A DNA stretch of 64,000 nt from the NCBI RefSeq assembly GCF_011734195.1, contig NZ_JAANTH010000002.1, positions 992,001 to 1,056,000 of the forward strand, given 5' to 3'. Under the pieces are notes generated by a model. That model had not been told where the DNA came from and ran no database searches. It saw only the letters and a list, made by a program, of their open reading frames with translations. Of this stretch, positions 1-64,000 are shown piece after piece (the first letter of the stretch is position 1; each line of letters starts with the position of its first letter). Made by a program: the position numbers and the translations under genes. The DNA comes from Halobacterium sp. R2-5. GTDB lineage: Archaea > Halobacteriota > Halobacteria > Halobacteriales > Halobacteriaceae.

Positions 1-171
1 GTGTTCTCTCTTCACGTCGTCGTAGTGCGGGCCGTGCTCTATCGTCCGTGGATCGACCACGCACAACGCGTGTACAGTGGCGCCGTAGCGCGCCCCCAGG
101 TCTTCGGCGTAGCCGACGGCCGTTTCGGCACAGTCGCTGCCGTCGGTCGGAACGAGGATGTTGTCGAACAT
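1..171 (-). CDS. Universal stress protein UspA, N-terminal part (cut by window edge)
   Basis: Reading the minus strand from the ATG at 171 gives 57 codons that open with MFDNILVPTDGSD, the classic first beta-strand and nucleotide-contacting Asp of the UspA fold, followed by CAETAVGYAEDLG (helix 1) and ATVHALCVVD (strand 2). The rest of the gene lies outside the window. UspA proteins are small cytoplasmic ATP- or AMP-binding proteins linked to stress responses; the C-terminal GxxG(9x)G motif cannot be checked here. It is divergent from the tandem UspA gene at 376 across about 200 bp that holds a perfect palindrome (253-264). Confidence 0.85.
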   Translation of the reverse strand, partial: MFDNILVPTDGSDCAETAVGYAEDLGARYGATVHALCVVDPRTIEHGPHYDDVKREH

Positions 172-252
172 CGCAGCTGGCCTACAATTCGGCCGCGACC
201 CACATCAAGGGGTGGTACGCATCCCCCTCCAACTGAGCGTGTGGCAACTGTA

Positions 253-264
253 TCGAACGTTCGA
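253..264. promoter_or_regulatory. 12-bp perfect palindrome between divergent UspA genes
   Basis: TCGAACGTTCGA is a perfect inverted repeat in the non-coding space between two divergently transcribed UspA genes (starts at 171 and 376). A shared operator is plausible but purely inferred. No clear TATA box was recognised for either gene. The remainder of 172-375 holds nothing I recognise. Confidence 0.35.
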
Positions 265-375
265 ATCACGCCTCGAAGCCGAAACCGGAACAGCCCACCC
301 TACAGCCACCAGAACGTCGCGCCGACCGGAGCGTCCCGGAAAACGTGAAGAGAGTGGGCGTCGAATCTCGAGAGC

Positions 376-1272
376 ATGTACGACCGGATCGTGGTCCCCG
401 TCGATGGAAGTGACGAGGCCAGGCACGCAGCGAGGCGTGGTCTCGAACTCGCCCGAGTCTTCGACGCGACTGTCCACGTGCTTCACGTGGTCGAACGGAA
501 AGCGCTGCGGCTGACAGAAACCGCCAGTGAGAAAACACGACTCGGAGAGCGGGGCGAGGAGCTCCTGAGCGAAATCGCGGACCTCGCAGCGGAGTTCGAC
601 CGCCCCGTGACCACGCATCTGACTGACGGCAAGCCCGGGGTCGAAATTAGTGAGTTTGCGGACGAACAGAACGCCGACCTGATCGTCGTTGGGCGACAGG
701 GCTTGACCGGACTCGGGAAGCGACTCCTGGGTGGCGTCACCGAACACGTCCTCCACCGGAGTGACGTCCCCGTGTTCGTCGTCCCCCGTGAGAACCACGA
801 GTCCGAGAAGCGCGCGGGCTACTCCCGGGTACTCGTCCCGACGGATGGAAGTGAGAGCGCCGAGGCGGCTACCCCGCACGGCGTGGCGATCGCACGTCAC
901 TTCGACTCGACGATTCACGTCCTCAACGTCATAGACCTACAGGCTGCGGGAGGCGCGTTTAACGCGGGCGGCCTAGACAAAGCGTTCATCGAACGGCTGG
1001 AGACGAGGGGGCGAGACGCTGTCGGCAGGGTCGCCGACGAGATCAGCAGAACTGCCACGGACGTCGAGGTACAGACCGCCGTCGAACGGACCACGTCGTA
1101 CAAGGGCGCCGCTGCGGGCGTTCAGGACTACGTGAAGAACGACGAGATCGACGTCGTCGTGATGAGTTCCCACGGCCGGTCCAACCTCGAACGCCAGCTC
1201 ATCGGAAGCGTCGCTTCGACCGTTCTTCGGACAGTCGATGTCCCGGTGTTGGTCGTCAAGCGGCCTTCGTGA
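376..1272 (+). CDS. Tandem-domain universal stress protein (UspA-UspA)
   Basis: The 298-residue protein contains two UspA domains in one chain. Domain 1 (about residues 1-140) starts MYDRIVVPVDGS and ends with GRQGLTGLGKRLLGG, a complete GxxG(9x)G ATP-binding motif. Domain 2 (about 150-298) starts YSRVLVPTDGSES and ends with SSHGRSNLERQLIGS, where the first Gly of the motif is Ser, so nucleotide binding in this half may be weaker. UspA domains usually dimerise; here the dimer is fused. The ATG at 376 is chosen because MYDRIVVPVDGS is the canonical N-terminus. It sits in a run of UspA genes (1-171, 376, 1345). Partner or signal cannot be told from sequence. Confidence 0.93.
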   Translation: MYDRIVVPVDGSDEARHAARRGLELARVFDATVHVLHVVERKALRLTETASEKTRLGERGEELLSEIADLAAEFDRPVTTHLTDGKPGVEISEFADEQNADLIVVGRQGLTGLGKRLLGGVTEHVLHRSDVPVFVVPRENHESEKRAGYSRVLVPTDGSESAEAATPHGVAIARHFDSTIHVLNVIDLQAAGGAFNAGGLDKAFIERLETRGRDAVGRVADEISRTATDVEVQTAVERTTSYKGAAAGVQDYVKNDEIDVVVMSSHGRSNLERQLIGSVASTVLRTVDVPVLVVKRPS

Positions 1273-1344
1273 CGTTGGCAATCCGGCCGTGGAACCGATC
1301 GTGTACCCTCCGGAGTCTTTGCTCTGGCCCCTGTAGTGACCGCT

Positions 1345-1776
1345 ATGTACGACCACATCCTCGTTGCGACCGACGGAAGCGCCACTGCACAGCGAGCGTC
1401 GGCCCACGCGGTCGAGTTAGCCGGGCAAGCCGGAGCGGACCTCCACGCCGTGTACGTCATCGAGACGAGAACGGGCTACGACAACGCGATCGTCGATCCC
1501 GAAGTCGTCCGTCAAAACTTCCAAGAGGAAGGCGAAGCGGCTCTGGCCGCTATCGAAGACCAGGCCGGTCCGGCCCTCGCCGTGACGACCGCGATTCGAG
1601 AAGGCGTCCCCCACGAGGAGGTCCTCGCGCACGTCGACGAGAACGACGTCGGGCTCGTGGTCGTGGGGTCGAAAGGGCGTTCGGCATTCAAGACCCGGTT
1701 GCTCGGCAGCACGGCGGAAGCGGTCTTACACTCGGCCCGTGTGCCGGTCTTAGTGGTCAACGACAACGTCCCCTAG
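1345..1776 (+). CDS. Universal stress protein UspA
   Basis: A single-domain UspA of 143 residues. It begins MYDHILVATDGS, the canonical first strand, and carries GSKGRSAFKTRLLGS near the C-terminus, a full GxxG(9x)G(S/T) ATP-binding signature. A GTG three codons upstream (1336) is in frame, but the ATG at 1345 matches the family N-terminus. It lies 72 bp downstream of the tandem UspA gene in the same direction and may be co-transcribed with it. Family role: cytoplasmic stress-related nucleotide-binding protein; the specific function is unknown. Confidence 0.92.
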   Translation: MYDHILVATDGSATAQRASAHAVELAGQAGADLHAVYVIETRTGYDNAIVDPEVVRQNFQEEGEAALAAIEDQAGPALAVTTAIREGVPHEEVLAHVDENDVGLVVVGSKGRSAFKTRLLGSTAEAVLHSARVPVLVVNDNVP

Positions 1777-1797
1777 ACGCTCCGCGACCGGCCGACC

Positions 1798-2040
1798 TCA
1801 CTCCGTCCATCGGACCTCGTACTCGAGTTCGTAGCGTTGCTCACCGGTCTCCGAATCCGTGAGCCGCTCGAGTTCGACCTCGAACTGGGGTTCCTCCGGG
1901 ACAGTAACGGTTTGCTCTCCGGTGTCACTCACTAACTCGACAGGCCCCGATTCGATTTGATCCGCGGCGTCGCGTAACGCCTCGGCGATCCCCGTTCTCG
2001 TGGCCGATTTCTCCGTTTTGAAGAGCACTTCTTCTGGCAT
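1798..2040 (-). CDS. amphi-Trp domain-containing small protein
   Basis: An 80-residue acidic protein opening MPEEVLFKTEKSATRTGIAEALRD and ending YELEYEVRWTE. The pattern (EVLFK.E.., an alpha-helical AEALRDAADQIESG stretch, VTVPEEPQFEVELE strands and a final Trp in an acidic amphipathic strand) matches the haloarchaeal amphi-Trp domain family, whose members are this size and have no known biochemical role. It is convergent with the UspA gene at 1345, ending 21 bp from it. The assignment rests on recognition of the whole pattern; the function is unknown. Confidence 0.75.
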   Translation of the reverse strand: MPEEVLFKTEKSATRTGIAEALRDAADQIESGPVELVSDTGEQTVTVPEEPQFEVELERLTDSETGEQRYELEYEVRWTE

Positions 2041-2185
2041 CAGTGCTCAGTACGTCGTCGACCCCGATATAGCCGGAGGGGGGTTCGGGGTGGGCGCTCC
2101 CGTCTCGATTCGATGCGCTCTCCCGGGCGCACCGACGTGCGGCCCTTCCGAGTTGCGGAACCTCGCGTTCGCGTACCACGGCCGC

Positions 2186-2617
2186 CTACTCGATGGTTTT
2201 TCGACCGATAACGGCCTCCATCGCGAGATCGTATACGGAGAAATCGACGCTCTCGATGGCTTCGTCGAACACGCGAAACGGCGGAAACCAGTCGTTGAGC
2301 GTGGCCTCGTCGACGTCCCCCTCCCACTCCCGGACTCGCCCACGAACGTGAATGCTCCACGACTCGTTCGTCGACGCCTCGTAACACACGAACGTGGCAG
2401 TCTCCGTCGATTCGAGGAACCGCCCCTTCTCGCTCTCATCGTCGTGCTCGCTCACTCGGAGCAGGAACCGCTCGCCGTCGTAGTGATAGCTCAGCGGAAC
2501 CGCGTACGCATCGTTGTCGCTCGCTAACCCCAGCACACCGTGTTCGCCCGCCCGCAGGTGGTCGTCGACTTCCGGCTCGGTCATGCCGCTGGTGTATACG
2601 TACTCGACGTGCTCCAT
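2186..2617 (-). CDS. Pyridoxamine 5'-phosphate oxidase-like FMN-binding split-barrel protein
   Basis: A 143-residue protein starting MEHVEYVYTSGMTEPEVDD. The central AYAVPLSYHYDGERFLLRVS is the hallmark strand pair of PNPOx-like split barrels that bind FMN or F420 (haloarchaeal relatives of nitroimidazole-resistance proteins), followed by TATFVCYEAST..SWSIHVRGRVREWEG, the second barrel half. The substrate is unknown; such proteins are usually soluble dimers. The ATG at 2617 is used; a GTG four codons upstream is possible. The neighbours are unrelated stress proteins. Confidence 0.8.
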   Translation of the reverse strand: MEHVEYVYTSGMTEPEVDDHLRAGEHGVLGLASDNDAYAVPLSYHYDGERFLLRVSEHDDESEKGRFLESTETATFVCYEASTNESWSIHVRGRVREWEGDVDEATLNDWFPPFRVFDEAIESVDFSVYDLAMEAVIGRKTIE

Positions 2618-2827
2618 AGAGAACGACACGTGACGGAAACCCAAATAGGCTCCTCGGCGACGAGGTCCGATCGACCGGCTTCCCGCCCGACACCTCGAAC
2701 GCCGGCACGTTTCGACCCGGGTCGCACCTGCTACTATCGCCTTCACGCGACCGAACGCACAGCCGCGTGCTGCGACCCCCGGAGACTGTAGGATGATTTA
2801 TAAGACGCTCGCCGGAATAGCGACGCC

Positions 2828-3184
2828 ATGAACGCGAGACCCGCGGCAGCAGCGCTCGGCGCTGGCATCACGGCCTTCCTCATCGTCGCCGTCGCCGTTA
2901 TCGAACTGTTGCCCGTCGAGTTCTCGGCACTCGTCGGCCTCCCGGTCGGCCTGCTCGCCGGAGGCGCGATCTTCGCGGTCGTCGCCAGCAGATACGGCGC
3001 CCTCACCACGAAGTCCCGATACGCGGTGGACGCGGCGGCAGCGTTCGGACTCGCCGTCGCCGTCACTCTGGCGGTCAGTTACGTGAACCTCGCCGGCCTC
3101 CGCTCCGACCTCTCAGTCGAGGTGACCGTCGTCGTCGGTGTGCTCGCAGCGATCCTGTCTGTGCTGGTCAACTGGCGAACGTAG
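2828..3184 (+). CDS. Small four-helix membrane protein, function unknown
   Basis: A 118-residue, almost wholly hydrophobic protein with four predicted transmembrane helices at about residues 7-30, 33-54, 64-88 and 95-116, joined by short loops (SRYGALTTKSR between helices 2 and 3). No catalytic motif is visible. A TATA-like GATTTATAAG at 2794-2803 lies 25-34 nt before the ATG, fitting a leaderless transcript and supporting this start. I do not recognise the family beyond a haloarchaeal conserved membrane protein. Confidence 0.7.
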   Translation: MNARPAAAALGAGITAFLIVAVAVIELLPVEFSALVGLPVGLLAGGAIFAVVASRYGALTTKSRYAVDAAAAFGLAVAVTLAVSYVNLAGLRSDLSVEVTVVVGVLAAILSVLVNWRT

Positions 3185-3436
3185 TGCCACGACGACCCAG
3201 GCCGCCCCCTCGTCCCGAATCTCTATCCACCCTCGGCTATCACGAACGTATGTTCGTGCGGTTCCACGACACTGAGGCGACATCGGCACGGGCGGTGGTG
3301 AGCTGACGTGGCAGCGACTCGTTCGACGGTTTCCTCGTTGTGGCTGTCGTGGTGACCGCACTGGTCGTCTCCGTCCCGATTCCAGGGCTGTCCACGGCGG
3401 GGTCGTTCGCGCTCGCTACCACGGCGTTCGCCGCGA
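3185..3436. other. Intergenic stretch with a decayed membrane-protein-like reading frame
   Basis: No intact gene is supported here. From about 3310 to 3436 one plus-strand frame encodes a hydrophobic stretch (SFDGFLVVAVVVTALVVSVP then TTAFAAIIPP) that looks like membrane-protein coding sequence. It has no suitable start, is preceded by a stop at 3304, and runs on into the antisense of the next gene. It may be a remnant of a former gene. Confidence 0.3.
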
Positions 3437-4333
3437 TTATCCCTCCGGCGGGAGGCCGGCGGATTCGCGGCCCGGCGGCTCGCGGTTCGCCAGCCGCTGC
3501 GGTCCGTAGACGACGACGAGGAGGAGCGCGATCAGCACGAGCGGTACGGCACCGGTGAGTTCGGCGAGGAGGTTCAGCCACGGGTCGGGGACGCCGTTCG
3601 GGACGAGCGCGTCCGGGTCAGCGGGGTGGTAGATACCCATCGCGTTGATGCCGGCGTGGAAGACGGCGACGGCGAGGACGCTCCCGCCGGTGCTGTTGTA
3701 CATCCACGTCCAGAGGACCGACCCGGCGAGAATCGAGACCATCCAGAGGAGCTGCTGGGAGAGCGGCCATCCGCCGTGGGTCGTCGTGGCGTTGAGGAAC
3801 AGCGGGAGGTGCCAGCCGGCCCACGTGACCCCGACGAGGAGGCTGGCGGCGAGCGCGCTGTACCGTTCCTGGAGCACGGGGAGCATGAATCCGCGCCAGC
3901 CGAGGTCTTCCTGTCCGCCGCCCCAGACGGTCCCCCACGCTATCGCGAACAGGTAGATGAACGGCGACTCCATCGAGGAGAAGTCGACCGGCCCGCCGGC
4001 GAGCACGAACAGGACGACGACGAGGGCGAGCACGGCGAACGGCAGCAGAATCGCGACGGCCCACCACTTCGCGCCGATCCGCCACTTGAACATCTGTGAG
4101 ACCCACGTTCGGAGGCTACCGCCGCTCGCCCAGACGACGACTGCCGCACCGGCTGGCGGGCCGAACCCGCCGAATCCGATGAGGATGGAGTGCGTCCACG
4201 ACGCTTCCATCCCGGAGTATGCGAGACCGCCCTGGATGACCCACGTGAACGAATAGGCGATGGCGACGAACGCGGCCACCCGGTGGCGGTCGATCCACGC
4301 GCGGGCACCAGCGTCTCGGGTCGATTCCGTCAT
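3437..4333 (-). CDS. CPBP-family intramembrane glutamic endopeptidase
   Basis: A 298-residue polytopic membrane protein of the CPBP (Abi/CAAX-processing) family, which includes Rce1-like proteases and bacteriocin-immunity proteins. The three signature motifs are visible in order: QEDLGWRGFMLP (family EExxxR, here with Asp as second acidic residue), VTWAGWHLPLF (FxxxH-type motif) and HAGINAMG (HxxxN). Hydrophobic segments of about 20 residues surround each. The ATG at 4333 (MTESTRDAGARAW) is preferred, since upstream in-frame sequence is Arg-rich and non-hydrophobic. The substrate is unknown. It is divergent from the metal ATPase at 4648. Confidence 0.85.
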   Translation of the reverse strand: MTESTRDAGARAWIDRHRVAAFVAIAYSFTWVIQGGLAYSGMEASWTHSILIGFGGFGPPAGAAVVVWASGGSLRTWVSQMFKWRIGAKWWAVAILLPFAVLALVVVLFVLAGGPVDFSSMESPFIYLFAIAWGTVWGGGQEDLGWRGFMLPVLQERYSALAASLLVGVTWAGWHLPLFLNATTTHGGWPLSQQLLWMVSILAGSVLWTWMYNSTGGSVLAVAVFHAGINAMGIYHPADPDALVPNGVPDPWLNLLAELTGAVPLVLIALLLVVVYGPQRLANREPPGRESAGLPPEG

Positions 4334-4449
4334 CGGTGGTCCGTGGGCTTCGGTTCGTGCACGTTCCGCCCGGCGGTGTGAGTGGTCACACTCTGAGTCC
4401 GCCCACCGCGCTGAAAAAGTTTGTGTGAAGGATGACATATTGTCGGGGC

Positions 4450-4589
4450 CGTGGACGCCTGCAGGCCGTCGTCGACGGTCACGTGCAGCGACTCTCCCTC
4501 GTCTCGACTGCGACGTGGGCCTCGAACGGGTCGCGCTCTACGGCGGTGCACTCCCAGCTCCAACCGGTCGCTGGGTTGAGTCGATTCAC
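4450..4589 (-). pseudogene. Small acidic protein broken by a one-base frameshift
   Basis: On the minus strand, the frame starting at GTG 4589 reads NPATGWSWECTAVERDP, FEAHVAVE and then goes off into RESRCT and a stop. Shifting by one base at about 4503-4506 restores an acidic haloarchaeal-looking continuation, DEGESLHVTVDDGLQAS. The two halves join smoothly if one base is missing, suggesting a frameshifted gene or a sequencing error. It lies antisense to the leader of the metal ATPase. I do not recognise the family, and the real start is unclear. Confidence 0.35.
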
Positions 4590-4647
4590 CCGGGATTTAT
4601 CTCCGCGACGCCCGCCAGTAGACGTACCGCGTTCGACCGTGTCGAAG

Positions 4648-6819
4648 ATGATCTCGGACGAAACCCCGCCGTCGACCTGCACGCTCGCCATCGAGTCGCG
4701 CGGCGGCCGGAGCGAATCCGGCGCCCGCGCTCTCGAGCGGGCGCTACAGCGGACAGCCGGGGTCAGCGACGTCGACGCCTCGTTCCGCTCCGGCCAGGTC
4801 CGGATCACGTTCGACGGCGACGTCACGTCCGAAGCTGAACTCGCCCGAGCGGTCGAAAACCACGGTGTCTCACTGCGAGACGACACGGATGCCGGTGGCA
4901 GCCGAACGCAGTCAGACCTCCGCCGCGAATCGGTGTTCGTCGCGCTGACGTTCGCTGGAATGATCGGCGGGCTGGTCGCAGGGTGGCTCGACGTCCCGAG
5001 CGTCGTCTCACAGCTCAGCTACGTCGTCGCGTACGCTTTCGGCGGCTGGTACGGACTCAAGGGCGCTGTCGAGACGCTCCGGCACCGGGCGGTCGACATC
5101 GACCTATTGATGATCGTCGCCGCGCTCGGCGCGTTCTCGATCGGCGCACCGTTCGAGGGCGCGATGCTGTTGTTCCTGTTCTCGCTGTCGAACGTCCTCC
5201 AGCACTACGCCATCGGGCGGTCGCGGCGGGCGATCAAGTCGCTCGTGGAGATGCGACCCGACACTGCACGGGTGCTCCGCGACGGGGAGGCCGTCACCGT
5301 CCCCATCGACGACGTCGCAGTCGACGACGTGTTCGTCGTTCGGCCCGGCGACCGCATCCCGCTCGACGGCACCGTCGAATCCGGCGAGAGCACGGTGGAC
5401 GAGGCCGCTCTCACGGGCGAGTCGATGCCCGTCCCGAAACAGCCCGGTGACGAGGTCTTCGGCGGGACGATCAACGAGAGCGGCAGTCTCGAAATCCGAG
5501 TGACGCGGCAGGCCCACGAGTCGGCGATCACCCGGCTCATCCACATGGTCGAGGAGGCGCAGAGCGAGAAAGCACCGACACAGCGACTCATCGACCGGCT
5601 CGAGCAACCGTACGTGCTCGGTGTGTTCGCGCTCACCACCGCGGCCATCGCAGTTCCGCTCGCTCTCGGCGCCGAGTTCACGAGCACGTTCTACCGGGCG
5701 ATGACGCTCATGGTCGCGGCCTCGCCGTGTGCCGTCATCATCTCCACGCCGGCGGCTGTCCTCTCGGCAATCGCGTCGGGTGGGCGGCAGGGCGTTCTCT
5801 TCAAGGGCGGCGAACACGTCGAAGCGGCGGCGACCATCGACGCCGTCGCCTTCGACAAGACGGGGACGCTCACCGAAGGCAACACGCAACTGACTGACGT
5901 ACTTGTCCGGGACAGTCCGGGGAGCGACTCGCTCGACGAAGCGCAGCTGCTCTCGCTGACTGCGGCCGTCCAGTCGCGGTCGGAACACCACTTGGCCGAG
6001 GCGACTGTGGACGCGGCCGCCGAACGAGGAGTCGACGTTCCCGAAGCAACTGGGTTCCAGGCGGCCGCCGGCAAGGGCGTACGGGCGGCCGTCCGGGACG
6101 ACGTCGTTCACATCGGGAACCGCAGTTACCTCGAGACGGTCCTCGGGGACGCGTCGGTCGACGGGCTAGATGTCGGGCTGGACACGATGGCGGACTTGGA
6201 GAACGAGGGGAAGACGAGCGTGGTCGTCGTCCGGGAGACTGACGACCGGGTCCGAGTCCTCGGCTGGCTCGCGTTCACGGACACCGTCCGCCCCGGAGCC
6301 GCGGACATGGTCGAGCGGCTCCGAGCGTTGGGCGTCGACCACGTCGTCATGCTGACCGGGGACAACGAGCGCGTCGCCAACCGTGTCGCTGACGAGGTCG
6401 GCATCGACGAGGTGCAGGCCGCACTCCTGCCGGAGGAGAAAGTCGACAGCGTCGAGGAGCTGGTGTCTCGCTACGAGAACGTCGCGATGGTCGGCGACGG
6501 CGTCAACGACGCGCCGGCACTGGCGACCGCGACACTCGGCATCGCAATGGGCGGCGCCGGGACCGACGTCGCGCTCGAAACGGCCGACGTCGTCCTGATG
6601 GGCGACGACATCAGCAAGATCCCCTACGTCCTCGGTCTCGGCCGCAAGACACGCCGGACGCTCACGGTCAACCTCGCGATCGCCTTCGGCGCAATCGCGC
6701 TCATGGTCGGCACGATTCTCCTTCGAGGCATCCCGTTACCCCTCGCCGTGGTCGGACACGAAGGTTCGACGGTGCTCGTCTCGCTGAACGGACTGCGACT
6801 GCTCGGATTCCGCGAGTAG
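4648..6819 (+). CDS. Heavy-metal-translocating P-type ATPase, P1B-4-like (Co/Zn/Fe class)
   Basis: A 723-residue membrane pump that exports a transition metal at the expense of ATP. Order: an HMA-like ferredoxin-fold domain at about residues 8-80 with no CxxC metal pair; transmembrane helices; the A-domain TGES loop; the ion-binding SPC motif at 359-361; the phosphorylation site DKTGT with Asp403; the GDGVNDAP hinge; and a final-helix HEGST starting at His704. SPC plus HEGxT is the signature of the P1B-4 subgroup (CoaT/CtpD-like: cobalt, zinc or ferrous iron), not the CPC copper pumps. The start at ATG 4648 gives the family N-terminus; a GTG at 4639 is also in frame. Divergent from the CPBP gene. 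Confidence 0.9.
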   Translation: MISDETPPSTCTLAIESRGGRSESGARALERALQRTAGVSDVDASFRSGQVRITFDGDVTSEAELARAVENHGVSLRDDTDAGGSRTQSDLRRESVFVALTFAGMIGGLVAGWLDVPSVVSQLSYVVAYAFGGWYGLKGAVETLRHRAVDIDLLMIVAALGAFSIGAPFEGAMLLFLFSLSNVLQHYAIGRSRRAIKSLVEMRPDTARVLRDGEAVTVPIDDVAVDDVFVVRPGDRIPLDGTVESGESTVDEAALTGESMPVPKQPGDEVFGGTINESGSLEIRVTRQAHESAITRLIHMVEEAQSEKAPTQRLIDRLEQPYVLGVFALTTAAIAVPLALGAEFTSTFYRAMTLMVAASPCAVIISTPAAVLSAIASGGRQGVLFKGGEHVEAAATIDAVAFDKTGTLTEGNTQLTDVLVRDSPGSDSLDEAQLLSLTAAVQSRSEHHLAEATVDAAAERGVDVPEATGFQAAAGKGVRAAVRDDVVHIGNRSYLETVLGDASVDGLDVGLDTMADLENEGKTSVVVVRETDDRVRVLGWLAFTDTVRPGAADMVERLRALGVDHVVMLTGDNERVANRVADEVGIDEVQAALLPEEKVDSVEELVSRYENVAMVGDGVNDAPALATATLGIAMGGAGTDVALETADVVLMGDDISKIPYVLGLGRKTRRTLTVNLAIAFGAIALMVGTILLRGIPLPLAVVGHEGSTVLVSLNGLRLLGFRE

Positions 6820-6961
6820 GAGCGCTGTCGAGGCACGGGCCACGACCACTACGTCCACATCCCGGTTGCGGGACTCCCAGTGACACGGGAGGACACCGCG
6901 GGGAGGCGACGATTCATGACCGACAGTACGCCGCGTCGGAGGAAACGCGGCCGGAGAGCGG

Positions 6962-8050
6962 TCACCCGCTCGGGTCGAAGACCTCCGGGTTCTCCGGACC
7001 CTCGGCGGTGACGACCGCCAGCGCTCCCTTGCGTGCGACCCGCGAGAGCGCGTGGTCGACGAGCTTGAAGTCCCCGGGCACGGGGAACGACATCGTCGCG
7101 ACGCACGCGCTACCCGGGAGCACCGGCGTCGTCTGCACGTACCGGCCGGGTTCGCTCGCGAGCGCGCCCTGCGCCCAGACCTCGTCCCAGACGCTCCCGA
7201 TGGGGTGGAAGCTCGACAGCAGGTTCGGGCCGCCGACGCCGTAGAACACCCGCGCGGTCTCGCCCGTGCGGACGTTCATCTCGGCGTAGTTCTCCGGCGT
7301 GATGGCGTACTTCTCGCCGTTCATCAGCACGTACGTCGGGTCCTCGCGGGCCATCCACCCGAAGTCGAACTCGTGGTGGCCCTCCTGGCCGGTCGCGCCG
7401 TTCGTGTAGAGCTCGTGCTGGCCGAGGTAGAACTCGTGGTCGACTTCCGGGAGCCCCTCCTCGGGCTCGACGAGGATGAGACCGAACATCCCGCCGGAGA
7501 TGTGGTAGTCGACGTTCGCGACCGCGCAGTGGTAGATGAACGCGCCCGGGTACGTCACCTTGAACTGGAGGTGTTTCTCCTCGCCGGGGGCGACGTTCGT
7601 GTCCTCGGCGCCGCCGCCGGGCCCGCGGCACGCGTGGAAGTCGACGTTGTGCGTCATCGAGCTGTCCTCGTGGTTCCGGATCGTCAGGTCGACGGTGTCG
7701 CCGACGCGCGTGCGGACGAGCGGGCCGGGAATCTGCCCGTCGAAGGTCATGTACGTGAACGTGACGCCGGGCTCGACCTCCGCGACGACCTCGCGGGTCT
7801 CCAGTTCGACCTCGACGGTCGCGGGCTCGGACCGCGCGATCGGTCCCGGGATGTCGCGCGGGTCCGCGGCGACGCGGTCGACGTCGACGGCTCTGGCGTC
7901 GTCGAGGTCGGGGTCGTCCTGCTGGAGCGGCAGCGGCTCGGTCTGGACGTCGTCCGCCGTCAGCGTGCCGACCGTGCAGCCGGCCAGTGCCATCGTTCCG
8001 CCCACGCCGGCCGCCTGCAGTACGCGTCGCCGCGTCGTCGTGTATGTCAT
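6962..8050 (-). CDS. nirK: Copper-containing nitrite reductase (NO-forming)
   Basis: A 362-residue exported multicopper enzyme reducing nitrite to nitric oxide. The N-terminus TTRRRVLQAAGVGG..LAGC is a twin-arginine signal with a lipobox (Cys25). Copper ligands are all visible: type 1 His134, Cys175, His183 and Met188 (MTHNVDFH, IYHC, HISGGM); type 2 His139, His174 and His333 (VDHALS); catalytic Asp137 and His282 (FHPIG). Two cupredoxin domains of family-typical length are present. It is divergent from a halocyanin-like protein, the natural haloarchaeal blue-copper electron donor. No nitric oxide reductase lies next to it. Expression is probably oxygen- or nitrite-controlled, but no known operator could be assigned. 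Confidence 0.95.
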   Translation of the reverse strand: MTYTTTRRRVLQAAGVGGTMALAGCTVGTLTADDVQTEPLPLQQDDPDLDDARAVDVDRVAADPRDIPGPIARSEPATVEVELETREVVAEVEPGVTFTYMTFDGQIPGPLVRTRVGDTVDLTIRNHEDSSMTHNVDFHACRGPGGGAEDTNVAPGEEKHLQFKVTYPGAFIYHCAVANVDYHISGGMFGLILVEPEEGLPEVDHEFYLGQHELYTNGATGQEGHHEFDFGWMAREDPTYVLMNGEKYAITPENYAEMNVRTGETARVFYGVGGPNLLSSFHPIGSVWDEVWAQGALASEPGRYVQTTPVLPGSACVATMSFPVPGDFKLVDHALSRVARKGALAVVTAEGPENPEVFDPSG

Positions 8051-8105
8051 GAGTGGCTCCTCTACGTTCCCATAAGAGCACGTACGACATATAGACAGAA
8101 TACCC

Positions 8106-8122
8106 TTCTTGGCTTCTAAGAA
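8106..8122. promoter_or_regulatory. Inverted repeat in the nirK/halocyanin divergent promoter region
   Basis: TTCTT-N7-AAGAA sits midway in the 114-bp space between nirK (start 8050) and the halocyanin gene (start 8165). TATA-like elements flank it: GGCTATACT at 8134-8142 for the halocyanin gene (23-31 nt before its ATG) and, on the minus strand, CTTATGGG around 8068-8075 for nirK. A shared operator for co-regulation is plausible; the binding protein is unknown. Confidence 0.35.
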
Positions 8123-8164
8123 ACAACTTCGCAGGCTATACTACCCCATCACGAATGTGTGACT

Positions 8165-9160
8165 ATGACCGCGAAGACTCCCGGGCGACCGATCGGACGG
8201 CGGCGATTCGTGCAGGCCACGACGGCGCTCGCCGTCGGCGGCGCGGCACTGACGACCGCACGCCCCGCGCGAGCGCAGTCCGAGACCGACCTCGAAGCGT
8301 GGTTCGAGAACGTCTCGAACTACGACGGCGTCGTCGACGAGCGCGGCGCGAGCACGGTCCCCGTCGCGGTCGGCGCGTCCGGAAACGGCGGCGGGTTCGC
8401 GTTCGGTCCGGCCGCCGTCCGCGTCGACCCCGGGACGACGGTCCGCTGGGAGTGGACCGGCGACGGCGGCATGCACAACGTCGCGGCGACCGACGACGCC
8501 TACGAGAGCGACCTCGTCGACGCCGAAGGTGAGACCTTCGAGTGGACGTTCGAGGCGGAGGGCGTGTCTCGGTACGTCTGCGTCCCCCACGAGGCGATGG
8601 GGATGAAGGGCGCGATTGTCGTCGGCGACGTGGACGTCGGCGTGGAGACGGCCGACCCCGAGTACGTCGCCCGAGAGCCCGACTACGGCGACTGGTTCGA
8701 CGGCGTCGAGGGCTTCGACGGGACGGTCGACGTGCGCGGCCGCGAGGAGGTCCGCGTTACCGTCGCCGGCGGCGGCTCCGGCGCGTTTTCGCCGCCGGCG
8801 GTCCACGTCGACCCCGGCACCCGCGTCGTCTGGGAGTGGGACGGCGACACCGACCACGCCGTCGCAGCGGCCGACGGCAGTTACGAGAGCCCGGAGCAGG
8901 CGAGCGGCACGTGGGGGCTCGTCTTCGACGGCACGGGCGTCAGCAGGTACGCGAGCTCCGCGGACGCCGACGCGATGCGCGGGGCCGTCGTCGTCGGCGA
9001 CGTCTTCGGGAGCGTCCACGAGGTGTCGACGACGCAGCTCGGCGTGCTGGGCGCGGTCGGTGCGGCGCTGCTGTCGCCGCTGGCGTTCGCGGCCTTCCTC
9101 TGGTCGCGCGGCCCCGACCTGGACCGCCCGAAGCCGAGGCAGCCGCGACCCCGGCCCTGA
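8165..9160 (+). CDS. Tandem halocyanin-domain blue-copper protein, membrane-anchored
   Basis: A 331-residue exported protein. A twin-arginine signal (IGRRRFVQATTALAVGG) is followed by two halocyanin/plastocyanin-like domains and a C-terminal helix (about 290-312) that anchors it outside the membrane. Domain 1 has a full type 1 copper site: His104 (GMHNVAA), Cys139, His142 and Met147 (YVCVPHEAMGM). Domain 2 keeps a His at 231 (DHAVAA), but the Cys/His loop has become YASSADADAM, so it should not bind copper. Divergence from nirK implies electron delivery to nitrite reductase (inferred). The ATG at 8165 is chosen over a GTG at 8159. Confidence 0.9.
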   Translation: MTAKTPGRPIGRRRFVQATTALAVGGAALTTARPARAQSETDLEAWFENVSNYDGVVDERGASTVPVAVGASGNGGGFAFGPAAVRVDPGTTVRWEWTGDGGMHNVAATDDAYESDLVDAEGETFEWTFEAEGVSRYVCVPHEAMGMKGAIVVGDVDVGVETADPEYVAREPDYGDWFDGVEGFDGTVDVRGREEVRVTVAGGGSGAFSPPAVHVDPGTRVVWEWDGDTDHAVAAADGSYESPEQASGTWGLVFDGTGVSRYASSADADAMRGAVVVGDVFGSVHEVSTTQLGVLGAVGAALLSPLAFAAFLWSRGPDLDRPKPRQPRPRP

Positions 9161-9224
9161 CGCCGTCCGCTCGCGGAGACGCGACGCGTCGGCCGTTTGG
9201 CCGAACCCAACCCGTAGCGGCTGG

Positions 9225-10571
9225 CTACGCGAGCCCGTCGAACATCCGGTGGTAGTCCTTCGGTTTCACCGGGCCGTCGAGCAGCGGGTCGTCGGTCTCG
9301 TGCATCCACCGGCCGAGCTTCGAGCGGAGCCGCTCGCGGACCTGCGCGTACGCCACGTCGCGGGCGACGTTCTCCTGTTCGTCCGGGTCGGCTTCGAGGT
9401 CGTAGAGCTCCTCGTAGACGCGTGACGGGCGTCCGTACCGTCCGCGGACCTCACGGCCGGCGCGGCTCGCGTAGACGTCGTTCGGGAGGAACACCCGAGG
9501 GACGTGCCAGAACTTCCGGATGTACTTGTACCGTTCCGTGCGGACCGCACGCACCGGGTTGTAGGAGTCGTGCCACGTCATCTCCGCGAACAGCTCCTCG
9601 CGGGGGTAGTAGACGCGGTCGTCGAAGATGGGGAGGAGGCTGTGTCCGTCGAGATTCGCCGGCACGTCGCCAGCGACGAGGTCGAGCAGCGTCGGCAGGA
9701 CGTCGACGTTGCTCACGAGCTGCTCGGGGGCGGCTCCGGCGTCGATCTCCGGCGGGTACCGCAGTATCAGGCAGCCCTCGATGCCGGGGTCGTAGCAGGT
9801 GCCTTTCGCTCGCGGGAACGCGATGCCGTGCTCGGTCGTGAACACGACCACCGTGTCGTCGGCGAAGCCGGTGGTTTCGAGCGCGTCGAGAATCGTCCCG
9901 ACGGCGTCGTCGACGGCGGACACCATCCCGTGCATCGCCGCCAGGTCCTCGCGGACGCCCGGCTCGTCGGGCAGGTAGCTGGGGACGTCGACGCTGTCCG
10001 GGTCGTCGCCGTCGTAGCCGTCGCCGAACCCGTAGAGGACGTCGCCCTCCTCGTCGTCTTCGCCGGTCTCGATGCGGTGAGCTTCGAAGAAGCCGATTGA
10101 CGCGAAGAACGGCGACTCGATGCCGGTATCGAGGTACGACGTGACGATGTCCGCGACGTCCCGCGCGCGGTTGATGGAGTGGATCGCGGGTGAGACGTCC
10201 GCCGACAGCGACCCCGCCGTGTGTACTTCGTCGTAGCCGAGTTCGTCCGGCGTCTCCGTGATGTGCTGGAGGCCGAACAGGTGGGTCTCGTAGCCGTACT
10301 CGGAGAGCCGGTACGGGAGTATCTGCCTGGTGGTGAGCTCCCAGTCGGTGTGCGCGAGCCCGAGCAGCCCGTGGTTGTGCGGGTAGAGCCCGGTGAAGAG
10401 GCTGCCGCGGCTCGGCGAGCACTGCGGCGCGGTCGTGTAGTGGTTCTCGAACCGCGCGCCCTCTTCGGCCAGCCGGTCGACGTTCGGCGTCTCGACGTCG
10501 GCGCCGTAACAGCCCAGGTGCTGGCCGAGGTCGTGGCAGTGTACGACGACGACGTTCGGAGGCGGAGCCAT
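9225..10571 (-). CDS. Sulfatase family hydrolase
   Basis: A 448-residue alkaline-phosphatase-superfamily sulfatase. CSPSRGSLFTG at residues 51-61 is the sulfatase signature, whose Cys51 is the site of formylglycine formation in active enzymes. The N-terminal metal motif reads HCHDLGQHLGCYG, with His where many sulfatases have the first of two Asp residues, a pattern resembling N-sulfoglucosamine sulfohydrolase-like relatives. FTTEHGIAFPRAKG and the C-terminal ELYDLEADPDEQENVA are also family-typical. There is no signal peptide, so it is probably cytoplasmic. The ATG at 10571 starts MAPPPNVVVVHCHD. The substrate is unknown; no sulfate or maturase gene is adjacent. Confidence 0.88.
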   Translation of the reverse strand: MAPPPNVVVVHCHDLGQHLGCYGADVETPNVDRLAEEGARFENHYTTAPQCSPSRGSLFTGLYPHNHGLLGLAHTDWELTTRQILPYRLSEYGYETHLFGLQHITETPDELGYDEVHTAGSLSADVSPAIHSINRARDVADIVTSYLDTGIESPFFASIGFFEAHRIETGEDDEEGDVLYGFGDGYDGDDPDSVDVPSYLPDEPGVREDLAAMHGMVSAVDDAVGTILDALETTGFADDTVVVFTTEHGIAFPRAKGTCYDPGIEGCLILRYPPEIDAGAAPEQLVSNVDVLPTLLDLVAGDVPANLDGHSLLPIFDDRVYYPREELFAEMTWHDSYNPVRAVRTERYKYIRKFWHVPRVFLPNDVYASRAGREVRGRYGRPSRVYEELYDLEADPDEQENVARDVAYAQVRERLRSKLGRWMHETDDPLLDGPVKPKDYHRMFDGLA

Positions 10572-10772
10572 AACGACACTACGACGACGACGCCAATAAA
10601 TCACGTGACGGAACTGACACTCCCGGCCAGTGCCTGTTACTGGGGCGACGAGTCGACGCCTTCGGGGGCGCTGTCGACCGGCGTTCTCTCTCCGAACTCG
10701 CTCCCGCTCTTGCCGAAAAAGGAACACCCGTCCGAATGAATCTTCTTCACCGAACCCCCCGGTCTCAACAAG

Positions 10773-10782
10773 CTTATTAAAC
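10773..10782 (+). promoter_or_regulatory. TATA-like box of PEP carboxykinase gene
   Basis: CTTATTAAAC lies 23-32 nt before the ATG at 10805, in an AT-rich pocket. This spacing predicts transcription starting at or just before the start codon, so a leaderless mRNA. Confidence 0.55.
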
Positions 10783-10804
10783 TATCTCGCCGATTACAGC
10801 GTAA

Positions 10805-12319
10805 ATGGAACGGCTCAGCAGCGCCCCGAAGCCGGCGGACTACCCGGACCCGGAGACAGCCGAACACGTCACCTACAATCCCCCGCTGGAGGCACTCCGC
10901 GAGTTCTCCGCGCACGTCGAGACGACGACGGAGTACGGCTCGCCGTCGTACGTCAGCGACTACCGCTCGCGCAGCGCCGACCGGACCGAGAACGCCGTCG
11001 ACGCCGACTTCGGCGACGACGACCTCGCCGTCTTCGAGGACGGCCTCGACTGGGTGACCGACCCCGACAACGACGTCGTCTGCGTCGACCGCGTGGTCGG
11101 CCGCCATCCCGACGCCTCCTACGTCTGCCGGCTGTTCCTCCCCGAGGAGTACGGGCGCATCGCGCTCTCGTGGGCGAAGCTGCTGGAGCCCGCAGCGGGC
11201 GCCGACCCCGACTTCGTCACCGTCCAGGTCCCGGACGCCACCGACGAGCCGTGCATCCGCGTCGACCCCGAGACCGGCGTCACGACCGTGCTCGGCAGCG
11301 ACTACACGGGCGAGGCGAAGAAGTCCTTTCTGCGGCTGTTCATGCTGCGCGCGAAAGAACGGGGCGGGCTCGGCCTCCACGCCGGCAGCAAGCGCGTCAC
11401 CCTCGACGACGAGGACGGCCGCCGCGACGTCGGCCAGCTCTTCCTCGGACTCTCCGGGACGGGGAAGTCCACGCTGACGAGCCACGGCCTCTGGCTGGAC
11501 GACCCGGAGGGCGTGGAGATGATTCAGGACGACGTCTGCGGCCTGCTTCCTTCTGGGACGGTCGCGGGCAGCGAGGGCGGCGGCCTCTACATCAAGACCC
11601 TCGGACTCGACGCCGACGAACAGCCCGAACTCCACGGCGCCGCCACCGACGAGAGCGCGGTCCTGGAGAACGTCGCGGTCGACGACGACGGCGCCGTCCA
11701 CTTCGACGAGCCGCGGTACGGTCGCAACGCCCGCGCCGTCGTCCGCCGCGACCACCTCGAGAGTTCCGCTGACGACATCGACCTGGACCGCGTCGACCAG
11801 GTGTTCTTCATCACGCGCAACCCCCTGATGCCGCCTATCGCGAAGCTCAGCGACGAGCAGGCCGCCGTCGCGTTCATGCTCGGGGAGTCCATCGAGACCA
11901 GCGCCGGTGACCCGTCGCGGGTCGGCGAATCCATCCGCGTCGTCGGTACGAACCCCTTCATCGTCGGCTCCGAGGGCGAGGAGGGCAACCGCTTCCGGGC
12001 CCTCATCGACGACCTCGACGTCCAGTGTTACGTCATCAACACCGGCGCCGTCGGCACCGACGACCCCGTCGACGTCGGCGTCGAGGAGACCGTCGCCATC
12101 CTCGAAGGCGTCGCTCGCGGCACCGTCGAGTGGGAGCGCGACGACGCCGTCGACCTGACCGTCCCGAGCGACGTGCCGGGTATCGACGTCGAGCAGTTCA
12201 GCGTCCCGGACCGCGTCGAGGACTTCGAGGCCGCCCAATCTGAGCTCCGCGAGGAGCGGCTGGCCTACCTCGCGCAGTTCGACGACCTCGACGACGACAT
12301 CGTCGACGCGACGTACTGA
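10805..12319 (+). CDS. pckA: Phosphoenolpyruvate carboxykinase, ATP-type
   Basis: A 504-residue enzyme converting oxaloacetate and ATP to phosphoenolpyruvate, ADP and CO2: the entry step of gluconeogenesis, run when growing on organic acids or amino acids. The kinase-1a P-loop FLGLSGTGKSTLTS lies in mid-protein (about 217-230), followed by IQDDVCG (kinase-2 Asp pair) and YIKTLGL, with LMPPIAKL further on, as in ATP-dependent PckA. It is slightly shorter than bacterial PckA (about 530-540). It stands alone between convergent or divergent unrelated genes, with a clear leaderless promoter. Confidence 0.92.
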   Translation: MERLSSAPKPADYPDPETAEHVTYNPPLEALREFSAHVETTTEYGSPSYVSDYRSRSADRTENAVDADFGDDDLAVFEDGLDWVTDPDNDVVCVDRVVGRHPDASYVCRLFLPEEYGRIALSWAKLLEPAAGADPDFVTVQVPDATDEPCIRVDPETGVTTVLGSDYTGEAKKSFLRLFMLRAKERGGLGLHAGSKRVTLDDEDGRRDVGQLFLGLSGTGKSTLTSHGLWLDDPEGVEMIQDDVCGLLPSGTVAGSEGGGLYIKTLGLDADEQPELHGAATDESAVLENVAVDDDGAVHFDEPRYGRNARAVVRRDHLESSADDIDLDRVDQVFFITRNPLMPPIAKLSDEQAAVAFMLGESIETSAGDPSRVGESIRVVGTNPFIVGSEGEEGNRFRALIDDLDVQCYVINTGAVGTDDPVDVGVEETVAILEGVARGTVEWERDDAVDLTVPSDVPGIDVEQFSVPDRVEDFEAAQSELREERLAYLAQFDDLDDDIVDATY

Positions 12320-12372
12320 CGAAGAGAACTGTTCCGTCGGAACGGTAGTGGTGCGGTGCGGCCGCCCGCGGC

Positions 12373-13485
12373 TCAGAGGCCGGCTTCGTCCTCGATGGCG
12401 TCGGTGAGCGTCTCGATGCTGTCGACGGTGTGCTCGCCCATGTGCCCGATGCGGAACGTGCGCTCGCCGAGCGTGGAGCCGTAGCCGTTCGAGAACACCA
12501 TGTCGTACTCCTCGGAGACCGCCTCGATGGTCGCCGCGACGTCGATGCCCCGCGTGTTCTCGATGCAGCTCACGGTCTGGGACTCGTAGCCCTCCTCCGG
12601 GAAGACGTCGAAGTGCTCGCGCGCCCACTCGCGGGTGTACTCGGCCATCTCGCGGTGGCGCTGGTCGCGGGCGTCGTGGCCCTCCTCGAGCATGTGCTTC
12701 ATCTGCTTGCGGTACGCCAGCATCACGGGGATCGCGGGCGTCGAGTGCGTCTGGCCCTTGCGGTCGTAGTAGTCGAGCGAGCGCTGGAAGCCGCCGTACC
12801 AGGACGCCGACTCGGACTCGACTTCGCGCTCGTAGGCGTCGTCGCTGACGACGCAGACCGCGAGCCCCGGCGGCATCGCGAACGCCTTCTGGACGGACGT
12901 GAAGATGACGTCGATGTCGTGTTCGTCGATGTCGACGTAGTCGCCGCCGAGCGCGGAGACGGCGTCCACGACGAACAGCGTCTCCGGGTAGTCCGCGACC
13001 ACGTCACCGATCTCCTCGATGGGGTTGCGGACGCCGGTCGAGCTCTCGTTCATCACGCACGTCACGACGTCGTAGTCGGCGTCGTCGGCTTCCAGAGCGT
13101 CCCGGACGTCGCCGGGCTTGACCGCCTGCCCCCAGTCGTATTCGAGCGTGTCGACGTTCTTCCCGAGCCGTTCGGCGACGTTCGCCTGCCGCTCGCTGAA
13201 GCTCCCGCAGGTCGTCACGAGCACGTCCTCGTCGACGAGGTTCAGGAGCGCGCTCTCCATGAACTCCGTCCCGGACGCCGTCAGCACGATGACGTCGTTG
13301 TCGGTGCCGAGGAACGTCTTCGTGTCCTCCACGATGGTCGTGTAGAGGTCCGTCATCCGGTCCATGCGGTGGCCGAACATCGGCTGGCTCATCGCGTCGA
13401 GGACGTCCTCGCGGACTTCGGTCGGCCCGGGAATGTACAGCGTCTTGTCCGGGTAGTCCCCGGTGTACTCTCGTTTCTGGGTCAT
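12373..13485 (-). CDS. Alanine-glyoxylate/serine-pyruvate-type aminotransferase (PLP, fold I)
   Basis: A 370-residue class V-type PLP aminotransferase. It starts near YIPGPTEVREDVLDAMSQPMFGHR, the signature N-terminus of serine-pyruvate/alanine-glyoxylate aminotransferases. SALGGDYVDIDEHDIDVIFTS precedes the PLP lysine in SVQKAFAMPPGLA. FRIGHMGEHT near the C-terminus carries the substrate-carboxylate-binding Arg region. It likely transfers the amino group from Ala or Ser to glyoxylate or pyruvate; the exact pair cannot be told. It is convergent with pckA (53 bp gap), both being pyruvate/PEP-side metabolism. Confidence 0.87.
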   Translation of the reverse strand: MTQKREYTGDYPDKTLYIPGPTEVREDVLDAMSQPMFGHRMDRMTDLYTTIVEDTKTFLGTDNDVIVLTASGTEFMESALLNLVDEDVLVTTCGSFSERQANVAERLGKNVDTLEYDWGQAVKPGDVRDALEADDADYDVVTCVMNESSTGVRNPIEEIGDVVADYPETLFVVDAVSALGGDYVDIDEHDIDVIFTSVQKAFAMPPGLAVCVVSDDAYEREVESESASWYGGFQRSLDYYDRKGQTHSTPAIPVMLAYRKQMKHMLEEGHDARDQRHREMAEYTREWAREHFDVFPEEGYESQTVSCIENTRGIDVAATIEAVSEEYDMVFSNGYGSTLGERTFRIGHMGEHTVDSIETLTDAIEDEAGL

Positions 13486-13580
13486 GTGAGCGGTCGGATA
13501 CGGTCCAATTCAGGGCAGGACGGGATGTGTGTTTTGATTAGCGCATACTACGTCGCGACTCCTCGCGGCGGGCCTCGGCC

Positions 13581-14030
13581 TCAGATGACTTCGGGCTCGC
13601 TGACGGGTTCGGCGAACGCCACGGAGTCTTTCACGTCCGTGATCTCGACGTCGACGCGGTCGCCCGGCTGGGTGCCCGGCACGATGACGATGAACCCGCG
13701 CTCGACCTTCGCGATGCCGTCGCCCTGGTCGCCGAGCGTGTCGATGGTCACCGACCGGACTGACCCCTCCTCCACGGGCGGGTCGCGGCTCTGCCTGACG
13801 CTCGACGAGCGCGCGTCTGCCGACCGCGCGGTCGGCTCCTCGTCCGTCTCCGCCTCGGTGGCAGATTCGGCCGCGTCTGTCGGCGCGTCCAGCAGCGCCA
13901 CGCGGAACACGTCGCCCGCGTCGACCGAGTTCGCGACGGCGCCCTTCGGAATCGAGACGACGTACTCGTCGCCGCGGTCTTCGAGCTCGGCTTCGTAGAG
14001 CAGTCGGAGCGAGTCAGGAATAACAGGCAT
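13581..14030 (-). CDS. TRAM-domain protein with N-terminal haloarchaeal extension
   Basis: A 149-residue protein. The first ~50 residues (MPVIPDSLRLLYEAELEDRG..YVVSIPKGAVANSVDAGDVFRVAL) form a small domain common in haloarchaeal TRAM proteins. A low-complexity Ala/Glu/Ser linker follows, then a C-terminal TRAM domain (about 90-145: GSVRSVTIDTLGDQGDGIAK..GFIVIVPGTQPGDRVDVEI), an OB-like RNA-binding fold. Single-TRAM proteins are thought to act as archaeal RNA chaperones or translation-linked factors. The linker (residues ~52-85) is unusually long and disordered. Confidence 0.8.
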   Translation of the reverse strand: MPVIPDSLRLLYEAELEDRGDEYVVSIPKGAVANSVDAGDVFRVALLDAPTDAAESATEAETDEEPTARSADARSSSVRQSRDPPVEEGSVRSVTIDTLGDQGDGIAKVERGFIVIVPGTQPGDRVDVEITDVKDSVAFAEPVSEPEVI

Positions 14031-14217
14031 TGGTCGACGTTGCCGCGCCTCGCTAATGGAGATTGGGATATGTCGCGTGCGTTTACTGCCCGCGGTCCGG
14101 GACGCAGAACTCCCGAAATCCGGGGGGTCAGCTACCGGCGGCGACTCGGCGCCGGACGCCGCGACTGTCGGCGAAGCCACCACAAGAGCCTTGCCGGCCC
14201 GCTGAAAGCTGTCAGCT

Positions 14218-15213
14218 ATGGGTCGTGAACGAGTCCTCGCTGTCGGCATCGCGGTCGTCGTCCTCGCCGCTGCGGCGGTGATGGTCGCCGTTCCCGGCGT
14301 GTTCGCGGACGACGACCCCGAGGACGCTCGCCCGGGATACGCCGACATCGAGGAGGTGACGATCGCTACCGGTGAGGTCTCCGACGGGACAGTCACCCTG
14401 TCGGTGACGTCGTACCTCGACCACCGCGGCGGCACCTCGGAGAACGTCAGCGTGCTCGTCCGCGCCGTCGACCTCGAATCCGGCTTCGTCGAGGCGACCC
14501 GAGAGACCACCGTCAGCGACATCACCGGGGACCGCGAGGTCGCCGTCCCCACGAACGTCTCCGTCGCCCGCGAGGGCGGCTACCGCGTCGACGCCGTCCT
14601 GTACAGCGACGAGCGGCGCGTCGGCTCGGTCTCGAAGACCGTTCGCGGCGTCGGCACCGTGCAGGCCGGCGGTCGCGTCGCGTTCCACGAGTTCGCCGCC
14701 GGACTCCCGTCGGTCCAGTACTCGGTCGCCGACGCGGGTCCGAACCGGACGGCGCTGGACGTCTCGACGTACCTCACTAACAGCGGCGCCGAACCCGCGG
14801 GCCCCGTGGCCGTCGAGCTGGTCGTTCGGCAGGCGGACTCGAACATCGTGGCGTCCCGAACGACCGTCTCGGTCGCTGACGTCGGGCCCGGGGAGACGAT
14901 CGCGCCCAACGCGACGGTCACCGTGCCCGCGGGCTACAACTACTACCTCGACGCGGTCCTCCGGAAGGGCGGCGTCGTCGTGGACACGGCGCGCAGCGCG
15001 GCGAACCTCGACCCGCAGGAGCGCATCGAGGTCAACACGACCGTCGAGGACGTCGACCTCCGGGTGGAGGACTTCGAACGCACGGGCGGTCAAGAACAGC
15101 CGCGGCCGACCGGTGGCGGCGAGAGCGGCGGGGGCGTGCCCGGGTTCGGTCCGGGTGTCGCTGTCGCGGCGTTCGCGCTCGCGGCACTCGTCGCGCGGAG
15201 GACACGCTCATGA
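14218..15213 (+). CDS. Exported PGF-CTERM surface protein (DUF7490-like)
   Basis: A 331-residue secreted protein. It has an N-terminal hydrophobic signal (about 6-30), two repeated beta-rich domains of about 120 residues that each begin near 'V-T/S-x-Y-L-(D/T)-x-(R/S)-G' (VTSYLDHRGGTSENVSVLVR and VSTYLTNSGAEPAGPVAVEL), and a C-terminal tripartite sorting signal: Gly/Pro-rich spacer, VPGFG and hydrophobic helix, ending RRTRS. PGF-CTERM proteins are processed by archaeosortase A and lipid-anchored to the surface. NxS/T sequons suggest N-glycosylation. The DUF7490 call is from memory of the pattern. Its stop overlaps the next gene's start (ATGA), so the two are coupled. Confidence 0.8.
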   Translation: MGRERVLAVGIAVVVLAAAAVMVAVPGVFADDDPEDARPGYADIEEVTIATGEVSDGTVTLSVTSYLDHRGGTSENVSVLVRAVDLESGFVEATRETTVSDITGDREVAVPTNVSVAREGGYRVDAVLYSDERRVGSVSKTVRGVGTVQAGGRVAFHEFAAGLPSVQYSVADAGPNRTALDVSTYLTNSGAEPAGPVAVELVVRQADSNIVASRTTVSVADVGPGETIAPNATVTVPAGYNYYLDAVLRKGGVVVDTARSAANLDPQERIEVNTTVEDVDLRVEDFERTGGQEQPRPTGGGESGGGVPGFGPGVAVAAFALAALVARRTRS

Positions 15214-15503
15214 CCAGTAACGACTCCGACACACCACGGGCGGACTCGACGCGAACCGACGCACCGACAGACGACGGGCGTGACGTGCGCACCCTCCTGC
15301 TGAAGGGCGCACTGGTCGTGCTCGGCTTGCTCGCGGTCGTCGCGCTCTTCCAGTTCTACACGAGCGCGCTGTCGGCCATCGACCAGTGGATCGGCCGGGA
15401 GTACCGAGCGCTGTTCCGCGCCGCGTTCAACCTCGTCGTCCTGCTCGCCGCCGGCATCGGCATCTCGCTCGTCGTCCGCGAACTCACGGCGACGACGAGG
15501 TAG
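15210..15503 (+). CDS. Small membrane protein coupled to the surface protein
   Basis: A 97-residue protein with an acidic, Thr/Asp/Ser-rich N-terminal tail (1-28) followed by two transmembrane helices (about 31-54 and 68-90) separated by YTSALSAIDQWIGREYRALFRA. The start codon overlaps the stop of the PGF-CTERM gene by 4 bp (ATGA), implying translational coupling and a joint role at the membrane or surface. I do not recognise a characterised family. Confidence 0.72.
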   Translation: MTSNDSDTPRADSTRTDAPTDDGRDVRTLLLKGALVVLGLLAVVALFQFYTSALSAIDQWIGREYRALFRAAFNLVVLLAAGIGISLVVRELTATTR

Positions 15504-15539
15504 CCCTCGGGGCGTCGGTACCGGACGCGCTCAGCCCGC

Positions 15540-15960
15540 GGGCCCTGAATAGTACTCGAATTGTCTATTACAGAATGTCATATGAATATTGGTAGTTTAG
15601 TGTCGGCGAATCCGTCTTTAGAAGGCTATTCACATAAGAAAACAATCAGTAAAATCGGGGGTGGCCGCGGATGTCATCAACCAGAATGCCTAAACAGGGT
15701 ATAGGGGTGATAGAAGCGATAAAAGAGGGATTCGGTTTGTTCTGGAATCTGGTTCGGCCATCGAATATGGTTCAACCTGATGTGAGTGTAATTCCGGTGA
15801 ATACGCACTACAAGCCTGTATATCCTGGATTGCCTCGATATCACTCTGCTGGTTCCATGGGGCACACGTATAGATTATATATCATCCTCTGTACTGGGTG
15901 ATGTGCCAAACAAATCAAATCGTACCAAAATACAATATATTATAGCGAAATGAGCGAAAC
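15540..15960. other. AT-rich island without a confident gene
   Basis: This stretch is conspicuously AT-rich (for example TTGTCTATTACAG and AATACAATATATTATAGC) against GC-rich flanks. One plus-strand frame (15671-15901) could encode 76 residues beginning MSSTRMPKQGIGVIEAIKEG, with aromatic and Ile-rich, non-acidic content unlike haloarchaeal core proteins; I recognise no family. No terminal inverted repeats or transposase fragment were seen. It marks the left side of the catabolic region. Confidence 0.5.
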
Positions 15961-16367
15961 GGCGTCTACTCGACTCCACCGGCTTCTCCAGCCATCGCGC
16001 CAGACGAGAATAACGGAAGTACTGTTGTTATACTAGGGCCGGTGTCGTGAGTGACGGCCCGATCGGCATCTAGGTCGAGACGCGTTATCCATATACGAAC
16101 AGTGGAGGCGAGGGCCCGTCGAAGAGGTGGATGATAGCCCCCGGCGCGACGGATCGGTGTTCCAGAATCGGCCAAAGTGACGCCTCGCAACCGAGAGATC
16201 TTCGAATCGAGGGTGGCGAGGGGAGCGGCGGCTCGACGGCCGACGCCGCCCTCGTTCACTAATGTTGAACTCTCTTGTCGATCACTCCAGTATTCGACGC
16301 AGGAGTGAACAGGTTTCGGTATTACCAAACGACGCACTCCAGCTATCGAACGGCGCGTTCGATGGCG
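15961..16367. other. Non-coding stretch 3' of the first IclR gene
   Basis: About 400 bp with no recognisable gene. A 123-residue minus-strand frame (15966-16337) has no family resemblance and Arg-rich composition typical of chance frames. The only structured element noticed is the palindrome at 16315-16329. Confidence 0.4.
16315..16329. promoter_or_regulatory. 15-bp palindrome, copy 1 (TTCGGTATTACCAAA)
   Basis: Differs at one position (3) from the perfect palindrome TTTGGTA-N-TACCAAA. It lies 39 bp beyond the stop of the first IclR gene. Two further one-mismatch copies flank the second IclR gene (23570-23584 and 24556-24570). The size and symmetry fit IclR-family operators, which in E. coli IclR are also 15-bp palindromes. 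Confidence 0.5.
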
Positions 16368-17141
16368 TCAGCTGTGGGCGACGTTGAGCTCGATGATGTT
16401 GACGGCGTCCCGGAGTGTTCCCGGGACCTCCTCGCGGAACCGCTCGGCGGACATCCGTCGCTTCGGCCCGGAGACGCTCACGGCGCCCAGCGGTTCTCCG
16501 TCGCTGTCCAGAATCGGGGACGCCACGCAGCGCAGGCCGTCGAGGCGCTCCTCGTCGTCGAAGGCGACGCCGTTCTCGCGGACCGCCTCCAGTTCGTCGA
16601 ACAGCTCCCCGCGGTCCGTGATCGTCCGGTCGCTCGTCTGTGGCATCCCGTGGCGGTCCAGGACCGCGTCGACGCGCTCGCGGGGGTAGTGTGCGAGAAT
16701 CGCCTTCCCGAGGGCGGTGTTGTGGAGGTGGACGCGGTGGCCCGTGTCCGCGTCGACGCGCACCGCGTCCTCGCCCGTCTCTCGGTGGACGTAGACGCCC
16801 ATCCCGTGCTCCTCGACCATGAGGTTCGCGAGTTCGCCGGTCTCCTCGGCGAGCGTCCGGACCTCGGGCTTCGCGATGTCGCAGACCGGGTGTTTGTTGC
16901 GCGCCGTCACGCCGAGCCCGAGAAATCGCAGGCCGACGTGGTACTCGTCGCCTCGCTTCACGACGTACCCGCGCTGGCGGAGCGTGCTGAGGTAGTTGTG
17001 GACGCTGCTCTTCGGGAGGTCCAGCCGTTCGGCGAGCGCCGTCACGCGAGCGCCGTCGCTCTCGTCGAGCGCTTCCAGCACGTCGAACGTCGTCAGCGTC
17101 GACTTCACCGGGTTCTTCGCCTCGCTGCCGTTCCGTGTCAT
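16368..17141 (-). CDS. IclR-family transcriptional regulator 1
   Basis: A 257-residue regulator. The N-terminal winged helix-turn-helix (about 12-70) contains VTALAERLDLPKSSVHNYLSTLRQRGYV; the C-terminal IclR effector domain (about 85-250) contains NLMVEEHGMGVYVHRETG, HNTALGKAILAHYP and LRCVASPILDSDGEPLGAVSVSGP, the ligand-pocket landmarks. Such proteins bind small acids or sugar-pathway intermediates and often control adjacent catabolic genes. The ATG at 17141 is used; a GTG at 17162 is in frame. A TATA-like GTTTTATGTA lies upstream (about 17160-17170). It sits just downstream of the FAH-fold gene on the same strand, so local control is likely. Confidence 0.9.
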   Translation of the reverse strand: MTRNGSEAKNPVKSTLTTFDVLEALDESDGARVTALAERLDLPKSSVHNYLSTLRQRGYVVKRGDEYHVGLRFLGLGVTARNKHPVCDIAKPEVRTLAEETGELANLMVEEHGMGVYVHRETGEDAVRVDADTGHRVHLHNTALGKAILAHYPRERVDAVLDRHGMPQTSDRTITDRGELFDELEAVRENGVAFDDEERLDGLRCVASPILDSDGEPLGAVSVSGPKRRMSAERFREEVPGTLRDAVNIIELNVAHS

Positions 17142-17220
17142 GCTAGCCCACGTCGAGTTCACTGTACATAAAACCTGTTCGTGAATGTGGAACGGAGGAG
17201 TGTTCTCGGGTCGCGTCGCG

Positions 17221-18066
17221 CTACTCCGCGACGACGTCGTTCTCGAGGACGCCGACCCCCTCGATTTCGGCCTCGACCTCGTCGCCGGGTTCGAGTAGCT
17301 CGGGCGGGTCGCGGAAGATGCCGACGCCGCCGGGCGTCCCCGTGGAGACGACGTCGCCGGGGCGCAGCGTCGTGAACCCGCTGATGTACGAGACGAGGTC
17401 GGCGACGTCGAAGATGAACTCCTCGGTGTTCGAGGACTGCTTGACGGTGCCGTTCACGCGCAGTTCGACGTCGGCGGCGTTCGCGTCGAAGCCGTCGCCG
17501 GCGACGAGCGTCGGGCCCATCGGCGCGAACGTGTCGTAGCTCTTCCCGCGGAAGAACTGGCCGTCGTCGAACTGCGCGTCCCGCGCGCTCACGTCGTTCA
17601 AGACGGTGTAGCCGGCGACGTACTCCTCGGCGTCCGCTTTCGGGATGTCGGCGCCGGCCCGGCCGATTACGGCGGCGAGCTCCACCTCGTAGTCCACCTG
17701 CTCGACGCCCTCGGGGTGGACGATGGCGTCCCCGGGGTTCGCGACCGCGCTCGGGGACTTCGTGAACAGCATCGGCTTCTCGGGGGGCTCCTCGTTCTGC
17801 TCTTCGGCGTGGTCGTGGTAGTTCAGGCCGGCGCAGACGATCTTCCCGGGCGTGGGAACGGGCGCGAGCAGCGAGACCGCCGACGCGTCTTCGGCCGGCA
17901 GTACGCCGTTGTCCACGTCGCGCCGAATCGCGCTCCTGACGGCTCCGTCGCCGAGTTCTGACAGAGACGGCGCGCCGCCGGGCCGTGCGTCGAGCGCGTG
18001 AATCTGGTCGTCGTCGAGCACGCCCCATCCCGGCGTTCCGCCGGTCGTGTAGCGAACGAACTGCAT
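17221..18066 (-). CDS. Fumarylacetoacetate hydrolase-fold enzyme 1 (diketo-acid hydrolase-like)
   Basis: A 281-residue FAH-superfamily protein starting MQFVRYTTGGTPGWGVL. Landmarks: GKIVCAGLNYHDHAEEQ, DYEVELAAVIGRAGADIP (metal-binding acidic cluster), GYTVLNDVSARDAQ and STGTPGGVGIFRDPP. This form cleaves C-C bonds in 2,4-diketo acids or handles related 2-keto acids. Next to a divergent enolase-family dehydratase and with SDRs nearby, it may act like the 2,4-diketo-3-deoxy-rhamnonate or -fuconate hydrolases that give pyruvate and lactate (inferred). Its TATA-like box at 18091-18099 is paired with that of the divergent dehydratase. Confidence 0.88.
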   Translation of the reverse strand: MQFVRYTTGGTPGWGVLDDDQIHALDARPGGAPSLSELGDGAVRSAIRRDVDNGVLPAEDASAVSLLAPVPTPGKIVCAGLNYHDHAEEQNEEPPEKPMLFTKSPSAVANPGDAIVHPEGVEQVDYEVELAAVIGRAGADIPKADAEEYVAGYTVLNDVSARDAQFDDGQFFRGKSYDTFAPMGPTLVAGDGFDANAADVELRVNGTVKQSSNTEEFIFDVADLVSYISGFTTLRPGDVVSTGTPGGVGIFRDPPELLEPGDEVEAEIEGVGVLENDVVAE

Positions 18067-18090
18067 ACTCCAGTGAGCCCGCGCGCCGCC

Positions 18091-18150
18091 CATAAATCTT
18101 CGCGCCGGAACAGGTCAGCCGGTGTGTGAGGGGTACGCACAGATTTATGA
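18091..18150. promoter_or_regulatory. Paired divergent promoters with identical TATA-like 9-mers
   Basis: CATAAATCT at 18091-18099 (minus promoter, 25-33 nt before the FAH start at 18066) and AGATTTATG at 18141-18149 (plus promoter, 26-34 nt before the dehydratase start at 18175) are exact reverse complements. Both spacings predict leaderless transcripts. The arrangement suggests coordinated divergent expression. Confidence 0.6.
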
Positions 18151-18174
18151 TAGTGCCAGCGGAACGACGTGAGC

Positions 18175-19347
18175 ATGGGGCCACGAATCACCCGTATCGA
18201 GAGCGTCGAGTTCACCTACCCCCTGGAGGACGTGGGCACCGACGAGGCGGGGTTCAACCTCGTCTACGAGCCCGGAGCGACGACCGAGCGCGCCCTCTAC
18301 GGCCTGAAGGTCCACACGGACACCGGCATCACGGGCGAGTACGTCGGCGGGAACTCCCCGGGCGCCGCCCAGATCAACATGTTCGCGGACTACCTCGTCG
18401 GGCAGAACCCCCTGGAGCGCGAGAAGCACTGGAGCGAAATCAAGCGCGCGCTCCGGAAGTACGACCGCATGGGCATCGGTCCGGTGGACATCGCGCTGTG
18501 GGACTTCGCGGGGAAGTACTACGACGCGCCGATCCACGAACTCCTCGGCACGTACCGCACCGAACTGGACGCGTACGCGTCGACGTACCACGGCGACGAG
18601 CGCGGCGGTCTCGACTCCCCGGAGGCGTTCGCGGACTTCGCCGAGGAGTGCCGGGACCGGGGCTTCGACGGCTACAAGATTCACGGCTGGGGCGGCAGCG
18701 ACGCCTCCCGGAAGCTCGACCGGGAGATCGAGACGGTGCGCGCGGTCGGCGAGCGCGTCGGCGACGAGATGGACCTGATGCTCGACCCGGCCTGCGAGTA
18801 CGAGACGTTCGCGGACGCCCTGCAGGTCGGCCGCGCGTGCGACGAGCAGGGCTACTACTGGTACGAGGACCCGTTCCGGGACGCCGGCATCTCCCAGCAC
18901 GCCCACCGGCAGCTCCGCGAGAAGCTCGACACGCCGATTCTCCAGTCCGAGCACATCCGGGGGCTGGAGTCGCACTCTGACTTCGTCGAATCGGGCGCGA
19001 CGGACTTCCTGCGCGCGGACCCCGAGTACGACGCGGGCATCACGGGCGCGATGAAGGTTGCCCGGACGGCCGAGGCGTTCGGCATCGACGTGGAGTTCCA
19101 CGCGCCCGGCCCCGCACAGCGCCACTGCATCGCGTCGTGCCGGAACTCGAACTACTACGAGCTCGCGCTCGTCCACCCCGAATGCGAGAACACCCAGCCC
19201 CCGGTCTATCAGGGGGGCTACTCGGACCTCCTCGACGACGTCGAGGACGGACGCGTCCCCGTGCCGGACGGCCCGGGGCTGGGCGTCGACTACGACTGGG
19301 GGTACATCGAAGACAACCAGACCGGCAGCGTCCACGTCTACGAATGA
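18175..19347 (+). CDS. Enolase-superfamily sugar-acid dehydratase (mandelate racemase/muconate lactonizing type)
   Basis: A 390-residue protein with the two-domain enolase-superfamily layout. The N-terminal capping domain (1-125) is followed by a barrel with catalytic Lys168 and His170 (YKIHGWG), Mg ligands Asp204, Glu231 (WYEDPF) and Glu259 (QSEHIRG), and His309 (FHAPGP). It most likely dehydrates an aldonate (xylonate, gluconate, rhamnonate or fuconate) to a 2-keto-3-deoxy acid; the exact sugar cannot be read from the residues. The ATG at 18175 is favoured by the TATA spacing. It overlaps the next gene by 4 bp (ATGA), so the two are co-translated. Confidence 0.88.
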   Translation: MGPRITRIESVEFTYPLEDVGTDEAGFNLVYEPGATTERALYGLKVHTDTGITGEYVGGNSPGAAQINMFADYLVGQNPLEREKHWSEIKRALRKYDRMGIGPVDIALWDFAGKYYDAPIHELLGTYRTELDAYASTYHGDERGGLDSPEAFADFAEECRDRGFDGYKIHGWGGSDASRKLDREIETVRAVGERVGDEMDLMLDPACEYETFADALQVGRACDEQGYYWYEDPFRDAGISQHAHRQLREKLDTPILQSEHIRGLESHSDFVESGATDFLRADPEYDAGITGAMKVARTAEAFGIDVEFHAPGPAQRHCIASCRNSNYYELALVHPECENTQPPVYQGGYSDLLDDVEDGRVPVPDGPGLGVDYDWGYIEDNQTGSVHVYE

Positions 19348-20441
19348 CCTACACGGCAGGCATCATCGGCACCGGCGGCATCGCGGGCATGGGCATCCTC
19401 GGCATGCACGACGAGGAAGCCATCGGCAAGGAGAAGATTCGCGCGAGCCACGCGGGCGGCTACGACGCGACCGAGGGAATCGAACTCGTCGCGGTCGCGG
19501 ACGTCGACGAGGAGAAACTCGAACGCTTCGGGGACGCGTGGGACATTCCCGAGGACCGCCAGTACCTCGGTCACGAGGCGATGCTCGACAGCGAGGACCT
19601 CGACGTCGTCTCGGTCTGCACGCCGTCGTTTCTCCACCACGACCACGTCGTCGACGCCGCGCGCTCGGACGCGTCGCCGTCCGTGATCTGGTGTGAGAAG
19701 CCGATCGCGTCGCGCGTGAGCGACGCCAACGAGATGGTCGACGTCTGCGAGGAGACCGACACGGAACTGCTGGTCAACCACTCGTTCCGGTTCACGGAGA
19801 AGCTCCAGCGCCTCCGCGAGCTCGTCCACGAGGCGGACATCCTCGGCGAGGTGCACTCCGTGACCGCGCAGTTCCGCATGGAACTGCTGCGGAACGCCAC
19901 ACACCTGCTGGACACGCTCGTCTACCTGCTTGACGCCCGTGCGGACACCATCAGCGGCCACGTCACGGGCGAGAACGAGGCCGTCGAATCGCTGGACGCC
20001 GACCAGGAGGTCGACGACGCGGGCGGCGGCGGCTTCGTCGTGATGGACGACGGCACGTTCGCGACCGTCGACTGCACGATTCCGCGTGCGGACTCCTCCA
20101 TGACGTTCCAGTTCGTCGGGTCGAACGGCAAACTCTACATGAACAACGACGACGGCGAGTGGCGGTACTGGCGTCTCGAAGACGGCGAGCACGTCGAGGA
20201 ATCGCTGCCCGGTATCGAGGGGTCGTGGACGTGGGACGACGACTACGAGGCGTCGTTCGCGAACGCCGCGGGCCACGTCCTCGACCTCCTGAACGGGGAC
20301 GCCGAGAACCACTCCACGGGCGCCGAGGCGACGCGCTCGCTGGAGATCATCGTGGGGTTCTACCTCTCGCATTACACCGGCGGGCAGGTCGACGTCCCGC
20401 TGGAGCGCCCGCTCCGGGACGTCAACATCACGTCCTGGTAG
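19344..20441 (+). CDS. Gfo/Idh/MocA-family NAD(P)-dependent oxidoreductase
   Basis: A 365-residue protein. The N-terminal Rossmann fold begins YTAGIIGTGGIAGMGILG, followed by ELVAVADVDEEKLERFGD and DVVSVCTPSFLHHDHVVDA. The family motif EKP occurs in IWCEKPIA, and the C-terminal alpha/beta domain contains RNATHLLDTLVYLLD. Members oxidise sugars or inositols (xylose or glucose dehydrogenases). It is translationally coupled (4-bp overlap) to the sugar-acid dehydratase, so it probably makes, or acts one step from, that dehydratase's substrate. Sugar specificity is unknown. Confidence 0.88.
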   Translation: MTYTAGIIGTGGIAGMGILGMHDEEAIGKEKIRASHAGGYDATEGIELVAVADVDEEKLERFGDAWDIPEDRQYLGHEAMLDSEDLDVVSVCTPSFLHHDHVVDAARSDASPSVIWCEKPIASRVSDANEMVDVCEETDTELLVNHSFRFTEKLQRLRELVHEADILGEVHSVTAQFRMELLRNATHLLDTLVYLLDARADTISGHVTGENEAVESLDADQEVDDAGGGGFVVMDDGTFATVDCTIPRADSSMTFQFVGSNGKLYMNNDDGEWRYWRLEDGEHVEESLPGIEGSWTWDDDYEASFANAAGHVLDLLNGDAENHSTGAEATRSLEIIVGFYLSHYTGGQVDVPLERPLRDVNITSW

Positions 20442-20489
20442 CTGGGCGCCGGGAAACTGTTTTGGGGCTGGTAGACGGTGGTGTACCCG

Positions 20490-21506
20490 ATGGATTACCG
20501 ACAACTCGGCGACACCGGCACGCGCGTCTCCGAACTCTGCTTCGGCACGTGGCGCTTCGGCCGCGAGACCAACGGCGTCACGGAGACGGACCGCGAGCGC
20601 GCCCACGAACTCCTGGACACCGCACACGAGGAAGGCATCAACTTCATCGACACCGCGAACGTCTACGGCACGCCGAACGGCCGCAGCGAGCGGTTCGTCG
20701 GCGAGTGGCTGGAGGACCACGACCGCGAGGAGTTCGTGCTCGCGTCGAAGGTGTACTTCCCGTTCGACGAGGACGACCCGAACGGCCGGGGGCTCTCCCG
20801 CAAGCACATCCTCGACCAAGTGGAGGGGACGCTGGACCGCCTCGGCACGGACTACCTCGACGTCTACTACCTCCACCGGTGGGACGAGCACACGCCGATC
20901 GAGGAGACGCTTCGCGCCCTGAACTACCTCGTCGAGGCGGGGAAAGTCCACTACCTCGGCGCGTCCACGATGGCCGCGTGGCAGCTCACGAAAGCCCAGC
21001 TGACCGCCGAGAAGGAGGGGCTAGCGACGTTCGACGTGACCCAGCCGCTCCACCACGCGGGCTACTACGAGGACGTCAGCGACTACCTCGACGTCTGCGC
21101 GGACCAGGACCTCGCCGTCTGCAACTACTCGCCGCTCGCCGGCGGCTTCCTCACCGGGAAGTACGAGCGCGCCGACCCCGACGACCCGGAGGCGGTGGTC
21201 GCGCCCGACGACTCCCGGGGGAGCTTCGACGACCTGTTCGGCGACTACTACGCCTCCGAGCGCGGCTGGGAGGTCCTCGACGAGGTGCGGTCTGTCGCCG
21301 ACGAGGTGGACGCGACGCCCGCGCAGGTCGCGCTCGCGTGGCTGATGGACTGGGACGAGTTCGCCTGCGTCCCCATCGTCGGCGCGCGGACGCCCGACCA
21401 GCTCCGCGAGAACGCCGCCGCCACGGAGGTCTCGCTGACCGGCGACCAGTGGGACCGCATCATGGACGCCCGCTACCGCGACGACGGCACGCTCTGGGGG
21501 CACTGA
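20490..21506 (+). CDS. Aldo/keto reductase 1
   Basis: A 338-residue AKR barrel protein starting MDYRQLGDTGTRVSELCFGTWRFG. The catalytic tetrad is visible: Asp and Tyr in FIDTANVYGTPNGRSE, Lys in VLASKVYFP, and His in YLHRWDEHTP. The C-terminal NADPH site (CVPIVGARTPDQLRENAAA) is present. It interconverts an aldehyde or sugar with an alcohol using NADP(H). It follows the Gfo/Idh gene by 48 bp in the same direction, so it is probably part of that operon. A truncated paralogue of the same subfamily lies at the right window edge (63753). Confidence 0.9.
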   Translation: MDYRQLGDTGTRVSELCFGTWRFGRETNGVTETDRERAHELLDTAHEEGINFIDTANVYGTPNGRSERFVGEWLEDHDREEFVLASKVYFPFDEDDPNGRGLSRKHILDQVEGTLDRLGTDYLDVYYLHRWDEHTPIEETLRALNYLVEAGKVHYLGASTMAAWQLTKAQLTAEKEGLATFDVTQPLHHAGYYEDVSDYLDVCADQDLAVCNYSPLAGGFLTGKYERADPDDPEAVVAPDDSRGSFDDLFGDYYASERGWEVLDEVRSVADEVDATPAQVALAWLMDWDEFACVPIVGARTPDQLRENAAATEVSLTGDQWDRIMDARYRDDGTLWGH

Positions 21507-21518
21507 CGCCCCGGCCCG

Positions 21519-22295
21519 CTACCCGGTGTTCGTCATGCCGCCGTCGACGACGAGCGACTCGCCGTTGACGTACGACGAGCGGTCGCTCGCGAGGTAGAGC
21601 GCGGCGTCGGCGATCTCCTCGGGCCGGCCGAAGCGCCCGGACGGAATCAGCTGGCGGAACGACTCGCCGCTCTCGCCGCCGACGATGGGGACGTCCTCGG
21701 TCGTCATCCGGGTCTCGATGAGTCCCGGATGGATCGCGTTCACGCGAACGTCCTCGGGGCCGAGTTCGGCGGCGAGCGCGTACGTCATCAGGCGGATCGC
21801 GCCCTTCGTGGTGCAGTACGTGACGAACCCCGCGCTCCCCTCGAGGCCGGCGACGCTGGACATGTTGATGATGTTCCCGCCGTCGCTGTCGACCATCTTC
21901 CGGGCGGCGTACTGGGAGCCGAAGTAGACGCCCTTCACGTTGATGTCCAGCATCCTGTCGAACTCGTCCTCGCCGACCTCGGTGAACGCCTGCTGGCGGA
22001 AGATGCCGGCGTTGTTCACCATCACGTCGACGCCGCCGAACTCGTCCGCCGCGTCGACGGCGGCTTCGAGGTCGTCGAGGTCGGAGACGTCGCAGTCGAC
22101 GTACGTCGCGCCGACACCGTACTGGTCGGCGACGACCTCGTGGGTCGGCGAGCCGCCCTCTCGAGGCCCCTCTTGGATGTCGGCGACGACGACGTTCGCG
22201 CCCTCCTCGGCGAACCGCTCGGCGGTAGTTCGCCCGATGCCGCTCGACGCGCCCGTAATCACGGCCGTTTTTCCGTCCAGTTGCTGGTCCGACAT
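21519..22295 (-). CDS. SDR-family oxidoreductase A
   Basis: A 258-residue classical short-chain dehydrogenase. Landmarks: TGASSGIG (nucleotide loop), VMVNNAGIF (NNAG), INMSSVAG (catalytic Ser), YCTTK (catalytic Tyr/Lys), and SLVVDGGMTNTG at the C-terminus. An insert reading EGPREGGSPTHEV follows the second beta strand, where cofactor preference is set; the acidic VVVADIQ favours NAD(H). It is divergent from FAH-fold enzyme 2. A role as a 2-keto-3-deoxy-sugar-acid or sugar dehydrogenase is possible but unproven. Confidence 0.88.
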   Translation of the reverse strand: MSDQQLDGKTAVITGASSGIGRTTAERFAEEGANVVVADIQEGPREGGSPTHEVVADQYGVGATYVDCDVSDLDDLEAAVDAADEFGGVDVMVNNAGIFRQQAFTEVGEDEFDRMLDINVKGVYFGSQYAARKMVDSDGGNIINMSSVAGLEGSAGFVTYCTTKGAIRLMTYALAAELGPEDVRVNAIHPGLIETRMTTEDVPIVGGESGESFRQLIPSGRFGRPEEIADAALYLASDRSSYVNGESLVVDGGMTNTG

Positions 22296-22307
22296 GGTGT
22301 GCGGACT

Positions 22308-22380
22308 GTGTGCACACGTCACCGTAAAAGTTGCTCGCGCTCGGCCACTACCGTGTGCCGCGCTAGCACGAAACTTTTTG
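22308..22380. promoter_or_regulatory. Divergent promoter region of SDR A and FAH-fold enzyme 2
   Basis: A perfect 10-bp palindrome GTGTGCACAC (22308-22317) lies 13 bp before the SDR start, between it and a minus-strand TATA-like AACTTTTACG (about 22323-22332). On the plus strand, AAACTTTTTG (22371-22380) lies 24-33 nt before the FAH start at 22404. The palindrome could be an operator near the SDR transcription start (inferred). Confidence 0.4.
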
Positions 22381-22403
22381 ACAGTACGCGCTCGTGTGAG
22401 CGT

Positions 22404-23276
22404 ATGCAGTACTTCAGAGTCAGCGCCGCCGACGGCGACAGGCTCGTCGTCCGGGCGGACCGCGAGTCCGAGGCGTACGACGTGACGGCGGCGAAACCGG
22501 GGCTGCGGACGTACGGCGACCTGCTCGCGGCGACAGACGTCACGCAGACCGACCCCGACGAGGTCGTCCGCTCGCTGCGTCCGGACGCCGAACCCGTAGC
22601 GGGCGAACGACTCGATGTGGACGCCGAACGCCCGCTCGACCCGCAGGAGGTCTGGGGCGCGGGCGTGACCTACCGCATCAGCGAGGACGCCCGCGAGGCC
22701 GAGAGCGGGACGCCGGACATCTACGTCGACGTCTACGACAGCGAGCGCCCGGAGATCTTCTTCAAGGCGACGCCGAGCCGAACAGTCGGCCCGGGAGCGG
22801 CCGTCGGCGTCCGCGGCGACTCGACGTGGGACGTCCCCGAGCCGGAGCTCGCGCTCGTGCTCTACGACGGCGAAATTGTGGGATACACCGTCGGCAACGA
22901 CGTCTCCAGTCGCGACATCGAGGGGGCGAACCCGCTGTACCTCCCGCAGGCGAAGGTGTACGACCGGTGCTGCGCCATCGGCCCCTGCGTCGCGTCCGCG
23001 GCGGACGTCGACCCCGGTGACCTCGACGTCTCGCTGACGATCGAGCGCGACGGCGAGAGCGTCTACGACGGCTCCACGTCGACCGCCGAGATGGTGCGCT
23101 CGTACGACGAACTCGCCTCGTACTTCCGGCGGCACAACGCCGTTCCCGAACTGGCGGTGCTCCTCACCGGAACGACGCTCGTCCCCGACGAGGAGTTCAC
23201 GCTCCGGCCCGGAGACACCACGCGCATCGAAATCGAGGGTATCGGCGTCCTCGAGAACTCCGTCGTCGAAGTCTGA
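22404..23276 (+). CDS. Fumarylacetoacetate hydrolase-fold enzyme 2 (2-keto-3-deoxy-pentonate dehydratase-like)
   Basis: A 290-residue FAH-superfamily protein clearly different from enzyme 1: MQYFRVSAADGDRLVVR, YDVTAAKPGLRTYGDLL, DIYVDVYDSERPEIFFKATP, ELALVLYDGEIVGYTVGND, VSSRDIEGANPLYLPQAK. This pattern matches haloarchaeal 2-keto-3-deoxy-xylonate/arabinonate dehydratase (KdxD/XacE type), which makes 2-oxoglutarate semialdehyde in the oxidative (Weimberg) pentose route. The semialdehyde dehydrogenase expected next is encoded at 24652. The leaderless promoter supports the ATG at 22404. Substrate assignment is by resemblance only. Confidence 0.82.
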   Translation: MQYFRVSAADGDRLVVRADRESEAYDVTAAKPGLRTYGDLLAATDVTQTDPDEVVRSLRPDAEPVAGERLDVDAERPLDPQEVWGAGVTYRISEDAREAESGTPDIYVDVYDSERPEIFFKATPSRTVGPGAAVGVRGDSTWDVPEPELALVLYDGEIVGYTVGNDVSSRDIEGANPLYLPQAKVYDRCCAIGPCVASAADVDPGDLDVSLTIERDGESVYDGSTSTAEMVRSYDELASYFRRHNAVPELAVLLTGTTLVPDEEFTLRPGDTTRIEIEGIGVLENSVVEV

Positions 23277-23736
23277 GGCTCTTCGGAATCGCGGCGTCTT
23301 GCCCAGCCCACTCGTGTTCTCGGCCCCGGGTCGGCGCTCCACTGTCAGTCGTTCCCGCTCGGACGCCACCAGCAACGCCGTTTGGCGATGCCGAACCTGA
23401 TCCTCGGCTGCCGGAACCGAGTTCGAGCGAGTTACGCTGCCAGCGAACCGCTCGCGGAGTCACTACCGTAGTATAGGCGTAATTACCGTTCTCCCGGAGC
23501 AATTCTCGGAAGGAGGGTGACGACGATACTGCGTCTGTTTCCGGCTGTACGAGAACTCTATCGACGTATTTGGAATTACCAAATTATTCGCGTCCGTCCG
23601 TCGCCGGTATCGTCGAATACGTGGCGAATTGGCCGTTCTCCGGCGCGAGTGCGGCTCCCTACCTGGGAGACTAGTTTGGAGACGCCGAACGAGAACGCGA
23701 CTGGCAGTTGGGGTTCGCAGTGGTTCCGGGGGCGGC
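23277..23736. other. Non-coding stretch between FAH enzyme 2 and IclR 2
   Basis: About 460 bp with no confident gene on either strand. It becomes AT-richer towards 23460-23640. It contains GGCGTAATTACCG at about 23472-23484 and the palindrome at 23570-23584. Both flanking genes end here (convergent), so a long gene-free space is unexpected. Confidence 0.4.
23570..23584. promoter_or_regulatory. 15-bp palindrome, copy 2 (TTTGGAATTACCAAA)
   Basis: One mismatch (position 6) from TTTGGTA-N-TACCAAA. It lies 152 bp beyond the stop of the second IclR gene, inside a gene-free stretch. Same element as 16315-16329 and 24556-24570. Confidence 0.5.
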
Positions 23737-24522
23737 TCACTCGGTGATGGTGTGGACGTTCACCTCGGCGATGTTCGACGCCCGGATGACCGATTCGGCG
23801 AGGTCGGTCTCGGCCTCGTCGGCGTTCAGCCGGCTCGTCGGCCCGGAGACCGAGATGGCGCCGAGCACGTCGCCGCCGCTGGTCGTCACCGGCGCGCCGA
23901 CCGCGCGGATGCCCACCATCTGCTCCTCGTCGTTGACGGAGTACCCCTGCTCGCGCACCCGCTCTAAGTCCTCGAAGAGCTCCTCGCGCGTGGTCATCGT
24001 CTGGGGCGTCCGCTGAACCATCCCGTGGCGGTCGACGATCGCTTCGACGCGCTCCTCGTCGAGCTGCGAGAGTATCGCCTTGCCGACCGCCGTGCAGTGG
24101 TGGTGCGAGATCGGCTCCTCGCGCTTCCGCGTGTGGTACTCCGTCCCGACGGCGTTCTCGCCGAACGTCTCGTACAGCGTCACTAGCCGCCCGTCGTGCT
24201 CGACGACGAGGTGCGCGCACTCCCCCGTCTCCTCGGCGAGCCTGTCGACCTCCTCCTCGGCCGCCCGGTAGATGCGGCTCTTGTTCCGGACGTGCTCGCC
24301 GAGCGGGAGCAGCAGCGGCCCCAGCCGGTACTCGTCGCCGTCCTGGACGACGTAGCCGCGCTGCTTGAGCGTCGTCAGGTGCGTGTGGACCGACCCCGGC
24401 GACAGCGTCGAGTACTCCGCGACCTCGGAGACGGTCGCCTCGTTGACGTCCCGGAGGTACTCCAGGATCTCGAAGGCGTTCTCCACCGACTTCACCGTGC
24501 GAACGCGGGTTTCCTCTGTCAT
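23737..24522 (-). CDS. IclR-family transcriptional regulator 2
   Basis: A 261-residue regulator, paralogous to the one at 16368. The winged HTH (about 10-68) contains TVSEVAEYSTLSPGSVHTHLTTLKQRGYV; the effector domain (about 85-255) contains AHLVVEHDGRLVTLYETFG, HCTAVGKAILSQL and VRAVGAPVTTSGGDVLGAISVSGP. The ATG at 24522 gives the usual N-terminus. It is divergent from the aldehyde dehydrogenase at 24652; a 15-bp palindrome 34-48 bp upstream of its start overlaps the expected core promoter, which suggests autoregulation plus control of the dehydrogenase. In Haloferax volcanii an IclR protein (XacR) controls the pentose genes, a fitting precedent. Confidence 0.9.
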   Translation of the reverse strand: MTEETRVRTVKSVENAFEILEYLRDVNEATVSEVAEYSTLSPGSVHTHLTTLKQRGYVVQDGDEYRLGPLLLPLGEHVRNKSRIYRAAEEEVDRLAEETGECAHLVVEHDGRLVTLYETFGENAVGTEYHTRKREEPISHHHCTAVGKAILSQLDEERVEAIVDRHGMVQRTPQTMTTREELFEDLERVREQGYSVNDEEQMVGIRAVGAPVTTSGGDVLGAISVSGPTSRLNADEAETDLAESVIRASNIAEVNVHTITE

Positions 24523-24555
24523 GGTAGACCAACCCACGCCAGCCCACTCATAGTT

Positions 24556-24570
24556 TTTGGTAAAACCAAA
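24556..24570. promoter_or_regulatory. 15-bp palindrome, copy 3 (TTTGGTAAAACCAAA), IclR2/ALDH divergent promoter
   Basis: Six-base arms TTTGGT and ACCAAA separated by AAA; one mismatch from the perfect form. Located between the divergent starts of IclR 2 (24522) and the aldehyde dehydrogenase (24652). A TATA-like AAAAACTTAT at about 24615-24624 serves the dehydrogenase (28-37 nt before its ATG). This is the most convincing operator candidate of the three. Confidence 0.6.
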
Positions 24571-24651
24571 CGCGGGGCGCTCGGCGCGAGCGACTGTCAC
24601 ACGGGCGCTCCCACCAAAAACTTATCCGGATATCGGTGCTTCTCGTGAACG

Positions 24652-26121
24652 ATGACTGCCAACCGCCAGCGCGGCCTCTACGTCGACGGGGAGTGGCGCA
24701 CCGACACCGGCGATGACATCGAGAGCGCGAACCCGGCCGACGCCGCGGAAGTCGTCGGCGTCGTCGCGAAGGGCGACAGGGACACCGCGGTCGAAGCCAT
24801 CGACGCCGCGAACGACGCACAGGACGCGTGGCGCGGCCTCTCCGCACACGACCGCGGAGCGTACCTCCACGACGCCGCCGACGTCGTCGAGTCCCGGTTC
24901 GACGAGCTGACCGAACTCGTCTCCCGCGAGATGGGCAAGACCAGGGGCGCGGCGAGCGGCGAACTCCAGCGCACCGTCGACCTGCTCAACTACTACGCCG
25001 AGGTCGCACGGGACGCGGGCGGCATCGCGCCGCCGAGCGCGAGCGACGACACGGTCGCGTACACCACCCGCGAGCCGTGGGGGACGGCCGCGATAATCAC
25101 GCCGTGGAACTACCCCATCGCGATTCCGACGTGGAAGATCGCGCCCGCGCTCGTCGCCGGCAACGCGGTCGTGTTCAAGCCCGCCTCGCAGACGCCGACG
25201 GTCGCCGGCGAACTCGTCGCGGCGTTCGACGAGGCCGGCCTCCCGGACGGCGTGCTGAACTTCGTCCCGGGGTCGGGCAGCGAGGTCGGTGACGAACTCA
25301 CGACGAACGACGGCGTCGACGTCGTCTCGTTCACCGGGAGCTACGAGGTCGGCAGCAGCGTCGAGCAGGCCGCCGCGGACGCCGGCAAGCGCGTGCAGTG
25401 CGAGATGGGCGGGAAGAACCCCCTGATCGTCGACGAGACCGCGGACCTCGACCTCGCCGTCGACCTCACCGTACAGGGCGGACTCAGCGGGCTCTCCGGG
25501 CAGGCGTGCACGGCGACGAGCCGCGTGCTCGTCTTCGAGGACGTCGCCGACGACTACCTCGACCGCCTGCTCGACCGCGTCGACTCCCTCGAAGTCGGTG
25601 ACCCCCTGGACGACGTTGACATGGGTCCGAAGTCCTCGGAGGCCGAGATGGACAGCGACCTCGAGTACATCGACATCGCGGAGGACGAGGGCGCGACGCT
25701 CGCGGCGGGCGGCGGGCGCCTCACCGGCGACGGCTACGACGACGGCTACTTCGTCGAGCCGACCATCTTCACGGACGTCGACCCCGAGATGCGCATCGCC
25801 CAGGAGGAGGTGTTCGGTCCCGTCGTCTCCGTCATCGAAGTCTCGGACTACGAGGAGGCCGTGGAGGTCGCGAACGGCGTCGACTACGGCCTCTCGGCGT
25901 CCATCTGCACGAACCGCCTCGACCGCGCCAAGGAGTTCGTCGGCGACGTCGAGACCGGCCTCGTGAAGGTCAACCAGACGACCACGGGCGTCGAGATGCA
26001 GATGCCGTTCGGCGGCCGCAAGCACTCCAGCACGGAGACGTTCAAAGAACAGGGTCGGCAGGCGCTGGACTTCTACACCCACGAGAAGGCCGTCTACGTC
26101 ACGCACTACGACGGCGAATAG
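24652..26121 (+). CDS. Aldehyde dehydrogenase (2-oxoglutarate semialdehyde dehydrogenase-like)
   Basis: A 489-residue NAD(P)-dependent aldehyde dehydrogenase. Landmarks: PWNYPIAIPTWKIAPAL (cofactor-binding region), SFTGSYEVG, catalytic Glu251 in CEMGGKNP, nucleophile Cys286 in SGQACTATS, and EEVFGPVVSVI. Length and pattern are typical of the NADP-type semialdehyde dehydrogenases. Sitting beside a KdxD-like enzyme and an IclR regulator, it most likely oxidises 2-oxoglutarate semialdehyde to 2-oxoglutarate, the last Weimberg step. Glyceraldehyde- or lactaldehyde-type substrates are not excluded. Confidence 0.88.
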   Translation: MTANRQRGLYVDGEWRTDTGDDIESANPADAAEVVGVVAKGDRDTAVEAIDAANDAQDAWRGLSAHDRGAYLHDAADVVESRFDELTELVSREMGKTRGAASGELQRTVDLLNYYAEVARDAGGIAPPSASDDTVAYTTREPWGTAAIITPWNYPIAIPTWKIAPALVAGNAVVFKPASQTPTVAGELVAAFDEAGLPDGVLNFVPGSGSEVGDELTTNDGVDVVSFTGSYEVGSSVEQAAADAGKRVQCEMGGKNPLIVDETADLDLAVDLTVQGGLSGLSGQACTATSRVLVFEDVADDYLDRLLDRVDSLEVGDPLDDVDMGPKSSEAEMDSDLEYIDIAEDEGATLAAGGGRLTGDGYDDGYFVEPTIFTDVDPEMRIAQEEVFGPVVSVIEVSDYEEAVEVANGVDYGLSASICTNRLDRAKEFVGDVETGLVKVNQTTTGVEMQMPFGGRKHSSTETFKEQGRQALDFYTHEKAVYVTHYDGE

Positions 26122-26129
26122 ACCCCCTC

Positions 26130-26909
26130 CTACTCGTCGAAGGCGCTGTTGGCGAACCCGCCGTCGACGGTGAGCACCTCGCCCGTAGTATAGGACGCGG
26201 CGTCGCTGGCGAGGTAGATGGCGGCGCCGACGAGCTCCTCTGGCTCACCGATGCGCCCAGTCTCGGTCTTCGCTTCGACCGCCCGGCGGCGCTCGGTGCC
26301 CTCGGCGTACGCGTCGGCGGTCTGGGGTGTCAGGATGAACCCGGGTCGAATCGCGTTCACACGGATCTCCGGGCCGAACTCCTTGGCGGCGACGCGCGTG
26401 TACGAGTCGGTGCCGCCCTTCGCCGCGGAGTACGCCGCGGTTTCGGGCATCGCGAGCGTCGCGCCCATCGAGGAGATGGTCACGATGCTTCCGGAGTCCA
26501 TCGCGGACTGGAACACCTGGCACGCGCGGTGGACGCCCGTCAACTGGACGTCGAGGACGTGGCCCCAGTCGCTCTCGGAGACCGACGCGATGGGTTCCCG
26601 GGCGATGGCGCTCGGGGACGCGACCAGCACGTCCACGCCGCCCAGTTCCTCGACGGTGCGCTCGCGCAGTTCGACCAGGGACTCGCGGTCGGTCACGTCG
26701 CAGGTCTCGACGACCGTCTCGGCACCGCGCTCGCGGAGTTCCGCGGCCGTCTCCTCGACCGCGGACGCTGTCCGGCTCGATGCCACGACGTCGGCGCCGT
26801 CCGCGGCGAACCCGAGCGCGATGGCACGGCCGATGCCGCTCGTCCCTCCGATGACGACCGCTCGCTTCCCCTCGACCGTCACCGGACTGCTGGCGCTCCC
26901 GTCAGTCAT
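26130..26909 (-). CDS. SDR-family oxidoreductase B (atypical NNAG motif)
   Basis: A 259-residue short-chain dehydrogenase: GGTSGIG nucleotide loop, ETCDVTD, ITISSMGA (Ser), YSAAK (catalytic Tyr/Lys), VNAIRPGFILTPQT and LTVDGGFANSAF. Where most SDRs have NNAG, it reads VLVASPSAIAREP, so the structural Asn of strand beta-4 is replaced. Catalytic Ser, Tyr and Lys are intact. It ends only 9 bp from the convergent aldehyde dehydrogenase. The substrate is unknown; a role in the surrounding sugar/acid pathway is inferred from position. Confidence 0.85.
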   Translation of the reverse strand: MTDGSASSPVTVEGKRAVVIGGTSGIGRAIALGFAADGADVVASSRTASAVEETAAELRERGAETVVETCDVTDRESLVELRERTVEELGGVDVLVASPSAIAREPIASVSESDWGHVLDVQLTGVHRACQVFQSAMDSGSIVTISSMGATLAMPETAAYSAAKGGTDSYTRVAAKEFGPEIRVNAIRPGFILTPQTADAYAEGTERRRAVEAKTETGRIGEPEELVGAAIYLASDAASYTTGEVLTVDGGFANSAFDE

Positions 26910-26971
26910 ACCGCCAGATGTCGCGTGACTCCACTTAGTTCGTTGGGTGGGCGAGCAGGAACGCGCTGGAC

Positions 26972-27760
26972 TCAGAGGTTCGACGAGCCCGCTCCGCCGT
27001 CGATGGTCACCGTCTCGCCGTTGATGTAGCCGGCCTGCGGCGACGAGAGGAACGCGACGGTGCGCCCGAGCTCCATCGGGTCGCCCGTCCGTCCGACGGG
27101 AATCCCGGTCCGGTGGTCTTCGAGGCCGTCCTGATAGTCCTCGTAGTCGCCGCGCTCGACGCCCTGCTCGATGACTTCCTCGACGCGCGGCGTCTCGTGG
27201 ACCCCCGGGAGCACGGCGTTCGCGCGCACGTCGGGCGCGAGTTCCTTCGAGAGCGTCTTCTCGAGGCCGATGACACTCATGCGGACGGAGTTCGAGAGGA
27301 CGAGGCCGTCGATGGCTTCCTTCACGCTGCTGGACGCGATGTTGACGATGGTGCCGCCGCCGTCCTGGAGGGACTCGGCAGCCTCGTGGACGAGGCGGAC
27401 GACGCTCATCACGAGCAGGTCGTAGGCGTCGTACCAGTCGCCCTCCGTCTTCTCGAGGAACGGCCCGCTCGGCGGGCCGCCGGCGTTCGTCACGAGGTGG
27501 TCGACGGTCCCGAACTCCTCGACCGTTCGCTCGACGAGCGCCTCGATGTCCGAAGGCTCGGTGAGGTCGCCCACCTGGCCGACGACGTCGCCGTCGGCGT
27601 CCTCGCGGACGTCTTCGACGGCTGCCTGGAGGCGGGCCTCGTCGCGGCTGTTCATCACGACGTTCGCGCCCTCCTGTGCGAGCGCCCTCGCGGACGCCTT
27701 CCCGAGGCCGCTGCTCGACGCCGTTACCAGTGCTGCGTCGCCCTGGAGTTGCAAGTCCAT
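26972..27760 (-). CDS. SDR-family oxidoreductase C (NAGGPP subfamily lacking YxxxK)
   Basis: A 262-residue SDR starting MDLQLQGDAALVTASSSGLG. The NNAG region reads VTNAGGPPSGPFLEK, and the catalytic region reads LVLSNSVRMSVIGLEKTLS: the usual Tyr and Lys of YxxxK are replaced by Ser and Arg. This combination (NAGGPP plus SNxxR) defines a known SDR subgroup, so it is not decay, but its chemistry is poorly defined. A TATA-like element at 27784-27793 (24-33 nt before the ATG at 27760) supports the start. The upstream iron alcohol dehydrogenase on the same strand ends 71 bp away. Confidence 0.83.
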   Translation of the reverse strand: MDLQLQGDAALVTASSSGLGKASARALAQEGANVVMNSRDEARLQAAVEDVREDADGDVVGQVGDLTEPSDIEALVERTVEEFGTVDHLVTNAGGPPSGPFLEKTEGDWYDAYDLLVMSVVRLVHEAAESLQDGGGTIVNIASSSVKEAIDGLVLSNSVRMSVIGLEKTLSKELAPDVRANAVLPGVHETPRVEEVIEQGVERGDYEDYQDGLEDHRTGIPVGRTGDPMELGRTVAFLSSPQAGYINGETVTIDGGAGSSNL

Positions 27761-27830
27761 AGCTACCAATCCACTCGGACGGCGTATAAATATTCACCCC
27801 GGGCGTTCCGAGAACGAGCCGCGTGGTCGG

Positions 27831-29006
27831 TTACAGCGCGTTCCGGTAGATCTGCACGACGTCGTCGCGGTCGAGGTCGCGGGGGTTGCGGTCGATGTTG
27901 TGCTGGGAGTACTCGAAGGCGATGTCCGTGAACGACTCCAGTTCCGCCTCGTCGAGGTCGCCGAGGTGGCCGATGGAGGTCGGGATGCCGACGTCCTCGG
28001 TGAGCTCGAAGACGGCGTCGACGCTCGCGTACGCCCGGTCGAGCGTCGACCCCTCGGCGTCCGCGCCGAGCAGGTCGGCGACGTCCGCGAAGCGCTCGGT
28101 CTCGGCGGGGACGTTGTACTCCATCACGTGCGGGAGCAGCATCGCGTTCGCGCGGCCGTGGCCGACGCCGTACTCGGAGCCCAGCGGGTACGTGAGCGCG
28201 TGGACAGCGCCGAGCCCGGAGTTCACGAACGCCTGGCCGGCGACCGTGGCTGCGAGGCTCATCTGGTAGCGCGCCTCGTCGTTGTTCCCGCCCTGGAGGA
28301 CCGCGCCGCGGAGGTTCGAGCCGATCATCCGGATGGCTTCCCGCGCGAGGATGTCCGAGTACGGCGTCCGCAGCGTGGAGACGTAGCTCTCGACGGCGTG
28401 CGTGAGCGCGTCCAGGCCCGTCGCGGCGGCGACCGGCTTCGGCAGCGAGCGCGTGAGTTCGGGGTCGACGACGGCGAGGTCCGCGAACAGCGCCGCGTCG
28501 TAGACGACGCGCTTGACGCCCTCGCTGTCGGAGAACACGCCGATGTGCGTCACCTCGCTGCCGGTGCCGGCGGTCGTCGGGACGAGCGCGAGCGGGCGGC
28601 CCGCGCCGGGGACGTTACCCATCCCGAGCGTGTCCGTGATGGGGACGTCGTGCTCCGCGAGCGCGGAGGAGAGCTTCGCCGTGTCGAGGACGCTCCCGCC
28701 GCCCACCCCTACCACGACGTCGTGGCCACCGTCTCGGAGCACGTCCGCGGCGTCCTCGACCATCGAGAGCTTCGGCTCGGGCTTCACGTCGGTGAAGAAG
28801 TCGACTGAGGCGCCGGCGTCCTCCAGCGCCGCGACGACCGGGTCGGTCACGCCCGCGCCGACGATGTTCTCGTCGGAGACGACGAGCGCGCTGTCGGCGT
28901 CGGCGGCGAACGCCGTCAGCTCCGCGGTGGCGTCGAACCCGTACGCGATGCGGTCTGGACTCTGGACGTCGTAGGTGCTGCTGCGGGAGGCTAACCCATC
29001 GAGCAT
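27831..29006 (-). CDS. Iron-containing (group III) alcohol dehydrogenase
   Basis: A 391-residue metal-dependent alcohol dehydrogenase. Landmarks: GVGGGSVLDTAKLSS (NAD(P) loop), PTTAGTGSEVTHIGV, and the iron-binding Asp/His set in TGLDALTHAVESY and GAVHALTYPLGSEYGVGHG. Members include lactaldehyde reductase, 1,3-propanediol, butanol and hydroxy-acid dehydrogenases. In this context it could reduce lactaldehyde or oxidise a short hydroxy acid or alcohol from sugar breakdown (inferred). On the minus strand, CTTATATTT lies about 25-33 nt before the ATG at 29006, fitting a leaderless transcript divergent from the 2-hydroxyacid dehydrogenase. Confidence 0.9.
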   Translation of the reverse strand: MLDGLASRSSTYDVQSPDRIAYGFDATAELTAFAADADSALVVSDENIVGAGVTDPVVAALEDAGASVDFFTDVKPEPKLSMVEDAADVLRDGGHDVVVGVGGGSVLDTAKLSSALAEHDVPITDTLGMGNVPGAGRPLALVPTTAGTGSEVTHIGVFSDSEGVKRVVYDAALFADLAVVDPELTRSLPKPVAAATGLDALTHAVESYVSTLRTPYSDILAREAIRMIGSNLRGAVLQGGNNDEARYQMSLAATVAGQAFVNSGLGAVHALTYPLGSEYGVGHGRANAMLLPHVMEYNVPAETERFADVADLLGADAEGSTLDRAYASVDAVFELTEDVGIPTSIGHLGDLDEAELESFTDIAFEYSQHNIDRNPRDLDRDDVVQIYRNAL

Positions 29007-29028
29007 GATTCGGTAATCCAGCTAACCG

Positions 29029-29070
29029 GAAATATAAGTTGCGGCACGCGGTACCACGATACTGGTTACC
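29029..29070. promoter_or_regulatory. Divergent promoter with inverted repeat (iron ADH / hydroxyacid dehydrogenase)
   Basis: AAATATAAG at about 29031-29039 can serve both directions. Downstream of it, GGTACCA (29050-29056) and TGGTTACC (29063-29070) form an imperfect inverted repeat with a one-base bulge, located near the expected transcription start of the plus-strand gene (start 29077). A candidate operator; the binding protein is unknown. Confidence 0.35.
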
Positions 29071-29076
29071 ACTCCT

Positions 29077-30054
29077 ATGCCTTCGTCGAACCCCGACGTC
29101 GTCGTGCTTCGCGGAACGGCCCACGGGATGTCCAGCGAGCGCGCCGCCCGGCGGCTGCGCGAGCACTTCCCGGAGAAAGACGTTCGCCTCGCGGGGACGC
29201 CCCGGGAGGAGCGAGAACTCGTGAACGCAGCGCCCGTCGCGACCGGCCTCAGGCTCGACCCGGAGGTGCTCGCGAACGCGGACTCGCTGCGGCTGTTCGC
29301 CGCGGCGTCGGCGGGCGTCGACCACCTGCCGCTGGACGAGCTCGCGGAGAGGGGCGTCGCCGTGACGAACGCCTCCGGCGTCCACGCACCGAACATGGCC
29401 GAACAGGTGCTCGGGGACGTTCTGGTGTTCGCGCGGAACCTCCACGAGGGGTGGCGCCGGCAGTCGAACAGCGAGTGGCGCCACTTCCGCGGCGGCGAAC
29501 TCAACGGGAGCACCGTCACCGTCGTCGGGATGGGCCCCATCGGCGAACGCACGCTGGAACTCCTCGCCCCGTTCGACGTCGAACGCGTGGGCGTCCGGTA
29601 CACGCCCGAGAAGGGCGGGCCGGCCGACGAGGTTCTGGGGTACGACGACGACCTCCACGAGGTGTTCTCGCGGTCGGACTACGTCGTGCTCGCGTGCCCG
29701 CTCACCGACACCACGGCGGGCCTCGTCGACGAGCAGGTGTTCCGGACGCTGCCGCCGGACGCCGTCGTCGTGAACGTCGCGCGCGGCGGCGTCGTCGACA
29801 CGGAGGCGCTCGTCGCGGCGCTGCGCGGGAACAAGATCCGGGGTGCGGCCCTCGACGTCACCGACCCCGAACCGCTACCCGAGGACCACCCGCTCTGGAC
29901 GCTGGAGAACGCGCTCGTCACGCCGCACAACGCCGGCGGCACCGACGAGTACTGGGAGCGCCACGCCGACATCCTCGCGCGGAACCTCGAACGCGTCGAC
30001 GAGACCGGCTCGTACGCCGACCTCGAGAACCAGGTGGTCGCGCCCGACGACTGA
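29077..30054 (+). CDS. D-2-hydroxyacid dehydrogenase (NAD-dependent)
   Basis: A 325-residue D-isomer-specific 2-hydroxyacid dehydrogenase. VVGMGPIGERTLELL is the NAD-binding GxGxxG; the catalytic Arg lies in VNVARGGVVDT, the Glu in DVTDPEPLPEDHPLW, and the His in VTPHNAGGT. It reduces a 2-keto acid (glyoxylate, hydroxypyruvate or pyruvate type) to the D-hydroxy acid or the reverse. The start at 29077 gives MPSSNPDVVVLRG. It is followed at 62 bp by the E1 alpha gene, which has its own TATA-like box. A link to the surrounding 2-keto-acid chemistry is likely. Confidence 0.9.
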   Translation: MPSSNPDVVVLRGTAHGMSSERAARRLREHFPEKDVRLAGTPREERELVNAAPVATGLRLDPEVLANADSLRLFAAASAGVDHLPLDELAERGVAVTNASGVHAPNMAEQVLGDVLVFARNLHEGWRRQSNSEWRHFRGGELNGSTVTVVGMGPIGERTLELLAPFDVERVGVRYTPEKGGPADEVLGYDDDLHEVFSRSDYVVLACPLTDTTAGLVDEQVFRTLPPDAVVVNVARGGVVDTEALVAALRGNKIRGAALDVTDPEPLPEDHPLWTLENALVTPHNAGGTDEYWERHADILARNLERVDETGSYADLENQVVAPDD

Positions 30055-30116
30055 GGCACCTCGTCACACACTGACACACCACAACCTATTTTTCCGTCGT
30101 TCGTGATTCCCCCACC

Positions 30117-31247
30117 ATGGCAAAGTGGACCGAATCACGACCCGACGAGGACTTCTCCCGGGTGCTCGCGCCGGACGGCACGCTGTCCGGGGAGGCGCCC
30201 GTCGACGAGGCGACGGCGCTACGGATGTACGAGACGATGAAGCTCTCCCGGCGTTACGACGAGAAGATGCTGAGCCTCCAGCGCCGCGGCGAGATCAGCA
30301 TCCTCTCGCGGAGCTGGGGCGAGGAGGCGATTCCCGTCGGGAGCGCGGCCGCCCTCGAGGCGGGCGACTGGTGTTTCCCGACGTACCGGCAGACCCCGAG
30401 CAAGCTCTACTGGGGCGGCCCGCTCGACCGCGCGGTCGCGGGCCTGATGGGCCACGAGCCCGAGACCATCGAGGAACACCTCCCGCTCGACGAGGCCGAC
30501 GAGCCGGCGGTGAACTTCTCGCCCATCTACATCCCGCTGGCCGCGAACGTCACGAACGCCGTCGGCTCCGCGATGGCCGACAAGTTCGAGGACGGGAACA
30601 CGGTGACGCTGTCGTACATCGGCGACGGGTCGACCAGTCAGGGGGACTTCTACGAGGCGCTGAACTTCGCGGGCGTCTTCGACGCGCCCGCGGTCACCAT
30701 CTGTCACAACAACCAGTGGGCCATCTCCGTGCCCTCGCACCGCCAGACCGCCGCGGACACGTTCGCGCAGAAGGCCGAGGCGGCGGGGATGCCCCACGAG
30801 CGCGTCGACGGCAACGACGTGTTCGCGGTGTACGCGGCGACCCAGCGCGCCGTCGAGCGCGCTCGGAGCGGCGAGGGACCGACGCTGCTGGAGTGCGTGA
30901 CCTACCGCGTCGACGACCACAACACCGCCGACGACGCGGGCGCGTACCGCGACGAATCCGAGCAGGAGTTCTGGGCGGAGCGCGACCCGGTCGACCGCCT
31001 CGAAGCCTACCTCCGCTCGGAGGACGCCCTCGACGACGAGGCCATCGAGGCCATCGAGGCGGACGCCGACGAGCGCGTCGAGGAAGCGGTCGACCGCGCC
31101 CGCGACGTCCCCGAGGACGACCCCGAGCGCATCTTCGACAACCACCTGCAGTCCGAGTCGTGGAACGAGCGCCACCAGCGCGAGGAGCTCCGGGCCGAGC
31201 AGCGCGGCGAGAACCCCTTCACGGACTTCACGGGTGATGGGCTGTGA
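30117..31247 (+). CDS. 2-oxoacid dehydrogenase E1 component, alpha subunit
   Basis: A 376-residue thiamine-diphosphate enzyme subunit. The TPP motif is clear from about residue 169: GDGSTSQGDFYEALNFAG, then FDAPAVTICHNNQWA. The phosphorylation-loop-like YRVDDHNTADDAG region follows. With the beta subunit it forms the E1 heterotetramer that decarboxylates a 2-oxoacid (pyruvate, branched-chain or acetoin-type). TATA-like CCTATTTTTC (about 30085-30094) supports a leaderless start at 30117. Its stop overlaps the beta subunit start (GTGA). No E2 or E3 gene follows, which is unusual for a dehydrogenase complex. Confidence 0.9.
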   Translation: MAKWTESRPDEDFSRVLAPDGTLSGEAPVDEATALRMYETMKLSRRYDEKMLSLQRRGEISILSRSWGEEAIPVGSAAALEAGDWCFPTYRQTPSKLYWGGPLDRAVAGLMGHEPETIEEHLPLDEADEPAVNFSPIYIPLAANVTNAVGSAMADKFEDGNTVTLSYIGDGSTSQGDFYEALNFAGVFDAPAVTICHNNQWAISVPSHRQTAADTFAQKAEAAGMPHERVDGNDVFAVYAATQRAVERARSGEGPTLLECVTYRVDDHNTADDAGAYRDESEQEFWAERDPVDRLEAYLRSEDALDDEAIEAIEADADERVEEAVDRARDVPEDDPERIFDNHLQSESWNERHQREELRAEQRGENPFTDFTGDGL

Positions 31248-32245
31248 GCGCCGACTACGCCGACGGCGAGACCAGCGAGGTGAACCTCGTGACCGCCGTC
31301 CGCGACACGCTCGCCCAGGAGATGCGCCGCGACGAGAACGTCCGCCTGCTGGGCTACGACATGGGTCCCATCGGCGGCGTGTTCCGCGCGACGGAGGACC
31401 TCTACGAGGAGTTCGGCGAGGACCGCGTCATCGACACGCCGCTCTCCGAGAACGGGATTCTGGGCGCGGCCGCGGGGATGGCGATGCGCGGCCAGCGCGT
31501 CGTCCCCGAGATCCAGTTCCTCGGGTTCTTCTACCCCGCGTTCGGCCAGTTCATGTACACCATCTCGAAGATGCACGAGCGCTCCGGCGGCGCGTTCGAG
31601 ATGCCACTGACCGTGCGGATTCCGTACGGCGGCGGCATCAAGTCCAGCGAGTACCACTCCGAGTCCACGGAGAGCTTCTTCGTCCACACGCCCGGCGTCC
31701 GCGTGGTCTGCCCGAGCACGCCCGCGGAGACGAAGGGCCTGCTCGCCGCGTCCATCCGCAGCGACGACCCGGTGATGTTCCTCGAACCGAAGGCCGTCTA
31801 CCGCACCGGCACGCAGGAGGTCCCGGAGGCGGAGTACACGCTCCCGCTGGACGAGTCCCGGACGGTCCGTGAGGGCTCGGACGTCACCGTGCTGACGTGG
31901 GGCGCGATGGTCCGGCACGCGGAGACGGCGGCAGACCAGGTGGACGCTGACGTCGAGATTCTCGACCTGCGGACGCTGTCGCCGCTGCCCGTCGACGCCG
32001 TCCTCGACTCGGTGAAGAAGACGGGGCGCTGCGTCGTCTTCCACGAGGCGCGCCGCACGCTCGGCCTCGGCGCAGAGCTCTCGGCGCTCGTCAACGAGTA
32101 CGCCATCGACCACCTGAAGGCGCCCATCAAGCGCGCGACGGGCTACGACGTCCACTTCCCGAGCCACCAGACCGAGGAAGCGTACCTGCCGGACGAGCAG
32201 CGCGCCGCCCACGCCATCGAGGCCGTCACGTCCTACGAGTACTAG
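31244..32245 (+). CDS. 2-oxoacid dehydrogenase E1 component, beta subunit
   Basis: A 333-residue transketolase-type subunit. VNLVTAVRDTLAQEMRRDENV, DTPLSENGILGAAAGMAMRG, QFLGFFYPAFGQFMYTISKM and VTVLTWGAMVRHA are typical of PdhB/BkdA2/AcoB proteins. It starts with GTG overlapping the alpha subunit stop by 4 bp, so both chains are made in equal amounts. The next gene downstream is a thioesterase, not a lipoyl acyltransferase; the complex would need E2/E3 from elsewhere, or the E1 may act alone. Confidence 0.9.
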   Translation: MSADYADGETSEVNLVTAVRDTLAQEMRRDENVRLLGYDMGPIGGVFRATEDLYEEFGEDRVIDTPLSENGILGAAAGMAMRGQRVVPEIQFLGFFYPAFGQFMYTISKMHERSGGAFEMPLTVRIPYGGGIKSSEYHSESTESFFVHTPGVRVVCPSTPAETKGLLAASIRSDDPVMFLEPKAVYRTGTQEVPEAEYTLPLDESRTVREGSDVTVLTWGAMVRHAETAADQVDADVEILDLRTLSPLPVDAVLDSVKKTGRCVVFHEARRTLGLGAELSALVNEYAIDHLKAPIKRATGYDVHFPSHQTEEAYLPDEQRAAHAIEAVTSYEY

Positions 32246-32300
32246 GCCGGCGCCCGCTGTCGGGGCAAGCTATTTTCTCCGCGGCCCGGATGGTGAGGGT

Positions 32301-32708
32301 ATGCCCGAGTACACGTACGAAATCGAACTGGAGCCCCAGTACCGCGACCTCGATCCGAACGGCCACGTGAACCAGGCGGTGTACGCGAGCTACTGCGAGC
32401 AGGCGCGCGCGAACTACTGGGCGGACGTCATCGGCCAGCGCCACGACCGCGCGGAGCTCGTGATGGTGCAAAGCGAGATGGAGTTCGCGGCGGAGATCCG
32501 CCTCGGGCAGACCGTCACCGTCCGCCAGCGAATCGGCGAGCTCGGGGACACCAGCATCCCCATCGACTACGAGGTGCGCGTGGACGGCGAGCCCGCCGCG
32601 ACCGGCTCCGTGGTGTTGCTGTCCTACGACCGCGACGCCCGCGAGCCAGCCCCGATTCCCGACGAGTGGCGGACCGCTATCGAGGAACACGAGGGCCACG
32701 ACGCGTGA
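32301..32708 (+). CDS. Acyl-CoA thioesterase, 4-hydroxybenzoyl-CoA thioesterase (hotdog) family
   Basis: A 135-residue hotdog-fold protein. YRDLDPNGHVNQAVYASYCEQAR is the 4HBT/YbgC-type signature, with the Asp and following Gly-His-Val-Asn that shape the active site. MVQSEMEFAAEIRLGQTVTVRQRI and GSVVLLSYDRDAREPAPIPDEWR complete the fold. It hydrolyses acyl-CoA to free acid and CoA; the substrate is unknown. It lies 55 bp after E1 beta in the same direction and may remove acyl-CoA made by the 2-oxoacid dehydrogenase (inferred). Confidence 0.88.
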   Translation: MPEYTYEIELEPQYRDLDPNGHVNQAVYASYCEQARANYWADVIGQRHDRAELVMVQSEMEFAAEIRLGQTVTVRQRIGELGDTSIPIDYEVRVDGEPAATGSVVLLSYDRDAREPAPIPDEWRTAIEEHEGHDA

Positions 32709-32735
32709 GCGGACGGAGAAGGAGGGAAACGGCGG

Positions 32736-34220
32736 CTACGCCCTGTTGAACCGCTCGGCGATGAACGGCGTGAACAGCGACAGCGCCGCCAGCAGGAGGA
32801 TCCCCATCGCGAGCGGGCTGGTGTAGAAGATGTCCAGCGAGCCGCCCGAGAGCTGCAGCGACCGCCGGAGGTTGTTCTCCGCGATGGGTCCGAGAATCAA
32901 CCCCAGCACGATTGGCGCGAGCGGGTAGTCCTCCATGCGCAACACGAACCCGATGATGCCGGCGATGATCATCGTCCAGACGTCGATGACGTTGCCGTTC
33001 AGCGCGAACGAGCCGACGACACAGAGCACGATGATGACCGGCCAGAGGTACTCCGGCGGGAAGTTGATGACCCGCACCCAGAGGTGCGCGCCGAGCAGCC
33101 CCGCGACGAGGATGACGACGTACACGAGGAAGAACCCGACGAAGATGGAGAACACGAGCCCGGTCTCGTCCTCGAACAGCCCCGGCCCGGGGCGGATGCC
33201 GTGGACGAGCAGCGCGCCGATGAGGATGGCGGTCACGGAGTCCCCGGGGATGCCGAGGGTGAGCGTCGGCACGAGCGCGCCGCCCGTGCTCGCGTTGTTC
33301 CCCGCTTCGGCGGCGGCGACGCCGCGGACGTTCCCCTCGCCGAACGGCGGCTTCGCCTTGCTCGCCCAGCGCTTGGCCTCGTTGTACGTGACGAACGACG
33401 CGATGTCGCCGCCCGCGCCGGGCAGCGCGCCGACGAACGTCCCGATGAGGCTGGAGCTCACCGTGACGTTCCGGATCTCGTTCACGTCGCCGAACGAGGG
33501 GACGATGCTAGAGAGCTCCTGCTCGACGGAGATCTCGGAGATCCCCTCGCGGTAGCGGTTGAACGCCTCCGCGAGTCCGAACAGCCCGATCATCACGGCG
33601 ATGAACTGGATGCCGGAGGTCAGCGCCGGGACGCCGAACGAGAACCGCGGGTAGCCGGTCGTCGGGTCGATGCCGACGGTGGCGATGAGCATCCCGAGCA
33701 GCCCGGTTATCATGCCCTTCGTGATGGAGTCGCCGCTGACGTTCGCGATGATGGTGAGCCCGAAGAACGCGAGCGCGAAGTACTCCGGCGACCGGAACTC
33801 CAGCGCGAACTGCGCGATCTGCGGGGAGATGAACGTGATGAGGATGATGCTGATTGCGCCGCCGACGAACGACGCGAGCGTCGCGATGCCGATGGCGCGG
33901 CCCGCCTGCCCCTGCTGGGACAGCGGGAACCCGTCGAAGATGGTCGCCGCGGCGCTCGGCGTGCCGGGCGTCCGAATCAGGATGGCGGGAATCGACCCCG
34001 CGAACAGCGCGCCGCCGTAGATGCCGAGCAGGAGCATCATCCCCTCCGTGGGGTTCATCCCGAACGTGAACGAGACGAGCACGCCGACGGTCATCGTCGC
34101 GGTCATCCCGGGAATCGCGCCCATCACGATGCCGATGAACACGCCGAACACGATGAGCGCGAGCGGCAGCGGCTGGAAGACGAGCGCGGCGCCCTCGACG
34201 ATACCCGCGAAGATGTTCAT
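32736..34220 (-). CDS. Tripartite tricarboxylate transporter, large membrane subunit (TctA family)
   Basis: A 494-residue polytopic membrane protein with about 11-12 hydrophobic segments. PGMTATMTVGVLVSFTFGMNPTEGMMLLLGIYGGALF and GALPGAGGDIASFVTYNEAKR are the two TctA family signatures (Gly/Pro-rich re-entrant regions). It is the last gene of a tctC-tctB-tctA set on the minus strand. TTT systems import carboxylates (citrate and other di- and tricarboxylates, sugar acids, aromatic acids) using an ion gradient and an extracytoplasmic binding protein. Given the neighbouring sugar-acid enzymes, an aldonate or similar acid is a reasonable guess. Confidence 0.92.
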   Translation of the reverse strand: MNIFAGIVEGAALVFQPLPLALIVFGVFIGIVMGAIPGMTATMTVGVLVSFTFGMNPTEGMMLLLGIYGGALFAGSIPAILIRTPGTPSAAATIFDGFPLSQQGQAGRAIGIATLASFVGGAISIILITFISPQIAQFALEFRSPEYFALAFFGLTIIANVSGDSITKGMITGLLGMLIATVGIDPTTGYPRFSFGVPALTSGIQFIAVMIGLFGLAEAFNRYREGISEISVEQELSSIVPSFGDVNEIRNVTVSSSLIGTFVGALPGAGGDIASFVTYNEAKRWASKAKPPFGEGNVRGVAAAEAGNNASTGGALVPTLTLGIPGDSVTAILIGALLVHGIRPGPGLFEDETGLVFSIFVGFFLVYVVILVAGLLGAHLWVRVINFPPEYLWPVIIVLCVVGSFALNGNVIDVWTMIIAGIIGFVLRMEDYPLAPIVLGLILGPIAENNLRRSLQLSGGSLDIFYTSPLAMGILLLAALSLFTPFIAERFNRA

Positions 34221-34248
34221 CGCGGCACCTCCGCGCGGAGGCGCGGCG

Positions 34249-34752
34249 TCACGCGAGTCCCACCCCGGTGAGTAGCCCGGGTAGCAGCCGGCTGATCGGG
34301 AGAATCGCGCTCTCTGGGAGGGGGACGCGCAGGAACTGCACGAAGATGTAGTAGAGCGCGATGGCGACGCCGATGGACACGGGTATCGACGTCCGGAACC
34401 CGTCGACGCCCGAGAAGTGCATACTCAGGAGGAGAAAGACGACGGTGCCGGCGAGGAAGCCGAAGTACGGCATCGTGAGCACGTAGCCGACGACGAGCGC
34501 GGCGGCGACGGCGACGGTCTTCACGGTCGACCGCGAGATCTCCACCGTGCGCGGTTCACCCTTCCGCGTCGCTTTCACCAACTGGACGAGCGCGAACACC
34601 GACATCAGGCCGACGATGACTCGCGGGAAGAACGCGGGCCCGGTCGCGCCGTAGCCGGCGGGGAAGTCCGTCGTGAGGTAGAAGGTGGCGGCGGTCAGCA
34701 CGAAGACGAGCCCGCTGGCGACCTTGTCGGTATGGCTGAGCTTGAGGGTCAT
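34249..34752 (-). CDS. Tripartite tricarboxylate transporter, small membrane subunit (TctB family)
   Basis: A 167-residue protein with four predicted transmembrane helices (about 12-30, 38-58, 76-108 split by a short loop, and 120-140). The N-terminus DKVASGLVFVLTAATFYLTT is family-like. TctB is poorly conserved in sequence; the identification depends on size, topology and its place between tctC (48 bp gap) and tctA (28 bp gap). Confidence 0.85.
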   Translation of the reverse strand: MTLKLSHTDKVASGLVFVLTAATFYLTTDFPAGYGATGPAFFPRVIVGLMSVFALVQLVKATRKGEPRTVEISRSTVKTVAVAAALVVGYVLTMPYFGFLAGTVVFLLLSMHFSGVDGFRTSIPVSIGVAIALYYIFVQFLRVPLPESAILPISRLLPGLLTGVGLA

Positions 34753-34800
34753 GTGGAGTTCATTGGAAAGATGGGGGAGATTTGCGGCGGTTCGACGGGG

Positions 34801-35802
34801 TCAGACGTCGACGTTGTCCGTAATCTCGTCGAAGCTCTCGTAGGACTGCTGCATGAAGTCCCCGAACTCCTCGATGTCGCGGTGGACGAGGCCGAAGCCG
34901 CTCTCCTGCATCCACGACTGGAAGTCGTCGGACTCGTACACGTCGTAGTAGCCCTCGTACAGCTGGTCGATGACGTCGTCGGGCGTGTCGTTCGGGACGC
35001 CGAGGCCGCGCCACGCGCCCATGGTGAAGTCGACGTCCTGCTCCTGGAGCGTCGGGACGTCGGGCATGATGTCGACGCGCTCCTCGCCGAAGACGGCCAG
35101 CGTCGTCAGCGGGCCGTCCTCGACCTGCCCGAGCACCTCGGGGGCGCTCGACGTCGTCGCTTCGACCTCGCCGTTGACGACGGCCTGCGTCGCCGGGGCG
35201 CCGCCGTCGTAGCCGACGTGTTCGAGTTCGATGCCGGCTTCCTGGGCGAACCCGACGGCCGACAGGTGCCAGATGCCGCCCGGACCGGAGTTCGAGACGC
35301 TGATCTCGCCGGGGTTGTCGTTCGCGTAGTCGATGAACTCCCCGAGGGTGCTGTAGGGGGCGTCCTCGTGGACGGTGAGCGCCGCCGGGTCGAAGTTGTA
35401 CTGCATCACGGGCTTGACGTCCTCGTGGTTCACGTCGGCGATGCCGAGGTGCGAGATGGTGGTGATCTCGACCGTGAGTACGCCGACCGTGTAGCCGTCG
35501 GGTTCCGCGTTCGCGATGGCGTTGAACCCGACGCTGCCGGTGCCGCCCGTCTGGTTCTCGACGTACGCGTCGACGTCCCAGGTTTCGCTGAGCCCGCTGG
35601 CCAGCTGCCGTCCCGTCTGGTCCGTCCCGCCGCCTTCGGCCCACGGACAGATCATCCGGATGTCCTCGTTGGGGAAGTTCTGGCTGCCGCCACCGCCGCC
35701 GGACAGCGAGTTACAGCCGGCGAGTCCGGCCATGGTGACTGCCGATCCTGCGCCCGCTGCTTTCACGAAATCGCGCCTGCTTAACACGGTATCTCTTACC
35801 AT
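34801..35802 (-). CDS. Tripartite tricarboxylate transporter substrate-binding protein (TctC family)
   Basis: A 333-residue exported binding protein. LSRRDFVKAAGAGSAVTMAGLAGC is a twin-arginine lipoprotein signal with lipid-attachment Cys30, followed by a Gly-rich linker. The mature part shows TctC/Bug landmarks: IRMICPWAEGGGTDQTGRQLA, VENQTGGTGSVGFNAIANAEPDGYTVG and TMGAWRGLGVPNDTP. It captures the carboxylate outside the membrane and delivers it to TctAB. The UspA gene at 35935 is divergent from it across 132 bp, a linkage seen for other binding-protein-dependent secondary transporters. Confidence 0.92.
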   Translation of the reverse strand: MVRDTVLSRRDFVKAAGAGSAVTMAGLAGCNSLSGGGGGSQNFPNEDIRMICPWAEGGGTDQTGRQLASGLSETWDVDAYVENQTGGTGSVGFNAIANAEPDGYTVGVLTVEITTISHLGIADVNHEDVKPVMQYNFDPAALTVHEDAPYSTLGEFIDYANDNPGEISVSNSGPGGIWHLSAVGFAQEAGIELEHVGYDGGAPATQAVVNGEVEATTSSAPEVLGQVEDGPLTTLAVFGEERVDIMPDVPTLQEQDVDFTMGAWRGLGVPNDTPDDVIDQLYEGYYDVYESDDFQSWMQESGFGLVHRDIEEFGDFMQQSYESFDEITDNVDV

Positions 35803-35934
35803 ACGAGACTTCGATTCACACTAATGTTAATTAAGCTTTTCCCACATCCGAGTCGGGGCCGCTACCGGTCGATTCGGGACGAAGCCGGAATTTCGTACAA
35901 ACGATTTATGGTCGGATGGCGTGAATCGGGGGGT

Positions 35935-36378
35935 ATGCCAGTCGTCGTAGCCATCGACCGCTCCGACAGCGTCGAGAACCTCGTCGCGGAGGCGGCGAAG
36001 CTGAGCGACCGCTTCGACACCGAGCTCCACGTCGTCCACGTGGCCGGCCAGTACGAGACCACCGAGCGCGTGCGCCTGGAAGCCATCGACGGGTCCACAG
36101 ACCCCGTGGAGATGGACGACGAGGAACGCGCCCGGACGCACGCGGAGAGCGTCGCCGCCGCGGTCACGGACTCGTTCACGCCCGTCGGCCTCGTCGGCTA
36201 CCCGGAGAACGAGATTCTCCGCTACGCCGACGAACACGACGCGGAGTACATCGTCATCGGCGGCCGGAAGCGCTCGCCGATCGGGAAAGCCCTCTTCGGG
36301 AGCACCGCCCAGGCCATCCTGCTGGACGCCGACCGTCCCATCGTGACGGTCCCGCCGGTCGGGGACGCCGAGGACTGA
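35935..36378 (+). CDS. Universal stress protein UspA (transporter-linked)
   Basis: A 147-residue UspA protein: MPVVVAIDRSDSVENLVAEA at the start, and IVIGGRKRSPIGKALFGSTAQ as the C-terminal nucleotide motif, with Lys where the second Gly of GxxG is usual. TATA-like CGATTTATG (35902-35910) lies 25-33 nt upstream, giving a leaderless start at 35935 and arguing against longer versions. It is divergent from the TctC gene. In Halomonas, TeaD (a UspA) regulates the TeaABC TRAP transporter; a similar role here is inferred from position only. Confidence 0.88.
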   Translation: MPVVVAIDRSDSVENLVAEAAKLSDRFDTELHVVHVAGQYETTERVRLEAIDGSTDPVEMDDEERARTHAESVAAAVTDSFTPVGLVGYPENEILRYADEHDAEYIVIGGRKRSPIGKALFGSTAQAILLDADRPIVTVPPVGDAED

Positions 36379-36440
36379 CCCCCAACTACTTGTGGAGTTC
36401 CACCAATGACTAGGCGAACGCGCCCCCCGGAGAGACACCC

Positions 36441-37469
36441 ATGAGAGCTATCGTCCAGACCGGAACGAGGGAAGTCGAGGTACAGCAGCGCGACAAGCCG
36501 ACGCCGGACGCCGACCAGGTGCTCGTCGAGGTGCACAGCGCGGGCCTCTGCGGCAGCGACGCCCACGCCTACACGTACGAGGACGGCTACAAGTGGATTC
36601 CAATCCCGCGCGTCATGGGCCACGAGTACGCCGGCACCGTCGTCGAAGTCGGCGACGGCGTCACCGGGCTCTCGGTCGGCGACAACGTCGTCGAGGAGCC
36701 GATTCACAGCTGCGGCGAGTGCTTCCAGTGCAAGAACGGCCAGCCGAACGTCTGCCAGAACTTCTCCATCACGGGCATGCACCGCGACGGCGCGTACGCG
36801 GAGTACGTCGCCGTCGACGCGTCGTCCGTCCACCGCATCCCGGACTCGGTCCCGCTCGAACACGCGGCCATCACGGAACCGACGAGCATCGCGACCCGCG
36901 CCGTGTTCACGCAGTCCTCGGTGACCCCCGGGGACAACGTTCTCGTCGAGGGCCCGGGCCCGATTGGCGTCCTGACCGCCGTCGTCGCCGACTCGATGGG
37001 CGCGAACGTCCTCGTCTCCGGGCTCGAAGCGGACACGCGGTACCGCCTCCCCCTCCTGGCGGACATCGGTGTCGACACCGTCAACGTCCAAGACGGGGAC
37101 CTCGACGACCGCCGCGAGGCGTTCACGGACGGCATCGGCTTCGACGCGGTCTTCGACACGACCGGCCACCAGTCCGGCGTCGAGATGGCCGTCGACCACG
37201 TCCGGAAGGGCGGCGAGGTAGTCGTCGTCGGCCTCCCCGGAGCGCCCAGCGAGGTGTTCATGACGCCCGTCGTCCGCGGCGAAATCACCGTCCAGACGTC
37301 GTACGGCTCCGCGTGGCGGAACTTCGAGCAGGCAATTCGCCTGATGGAGAACGGCGCCGTCGACGTCGACGCCATCGTCGACCGCTCCTACAGCGTCGAC
37401 GACCCGACCGCCGCCTTCGAGGGGTTCCTGAACTCCGAGACCTGCAAGCCCGTGTTCACGTTCGCCTAG
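36441..37469 (+). CDS. Zinc-dependent alcohol/polyol dehydrogenase (MDR family)
   Basis: A 342-residue medium-chain dehydrogenase. Catalytic zinc ligands are in AGLCGSDAHAY (Cys) and MGHEYAG (His-Glu). The structural zinc site is complete in HSCGECFQCKNGQPNVC (four Cys). VEGPGPIGVLTAVVADSMGA is the NAD(P) loop. It resembles threonine, sorbitol or sugar dehydrogenases of COG1063. The surrounding genes suggest oxidation of a sugar or sugar alcohol. Its 3' end overlaps the convergent aldo-keto reductase by 4 bp. Confidence 0.9.
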   Translation: MRAIVQTGTREVEVQQRDKPTPDADQVLVEVHSAGLCGSDAHAYTYEDGYKWIPIPRVMGHEYAGTVVEVGDGVTGLSVGDNVVEEPIHSCGECFQCKNGQPNVCQNFSITGMHRDGAYAEYVAVDASSVHRIPDSVPLEHAAITEPTSIATRAVFTQSSVTPGDNVLVEGPGPIGVLTAVVADSMGANVLVSGLEADTRYRLPLLADIGVDTVNVQDGDLDDRREAFTDGIGFDAVFDTTGHQSGVEMAVDHVRKGGEVVVVGLPGAPSEVFMTPVVRGEITVQTSYGSAWRNFEQAIRLMENGAVDVDAIVDRSYSVDDPTAAFEGFLNSETCKPVFTFA

Positions 37470-38278
37470 TTCCGCCAGCGCGCGTACTCGCGGTCGATGA
37501 TGCGGTGCTCGCGCTCGATGCCGTCGATTCTCTCGACGTCTTCGCCGTCGAGGTCGAGGTCGCGGGCCGCGAGGTTGTCCCGCATGTGCGCCTCGCTGGA
37601 CGCCTTCGGGATGGCAGCGACGTTCTCCTTGGAGAGCAGCCACGCCAGCGACACCTGCGCGGGCGAGGCGTCGTGCTTCTCCGCGACCGCCTGAACCTCC
37701 GGCACGTCGAAGACCTCGCCCTGCGCGAGCGGGCAGAACGCGACGACCCAGTGGTCGTGCTCGCGGGCGTACTCGCGGAGCTCCTCCTGCTGGAGGAGCG
37801 GGTGGCACTCGATCTGGTTCGCGGCGATCGGCGCGTCCAGCACCTCGCGGGCGGTGTCCAGCGTCTCCGGCTCGAAGTTCGAGACGCCGACGTGCTCGAT
37901 CTTCCCGTCGTCGTAGAGCTCCTGGAACGCCCCCAGCGTCGTCTCCGGGTCGTACGGGTCGGCGGGCCAGTGGACGTACAGGAGGTCGACGTAGTCCGTC
38001 CGCAGCCTGTCGAGGCTGCCGTCGACCATCGAGAGCACGTCCTCGCGCTCCGGCACGGGCGAGTCCGGGTGGGCGACCTTCGTCGCGAGGAACACGTCGT
38101 CGCGGTCGACGCTCGCGGCCTCCAGGCCGGCGCCGACGTACTGCTCGTTGTCGTACGCCTCCGCGGTGTCGACGTGCCGGTAGCCCGCTTCGAGCGCCGT
38201 TCTCACGTTGTCCTCCCACTGGTCCTTGTCGGTGTCCGAGTAGGTGCCGAGCCCGACACGCGGGATGTTGACAGTCAT
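37466..38278 (-). CDS. Aldo/keto reductase 2 (short, 2,5-diketo-gluconate reductase-like)
   Basis: A 270-residue AKR protein starting MTVNIPRVGLGTYSD. Tetrad: Asp and Tyr in HVDTAEAYDNE, Lys in FLATKVAHPD, and His in LLYVHWPADPYDP. The cofactor end reads VAAIPKASSEAHMRDNLAA. The length and the VGLGTY...EHVGVSNF pattern fit AKR family 5, which includes 2,5-diketo-D-gluconate reductases and general aldehyde reductases. It is followed on the same strand (upstream) by AKR 3 with 60 bp between. Substrate unknown. Confidence 0.88.
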   Translation of the reverse strand: MTVNIPRVGLGTYSDTDKDQWEDNVRTALEAGYRHVDTAEAYDNEQYVGAGLEAASVDRDDVFLATKVAHPDSPVPEREDVLSMVDGSLDRLRTDYVDLLYVHWPADPYDPETTLGAFQELYDDGKIEHVGVSNFEPETLDTAREVLDAPIAANQIECHPLLQQEELREYAREHDHWVVAFCPLAQGEVFDVPEVQAVAEKHDASPAQVSLAWLLSKENVAAIPKASSEAHMRDNLAARDLDLDGEDVERIDGIEREHRIIDREYARWRN

Positions 38279-38338
38279 ACTACCAGTCGCGGCGGCGGTT
38301 CTGTTAAGTGTAGCGGTGAGCGCGGCGCTGGCGGGCGC

Positions 38339-39331
38339 TCAGTTGTACCGGGAGTCGGACTGCCACGGGTCCGGGTTCGGGCCGAGCGCTTCCTTCAGGT
38401 CCGCGGTCGCGTCGTCGAGGTCGGCCAGCAGGTCCTCGGAGAGCGAGACGTCCGCGGCCGCCGCGTTCGCCCGCGCGTGCTCCGGCGAACTCGCGCCCGC
38501 GAGCACGGCGGTCACACCCGGCTGGTGGAGCGGCCACGCGAGCGCCACCTCGACCATGTCGCGGTCGTACTCCGCGCAGAGGTCCCGGATTCGCTCGACC
38601 GCCGCGAACGTCTCCGCCTCGGCGCCAGCCTCGCCGTGGCGCGCCCCCGGGCGGTCCCCCGAGAAGTGCCGCGTCCGCATCCGGCCCGTCGGGTACTCCT
38701 CGATCGACTCGTACTCGCCGGTGAGCAGGCCCTGCGCGAGCGGGCTGTACGCGACCAGGTCCACGTCCTCGTCCCGAGAGGCGTCCGCGACCCCGTACTC
38801 GATGGCGCGCCACAGGAGGTTGTACGGCACCTGATTCGCCTCCACGCGGCCCTCCGCGAGGGTCGCGTCGAGGTCTGCCGGCCCCGTGTTCGAGACGGCC
38901 GGCACCCGGATTTTCCCCTCCTCCTGCAGTTCCTTCATCGCGCGCATCGTCTCCGAAACCGGAATCTCGGGGTGCTGGTAGTGAACGTAGTAGACGTCCA
39001 CGTAGTCCGTGCCGAGCCTGTCGAGGCTCGCCTCGCAGGCCGCCTTCAGGTCGTCGTACGCGAGGTTGTCCTGCCACACCTTGCTCGCGACCACGACGTC
39101 GTCGCGGTCGAGGCCGTCGAGGGCCTCCCCCAGCACTTCCTCGGAGTAGCCGTCGCCGTACGCCTCCGCCGTGTCGAAGAACGTGACGCCGCTGTCGTAC
39201 GCCTCGTGGATGGTCTCGATGGCCTGGTCCTCGTCGGTCTTCTCCCAGTCGGAGCCGCCGCTGATGTTCCAGAGTCCGAGGCCGACGCGGCTCACCTCTA
39301 CGTCCGTCTGTCCGAGCGTCTCGTACTGCAT
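38339..39331 (-). CDS. Aldo/keto reductase 3
   Basis: A 330-residue AKR protein starting MQYETLGQTDVEVSRVGLGLWNISGG. Tetrad: Asp and Tyr in FFDTAEAYGDGYSEE, Lys in VVASKVWQD, and His in YVHYQHPEIPVSE. AVLAGASSPEHARANAAA is the NADPH-binding end. It resembles the YhdN/general stress protein 69 type. An in-frame GTG at 39355 is possible, but the ATG at 39331 matches the family start. Clustered with AKR 2 and the zinc dehydrogenase; the pathway role is unknown. Confidence 0.88.
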   Translation of the reverse strand: MQYETLGQTDVEVSRVGLGLWNISGGSDWEKTDEDQAIETIHEAYDSGVTFFDTAEAYGDGYSEEVLGEALDGLDRDDVVVASKVWQDNLAYDDLKAACEASLDRLGTDYVDVYYVHYQHPEIPVSETMRAMKELQEEGKIRVPAVSNTGPADLDATLAEGRVEANQVPYNLLWRAIEYGVADASRDEDVDLVAYSPLAQGLLTGEYESIEEYPTGRMRTRHFSGDRPGARHGEAGAEAETFAAVERIRDLCAEYDRDMVEVALAWPLHQPGVTAVLAGASSPEHARANAAAADVSLSEDLLADLDDATADLKEALGPNPDPWQSDSRYN

Positions 39332-39377
39332 CGCCCGGTACTTGTCAATCGTCACCGATTAACGTTCGGGTGGGTTC

Positions 39378-40448
39378 TTACAGCGGCTCGTCGCCGTCGA
39401 TGATGCGCTCGGCCCGGGACGCCAGCCCCGGGACGCGCTCCTCCATCGCGGGGTACATCGGGTCGTCGGCGTTCCCCGTGAGGTAGCGCCGGAAGAACAT
39501 CTCCCCGAGTCCGGCGAGCTTGTAGACGGCGAGCGCGCGGTAGAAGCGCTCGTGCTCGAACGTCAGTCCCGTCTGGGACTCCCAGCGCTCGACGAGGTCG
39601 GTTCTGGTGGGGTAGCCCTCGCGCTCCATGAACCGCGTGACGAGCTCCGGAATCTCCGGGTCGGGGTCCTTGGGGTCCCGCCAGTAGCTCAGCATCCACC
39701 CGAGGTCCGCGCGCGGGTCGCCGAGCGTCGCCATCTCCCAGTCGAAGACGGCCGCGATCTCGGGGTCGTCGGCGGGCGAGAACATGACGTTGTCGAGCTT
39801 GTAGTCGCCGTGGACCATCGCGTGCGGGTGGTCCTCGGGGCAGTGCTCGACGAGCCAGTCGCCGACCCTGTCGAGCGCCGGGACCTCGCGCTCCTCGGCG
39901 GTGACCTCGAACGCCCACTCGAGCTGTTCGCGCCACCGCTCCACTTGCCGGGTCGTGTACCCCGCCGGTCGGCCGAGTTCGCCGAGCCCGACCGCCTCGT
40001 AGTCCACTTCGTGAATCGCGACGAGCGTGTCCACGAACTCCTCGCCGAGCGTCCGCCGCCGCTCGGGCGTCGCGAACCGCTCGGGCTCGTCCTCGCGGAG
40101 CACGTCGCCGCGCTCGCGCTCCATCACGTAGAAGTCGCTCCCGATGACGGAGTGGTCCTCGCAGGCCGCCACTGTCGCCGGCACCGGAACGTCCGTGTCC
40201 TGTAGCGCGTCGATAACGCGGTACTCGCGCAACACGTCGTGGGCCGTGTCAGCCGTCTCCCCGGGCGGCGGCCGCCGCACCACCAGCCGCCGGTCGCCCC
40301 ACTCCGCGAACAGCGTCTCGTTCGAGTGCCCCTCCGCGTGCCGTTCGACGTCGAACGTCGCCGCGTCGCCCAGTTCCTCGCGGAAGTACGCCGCCAGAGC
40401 GTCCTCGTCGACGAGGCGCGCGAAGTACTCCGGACTGTCTTCGCCCAT
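39378..40448 (-). CDS. ACAD10/LvaA-like phosphotransferase (APH-fold acyl-CoA kinase candidate)
   Basis: A 356-residue aminoglycoside-phosphotransferase-fold protein. FDVERHAEGHSNETLFAEWG is the nucleotide loop, VRRPPPGE the ATP-anchoring strand, AMVHGDYKLDNVMFSP the catalytic loop with its Asp/Asn, and VFDWEMATLGDPRADLGWML the metal-binding Asp motif. Within the APH fold it belongs to the group fused to acyl-CoA dehydrogenase in human ACAD10/11 and found as LvaA in Pseudomonas, where it phosphorylates 4-hydroxyacyl-CoA. It is divergent from an SDR and an ACAD10/11-like dehydrogenase, the expected partners. Confidence 0.85.
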   Translation of the reverse strand: MGEDSPEYFARLVDEDALAAYFREELGDAATFDVERHAEGHSNETLFAEWGDRRLVVRRPPPGETADTAHDVLREYRVIDALQDTDVPVPATVAACEDHSVIGSDFYVMERERGDVLREDEPERFATPERRRTLGEEFVDTLVAIHEVDYEAVGLGELGRPAGYTTRQVERWREQLEWAFEVTAEEREVPALDRVGDWLVEHCPEDHPHAMVHGDYKLDNVMFSPADDPEIAAVFDWEMATLGDPRADLGWMLSYWRDPKDPDPEIPELVTRFMEREGYPTRTDLVERWESQTGLTFEHERFYRALAVYKLAGLGEMFFRRYLTGNADDPMYPAMEERVPGLASRAERIIDGDEPL

Positions 40449-40537
40449 ACGCCCCGTTCGCACCCACCGCCCGAATAACTACGGGTCGTGCCGACGCGGA
40501 CCACAGTCTGATGTGGGTGCCCGCTGAACGTCCGGGC

Positions 40538-41323
40538 ATGACGCAGTTCGACGACATCGGAGACCTGTTCTCGCTGCACGGCCGGACCGCACTCGTCACG
40601 GGCGGCACGCGCGGCATCGGGAAGGCAATCTCTCGCGGGCTCGCCGCCGCCGGCGCGGACGTGGTGCCCGTCTCGCGGACCGAGGAAGACGTCGAGGCCG
40701 CCGTCGAGGACGTCCGCGAACTCGGCGCGACGTCGCTGGTCCAGCCGCTCGACGTGACCGACGAGGCGGCCGTTCGCGAGACCGTCGAGCGCGTCGCGGA
40801 CGAACTCGGCGGCGTCGACGTGCTCGTGAACAACGCCGGCATCAACCCCGGGCACGCGCTCGGCGCGCCCGGGGACGTCGGCCTCGACGGGTTCGACGAC
40901 ACCGTGGACGTGAACCTCCGCGGCGCGTTCGCGTGCACGAGCGCCGCCAGCGAGCACCTGGAGGCCTCCGAGTACGGCGCCGTCGTCAACGTCGCGAGCG
41001 TCGGCGGCGTCGTCGGCCTGCCGCGCCAGCACCCCTACGTCGCCACCAAGCACGGCCTCGTCGGCCTGACCAAGAGCATGGCTCTCGACTGGGCGCCGGG
41101 CGTCCGCGTGAACGCGCTCGCGCCCGGCTACGTCGCCACCGACCTCACCGCGGAGCTCCGCGACGACGAGGACCTCCGGCAGTCGATTCTCGACCGAACG
41201 CCCCTGGACCGGTTCGCCGACCCCGAGGAGATCGCCGGGCCCGCGGTGTTCCTCGCGAGTCCCGCGGCGTCGTTCGTCACCGGCGAAGTCCTCGCCGCGG
41301 ACGGCGGCTGGACCGCCCGGTAG
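40538..41323 (+). CDS. SDR-family oxidoreductase D (LvaD-position partner)
   Basis: A 261-residue classical SDR: VTGGTRGIGKAIS, VLVNNAGINPGHALG, VVNVASVGGVVGLPRQHPY with catalytic Ser, YVATK (Tyr/Lys), VRVNALAPGYVATDL and VLAADGGWTAR. The ATG at 40538 (MTQFDDIGDLFSLHG) is favoured; an upstream ATG at 40511 is possible. It sits between the acyl-CoA kinase-like gene (divergent) and an ACAD-like dehydrogenase. In the Pseudomonas levulinate pathway an SDR (LvaD) reduces a 4-ketoacyl-CoA to the 4-hydroxyacyl-CoA; this gene could do the equivalent (inferred). Confidence 0.87.
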   Translation: MTQFDDIGDLFSLHGRTALVTGGTRGIGKAISRGLAAAGADVVPVSRTEEDVEAAVEDVRELGATSLVQPLDVTDEAAVRETVERVADELGGVDVLVNNAGINPGHALGAPGDVGLDGFDDTVDVNLRGAFACTSAASEHLEASEYGAVVNVASVGGVVGLPRQHPYVATKHGLVGLTKSMALDWAPGVRVNALAPGYVATDLTAELRDDEDLRQSILDRTPLDRFADPEEIAGPAVFLASPAASFVTGEVLAADGGWTAR

Positions 41324-41444
41324 GGGTCCGGAAGTCGTCGCCCGCGCGAATATTTATGGGCCGGGCCGGCGCAGTTGGAGGCACAGTGCTCGTCGACGCC
41401 GCGCGGCCCCAGCGCTCCGCCGCGGGCGCGAGCACGGCGACACT

Positions 41445-42662
41445 ATGATCACGTTCAACGACTCCGAGACTGCCGAGGAACTGGCGACCCGCACCCGCGA
41501 CCTGATGGAGGAGGTCGTGCTCCCGGTCGAGCGCGAGCTCGAAGGCGGGATGACTGTCTCCGAGGGAACGGTCTCCGAACTCCGCGAGGCCGCTCGCGAG
41601 TACGGCGTCTACGCACCACAGATACCCGAGGAGTACGGCGGGCTCGGCCACTCGTTCCGGGACGTCCTGCCGGCGTTCGAGGAGGCCGGCCGGTCGCTGC
41701 TCGGCCCGCTCGCGCTGCGCGTCTCCGCGCCCGACGAGGGGAACATGCACTTCCTCGAACTCCAGGGCACCGAGACCCAGAAGGAGCAGTACCTCCGGCC
41801 GCTCGTCGCCGGCGACATCAACTCCGGGTTCGCGATGACCGAGCCGCTGCAGGGCGGCGGCTCCGACCCGAAGATGCTGCAGACGACTGCCGAGAGAGAC
41901 GGCGACGACTGGGTCATCGACGGCCACAAGTGGTGGACGACGCAGGGCGTCGAGGCGGACGTGTTGCTCGTGTTCGCGCGCACCGACCAGGACGCCCACC
42001 CCTACGAGGGGAGTTCGGTGTTCATCGTGCCGAAGGACGCCGACGGCGTCGAGGTCGTCCGGAACATCCCGCACCTCGGTAGCCCGGTCACGGGGAAGGG
42101 CCACGCCGAGATCAAGTTCGACGGCGTGCGCGTCCCCGACGAGCACCTGCTCGGCGAGGAGGGCGAGGGGTTCGCGCACGTCCAGGAGCGCCTCGGGCCC
42201 GCGCGGCTCACGCACTGCATGCGGTTCTCGGGGATGGCCGACCGCGCGCTCGACGTCGCGAAGGCGTACACGTCCGAACGCGAGGGGTTCGGCTCGAAGA
42301 TCGCCGACAAGCAGGCGGTGCGCTTCGATATCGCCGAGCACGAGATGCGGCTCGCCGCCGCGCGCTCGCTCGTCCGCACCGCCGCCGAGGAGATCGCCGC
42401 GGGCAACCAGGCCCGCGTGGAGGTGTCGATGAGCAAGGTGTTCGCCGCGAACGTCGTCCAGGACGCCATCGACACGGCCGTCCAGCTCTGCGGCGGCAAC
42501 GGCATGGCGCGGGACCTCCCGCTGGCGGACTTCTACGAGAGCGTCCGCCAGTTCCGCATCGTCGACGGCGCCGACGAAGTCCACAAGCGCACTATCGCCC
42601 GCGAGGCGTTCGCGGACGTCGACGAGTCCGAACTCGACCCGATTACGCGCTTCGACGCCTGA
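41445..42662 (+). CDS. Acyl-CoA dehydrogenase, ACAD10/11 (LvaC)-like
   Basis: A 405-residue FAD-dependent dehydrogenase. FAMTEPLQGGGSDPKMLQTTA is the FAD/substrate signature, DDWVIDGHKWWTTQG the mid-domain strand, and VQLCGGNGMARDLPLADFYESVRQFRI the helical C-domain. The residues normally carrying the catalytic Glu (EGTSE-like) read DGADEVHKRT, an Asp variant typical of the ACAD10/11 and FadE10-like group. In LvaC/ACAD11 the domain helps eliminate phosphate from 4-phosphoacyl-CoA to yield an enoyl-CoA for beta-oxidation. A TATA-like AATATTTATG near 41349-41358 implies a leader of roughly 60 nt. Confidence 0.88.
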   Translation: MITFNDSETAEELATRTRDLMEEVVLPVERELEGGMTVSEGTVSELREAAREYGVYAPQIPEEYGGLGHSFRDVLPAFEEAGRSLLGPLALRVSAPDEGNMHFLELQGTETQKEQYLRPLVAGDINSGFAMTEPLQGGGSDPKMLQTTAERDGDDWVIDGHKWWTTQGVEADVLLVFARTDQDAHPYEGSSVFIVPKDADGVEVVRNIPHLGSPVTGKGHAEIKFDGVRVPDEHLLGEEGEGFAHVQERLGPARLTHCMRFSGMADRALDVAKAYTSEREGFGSKIADKQAVRFDIAEHEMRLAAARSLVRTAAEEIAAGNQARVEVSMSKVFAANVVQDAIDTAVQLCGGNGMARDLPLADFYESVRQFRIVDGADEVHKRTIAREAFADVDESELDPITRFDA

Positions 42663-42675
42663 ACTCCGCCCCCGC

Positions 42676-43509
42676 TCAAGCGTCCGTCTGCGCGTCGAGA
42701 ACGTCCGTAATCCTCTCCCGGGTCGTCTCGACGTGGTCGCTCACCACCGCGGTTGCGCGCAGGACGGGGTACGTGAACGGCAGCGGGTCGTAGACGTAGT
42801 CCGTGAGCGAGGCGTCGCTGCTCGACCGGCGGCGGCCAGAGCCGGGTTCGAGGTCGCCGGACTGCCGGCGGGCGGCGAGCTCCCGGAGGCGCTCGTCGAG
42901 GACCGCGAGGTCGCCGAGTAGGTTCCGGAGCTCGGCCGGCGTGCAGCCGTAGAGCGGCCGCGACCGGACGACGCCGAGGTCCTCACAGACCTCGCGGAGC
43001 GCCGCGTTCCCCTCCTCTAACGCGTCCGCCTCTCTTTCGAGTTCGCCGAGCAGCTGTTCGCGTCGAACTTCCGCCTCGCGGGCCGCGGCGAGCAGCCGCG
43101 ACTTCAGCAGCGGCGACACCGCCGCCGACTCGCGGAGCGCCGCCGCGAGGTCGGCGCCGAACTCCGCGGCGACGTGCTCCCAGTAGGATTCACCGTACTC
43201 CGCGTCGTAGTGTGCGGTGTCCATGACCGTCTCGGCGTACGCCTCACGGACGAGCGCCGCCGTGGACCGCTCGGAGCGGTGCTCCCGCGACTTCACGCCC
43301 CCGACCGCCGTGCGCGCCGGCACTCCCGACTGCGGCCCCGCCCGGTCGGTGTCGATCCCCGCCAGTCGCGCGCGGAACGCCTCGAAGGCGTCGAGCTCCG
43401 CGCGCAAAATGCGGCGCTCCCGCTCGACCACCTCCCGCGCCTCGTGGACGCAGTCGACGGTCCGGGGGCTGTCGGCTCCGCGGACCCGCAGGTGAATCGG
43501 TCGGGTCAT
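42676..43509 (-). CDS. Coiled-coil haloarchaeal protein, function unknown
   Basis: A 277-residue soluble protein starting MTRPIHLRVRGADSPRTVDC. Long charged helices dominate: HEAREVVERERRILRAELDAFEAFRARLAG near the N-terminus and LLAAAREAEVRREQLLGELEREADALEEGNAALREVCEDLG in the middle predict coiled coil. The C-terminus YDPLPFTYPVLRATAVVSDHVETTRERI is the best-conserved-looking part. It resembles haloarchaeal DUF7260-type proteins by general pattern only. The ATG at 43509 is favoured over an in-frame start at 43542. Confidence 0.65.
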   Translation of the reverse strand: MTRPIHLRVRGADSPRTVDCVHEAREVVERERRILRAELDAFEAFRARLAGIDTDRAGPQSGVPARTAVGGVKSREHRSERSTAALVREAYAETVMDTAHYDAEYGESYWEHVAAEFGADLAAALRESAAVSPLLKSRLLAAAREAEVRREQLLGELEREADALEEGNAALREVCEDLGVVRSRPLYGCTPAELRNLLGDLAVLDERLRELAARRQSGDLEPGSGRRRSSSDASLTDYVYDPLPFTYPVLRATAVVSDHVETTRERITDVLDAQTDA

Positions 43510-43981
43510 GCGTGCTCCACCGCCAACGTACACAACTGTCACGGACGTCCATAATACTATTGTCGGCTCGGAAACACCGGGGAAGTAGCTAAGATCTATG
43601 CACTATGCTGAAATGGTACTTTCGAAAGTCGAGCCGAGTGGAGAATCCTCGACCGATTATTCGATATATGCGTATTCGAGACCTGTGTGGTGATAAAACT
43701 CGGATTTCGTCTGAACGGCTCCTCGATAGAGCTTCCTCGAGCTTACTTCTCAGATACTGGCTGGGAACAGCTGTTCCGGGTTTTTCGAGTGGAACCTGAT
43801 ATTCGTCTACGGATCGCTTCTAAAGGTACTAAATCAGAGGGGAGGAGAAATAAAACAGATTCAGTATGTTTTACGCTGCTGTCGCTCGTAACTCCGATTC
43901 TCGGCCGGAACCGACTGGGTCGCTCCAATCTACCGAGTGTCGTGGTAACACTTAACAATCTCTTGGTGGTGGATGGATACG
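43510..43981. other. AT-rich gene-poor island
   Basis: From about 43545 to 43975 the base composition drops sharply in GC, and several short frames on both strands (for example 43605-43799) have basic, Ser/Arg-rich products unlike haloarchaeal proteins. I see no family match, terminal repeats or transposase fragment. TAACACTTAACA near 43946-43957 is the probable promoter of the PpnP gene at 43982. It resembles the AT-rich island at 15540-15960. Confidence 0.5.
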
Positions 43982-44293
43982 ATGCCCGACGACGCGTTCA
44001 AGGACGCCACCGTGCGCAAGCGCGCGAACGTCTACTACGACGGCCGAGTGACGAGCCGCGAAGTACAGTCCAGCGACGGGGAGCGCTACACGCTCGGGCT
44101 CGTGCTCCCGGGGACCTACGAGTTCGAGACGGAGACCGAGGAGACCATCGAGATACTCGCGGGCAGCGGCCGCCTCGAACTCCCCGAGGAGACGCTGCCG
44201 TTCGCGGAAGGCGACGTGGTCGACGTCGACGCCGGCGTGCCCTTCGAGTTCGTCGCGGACGAGGTCGTGGACTACTGCTGCGCGTACGGCTAG
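43982..44293 (+). CDS. ppnP: Pyrimidine/purine nucleoside phosphorylase (PpnP, cupin fold)
   Basis: A 103-residue single-domain cupin. RANVYYDGRVTSREVQSSDG, LGLVLPGTYEFETETEETIE, ILAGSGRLELP and FAEGDVVDVDAGVPFEFVAD align well by eye with E. coli PpnP (YaiE), which phosphorolyses several nucleosides to the free base and ribose 1-phosphate. Length fits (E. coli 94). An ATG three codons upstream (43973) is in frame; 43982 fits better with the promoter spacing (about 25 nt from TTAACA). Haloarchaea degrade nucleosides through ribose phosphate, so the role is plausible. It overlaps the convergent SDR by 4 bp. Confidence 0.82.
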   Translation: MPDDAFKDATVRKRANVYYDGRVTSREVQSSDGERYTLGLVLPGTYEFETETEETIEILAGSGRLELPEETLPFAEGDVVDVDAGVPFEFVADEVVDYCCAYG

Positions 44294-45111
44294 CGCTCCT
44301 TGCTCCCCCAGCCGAACGCCAGCCACCCGCCGTCGGCGTGCACGACTTCGCCGGTCATGTAGTGGTCGCCGCTCACAAGGAACACCGCGCAGTTCCCCAT
44401 CTCCTCGACGGAGCCGAACCGATCCAGGGGCGTGCGGTTCTCGATGTCGCGGTCGTCGTAGCCGTACCGCGGCCACGGCTCCTTCTCGTCGTCGCCCTCG
44501 TCGGCTTTCTCCTCGCGGGTCTGCTCGTCGAGCTCGGTCTTCACGAACCCCGGCGCGAGCGCGTTCACGTGGACCTCGTGTTCGGCGAGCTCCACCGCCA
44601 GGCAGCGCGTGAGGTTGTTCACGCCGCCCTTCGAGGCGTTGTAGGGCGCGCGGCCCTGGACGCCGATACTCCCGAAGATGCTCGAGATGTTCAGGATGTG
44701 CCCGCCGTCGCCCTGCTCGGCCATCGCCTTCCCGGCGGCCTGCGCGCCGAAGAACACGCCGTTGAGGTTCACGTCGACGACGCTCCGCCACTCGTCCTCG
44801 GTCATCTCCAGGGCTGGCGCGATGACGCCGATGCCGGCGTTGTTCACCATGATATCGAGGCTGCCGTACTCCTCGATCGCTCGCTCCACGAGGTGTTCGG
44901 CGTCGTCTTTCTCGCTGACGTCCGCGCCGACGCCGATGGCTTCGCCGCCTACCTCTCGGATCGCTTCGGCGGTGTCCTCGGCGCGGTCCTGCGAGCGCGA
45001 GTTCGTCACCACGTTCGCGCCTTCCTCGGCGAATCGCTCGGCGATGTGCTCTCCGATGCCGCTGCTCGACCCCGTGACGATGGCCGTCTGGCCTGCTAAC
45101 CGTCCCGACAT
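44290..45111 (-). CDS. SDR-family oxidoreductase E (paralogue of F)
   Basis: A 273-residue classical SDR: VTGSSSGIGEHIAERFA, ADVSEKDD, IMVNNAGIGV, LNISSIFGSIG (Ser), YNASK (Tyr/Lys), VNALAPGFVKTEL, and a C-terminus ending VVHADGGWLAFGWGSKER. A charged insert (LDEQTREEKADEGDDEKEPW) lengthens the substrate loop. It is a close paralogue of the SDR at 46316: both share ANVVTNSRSQDRAEDTAEAI, VGVQGRAPYN and the GGWLAFGWGSK tail. They flank the amino acid dehydrogenase at 45219, from which this gene is divergent. Probably sugar-acid or hydroxy-acid dehydrogenases; substrate unknown. Confidence 0.88.
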   Translation of the reverse strand: MSGRLAGQTAIVTGSSSGIGEHIAERFAEEGANVVTNSRSQDRAEDTAEAIREVGGEAIGVGADVSEKDDAEHLVERAIEEYGSLDIMVNNAGIGVIAPALEMTEDEWRSVVDVNLNGVFFGAQAAGKAMAEQGDGGHILNISSIFGSIGVQGRAPYNASKGGVNNLTRCLAVELAEHEVHVNALAPGFVKTELDEQTREEKADEGDDEKEPWPRYGYDDRDIENRTPLDRFGSVEEMGNCAVFLVSGDHYMTGEVVHADGGWLAFGWGSKER

Positions 45112-45218
45112 ACTCTGCCGTGTGTTATCATACGACGTAAGTATTTGCCCCGAAACACGGATCGCGCGCCGGCACCCCAACCCAATAGCTAAGTTCTTGT
45201 CCGTTATCAGCACACTCC

Positions 45219-46313
45219 ATGCAAGGTATTTGTGAACAATTGGCAGAACACGACCACGACGAACTGAAGGCGTTCCGCGACGAGGAGACCGGGCTCCGCG
45301 GATTCGTCGGCATCCACGACACCACGCTGGGCGCCGCAGCCGGCGGGACGCGACGATACGCGTTCGACTCCGAGGCGGACGCCATCGAGGACGTGCTCCG
45401 ACTGTCGCAGGCGATGACGTACAAGTACGCCATCTCCGGCATCAACATGGGCGGCGCGAAGGCCGTCATCTGGGTCGAGGACGACGACCACAACACCGAG
45501 GAGCTGTACCGCTCGTACGGCCGGATGGTCGACAGCTTCGGCGGCCGCTTCGTCACGGGCGGCGACGTCGGCACGGACGAGCGCGAGCTCCGCTGGATAA
45601 ACATGGAGACCGACTACGTGCTCGGCCTCCCCGAGCAGTTCGACCACCCCGACGGCTACCACGGCGGCGGCCTCGGCGTGCTCCGTGCGATGGAGGCGTG
45701 CTGCGACTTGACGTACGGCGACCGCGACGTCTCGGACCGCCACGTCGTCGTGCAGGGCATCGGCGACATGGGCAGCGCGATCATCCGCTACCTCTCCGAC
45801 CGCGGCGCCCGCATCACCGTCGCGGACCCGGACCAGGAGGCCGTCGACTGGGCCGTCGACGAGCACGGCGCCGAAGTGGCCGACCCGAACGACGTCTACG
45901 GCGTAGACTGCGACATCTTCGCGCCGTCCGCGCTCGGGTTCGTCATCAACGACGAGACAATCCCGCAACTGGAGTGCGACATCGTCTGCGGCGCCGCGAA
46001 CAACCAACTGGAGGACCCCGAGCGCCACGGCCGCCGGCTCCACGAGGAGGGCATTTTGTACGCGCCGGACTACCTCGCGAACTCCGGGCGCACCATCGAC
46101 GACACCGACCTGCTGCGGAAGGGCGGCTACCAGCACGACCGCGCGCGAGCGATGATCGACGCCATCTACGACCGCATGGTCGAAATCGGGCAGCGCTCCG
46201 AGGCCCAGGACCGGCCCACGAACGAGCTCGCCGACGAGATGGCCGAGCAGCGCATCGAGGCGGTCGGGTCGATGCGCGCGAAGGTGACAGAGCGGCGCGC
46301 GCCGAAGTGGTAA
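45219..46313 (+). CDS. Glu/Leu/Phe/Val-family amino acid dehydrogenase
   Basis: A 364-residue NAD(P)-dependent amino acid dehydrogenase of the short (leucine/valine dehydrogenase-like) type rather than the ~420-residue glutamate dehydrogenase. GFVGIHDTTLGAAAGGTRRY, MTYKYAISGINMGGAKAVI (catalytic Lys region), GGDVGTDERELRWINMET and VVVQGIGDMGSAIIRYLSDRG (Rossmann) match leucine dehydrogenases. It converts a branched-chain amino acid to its 2-oxoacid and ammonia; the 2-oxoacid could feed an E1 such as that at 30117 (speculative). It is coupled to the SDR at 46316 by a 2-bp gap. Confidence 0.87.
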   Translation: MQGICEQLAEHDHDELKAFRDEETGLRGFVGIHDTTLGAAAGGTRRYAFDSEADAIEDVLRLSQAMTYKYAISGINMGGAKAVIWVEDDDHNTEELYRSYGRMVDSFGGRFVTGGDVGTDERELRWINMETDYVLGLPEQFDHPDGYHGGGLGVLRAMEACCDLTYGDRDVSDRHVVVQGIGDMGSAIIRYLSDRGARITVADPDQEAVDWAVDEHGAEVADPNDVYGVDCDIFAPSALGFVINDETIPQLECDIVCGAANNQLEDPERHGRRLHEEGILYAPDYLANSGRTIDDTDLLRKGGYQHDRARAMIDAIYDRMVEIGQRSEAQDRPTNELADEMAEQRIEAVGSMRAKVTERRAPKW

Positions 46314-46315
46314 CC

Positions 46316-47122
46316 ATGAGCCAGTCGCTGGAAGGAGACACCGCGATCGTCACGGGGTCGAGTACCGGGCTCGGTCGCGCAATCGCGGAGAAGTTCGCGG
46401 ACGAGGGCGCGAACGTGGTGACGAACTCGCGCTCGCAGGACCGCGCCGAGGACACCGCCGAAGCGATCCGGGAGGCCGGCGGGAACGCCGTCGCGGCGGA
46501 GGCCGACGTGAGCGAGAAGGCGGACGTCGAAGCGCTCGCGCAGGCGGCGGTCGACGAATTCGGCTCCCTGGACGTGATGGTCAACAACGCCGGGACGACC
46601 GTCGAGAAGCACGTCTTCGACCAGACGCCCGAGGACTGGCAGCGCGTCCTCGACGTCAACCTCACGGGGACGTTCTACGGCTCCCAGGTGGCCGGCGAGC
46701 AGATGGCCGAGCAGGGCACGGGCGGCCAGATTATCAACGTGTCCAGCATGTTCGGGAGCGTCGGCGTGCAGGGCCGCGCGCCCTACAACGCGACGAAGGG
46801 CGGTATCGAGAATCTCACTCGGTGTCTCGCGGTCGAACTCGCGGAGTACGACGTCCACGTGAACGCGCTCGCGCCCGGCTACGTGAAGACGGACCTCGCG
46901 GAAGCCCCGTGGGGCGAGGAGATCACCGAGGACCGCGAGTGGCCGTACTACGGCTACACCGAGGAGCACATCGAGAACCGCACGCCGCTCGGCCGCTTCG
47001 GCACGCTGGCGGAGGTCGGCAACTGCGCGGCGTTCCTCGCGGCCGGCGACCACTACATGACCGGGGAAGTGATGCACAACGACGGCGGGTGGCTGGCGTT
47101 CGGCTGGGGCAGCAAAGCGTAG
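46316..47122 (+). CDS. SDR-family oxidoreductase F (paralogue of E)
   Basis: A 268-residue classical SDR: VTGSSTGLGRAIAEKFA, VMVNNAGTTV, INVSSMFGSVG (Ser), YNATK (Tyr/Lys), VNALAPGYVKTDL, and a C-terminus MHNDGGWLAFGWGSKA. It follows the amino acid dehydrogenase after 2 bp and is certainly co-transcribed with it. Extended matching blocks with the divergent SDR at 44290 show the two arose by local duplication. The long loop with TEDREWPYYGYTEEHIENRTPL is shared in pattern with E (WPRYGYDDRDIENRTPL), suggesting similar substrates. Confidence 0.88.
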   Translation: MSQSLEGDTAIVTGSSTGLGRAIAEKFADEGANVVTNSRSQDRAEDTAEAIREAGGNAVAAEADVSEKADVEALAQAAVDEFGSLDVMVNNAGTTVEKHVFDQTPEDWQRVLDVNLTGTFYGSQVAGEQMAEQGTGGQIINVSSMFGSVGVQGRAPYNATKGGIENLTRCLAVELAEYDVHVNALAPGYVKTDLAEAPWGEEITEDREWPYYGYTEEHIENRTPLGRFGTLAEVGNCAAFLAAGDHYMTGEVMHNDGGWLAFGWGSKA

Positions 47123-47157
47123 GGGCCTGCGGGTCGAACCCGTAGTCACCCTCCAAG

Positions 47158-48513
47158 ATGCCGGGCTTCGACGACTGGGCTCCCGAGTCGCACGCGACGC
47201 TCCAGCGCCGAATCGCCGACGACTGGCGGCGGCTGCTCGTCGCCGGCGCGGCCGGCCTCGTGGTCGCCGCGACCGCAATCAAGTTCGCGAGCGAGCCGTT
47301 CCACGTCAACCGGGACTCCGCGCTGTTCCAGCACGCGGGCTGGTACATCCTGGAGGGCGCGACCCTGTACGTCGACATCTGGGACCTGAAGCCGCCGCTC
47401 GTCTACGCCGTGACGACCTTGCTCGCGTTCCTCACCGGCGGGAACATGGCGCTGCTGCACGTCGTGAGCGTCGCCGTCGCGGTCGCTGCAGTCACCGGCG
47501 GCGTCGTGCTCACGGGGTTCACCGTCCACAGCCTCACGGACGACGGCTTCGCCGCCGTCACCGCCGGATTCTCGATGTTCGTGCTCACGTCGGTGTACGC
47601 GTTCCCGTACGCTGGGATCCGCCCGAAGTACTTCGCGTTCCTCTGCGCGGCCGCCGCGCTCTCCCTCGCCGTCGAAGACCGCCCGCTCGCCGCCGGTACC
47701 GCCGCGGCGCTGGGCGCGGGCTTCTGGCAGCTCGGCGGCGGCGTCGCCGCGCTCGTCGTCGCGATGGCGCTCCAGCGGGGCGGCGTGACGGCCGCAGTCC
47801 GCACCGTCACCGGCGGCCTCGCGGTCGCGGCGCTCACGGTGCTTCCGTTCGTGCTGACTGGAACGGCGATACCGCTGTTCGTGGAGGTCGTGCTCGCGCC
47901 CGTCTACGGCGTCGAGCGGTACACGGTCCCCGGCCGGGCGCTCGCGTTCGTCGCCGAACTCGGGCCGGGCGTGTTCCTCGTGCCCGTCGCCGCCTACGGC
48001 TGGTGGCGCGGCGTGCGTGCGGAGTGGCGGACGTATTGGTGGGTCGCCGCCGGCGGCCTCAGTTACCTATTCCAGATATTTCTGGAGTTCCAGGGCGCAA
48101 TCGAGCTGATCCTCCTGTTCCTCTTCCTCGCGCTCGGCGTCGGCGTGCTCGCCGCCCGCGCCCGGACGCCCTCGGGTCGCTCGCTCGTCGCCGCCGCCGT
48201 CGTCGTGCTCGTCGTGACGTCGCTGTACTGGAACGCCAGCCCGGTCACGCCCGTCAGGGACGAAGTCGAGGAGGCCCGGGACCAGTTCGGCGTGTCGGCC
48301 TACGAGGACCTCCCGGCGGACCCGCCCGGGTCGCCGTCGATGCGGGAAATCTACTGGAACAAGCTGCAGCCCGAGAACTGCCACTACCGGCTCGGAGACA
48401 AGCAGAAGTACTTCGAGACGGCGACGGGCGGCTCCATCGAGAAGGAGCGCTGCGGCCAGTGGCCGTTCGACGAACCGCCCCGTTCGTGGCTCGTCGACGC
48501 GGTCGTCCCGTGA
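47158..48513 (+). CDS. GT-C-fold membrane glycosyltransferase (DolP-mannose mannosyltransferase-like)
   Basis: A 451-residue polytopic membrane protein with about ten hydrophobic helices. The first outside loop contains NRDSALFQHAGWYILEGATLYVDIWDLKPPLVY: an acidic 'D-S' site and the Tyr-x-Asp-x-Trp-Asp-x-Lys-Pro-Pro block typical of PMT/ArnT-like GT-C enzymes using lipid-linked sugars. The C-terminal soluble part (about 385-451) contains SMREIYWNKLQPENCHYRLGDK. Haloarchaeal relatives are annotated as DolP-mannose mannosyltransferases of S-layer glycosylation; the sugar and acceptor are not provable here. Confidence 0.65.
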   Translation: MPGFDDWAPESHATLQRRIADDWRRLLVAGAAGLVVAATAIKFASEPFHVNRDSALFQHAGWYILEGATLYVDIWDLKPPLVYAVTTLLAFLTGGNMALLHVVSVAVAVAAVTGGVVLTGFTVHSLTDDGFAAVTAGFSMFVLTSVYAFPYAGIRPKYFAFLCAAAALSLAVEDRPLAAGTAAALGAGFWQLGGGVAALVVAMALQRGGVTAAVRTVTGGLAVAALTVLPFVLTGTAIPLFVEVVLAPVYGVERYTVPGRALAFVAELGPGVFLVPVAAYGWWRGVRAEWRTYWWVAAGGLSYLFQIFLEFQGAIELILLFLFLALGVGVLAARARTPSGRSLVAAAVVVLVVTSLYWNASPVTPVRDEVEEARDQFGVSAYEDLPADPPGSPSMREIYWNKLQPENCHYRLGDKQKYFETATGGSIEKERCGQWPFDEPPRSWLVDAVVP

Positions 48514-48567
48514 CTGGCGGGTCGAGGCGACCCGTGGTGTTTTCGTCGTGGCCCGTCACGGACCGGT

Positions 48568-48963
48568 ATGCCAGTCGCGTCCGTCGGCGACACCGCCGAG
48601 TCGTCCGTCCACGTCACCGAGGAGACCATCGAGGCGTACGCCGAAGTCTCCGGCGACGACAACCCCATCCACCTCGACGCGGAGTACGCCGCCGAGACGA
48701 TGTTCGGCGGGCGCGTCGCCCACGGGATGCTCTCCGCGGGCGTCGTCAGCGCCGCCGTCGGCGACCTACCCGGCGACGTCGTCTACGTCTCGCAGGAGAT
48801 CTCCTTCGAGCAGCCCGTCTACCCCGGCGACACCGTCACCGCCACTGCCGAAGTCGTCGACGCGCTCGGCGGCGACAGGCTCCGCCTCGACACCACCGCC
48901 GAGACGGAGGAGACGGTCGTCTCCGGCGAAGCCGTCGTGCTCTCGCTCCCCCACGACAGCTGA
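48568..48963 (+). CDS. MaoC-like (R)-specific enoyl-CoA hydratase
   Basis: A 131-residue hotdog-fold protein. YAEVSGDDNPIHLDAEYAAETMFGGRVAHGML contains the hydratase-2 motif (Asp and His of D-x-N-P-x-H), as in PhaJ. It hydrates trans-2-enoyl-CoA to (R)-3-hydroxyacyl-CoA, linking beta-oxidation to polyhydroxyalkanoate synthesis in haloarchaea; no PHA synthase is nearby. Single-domain length is typical. Possibly connected to the ACAD cluster at 39-42 kb in function, not in operon. Confidence 0.88.
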   Translation: MPVASVGDTAESSVHVTEETIEAYAEVSGDDNPIHLDAEYAAETMFGGRVAHGMLSAGVVSAAVGDLPGDVVYVSQEISFEQPVYPGDTVTATAEVVDALGGDRLRLDTTAETEETVVSGEAVVLSLPHDS

Positions 48964-49018
48964 GGCGCTCCGACCCGCGGACGCCGGGACTTATCACGGT
49001 CCCGCGACAGCAGTCGGT

Positions 49019-49453
49019 ATGGGTCAACACGTCCTCGTCCCGGTCGACGGGTCGGCGGAATCCGAGGCGGCACTCGCGTACGCGCTGGACGAGCTCCCCG
49101 AGGCCAGCATCACGCTGATTCACGTGCTCGCGCCGCTGAGCTCGTACGGGTACGGGGGCGACGAGTACTTCGACTACGACAGCTACCAGGAGGAAGCACA
49201 GCGACAGCGCGACCGCGGCGAAGCGCTGCTCGACGACCACCGCGAGACGGTCGCGGCGCGCGGCGTCGACGTCGAGACGGTGCTCGCGACCGGGAAGCCC
49301 GGCAGGGAGATTCTCGAAGCGATCGAGGCCCACGACGTCGACCACGTCGTCATGGGGAGCCGGGGGCGCTCCGGCGTCGGTCGGGTGCTGTTCGGGAGCG
49401 TCGCCGAGACGGTGACCCGCCGGTCGCCCGTCCCAGTCACCATCGTCCGATAG
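49019..49453 (+). CDS. Universal stress protein UspA
   Basis: A 144-residue UspA protein: MGQHVLVPVDGSAESEAALAYAL at the start and GSRGRSGVGRVLFGSVAET as a complete GxxG(9x)G(S) nucleotide motif. An acidic, Tyr-rich insert (YGYGGDEYFDYDSYQEEA) follows the second strand. It lies 55 bp after the MaoC gene and 86 bp before the site-2 protease, all in the same direction. The specific role is unknown. Confidence 0.92.
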   Translation: MGQHVLVPVDGSAESEAALAYALDELPEASITLIHVLAPLSSYGYGGDEYFDYDSYQEEAQRQRDRGEALLDDHRETVAARGVDVETVLATGKPGREILEAIEAHDVDHVVMGSRGRSGVGRVLFGSVAETVTRRSPVPVTIVR

Positions 49454-49539
49454 CGCGGCGCGCCGCCGTCGCGGACGCCGAGACGAACGGCAGTCGCCGC
49501 GGTCCGGACAACTAAACCTCCTGCGCTACACCACGACGT

Positions 49540-50679
49540 ATGCGGAGTTTCACCGTCACCCGGATCTGGGACATCCCGATTCGCGTCAACACGTCGCTGC
49601 TCGTCTTCCTCCCGATTCTCGCGTGGCTCATCGGGAGCGGCGCGCAGATCCAGTTCTACGCCGGCCTCATCGAGGGCGTCACGGGCGTCGGCTTCGACCT
49701 CTCGCGGCTCGAAGCCGGGAACACCTCGTGGCTCATCGGCGTCACCGCCGCACTCGGCCTGTTCGTCAGCGTCACGCTCCACGAACTCGGGCACTCGTGG
49801 GCGGCGCTGCGGTACGGCATCGGCATCGAGTCCATCACGCTGTGGATCCTCGGCGGGCTCGCGGCCCTGGAGTCGCTGCCGAAGGAGTGGGACCGCGAGT
49901 TCTGGATCGCCGTCGCCGGCCCGGTCACGAGCGTGCTGGTCGCCGCCGGCTGTTACGCGGCCGTCCTCGCCGTCCCCGAGTCGCTGCAGGTGACGCGGTT
50001 CGTGCTCGGTTACCTCGCGCTCACGAACCTCCTGCTCGCCGGGTTCAACCTCCTGCCCGCGTTCCCGATGGACGGCGGGCGCGTCCTCCGCGCGCTGCTC
50101 GCACGCACCCGGCCGTACGGCACCGCGACCCGCATCGCGGCGCGAATCGGCGTCGGGTTCGCGTTCCTGTTCGCCGTCGTCGGCGTGCTCAGCTTCAACC
50201 TCCTGCTGTTGCTGCTCGCGTGGTTCATCTACGGCGCCGCCACCACCGAGTCCCGGACCGTGCTCCTCGACGAACTGCTCGAGGGCATCACGGTCGGCGA
50301 CATCATGACCCGCGACCCCGCGACCGTCTCGGCGGACGTGTCCGTCGCGGAACTGGGCCGGCGGCTCCTCAGCGACCGCCAGACGCTCCACCTCGTCACC
50401 GACAGCACGGGAACCGCGCGTGGCGTGGTCGCGCTCGACGACCTCCGGAAAGTCCCCGAGCGCGAGCGCGACACCACCCGCGTCGACGAAGTGATGCGGG
50501 ACGTCCCGAGCGTCGAGCCGTCCGCGGACGCCTTCGACACGCTCGCGCTGCTGCAGCAGTCTGGCGGGACGACCGCGCTCGTCGAGGAGAACGGCGAGCT
50601 CGTCGGCGTGCTCTCGCAGTCGGACTACGCCGACGCGCTGACGATTCGGCGCGGCTTCCAGAGCACCGTCACCGGGTAG
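49540..50679 (+). CDS. Site-2-type zinc metalloprotease (M50) with C-terminal CBS domains
   Basis: A 379-residue intramembrane protease. HELGH at residues 81-85 and NLLPAFPMDGGR at 170-181 supply the zinc-binding residues and active Glu; six or so helices surround them. Residues about 249-379 hold two CBS motifs (ITVGDIMTRDPATVSADVSV.. and ..VDEVMRDVPSVEPSADAFDT), which bind adenine nucleotides and probably regulate proteolysis. This matches the M50B SpoIVFB/Rip3-like group common in archaea. The natural substrate is unknown. Its 3' end overlaps the convergent exporter gene by 11 bp. Confidence 0.92.
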   Translation: MRSFTVTRIWDIPIRVNTSLLVFLPILAWLIGSGAQIQFYAGLIEGVTGVGFDLSRLEAGNTSWLIGVTAALGLFVSVTLHELGHSWAALRYGIGIESITLWILGGLAALESLPKEWDREFWIAVAGPVTSVLVAAGCYAAVLAVPESLQVTRFVLGYLALTNLLLAGFNLLPAFPMDGGRVLRALLARTRPYGTATRIAARIGVGFAFLFAVVGVLSFNLLLLLLAWFIYGAATTESRTVLLDELLEGITVGDIMTRDPATVSADVSVAELGRRLLSDRQTLHLVTDSTGTARGVVALDDLRKVPERERDTTRVDEVMRDVPSVEPSADAFDTLALLQQSGGTTALVEENGELVGVLSQSDYADALTIRRGFQSTVTG

Positions 50680-51598
50680 CCGCGAACCGGCGGTACGCCC
50701 GCGAGAGCTCGTCGGCGACGACCTCCCGCTGGAGCAACGCGACGCCGGCGACGACGATGACGAACCCGGCAGCGGTCGTCAGCGACACGCCGTCGCCGAA
50801 CAGCAGCCACGCCGTGATGGCGGCGAAGATGGGGACGACGTACGCCACGAGGTTCGCGCGCACGGGCCCGACGTCGCGGATGAGCGTGAAGAAGACGGGG
50901 TACGCCAGCGCGGTCGACAGCACGCCGAGCACGAGCGTCGCGTAGACGACAGTCGGCGTCACGAGGGCGCCGGAGACGGACTCGCCGAGGCCGAGGCTCG
51001 CGGCGTGGAGGAGCCCCGCGCCGCCGACCATCGCCCACGTCGTGAGCGGGATGCTCTCGATGGTGGCGTCGACGCGCCGCATCACGACGCTCCCGAGCGC
51101 GACGGCGGCCGCCGCGCCGAGCACGAGCAGCTGGCCGACGGTCGACCCAGCGGTGAGCGTCTCCGGGGACGGCTGGACGATGACGACGACGCCGACGAGC
51201 CCGAGCGCGATGCCCGCCAGACTCACCGGGTCGAGGCGCTGGTCGAGCAGCACGAACGCGAACGCGGGCGCGAGAATTGGGTTCAGGCCGTACATCACGG
51301 ACGCCGCAGCGGGCGTGATCGACTGCTGGCCGAGGAAGAGCAGGCCGTTGTTCGCGGCGATGATGGTGGCCGCGCCGACGGCGATGCCGACGTAGTCCGC
51401 GCGAGTGCGCGGGAGCACGGCGTCGTAGCGCCACGCCACGAACGCCAACAGCAGCGGCACCGCGACGTCGAAGCGCAGCGCCGCGAAGAACACCGGCGGC
51501 AGCGCTTCCAGGCCGGCCTTGATGGCGACGAAGGAGAACCCCCAGAGGACGCCCAGCAGTACGAACAGCCCCGCGTTCCGGTAGTGAGAGAGATTCAT
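50669..51598 (-). CDS. EamA (DMT superfamily) transporter
   Basis: A 309-residue membrane protein with ten predicted helices in two EamA repeats (about 8-140 and 150-290). The first repeat starts NAGLFVLLGVLWGFSFVAIKAGLEALPP, the typical DMT opening; the second includes VVYATLVLGVLSTALAYPVFFTLIRDVGPVRANLVAYVVPIFAAITAWLLFG, the typical DMT close. Members export amino acids, nucleobases or other small metabolites. Substrate unknown. Confidence 0.9.
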   Translation of the reverse strand: MNLSHYRNAGLFVLLGVLWGFSFVAIKAGLEALPPVFFAALRFDVAVPLLLAFVAWRYDAVLPRTRADYVGIAVGAATIIAANNGLLFLGQQSITPAAASVMYGLNPILAPAFAFVLLDQRLDPVSLAGIALGLVGVVVIVQPSPETLTAGSTVGQLLVLGAAAAVALGSVVMRRVDATIESIPLTTWAMVGGAGLLHAASLGLGESVSGALVTPTVVYATLVLGVLSTALAYPVFFTLIRDVGPVRANLVAYVVPIFAAITAWLLFGDGVSLTTAAGFVIVVAGVALLQREVVADELSRAYRRFAATR

Positions 51599-51699
51599 GT
51601 GGATGCCTCGGTGGAGCGCGACGTGTCGAAATAGTGAACACGCGAGCGCTAAAGGCCGTCGTCTCCGCGCCGCCGGCCCGCCGCGAACCTCTCAATCTT

Positions 51700-52317
51700 A
51701 TGTCGCGTCGGCGCGCGCTCGGAGACGTGAACCCAGACCAGTTCCGGGACGCCGCCGGCGCGCTGCTCGTCGCGGGCGCCGTCCTCACGGTGCTCGGTTT
51801 CGTCGCCGCGGAGGCGTCCTACCCGGGCTACAGCACGTCCGCACAGACGATCAGCGCGCTCGGCGCGGCGGACGCGCCCGCCGCCTCCCAGACCGTGTTC
51901 AACGCCACGATGGTCGCCGCCGGCGCCCTGTTGTTGCTGGCGACGTACGCACTCCGTCGCGGCGACGGCTCGCGTCGAGTTACGGCCATCCTCGCAATCA
52001 CCGCCGTCGGCGTCGCTGGCGTCGGCGTCTTCCCGTCCCAGACCGGCGTGCCGCACTTCGTCGCCGCGATGCTCGCGTTCGGCGGCGTCGGCGTCGCCGC
52101 GCTCGCCGCCGGATTCGAGGCCCGCGGCGCGTTCCGCGCTCTCTCGGTGGGGCTGGGCGCGCTCGAACTGCTCGCGCTCGCGGGGTTCGTGGTCCTCGGG
52201 GACGGGACGCCGCTGGGCGTCGGCGGCATCGAGCGCTGGGTCGCCTACCTCGGGCTGCTGTGGACCGCGGCGTTCGGCGGCCGGCTCACGGCGGACGCCG
52301 GAGGGACGGGTAGCTAG
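51700..52317 (+). CDS. DUF998-family membrane protein
   Basis: A 205-residue protein starting MSRRRALGDVNPDQFRDAAG with six predicted helices. The block GYSTSAQTISALGAADAPAASQTVFNATMVAAG is the recognisable DUF998 signature (S-x-L-G near the first periplasmic loop followed by FN), and GVGVFPSQTGVPHFVAAMLAF fits its fourth helix. No function is known for the family. The ATG at 51700 is preferred over an in-frame GTG at 51634, whose product begins with an Arg-rich non-hydrophobic stretch. It overlaps the convergent permease end by 4 bp. Confidence 0.8.
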   Translation: MSRRRALGDVNPDQFRDAAGALLVAGAVLTVLGFVAAEASYPGYSTSAQTISALGAADAPAASQTVFNATMVAAGALLLLATYALRRGDGSRRVTAILAITAVGVAGVGVFPSQTGVPHFVAAMLAFGGVGVAALAAGFEARGAFRALSVGLGALELLALAGFVVLGDGTPLGVGGIERWVAYLGLLWTAAFGGRLTADAGGTGS

Positions 52318-53450
52318 CCGCGCAGCGAGTCGACGGGCCGCTCGTTGGCGGCCTTCCACGCGGGGTAGAGCCCGCTCACGAGGCTCGCCGCGAGCGCGAA
52401 GCCGACGCCGTAGACGAGGTACCGTGAGCTGCTCCAGGCGAGCGCGAGCAGCGGGTCGCCGACCAGCGCGTCGAAGATGACGAAGCCCACGCCCAGCGAG
52501 ACGACCGCGCCAGCGAGCCCGCCGACCAGGCCGAGGAACCCCGCCTCCGTGAGGAGCATGCGGAGCACCTCGCCGCGACGGACGCCGACCGCCCGGAGGA
52601 CGCCGATTTCGCCGCGCCGCTCGATGGTGCTCATCAGCATGACGTTCAGAATCGCCACGCTGGCGACCACCAGCGAAATCGAGCCGATGCCCAGCAGCGC
52701 GAGGTTCAGGGTGTTCAGGAAGGAGTTGATCTGTTCGAGCGCGTCGGCGGACGTCGTGGCGCTCACGACCTCCTCGCGCTCGTTGAGGCGCTCGTCGACC
52801 GCGGCCGCCAGCTCCCGTGCGGCGTCGCCCCCGTCGGTGACCAGGGTGACGCGGTCGTAGTACTGCTGGTCCGCGAGCGCGGACAGCGGCAGGACGAGCG
52901 TGTTGCTCCCGCCGCCGAAGCCGCCCGGGCTCTCGGTGACGCCGCGGATTCGGTACAGCTGGCCGCCGTACTCGACGGGGTCGCCGACGTCGAGGCCGAG
53001 TTCGGTGGCGAGGCTGCTGCTGACGACCGCGCCGGATTCGAGGCGCTCGGGGATCTCGCCCGCGCCGGCGTCGTAGAGCGCGCTCGCCTGCGTCACCCCC
53101 GTGACGCTCGCGCGGACCTCCTCGCCGTTCGCCGCGACGATCGTCTGGTCGCCCTTCAGCGGAATCACGTCCGCGTCCGTCGACACCTGCCGAATCTTCC
53201 GGACGTGCGTCTCGGTCAGCCCGTCCGGGTTGTCCTCGCCGGCCGTGACCGTGACCTCGTCCGCGAGCCCGCCGAGGTTCTGGGTCGCCTGGTACTGGAG
53301 GGCGGCTCCGGCCATCCCCAGCGACGCGATGGCGACGACGCCGATGACGACGCCGAGCGCGGCCAGCGCCGTGCGGACGCGGTTGCGGCCGAGGTTCCGC
53401 CACGCCATCAACACGCTCGGGTACTTGCGGAGGATGTCGGGCGGGCTCAC
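52314..53450 (-). CDS. ABC transporter permease, FtsX/MacB type
   Basis: A 378-residue permease with the MacB/LolCE topology: one N-terminal helix (VRTALAALGVVIGVVAIASL), a large extracytoplasmic MacB-like domain (about 45-250), and three C-terminal helices (ALLGIGSISLVVASVAILNVML, LGLVGGLAGAVVSLGVGFVIF, LVYGVGFALAASLVSGLYP). RRGEIGVLRAVGVRRGEVLRMLL is the conserved coupling segment. The start is GTG at 53450, overlapping the ATPase stop by 4 bp. With the ATPase and the CARDB protein it forms a coupled export or mechanotransmission unit. Confidence 0.9.
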   Translation of the reverse strand: MSPPDILRKYPSVLMAWRNLGRNRVRTALAALGVVIGVVAIASLGMAGAALQYQATQNLGGLADEVTVTAGEDNPDGLTETHVRKIRQVSTDADVIPLKGDQTIVAANGEEVRASVTGVTQASALYDAGAGEIPERLESGAVVSSSLATELGLDVGDPVEYGGQLYRIRGVTESPGGFGGGSNTLVLPLSALADQQYYDRVTLVTDGGDAARELAAAVDERLNEREEVVSATTSADALEQINSFLNTLNLALLGIGSISLVVASVAILNVMLMSTIERRGEIGVLRAVGVRRGEVLRMLLTEAGFLGLVGGLAGAVVSLGVGFVIFDALVGDPLLALAWSSSRYLVYGVGFALAASLVSGLYPAWKAANERPVDSLRG

Positions 53451-54109
53451 TGTATCACTCCGTCGACCAGGCGGACGACGCGATCGGCGTACCCTTTCAG
53501 CTGTTCGTCGTGGGTGACGGCGACGATGGCGATGTTCTCGACCTCCTTCAGGCGCGTCAGCTCGTCGAGAATCGTGGCGCCCGTGTCCTGGTCGAGGTTC
53601 CCGGTGGGCTCGTCGGCGATGAGCAGGTCGGGCTCGTTGATGAGCGCTCGCGCGATGGCGACCCGCTGGCGCTGCCCGCCGGAGAGCTGGTCCGGCGTGT
53701 GTTCGAGGCGGTCCCCGAGGCCGACGCGCCGCAGCAGGTCGATCGCGCGGTCGTGGCGGTCGACGGTCGTGTCCCACATCGAGGGGAGTTCGACGTTCTC
53801 GACGGCGGTGAGCATCGGCAGCAGGTGGAACGCCTGGAAAACGAACCCGATGCTCGACCGGCGCTTCTCGGTGAGCTGGTCGCTCGTGTAGTCGGTCACG
53901 TCCTCGCCCTCGATGCGGACCGTCCCCTCGGTCGGCGTGTCGAGCAGGCCGATGATGTTCATCATCGTGCTCTTCCCCGACCCCGAGGGGCCGATGACGG
54001 TGACCATCTCCCCGCGGTCGACGTGGATGCTGACGCCCTTCAGCGCCTCCACGGTCTCCCCGCCGCTGTCGTAGCGCTTCACGACGTCCTCGAGTTCGAC
54101 GACGCTCAT
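53447..54109 (-). CDS. ABC transporter ATP-binding protein, LolD/MacB type
   Basis: A 220-residue ATPase: Walker A GPSGSGKST, Q-loop FVFQAFHLLPMLTAVENVELP, signature LSGGQRQRVAIARAL, Walker B LLIADEPTGNLD, and H-loop VTHDEQ. The EPTGNLD extension is typical of the LolD/MacB/FtsE group that works with FtsX-type permeases. Start ATG 54109 overlaps the CARDB gene stop (ATGA); 54118 is an alternative three codons upstream. Stop overlaps the permease start. Confidence 0.93.
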   Translation of the reverse strand: MSVVELEDVVKRYDSGGETVEALKGVSIHVDRGEMVTVIGPSGSGKSTMMNIIGLLDTPTEGTVRIEGEDVTDYTSDQLTEKRRSSIGFVFQAFHLLPMLTAVENVELPSMWDTTVDRHDRAIDLLRRVGLGDRLEHTPDQLSGGQRQRVAIARALINEPDLLIADEPTGNLDQDTGATILDELTRLKEVENIAIVAVTHDEQLKGYADRVVRLVDGVIQ

Positions 54110-55563
54110 CTGCGCCATCGGTACACCGCCGCGCCGACCACGAGCAGCGCGAGGACCGCGGCGACGCCCAGCAGCGGCACGCCGCCCGAGGGCCCGGACG
54201 AATCACCGTTCTCGCTGCCGGCGGGCGCCTGGCTGAGGTCGACGGTCGTGACCTTCGAGTGGCGCTCGCCGTTCACGGAGTAACTGACGTTGACGGGGAC
54301 GCGCTCGACGTCCTCGGCCGCGTTCGCGGTCAACTCGAAGGTCGCGAACTCGCTCGACTCGACCGCGCCGACGAAGTACTCGCCGTTCGGCGGCATCGGG
54401 GACACGCGGTCGCCGTCGCCCACGGAGACGAGCAGGGAGTCGGCGTCCGCGCTCCCGAGGTTCGCGGTGTCGCCGCTGATGCTGACCGTCGACCCGTCGC
54501 GGGTGAAGTCGACGCCCGTGAGCTCGATCTCCGAGGTCGCCTGCGGCGAGTACTGAATCGTCTGCTCGGCGCTGCGGCGCTCCCCGGCGGCGCTGTACTC
54601 GGCGGCGACCGTCACCTCGCCAGCGGGGATGTCCGCGCCGTCGAGCGTGACCGTCCGCGCTCCCTCGGCCGGGACGTCCTCGGTGAGCGCGCGAGCGACG
54701 ACTTCCCCGCCGCTGAGCGCGCGCACCTCGACGTCGCGGAGTTCGACGTTCCCGTACTCGGTGAGCGTCGCCTCGACGACCGACGAGCCGTTCGCCGCCG
54801 TCGGCGTCGCGGTCACCTCCGCGTCGACGTCGCTCTCGTCGACGTCGACGGTCACGCTCCGGTCGGTGGTCCGTGTCACGCCCTCGCTCGTCTTGTACGT
54901 CAGCGTCGCGTTCAGCGTCCGCTCGCCCGCCTCCGGGAACCTGACGCGGTACGCGTGGGTGACCTGCGAGCCGGAGGCGATGGACGCGCTCACGCGCTCG
55001 GCGTTGTCCACGGCCGCGTCGCCGTCCAGCTCGAGGCGGACGTTCGACAGCGTCCCGTCGTCGCCGTTCGAGACGGAGACGTTGACGGCGCTCTCCTGCC
55101 CCGCGACGAGGTCCGGCGTCGCGAACGAGACGACCGCCTCGTCGGGCTCCTCGACGTCCACGTACAGCGGGTAGTTGACGCGCTCGTAGTCTCCGTCGTC
55201 GTCCCGCACGACCACGAAGACCGTGAGCCGCCGCTCCCCGGTGCTGCCGATCTTCGCGGTCAGCGGCACGTCGAGTGTCTGCCCGGCGGCGATCGCGCCG
55301 ACGTCCTCGATGCGGCCGTACTCCGTCGGGGTCCCGGACTTCCGCACGTACACGTCGGTGACGTCTACGGACCCGGAACTGCTCGCCAGGTTCGCGATGG
55401 TCGCCGTCAGCGTGAACGGCTCGCCGGGCGCGGGCTGGTCGACGGACGTCTCGACGCCCTGGATGGCGATGTCGGTCTGGGCGGCGCTCCCGACTGCGAC
55501 GACGGCGCTCACCGACGCCACCAGCAACACGCCGACGACTGCCACCGTGACGCGTCGTCTCAT
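54106..55563 (-). CDS. Exported CARDB/COG1361-like beta-domain protein, membrane-anchored
   Basis: A 485-residue exported protein. It has a signal peptide (RRRVTVAVVGVLLVASVSAVVAVGS), then four or so Ig-like/CARDB repeats of about 100 residues with alternating strands (QTDIAIQGVETSVDQPAPGEPF, VVSFATPDLVAGQESAVNVSV, DVDAEVTATPTAANGSSVVEA, EIELTGVDFTRDGSTVSISGD), and a C-terminal helix ending VYRWRR that anchors it outside the membrane. It resembles the S-layer-domain COG1361 proteins frequently encoded with MacB-type ABC systems. It is first in a three-gene operon in which every junction overlaps by 4 bp. An AT-rich TATA-like element at about 55710-55719 implies a leader over 100 nt. Confidence 0.85.
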   Translation of the reverse strand: MRRRVTVAVVGVLLVASVSAVVAVGSAAQTDIAIQGVETSVDQPAPGEPFTLTATIANLASSSGSVDVTDVYVRKSGTPTEYGRIEDVGAIAAGQTLDVPLTAKIGSTGERRLTVFVVVRDDDGDYERVNYPLYVDVEEPDEAVVSFATPDLVAGQESAVNVSVSNGDDGTLSNVRLELDGDAAVDNAERVSASIASGSQVTHAYRVRFPEAGERTLNATLTYKTSEGVTRTTDRSVTVDVDESDVDAEVTATPTAANGSSVVEATLTEYGNVELRDVEVRALSGGEVVARALTEDVPAEGARTVTLDGADIPAGEVTVAAEYSAAGERRSAEQTIQYSPQATSEIELTGVDFTRDGSTVSISGDTANLGSADADSLLVSVGDGDRVSPMPPNGEYFVGAVESSEFATFELTANAAEDVERVPVNVSYSVNGERHSKVTTVDLSQAPAGSENGDSSGPSGGVPLLGVAAVLALLVVGAAVYRWRR

Positions 55564-55825
55564 CGCTGTCCCCAGACGGCTGTCTGTCCGGCGCTGCGCG
55601 CCGTCTCCGGCCCCCACCGGACGCGCGGCGCGACCACCGCGCTGCCTGTCAGCCCCGCCTCGCTGGTCTGTCCTCGCGGTGTCACGTTTCCGTGGACGGA
55701 GCCCGGTGACTTATTATTAGTAGTTTGGCGAACCTTTCGTCGAGCCTGCGGCACGCCGCGGACCAGGCGCCGGAAGTCGCTGCTGAAAGCGCAACCGGCC
55801 TCCGTGTGCAACGGGAAGGGGTGGT

Positions 55826-56851
55826 ATGCGTGATTCGAACCGCGAGTGGGTGTTCGCCGAGCGCCCCGAGGGCGAGCCGGACATGGACAGCTTCGAACTC
55901 CGCGAGACCGACGTGCCGAGCCCGCAGCACGGCGAGCTCCTCGTTCGCGTGCGCTACCTCTCCGTCGACCCCTACATGCGGGGTCGGATGCGGGACGCCG
56001 AATCGTACGCCGAGCCGTGGGACGTCGGCGACCCGATGGCCGGCGCCGTCGTCGGCGAAGTCGTCGAGAGCGAGAGCGACGCGTACGACGCCGGCGACCT
56101 CGTGACGGGCAACGGCACGTGGGCGGACTACAGCGTCCTCGACGCCGGGGAGGTCGCGCCCGTCGACCCCTCGATCGCTGACCTCCCGGCGTACCTCGGC
56201 GTGCTCGGGATGCCCGGCCGGACGGCGTACTTCGGGCTGCTCGAAGTCGGCGACCCGAAGCCCGGCGACACGGTCGTCGTCTCCGGCGCGGCGGGCGCGG
56301 TCGGCTCCGTCGTCGGTCAGATCGCGAAGCTCAACGGCTGTCGCGTCGTCGGCTTCGCGGGCACCGACGAGAAGGTCGACTGGCTCACAGAGGACCTCGG
56401 GTTCGACGCCGCGATCAACTACAAGGACGTCGACGACTACCGCGCGGCGCTCGACGACGCTGCCCCCGACGGCGTCGACGTCTACTTCGACAACGTCGGC
56501 GGCCCGATCACGGACGCCGTGTTCACGGAGCTGAACCTCGACGCGCGCGTCGCGGTCTGCGGCCAGATCGCTCACTACAACGACGAGAGCGTGCCGACGG
56601 GGCCGCGGAAGCTCCCGCAGCTCATCGCGCCGCGCGCGAAAGTACAGGGACTGCTCGTCGGCGACTACGCGACCCGCTTCGGGGAGGCCAGCGAGCAGCT
56701 CGGCGAGTGGGTCGCGTCCGGCGAGCTATCCCACCGGGAGACCGTCGTCGACGGGCTCGAGAACGCCCCCGACGCGTTCCTCGGGCTGTTCTCCGGGGAC
56801 AACGTCGGGAAGCAGGTCGTCGGCGTCGCCGAGCAGCCGGCCTCCGAGTAG
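55826..56851 (+). CDS. NADPH-dependent MDR oxidoreductase (CurA/2-alkenal reductase-like)
   Basis: A 341-residue zinc-free medium-chain reductase. YLSVDPYMRGRMRDAESYAEPWDVGDPM at the N-terminus, GMPGRTAYFGLLEVGDPKPGDTVVVSGAAGAVGSVVGQIAKL at the NADPH site, and YFDNVGGPITDAVF near residue 220 are the hallmarks of the leukotriene B4 dehydrogenase/CurA group. It reduces the C=C bond of alpha,beta-unsaturated carbonyls. The ATG at 55826 gives the usual start, and the length fits. It is convergent with the aminotransferase at 56873. Confidence 0.92.
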   Translation: MRDSNREWVFAERPEGEPDMDSFELRETDVPSPQHGELLVRVRYLSVDPYMRGRMRDAESYAEPWDVGDPMAGAVVGEVVESESDAYDAGDLVTGNGTWADYSVLDAGEVAPVDPSIADLPAYLGVLGMPGRTAYFGLLEVGDPKPGDTVVVSGAAGAVGSVVGQIAKLNGCRVVGFAGTDEKVDWLTEDLGFDAAINYKDVDDYRAALDDAAPDGVDVYFDNVGGPITDAVFTELNLDARVAVCGQIAHYNDESVPTGPRKLPQLIAPRAKVQGLLVGDYATRFGEASEQLGEWVASGELSHRETVVDGLENAPDAFLGLFSGDNVGKQVVGVAEQPASE

Positions 56852-56872
56852 GCGGGACGCGGGCGGCGCGGC

Positions 56873-58018
56873 TCAGTCGATGAATTCCTCGATGCGCGCG
56901 AGCGCCTCCTTGAGGTCGCCGAGCCCGGTGGCGTACGTCACGCGCAGGTGGCCGTCGCCGCCCGTGCCGAAGACGTCGCCGGGGACGACCGCGACGCCCT
57001 GCTCCTCGATGAGCGCCTCCGCGAACGCGTCGCTGTCCTCCCACGGGCACTCGGGGAACACGTAGAACGCGCCCGAGGCGGGGAAGCAGTCCAGACCCAT
57101 CTCCTCGAAGCGCGAGAGCACGAAGTTCCGGCGGCGGTCGTACTGCGCGCGCATCTCCGCGACGTCGCTCTCGCAGTTCCGCAGCGCCTCGATGGCGGCG
57201 TGCTGGGCGGTCGTCGGCGCGGACAGCATCGTGTACTGGTGGATGCGGTTCATCGCCTCGATGGCCTCGGGCGGCGCGAGCGCGTAGCCCAGCCGCAGCC
57301 CCGTCATCGCGTACGCCTTCGAGAAGCCGTTGAAGACGACGGTGCGCTCGCGCATCCCGGGCAGCGTCGCGATGGAGGTGTGCTCGTGCTCGTAGGACAG
57401 CGCGGCGTAGATCTCGTCGGCGAACACCCGGAGGTCGTGCTCGCGGACGAACTCCGCGACCGGCGCCAGTTCCTCGCGGGTCATCGTCGCGCCGGTCGGG
57501 TTGTTCGGGTAGCACATCACGAGCGTGTCCGCCTCCGCGGCGCCCGCCGCTTCGAGGACCTCGGGAGTGAGCTTGAAGTCGTCCTCCGGGCGCGTCGGCA
57601 CGTCGATGACGTCGGCGCCCGCGAGCGTCGCGCCCGGGACGTACGAGAGGTACGACGGCTGGGAGACTGCGACCTTGTCGCCGGGGTCGTGGAACGCCCG
57701 GAACGCCAGATCGAGCGCCTCGCTGGCGCCCGCGGTGACGAGAATCTCCTCGTCGGGGTCGTAGTCGAGGTCGTACTTCTCGCTCGTGTGGGCGGCGATC
57801 TCCTCGCGGAGCTCCCGCAGTCCGCGGTTCGGCGTGTACGACGTCTGGCCGCGCTCCAGCGAGCCGATGGCGGCGTCGCGGGCGGCCCACGGCGGCGCGA
57901 AGTCGGGTTCGCCCACGCCGAGCGAGATGATGTCGTCGTACTCCTCGGCGAGCTCGAAGTACCGGCGGATGCCGGACGGCGGCACGGACTCGAGGCGCTC
58001 GGACTCCTCGAAGCTCAT
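56873..58018 (-). CDS. Class I/II aminotransferase (PLP)
   Basis: A 381-residue fold-I aminotransferase: IISLGVGEPDFAPPWAARDAA, YTPNRGLRELREEIAAH, MCYPNNPTGATM, VFADEIYAALSYEH, and the PLP lysine in FNGFSKAYAMTGLRLGYALAP. It probably acts on aspartate, aromatic or branched amino acids with 2-oxoglutarate. Its start codon overlaps the stop of the Lrp regulator by 4 bp (ATGA), a conserved haloarchaeal pairing that suggests amino-acid-responsive control by that regulator. Confidence 0.92.
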   Translation of the reverse strand: MSFEESERLESVPPSGIRRYFELAEEYDDIISLGVGEPDFAPPWAARDAAIGSLERGQTSYTPNRGLRELREEIAAHTSEKYDLDYDPDEEILVTAGASEALDLAFRAFHDPGDKVAVSQPSYLSYVPGATLAGADVIDVPTRPEDDFKLTPEVLEAAGAAEADTLVMCYPNNPTGATMTREELAPVAEFVREHDLRVFADEIYAALSYEHEHTSIATLPGMRERTVVFNGFSKAYAMTGLRLGYALAPPEAIEAMNRIHQYTMLSAPTTAQHAAIEALRNCESDVAEMRAQYDRRRNFVLSRFEEMGLDCFPASGAFYVFPECPWEDSDAFAEALIEEQGVAVVPGDVFGTGGDGHLRVTYATGLGDLKEALARIEEFID

Positions 58019-58503
58019 GGCGAGATCGACAGCCGGTCGTCGTCGTCGCCGTCGCCGAACTCGACGCCGCCCTCCTTGTACGTCTCCATGATGTAGTGGG
58101 TGACAGTCTGGGTGATCTCGGGGACGGGCGCGACCTTCTCGCTGATGAAGTGCGAGACCTCGCTCATCGAGTCGCCCTCGACGTCCATCGCGAAGTCGAA
58201 GTCCCCGCTGACCAGCCGCAGGCCCTGCACCTCGGGGAACTTCGCGAGGCGCTCGGCGATGTCGTCGTAGCCCGTCTCGCGGTCGAGCGTGACGTTCAGC
58301 TCCACGGACGCGCGGACGCGCTCGGGCTCGACCTTGTCCCGGTCGACGATGGCTCGGTAGCCCTTCACGACGCCGTCGCGTTCGAGCTCCTGGATGGTCG
58401 CCTCGACCTCCGATTCGTCGAGGCCGGTCTGTCGCGCCAGGTCCTCGGTGGAGTAGCGGGCGTTCTCGCGCAACAACGGAAGTATCTGCTCGCGACTGCT
58501 CAT
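58015..58503 (-). CDS. Lrp/AsnC-family transcriptional regulator
   Basis: A 162-residue regulator. An N-terminal winged HTH (EQILPLLRENARYSTEDLARQTGLDESEVEATIQELERDGVVKGYRAIVD) is followed by an RAM-like effector domain (about 65-145) with VRASVELNVTLDRETGYDDI and VQGLRLVSGDFDFAMDVEG, and a short acidic tail. These proteins form octamers and sense amino acids. The ATG at 58503 gives the family N-terminus MSSREQILPLL. Directly coupled to the aminotransferase. Confidence 0.92.
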   Translation of the reverse strand: MSSREQILPLLRENARYSTEDLARQTGLDESEVEATIQELERDGVVKGYRAIVDRDKVEPERVRASVELNVTLDRETGYDDIAERLAKFPEVQGLRLVSGDFDFAMDVEGDSMSEVSHFISEKVAPVPEITQTVTHYIMETYKEGGVEFGDGDDDDRLSISP

Positions 58504-58633
58504 GCGTACCGTCCACGCCATCCGAACAAAAGGATTTCTCACCCACGGCAGATACTGACACGGGACGGGGGCAGCTCCCATCCCCTCGGGACCACCGGAA
58601 CGAATATCCAGAATCGGCCGCTAACGGAGGGCA

Positions 58634-60961
58634 ATGGACGAGCCGATTCGCGTGCTCCACGTCGACGACGAGCCGGGGTTCGCGGAGCTCACCGCGGACT
58701 TCCTCGAACGCGAGGACGAGCGGTTCGCCGTCGAGACGGCGACGCGGACGAGCGCGGCCCTGGAGTACCTCGCGGACCACGGGGTCGACTGCGTCATCTC
58801 GGACTACGATATGCCCGAAATGAACGGCATCGAGTTCCTGGAGACGGTCCGCGAGAGCTTCCCCGAGCTACCGTTCGTGCTGTTCACGGGGAAGGGCAGC
58901 GAGGAGGTCGCCAGCGACGCGATTTCGGCGGGTGTCACCGACTACCTCCAGAAGCAGCAGGGGACCGACCACTACGCGCTGCTCGCGAACCGCGTGCGGA
59001 ACGCCGTGCGGCAGTCCCGGACCGAGCGCGTCGCCGAGGACACCCAACAGCAGCTCGCGGAGCTCGCCGAACACACCAACGACGTCCTCTGGACGTTCTC
59101 CGCGGACTGGGACGAGCTGCTGTTCGTCAACGACGCCTACGAGGACATCTGGGGGCGGTCGGTCGCGTCCCTCGAAGCCGACCCGCGGAGCTTCCTCGAC
59201 GGCGTCCACCCCGAGGACCGCGAGCGCGTCGAGGCGGCGATGAGCGACCTCTCCGCGGGCGAGCACTTCGACGTCGAGTACCGCGTCAACGAGGCCGAGG
59301 ACTACGGCCGCTGGGTGTGGGCGCGCGGCGAGCCGATTATCGACGACGGCGAGGTCGTCCGCGTCACCGGGTTCTCCCGGGACATCACCGAACGGAAGGC
59401 CCGCGAGCGCGACCTCCAGCGCACGAACGCCGTGCTCTCGACGCTGGTCGACACGCTCCCGGTGGGCGTGCTCGCCGAGGACGCCGACCGGAACGTCCTC
59501 GCGGCCAACCAGCGCCTCGTCGACATCTTCGGGTTCTCCGGAGCCGCCGGTGACCTCGTCGGGATGGACTGCGAGCGTCTCGCGGTCGAGGCCAGCGACC
59601 GGTTCGCCGACCCCGACGAGTTCGTAGCGAGCGTCGACGAGCTGGTCGCGGCGAACGAGTCGGTGGTCGGCGAGGAGGTCGCACTCGCGGACGGCCGGAC
59701 GTTCGAGCAGAGCCACCGGCCGATCGAGCTGCCCGACGGCCGCGGCCACCTGTGGATGTACCGGGACGTCAGCGAGCGCGTCGGCCGCGAGGAGCGCCTG
59801 CGGGCGCTGAGCGAGACGACGCGGGAGCTGCTGTCCGCGGAGAGTCGCGAACAGGCCGCAGAGACGGCCGTCGCCGCCGCCCGCGATATCGTCGGACTGG
59901 AGGCGAGCGCCATCCACCTCTACGACGACGAGGCGAACGCGCTCGTGCCCGTGGCGATCTCCGAGGCCGCCCGGGACATCGTCGACGACCCGCCGACGTT
60001 CACGCCCGGGAGCAGCATCGCGTGGCGCGTCTTCGAGGACGGCGAGCCACTCGCGATCGACGACGTCCACGCCGACCCCGACGCGTACCGCTCGGACTCG
60101 CCGGTCCGGAGCGAAGTCTTCCTGCCGCTCGGCGAGCACGGGATTCTCGTCTCCGGGTCGACGTCCCCGGCGGCGTTCGACGAGCAGGACGTCGCGCTCG
60201 GCGAAGTGCTCGCGGGGAACATCGTCACCGCGCTCGAGCAGGTCGAGCGCACCGCGGAGCTCCGCGACCGCGAGCGCGAGCTCGAACGGCAGAACGAGCG
60301 CCTCTCGGAGTTCGCGAGCGTGCTCAGCCACGACCTCCGCAACCCCCTGAACGTCGCGCAGGGGAACCTCGAGCTCGCCCGCGAGGACTGCGACAGCGAC
60401 CACCTCGACGAGGCGGCGACCGCCCACGAACGCATGCAGGCGCTCATCGAGGACCTGCTCGCGCTCACCAGCGACGGCGGCCAGTCGACGGACGTCGGGG
60501 CCGTGGACCTCCGCGCGCTCGCCGAGGAGTCGTGGGCGTCCGTCGACACCGCGGACGCGGCGCTCACCGTCGACGCCGGCGCGACGATTCGCGCCGACGA
60601 GGGCCGGGTCAGACGGCTGTTCGAGAACCTCTTTCGGAATGCTGTCGAACACGGTTCGACAGTCGACCGGAACGCGAAGCGTTCCGAGGACGCTGTGGAG
60701 CACACGAACGACGACGTCTCCGTGACAGTCGGCGAACTCGACGGCGGCTTCTACGTCGCGGACGACGGCCCGGGAATCCCCGAGAGCGAGCGCGAGCGCG
60801 TCTTCGAGTACGGCTACTCGACCGAGGACGACGGCACCGGCTTCGGTCTGCGCATCGTCGAGCAGGTGGCCGACGCGCACGACTGGTCGGTGCGCGTGAC
60901 TGACAGCAGGGGCGGGGGTGCGCGTTTCGAAGTCACGGGCGTGGAGACGGCCGAAGAGTAA
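58634..60961 (+). CDS. Hybrid sensor: receiver-PAS-PAS-GAF-histidine kinase
   Basis: A 775-residue soluble signalling protein. Order: REC domain (1-120; VLHVDDEPG acidic pair, phospho-acceptor Asp in SDYDMPEMNG, Lys in LFTGKGS), PAS 1 (about 140-255), PAS 2 (about 265-385), GAF (about 395-545), HisKA (H-box SHDLRNPLNVAQ, about 565-630) and HATPase (N-box LFRNAVEH, G1 DDGPGIP, G2 GTGFGLRIV). There are no transmembrane helices, so the signal is cytoplasmic (redox, light or small ligand). A GGAGG at 58626-58630 precedes the ATG, an unusual Shine-Dalgarno for this window. No dedicated output regulator lies next to it. Confidence 0.92.
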   Translation: MDEPIRVLHVDDEPGFAELTADFLEREDERFAVETATRTSAALEYLADHGVDCVISDYDMPEMNGIEFLETVRESFPELPFVLFTGKGSEEVASDAISAGVTDYLQKQQGTDHYALLANRVRNAVRQSRTERVAEDTQQQLAELAEHTNDVLWTFSADWDELLFVNDAYEDIWGRSVASLEADPRSFLDGVHPEDRERVEAAMSDLSAGEHFDVEYRVNEAEDYGRWVWARGEPIIDDGEVVRVTGFSRDITERKARERDLQRTNAVLSTLVDTLPVGVLAEDADRNVLAANQRLVDIFGFSGAAGDLVGMDCERLAVEASDRFADPDEFVASVDELVAANESVVGEEVALADGRTFEQSHRPIELPDGRGHLWMYRDVSERVGREERLRALSETTRELLSAESREQAAETAVAAARDIVGLEASAIHLYDDEANALVPVAISEAARDIVDDPPTFTPGSSIAWRVFEDGEPLAIDDVHADPDAYRSDSPVRSEVFLPLGEHGILVSGSTSPAAFDEQDVALGEVLAGNIVTALEQVERTAELRDRERELERQNERLSEFASVLSHDLRNPLNVAQGNLELAREDCDSDHLDEAATAHERMQALIEDLLALTSDGGQSTDVGAVDLRALAEESWASVDTADAALTVDAGATIRADEGRVRRLFENLFRNAVEHGSTVDRNAKRSEDAVEHTNDDVSVTVGELDGGFYVADDGPGIPESERERVFEYGYSTEDDGTGFGLRIVEQVADAHDWSVRVTDSRGGGARFEVTGVETAEE

Positions 60962-60978
60962 CCTATTCCGGGATAGGT
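60961..60978. repeat. 18-bp palindrome at the sensor kinase stop codon
   Basis: ACCTATTCCGGGATAGGT starts on the last base of the kinase stop codon. Eight of nine base pairs match. As RNA it would form a 6-bp stem with a CCGG-centred loop; as DNA it could be an operator. Its place directly at the gene end favours an end-of-transcript or mRNA-processing role. Confidence 0.4.
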
Positions 60979-61098
60979 GACTATCGCAGAATCGGCGACT
61001 GTCGTGGCGCGTACGGACGACGAGCGGTCGGCCGTATGCTGTCCTTACTGCCGAGAAACAGACGTATAACAATACGGCCGTCGGGTCACGCGGGGGGT

Positions 61099-62706
61099 AT
61101 GCAGGATTCGCGCGCCGACGGCGAGCGGTCGACTGTCGCGATCTCCCGGCGAGAGTTCCTCCGACTGGCCGCCGTCGCCGCGGGCGGCACCGCGGCGGCG
61201 ACGCGAGCGCGGGGCGCGGCCGAGCCGGACGAGTGGCTCGCGGCCGACCGCTGGAACGCGCTCCGGTCCGTGCTGGCGGTCGACGACGGCTACCTCGCGA
61301 CGGGTATCCGGACGAACGCGAGCGACGAGCAGGTCGGGTGGGCACACCGGCTGGACGACGACCTCGAGACGGTGTGGAGCCGCACGTACCAGGCGCCGCC
61401 GCACCTCGAAGAGACCGACGTCGGGGAGGATTCCAGCGGCCTGGAGTTCGCGCTCCCCGCGGGCGACGGCTTCCTGCTCGTTGGGTGGTGGCACTCGCTG
61501 AGCTCCGACAACCGGTACGGGTGGGCGGTCCGCGTCGACGGCGAGGGGAGCCCGCAGTGGAGCCGCACGTACCGCCGCGAGGGCGTGAACTCGTTCCGCG
61601 ACGACTTCGCGGGCGGCGTCCGCACCGACGAGGGCTTCCTGCTCGTCGGGCGCACCATCGCGGCCGAGTTCCTCGACGAGCGCCGAGGCGACGGCTGGGT
61701 CGTCCGCCTGCGCGAGGACGGCCGCGTCGACTGGGAGCGCGCGTACAGCGCGGGCGCCGAGCCGAGTTCCGGACTCGACGACGAGCACCACGCGGAGTTC
61801 TCTGCGGTCACAGAGACGGACGAGGGCTTCCTGGTCGTCGGCGAGGCGTCCCCGGACGGCCCCACGGAGTCGAACCCGACCGCGGGGTGGGCGGTCGAAA
61901 TCGACGGCGAGGGCGACGAGCAGTGGTCGGAGACGTACCGCCGGAGCGAGGACGCGCGCAACGAGTTCCGGGACGTGACGGCGACCGGCGACGGCTACGT
62001 GCTCGCGGGCGTCTCCGGCGAGGAGGCGTACGTAGCGGAACTCCACGACTACGAGATGCGAGGCGAGGGCTGGGTCGTCGGCGTCGACGCCGGTGGCGAG
62101 GCCCGCTGGAGCGACGGCGGCGGCGACGGCTTCCACGCGGTCGCGCCGAGCGACGCGGGCGCGCTGCTCGCGGGCCGACGCGACGGTCGGGCGTGGGCAG
62201 TCGAGTACGACGCCGAGGGCGAGCGGACAGACACGGAAGCCACGGAGGACGCACCCGAGAGCGTCTACGCGGGTGTCGCACGGACCACCGACGGTCACCT
62301 CCTCGCGGGGTACGGCCAGCAGGACGACGAGACGAACGCGCTGCTCGCCGCGGTGGGAACCGAGAGCGAGGACACGGAGGACGCCGAGGCGGCCGAGCGC
62401 CTGCTGGAGGTGGTGGTCACCGAGCGCGGCGAACTGAAGTACGAGTTCACCGCGGACGGCGCCGTCGAGGGCGTCAGGGTGAACGGACGCGTGAAGGCCG
62501 AGCGCAACGACGACGTCATCGAGCACGACGACGGCACGGTCACCGTCTCGGGGTACACCGGGAAGCCCGGCTACGGCGACGCCGGGTTCGGGGACGCGTT
62601 CCGGGTCACAGGCCCGGTGACGTCGTTCGCGCGGACGGGCGGGGACGCCGACTTCGTCCTCCGAGTCGACGGCGAACGTGTTCCACTCGAGGAACTCGTC
62701 GAGTGA
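61099..62706 (+). CDS. Tat-exported beta-propeller-like repeat protein
   Basis: A 535-residue exported protein. SRREFLRLAAVAAGG is a twin-arginine signal. About residues 50-430 hold seven repeats built on an 'x-D-G-(F/Y)-L-(L/V)-(V/A)-G' core (DDGYLATG, GDGFLLVG, DEGFLLVG, DEGFLVVG, GDGYVLAG, DAGALLAG, TDGHLLAG), several followed by GWAVxxDGEGxxQWSRTY, which predicts a seven-bladed propeller. A separate C-terminal beta domain (about 432-535: GELKYEFTADGAVEGVRVNG..) follows. TATA-like GTATAACAATA at about 61062-61072 supports the ATG at 61099. The family resembles haloarchaeal PQQ/Kelch-like secreted proteins; the function is unknown. Confidence 0.8.
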   Translation: MQDSRADGERSTVAISRREFLRLAAVAAGGTAAATRARGAAEPDEWLAADRWNALRSVLAVDDGYLATGIRTNASDEQVGWAHRLDDDLETVWSRTYQAPPHLEETDVGEDSSGLEFALPAGDGFLLVGWWHSLSSDNRYGWAVRVDGEGSPQWSRTYRREGVNSFRDDFAGGVRTDEGFLLVGRTIAAEFLDERRGDGWVVRLREDGRVDWERAYSAGAEPSSGLDDEHHAEFSAVTETDEGFLVVGEASPDGPTESNPTAGWAVEIDGEGDEQWSETYRRSEDARNEFRDVTATGDGYVLAGVSGEEAYVAELHDYEMRGEGWVVGVDAGGEARWSDGGGDGFHAVAPSDAGALLAGRRDGRAWAVEYDAEGERTDTEATEDAPESVYAGVARTTDGHLLAGYGQQDDETNALLAAVGTESEDTEDAEAAERLLEVVVTERGELKYEFTADGAVEGVRVNGRVKAERNDDVIEHDDGTVTVSGYTGKPGYGDAGFGDAFRVTGPVTSFARTGGDADFVLRVDGERVPLEELVE

Positions 62707-62766
62707 GCGGGCTACTCGCAGTCGTTCGGACCCACGCTTAAGTGTCAGAGTGGCGTATCGTCTCGC

Positions 62767-63240
62767 ATGGTCTCGACAGGCGACTCCGCACCGGTGTTCT
62801 CGGCGACGCTCGGCACGACCGACCACGAGGACTTCGACCTCGGCGACCACCTCGGCGACGGCCCCGTCGTGCTCGCGTTCTTCCCGGGCGCGTTCACGCC
62901 GCCGTGCACGAACGAGATGGTCGCCCTGCAGGACCGCCTCTCCGAGTTCGAAGACGCGGGCGCCACCGTGTTCGGCGTGAGCGCGGACTCCCCGTTCTCG
63001 CAGGGCGCGTTCCGCGACGAACACGGCATCGAGTTCGACCTCGTCAGCGACACGGGCGGCGGCGCCATCCGGGAGTACGGCCTCGAGATGGACATCCCCG
63101 ACCTCGGGCTCTACGGCATCGCCAACCGCGCCGTGTTCGTCGTCGACGACGACGGCGAGGTGACGTACTCGTGGGTCGCCGACGACCCGACGAACGAACC
63201 CGACTACGAGGAGCTGCTCGACGCGGTCGAAGCGGCGTAG
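62767..63240 (+). CDS. Peroxiredoxin (AhpC/TSA family)
   Basis: A 157-residue thioredoxin-fold peroxidase. PGAFTPPCTNEMVALQDRL holds the peroxidatic Cys in the TxxC context; VSADSPFSQGAFRDEHGIEFDLVSDTGGGAI and NRAVFVVDDDGEVTYSWV are standard. No second conserved Cys is present in the C-terminal part, so it looks like a 1-Cys-type enzyme needing an external thiol. It detoxifies hydrogen peroxide and organic hydroperoxides. TATA-like CTTAAG at 62737-62742 fits a leaderless start. Confidence 0.9.
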   Translation: MVSTGDSAPVFSATLGTTDHEDFDLGDHLGDGPVVLAFFPGAFTPPCTNEMVALQDRLSEFEDAGATVFGVSADSPFSQGAFRDEHGIEFDLVSDTGGGAIREYGLEMDIPDLGLYGIANRAVFVVDDDGEVTYSWVADDPTNEPDYEELLDAVEAA

Positions 63241-63253
63241 AGCGGGAGAGCCG

Positions 63254-63613
63254 CTACTCGCGCCCGGCGCTCGACTCGTTCTCGATTACGTCGACGGTGA
63301 TCGTCTGCCCGTCAGGTATCGCGCCGACGAGCGTGGCGTCGCCGTCGCTCGCGAGCGCGGTCGCGACGAAGCGCTCGCCCGTGTGGTTCGCGACTGCGTC
63401 CGCCGCGGTCGGTGCGTCGTCGGTGCTGTTCGTCCTGGTCGTGTCGTTCGTCTCCGTCGGCGTGCTCGTCGTGCCGGTCGCCGCGTCGCCGGGCTGGTCG
63501 GCGGGGCCCGACAGCAGCGGCCCGGTACCCGCGTCCAGCGGGCCCGCGACGACGCCGCCAGCGAGGAGGGCTGCGGCGACGAGCACGCACGCGAGGACCA
63601 ATCGTCGTCGCAT
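63254..63613 (-). CDS. Secreted or membrane-anchored hypothetical protein
   Basis: A 119-residue protein: MRRRLVLACVLVAAALLAGGVVAG is a signal or anchor helix, followed by a Thr/Asn/Asp-rich low-complexity linker (about 40-70, several N-x-T/S sequons) and a small soluble part (VANHTGERFVATALASDGDATLVGAIPDGQTITVDVIEN). The product may be a surface-exposed glycoprotein. I do not recognise a family. The ATG at 63613 is favoured because it begins the signal peptide. Confidence 0.55.
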   Translation of the reverse strand: MRRRLVLACVLVAAALLAGGVVAGPLDAGTGPLLSGPADQPGDAATGTTSTPTETNDTTRTNSTDDAPTAADAVANHTGERFVATALASDGDATLVGAIPDGQTITVDVIENESSAGRE

Positions 63614-63752
63614 GCGAGTGGGGCAACGGAGCCCCGGCTTCAATCGATTTCGTTCCGCTGCAGCCACTGAGAACCCACCGGAAGCCGAACGGAGCCCGGC
63701 GTTGCCGCTTGCTGAATCCTTTTTCGGCCGGTGTGCGTATCACCGACCGACT

Positions 63753-64000
63753 ATGACCGACACTGACCTCCGGTTCGTGCAGTTCGGCGACACGGGCCTC
63801 CAGACCAGCGAGCTGCAGTTCGGGACGTGGCGCTTCGGCCGAGAGACCGAGGAAGGAAACGTGGAGATCGGCGAGAAGCGCGCGAAGAACCTGCTGGACG
63901 CGTACGCCGACGCGGGCGGCCGGTACATCGACACCGCGGACGTCTACGGCGGCGGCAAGAGCGAGGAGTGGATCGGCGACTGGCTCGCCGACCGGGACCG
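63753..64000 (+). CDS. Aldo/keto reductase 4, N-terminal part (cut by window edge)
   Basis: The first 82 residues of an AKR protein: FVQFGDTGLQTSELQFGTWRFGRETEE, then YIDTADVYGGGKSEEWIGDWL with the catalytic Asp and Tyr; the Lys and His lie beyond the window. It is the same subfamily as AKR 1 at 20490 (shared FGTWRFGRET and DTA-x-VYG blocks), so a paralogue. Start ATG 63753 follows an AT-rich AATCCTTTTT promoter-like stretch. Confidence 0.85.
   Translation, partial: MTDTDLRFVQFGDTGLQTSELQFGTWRFGRETEEGNVEIGEKRAKNLLDAYADAGGRYIDTADVYGGGKSEEWIGDWLADRD

Follow-up and report, generated by a model that had tools for sequence, protein, structure and literature searches.

How does a 2-oxoacid dehydrogenase E1 persist in a genome that has lost the E2 made for it? 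The question is raised by a window of 64,000 nucleotides (C2:992001-1056000) from a 2.98-Mb haloarchaeal genome, assembled in 5 contigs and 99.13% complete. The window holds an E1 alpha/beta pair, and whole-genome searches placed no E2, lipoyl-domain, or lipoamide dehydrogenase match inside it, which bears out an earlier note on this DNA that had reported the E2 and E3 genes as absent. Two operons that are 88% identical, one with and one without E2, together with a second loss in the same clade, offer a near natural experiment.

Intact genes for an alpha/beta-type E1

The E1 features of the window are as follows.

30117..31247, + strand: E1 alpha subunit of a 2-oxoacid dehydrogenase, 376 aa (PF00676, E = 1.7e-83)
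30621..30713, + strand: codons of the ThDP-binding motif GDG..NN, E1 alpha residues 169-199, read from the sequence
31244..32245, + strand: E1 beta subunit, 333 aa, with a GTG start inside GTGA (PF02779, 2e-41; PF02780, 5.1e-31)

The pair has the E1_dh alpha and transketolase-like beta domains of an alpha/beta-type E1, with the ThDP motif. A cognate E2 (lipoyl, PSBD, and acyltransferase domains) does not adjoin it, and E2 and E3 are present somewhere in the genome. E1 alpha matches TIGR03181 at 8e-110 and 366.9 bits, under that model's cut-off of 411.35, and its GDG..NN motif is complete (residues 169-171 and 198-199). Coordinates, frames, and motif agree with the earlier description of two genes overlapping as GTGA with intact TPP motifs. 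In E1 beta, whose best solved relatives are 1ik6 and 2bp7, Glu69 and His138 both lie within conserved stretches, and from their position we take them to be the catalytic pair. In the Geobacillus E1 structure 1W85 (chain A), the residue opposite E1 alpha His268 in the alignment is His271. That histidine has been described as a switch, and His128 of the beta subunit as an acid/base residue (PMC2663715). By position, E1 beta His138 is probably equivalent to His128 of the Geobacillus enzyme, and the window E1 probably assembles as alpha2 beta2.

The pair is not closest to the acetoin dehydrogenase-type E1 (AcoAB) of its own genome. It is 32% (alpha) and 41% (beta) identical to the E1 of the C3 locus, which we read as acetoin-type, and 45% and 51% identical to that of the C1 operon.

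Deletion of the E2 gene

The nearest orthologue of the window locus, 88% identical in nucleotides, is found in genome G105 (locus L057), from another family of the same order. There the order is short-chain dehydrogenase, iron-alcohol dehydrogenase, 2-hydroxyacid dehydrogenase, E1 alpha, E1 beta, E2, thioesterase, and Tct genes. The block is the same as in the window, mostly at 82 to 88% nucleotide identity, and differs by the E2, a protein of 451 aa (about 1.35 kb) with a single lipoyl domain, a single PSBD, and a single acyltransferase domain; its gene sits directly between those of E1 beta and the thioesterase. The window features on the far side of E1 beta are these.

32246..32260, no strand: deletion scar, 15 nt in place of the E2 gene of G105, with colinear alignment on both sides
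32270..32277, + strand: AT-rich promoter-like box CTATTTTC, 5' of the thioesterase, retained beyond the deletion and shared with G105
32301..32708, + strand: 4HBT hotdog thioesterase, 135 aa (PF13279, 5.9e-19)

The two loci align colinearly as far as position 32245 of the window and 11128 of L057, where E1 beta stops, and again from 32261 and 12475, respectively. What was deleted begins at the E1 beta stop codon and ends just short of the promoter-like box, and the 15-nt filler has no clear counterpart. In G105 the start ATG of E2 lies inside the 3' end of the E1 beta gene; the window has ACG at that position. Relative to the 88% identical locus, the E2 gene has been deleted in the window lineage; the loss of E2 beside a kept E1 is a real oddity, and the deletion explains its origin.

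An assembly artefact, with the E2 gene really present, is highly improbable. The assembly is nearly complete in few contigs and has no fourth E2. The stretches around the ends of the G105 E2 share a single 10-mer, off the breakpoints, so there is no obvious repeat to collapse, and both the filler and the change of ATG to ACG are seen at the window locus itself. Gain of E2 by G105 was rejected as the alternative to loss, via the E2 tree, in which the G105 E2 groups with the E2s of its clade and apart from the resident E2s, nearby supports being partly low. Displacement of the cognate E2 to another place in the genome was likewise rejected, because the three E2s found there are 30 to 41% identical to the lost type (the 41% covering the C-terminal part only) and two of the three lie in E1-E2-E3 operons of their own.

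Distribution of E2 among orthologous loci

The clade of the window E1 is patchy: of 392 genomes from the order, 27 have E1 alpha matches at E <= 1e-95, as do 23 of 391 in a class sample that overlaps these. We compared 32 loci, namely, the window, 28 other order-wide places, one further record (L027), and loci L108 and L109, added from the class sample. A whole or partial E2 follows E1 beta in 29 of them (27 of the first 30 and both added loci); partial E2s lie at or near a contig end in L061, L064, L071, and L074. The three loci lacking it are the window and those of G115 and G205. E3 adjoins in 5 of the 32; a shared E3 encoded at a distance is therefore usual in this clade. The earlier description of the pair as orphaned of E2 and E3 alike therefore holds for E2, whose absence is exceptional and derived; the missing neighboring E3 is the rule of the clade. 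In eight loci (L067, L068, L070, L081, L082, L083, L084, and L109), E1 alpha and E1 beta are fused into one protein of 717 to 756 aa.

The window and G105 pair in the E1 tree with support of 1.000, as do G115 and G205 with 0.998 (1.0 and 0.996 with the added loci, several deeper nodes being weak). Because these are separate supported pairs, parsimony suggests that E2 was lost at least twice. G115 and G205 belong to different families, and both have intact E1 frames. If their shared E2 absence reflects one event, the loss predates their split, and the pair would be better evidence than dN/dS for use of E1 without a neighboring E2.

Retention of E1 after the loss

The E1 genes show no sign of decay. 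Between the window and G105, dN/dS was 0.18 for E1 alpha, 0.12 for E1 beta, 0.18 for the thioesterase, and 0.13 to 0.21 for four other genes; these pairwise values span time before the deletion and therefore show the lack of decay, not use, and give no proof of selection afterwards. Nor has E1 evolved faster on the window side. Relative-rate counts against seven outgroups gave 10 to 16 changes in the window versus 14 to 17 in G105 for alpha and 6 to 9 versus 7 to 9 for beta. The window exceeded G105 by one change in one outgroup per subunit and was equal or lower in the others, with no consistent excess on the window side across the seven. Near-invariant columns (113 and 128) held one window-only change per subunit, equal to G105.

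These results bear on the reading that the locus is a relic, left by a recent deletion in a complex that no longer works, with E1 yet to decay. We consider this unlikely. Loss of E2 on the window tip, later than the split from G105, and a gene-clean deletion are compatible with a recent event, but both reading frames are intact and not accelerated, and G115 and G205 retain their E1 frames after a loss that, if one event, came before they diverged.

A residue signature of E2-lessness was sought and rejected. E1 beta position 329 stood out (290 less clearly): of 26 E2-bearing loci, 25 have Met329, as have the two added ones, whereas the three E2-less loci have T, A, and T. The change could reflect a lost E2 contact; such columns arise by chance at a mean of 0.61 in beta and 0.87 in alpha (200 sets, each made up of a single locus and a sister pair), so the signal is within background.

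Gene neighborhood and possible substrate

The earlier note had placed a hotdog thioesterase 55 bp after E1 beta and proposed a link between the two. The gap is as described, and the link is weak. A thioesterase relative lies within 10 kb of E1 in 2 of the 32 loci, the window and G105. The AT-rich 7-mer starts 31 nt before the thioesterase ATG (30 nt for E1 alpha). A 7-mer with at least 6 A/T in the region from -36 to -22 was found in 7 of 13 genes looked at and at 2.1% of random positions (3000 positions from window 16000-45000). Because of the 2 of 32 loci and its own promoter-like box, the thioesterase is not counted in the E1 system.

Other neighbors of E1 in the window are these.

24652..26121, + strand: aldehyde dehydrogenase, 2,5-dioxovalerate dehydrogenase-related (NF052305, 663.5 bits; cut-off, 750)
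27831..29006, - strand: iron-containing alcohol dehydrogenase (PF25137/PF00465), also within 10 kb of E1 in G105 and G409
29077..30054, + strand: D-2-hydroxyacid dehydrogenase (PF02826, 5.2e-53)
32736..35802, - strand: tripartite tricarboxylate transporter TctA, TctB, and TctC (TctC, PF03401, 1.4e-43; TctA and TctB named from sequence and position)

All three Tct genes are kept in G105. The block and the genes upstream of it also encode a fumarylacetoacetate hydrolase (FAH)-type protein resembling 2,4-didehydro-3-deoxyrhamnonate hydrolase, an enolase-superfamily dehydratase relative, and aldo-keto reductases; none of these, nor the aldehyde dehydrogenase, reaches an NCBIfam equivalog cut-off. 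Genes that by sequence reading resemble IclR-type regulators flank the sugar-acid-type genes (window 16368-17162 and 23737-24600).

The D-2-hydroxyacid dehydrogenase could be a source of 2-oxoacid for E1. Its relatives lie near E1 in 6 of the 32 loci, two of which are the origins of the two queries. Hydroxyacid dehydrogenase genes number 1 to 4 per genome in all eight genomes counted, and one lies within 9 kb of E1 in 5 of 30 loci (4 with the window and G105 counted once) versus about 0.4 expected by informal arithmetic. A sugar-acid-type set (enolase superfamily, HpcH/HpaI, DHDPS, FAH, and UxuA; tblastn at E <= 1e-12 in 10 kb around E1) gave matches near E1 in 6 of the 32 loci, among them the query-source loci L059, L061, and L108 and weak matches in the window (FAH, 34%) and L081 (26%). 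No such genes were found near E1 in the other 26, some of which end early at contig ends. The sugar-acid setting of E1 is suggestive only, and a hydroxyacid or sugar acid may plausibly give rise to the 2-oxoacid that E1 uses.

Over window 23736-40576 and G105 C28:57254-81464, the catabolic block is mostly 82 to 88% identical in nucleotides, with gaps, while the resident E1-E2-E3 proteins of the two genomes share 54 to 81% amino acid identity. This disparity suggests that the block was exchanged horizontally between two haloarchaeal families.

A rival explanation is that the window E1, after losing E2, works as a stand-alone, nonoxidative 2-oxoacid decarboxylase or carboligase, whose aldehyde would pass to the neighboring aldehyde, iron-alcohol, and aldo-keto dehydrogenases. 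Such enzymes do occur in the same block, E2 has apparently been lost at least twice with E1 retained, and a further ThDP enzyme and a UxuA-like dehydratase are encoded close to E1 in G115. However, G105 combines the same aldehyde and iron-alcohol dehydrogenases with an E2, so they are no mark of E2 independence. Nor did any named active-site residue appear among the columns that separate the E2-less E1s (scanned at 75% or higher conservation among E2-bearing loci), and E1s release aldehyde slowly. We regard stand-alone activity as improbable, although it and the relic are the main competitors of the favored reading given below. A broader version, in which an E1 lineage with at least two E2 losses is now an E2-independent ThDP enzyme, the window's member residing in a horizontally spread catabolic block, strikes us as rather improbable.

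Resident E2 and E3 proteins as possible partners of E1

The genome of the window has 6 E1 alpha, 3 E2, and 3 E3 matches over the cut-off, and complete E1 alpha/E1 beta/E2/E3 operons lie at C1:270-275 kb and C2:1084-1089 kb. The genome-wide search for unpaired E2 and E3 genes suggested in the earlier note turned up possible partners, although not a displaced cognate E2. In 18 of 24 haloarchaeal genomes, this one included, there are more matches for E1 alpha than for E2 (17 of 24 by raw rows; the higher count takes the two-piece E2 of G160 once), which makes an unpaired E1 nothing unusual in this group.

The explanation that we favor, while granting that it could prove wrong as readily as right, is that the E1, its own E2 gene deleted, docks on a resident E2 and uses a resident E3. 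Borrowing of this kind had been raised in the earlier note; the three E2s and three E3s make it possible, and it is now the leading reading, with the docking itself presumed. E1 would keep its ThDP-dependent decarboxylation of a 2-oxoacid, supplied plausibly by the neighboring D-2-hydroxyacid dehydrogenase or by the sugar-acid-type enzymes. The acyl group would then pass to the lipoyl arm of the resident E2 at C1:271 kb or C2:1085 kb, each with two PSBDs, and a resident E3 would serve the assembly.

All three resident E2s of this genome have two E3_binding (PSBD) matches, as do those tested in G115, G205, and G088; the two stand in tandem in six of six resident haloarchaeal E2s compared (L021 7263-8744, L022 5300-6760, L023 6686-8563, L085, L086, and L088). 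The lost-type E2 has one in all three cases tested (G105, G111, and G409). The second PSBD could hold an extra E1. The identity of only 30 to 41% between resident E2s and the lost type speaks against borrowing; in its favor, G205, E2-less at its E1 locus, has one E2 match in the whole genome. In G115 the matches are one complete E2 and two partial ones, the latter within a single 289-aa frame.

Sharing of a resident E2/E3 core by an additional E1 would follow a known principle, by analogy with two described systems. Human DHTKD1 (E1a) and E1o use a common E2o core (PMC10003691). The likeness would lie in an E1 that shares the E2 of another complex, the window E1 having no E2 of its own; DHTKD1, however, is an E1 of the 2-oxoglutarate/2-oxoadipate type whose docking has been demonstrated, whereas that of the window E1 is presumed. 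In the PDH-ODH hybrid of Corynebacterium glutamicum, two E1s serve one E2-E3 core (PMC7568260). Its AceE and OdhA are of other types, whereas the window E1 is of the alpha/beta type and has lost a dedicated E2. Closer in taxonomy are the OADHCs of Haloferax volcanii, most of whose substrates are unknown (PMC8305020, PMC3235422). Both are haloarchaeal, with alpha and beta E1 subunits from one superfamily; the window E1 comes from a patchy clade and has lost its own E2. Among the literature matches listed, which extend partly beyond archaea and cover few subscription papers, none concerned E2 loss beside a retained haloarchaeal E1, and tandem-PSBD E2s returned one unrelated chloroplast paper only. 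Whether E1 persists by sharing E2 or by working alone is now directly testable, with a bearing on the excess of E1 over E2 genes in these haloarchaea and on the unknown substrates of most of their complexes.

A further route, in which E1 acylates a free 84-aa lipoyl protein (C2:244.7 kb, beside another E1 pair) in place of E2, has very little to recommend it. The lipoyl-only protein is present in the genome, but it has its own E1 alpha/beta alongside and no acyltransferase domain, and there was no sign of cross-use.

Three further observations concern loci of the window's own genome (G000). At C2:242-245 kb (L025 7295-9962), E1 alpha and E1 beta are followed by the 84-aa lipoyl-only protein, and no catalytic E2 adjoins. 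The E2 at C3:47 kb (L023 6686-8563) has, besides its two PSBDs, a fused C-terminal OsmC-like domain. An E1 alpha homologue at C2:208 kb (L024 7940-9010) has no E1 beta in the 16 kb covered, and frames resembling it in length and score occur in many members of the genus.
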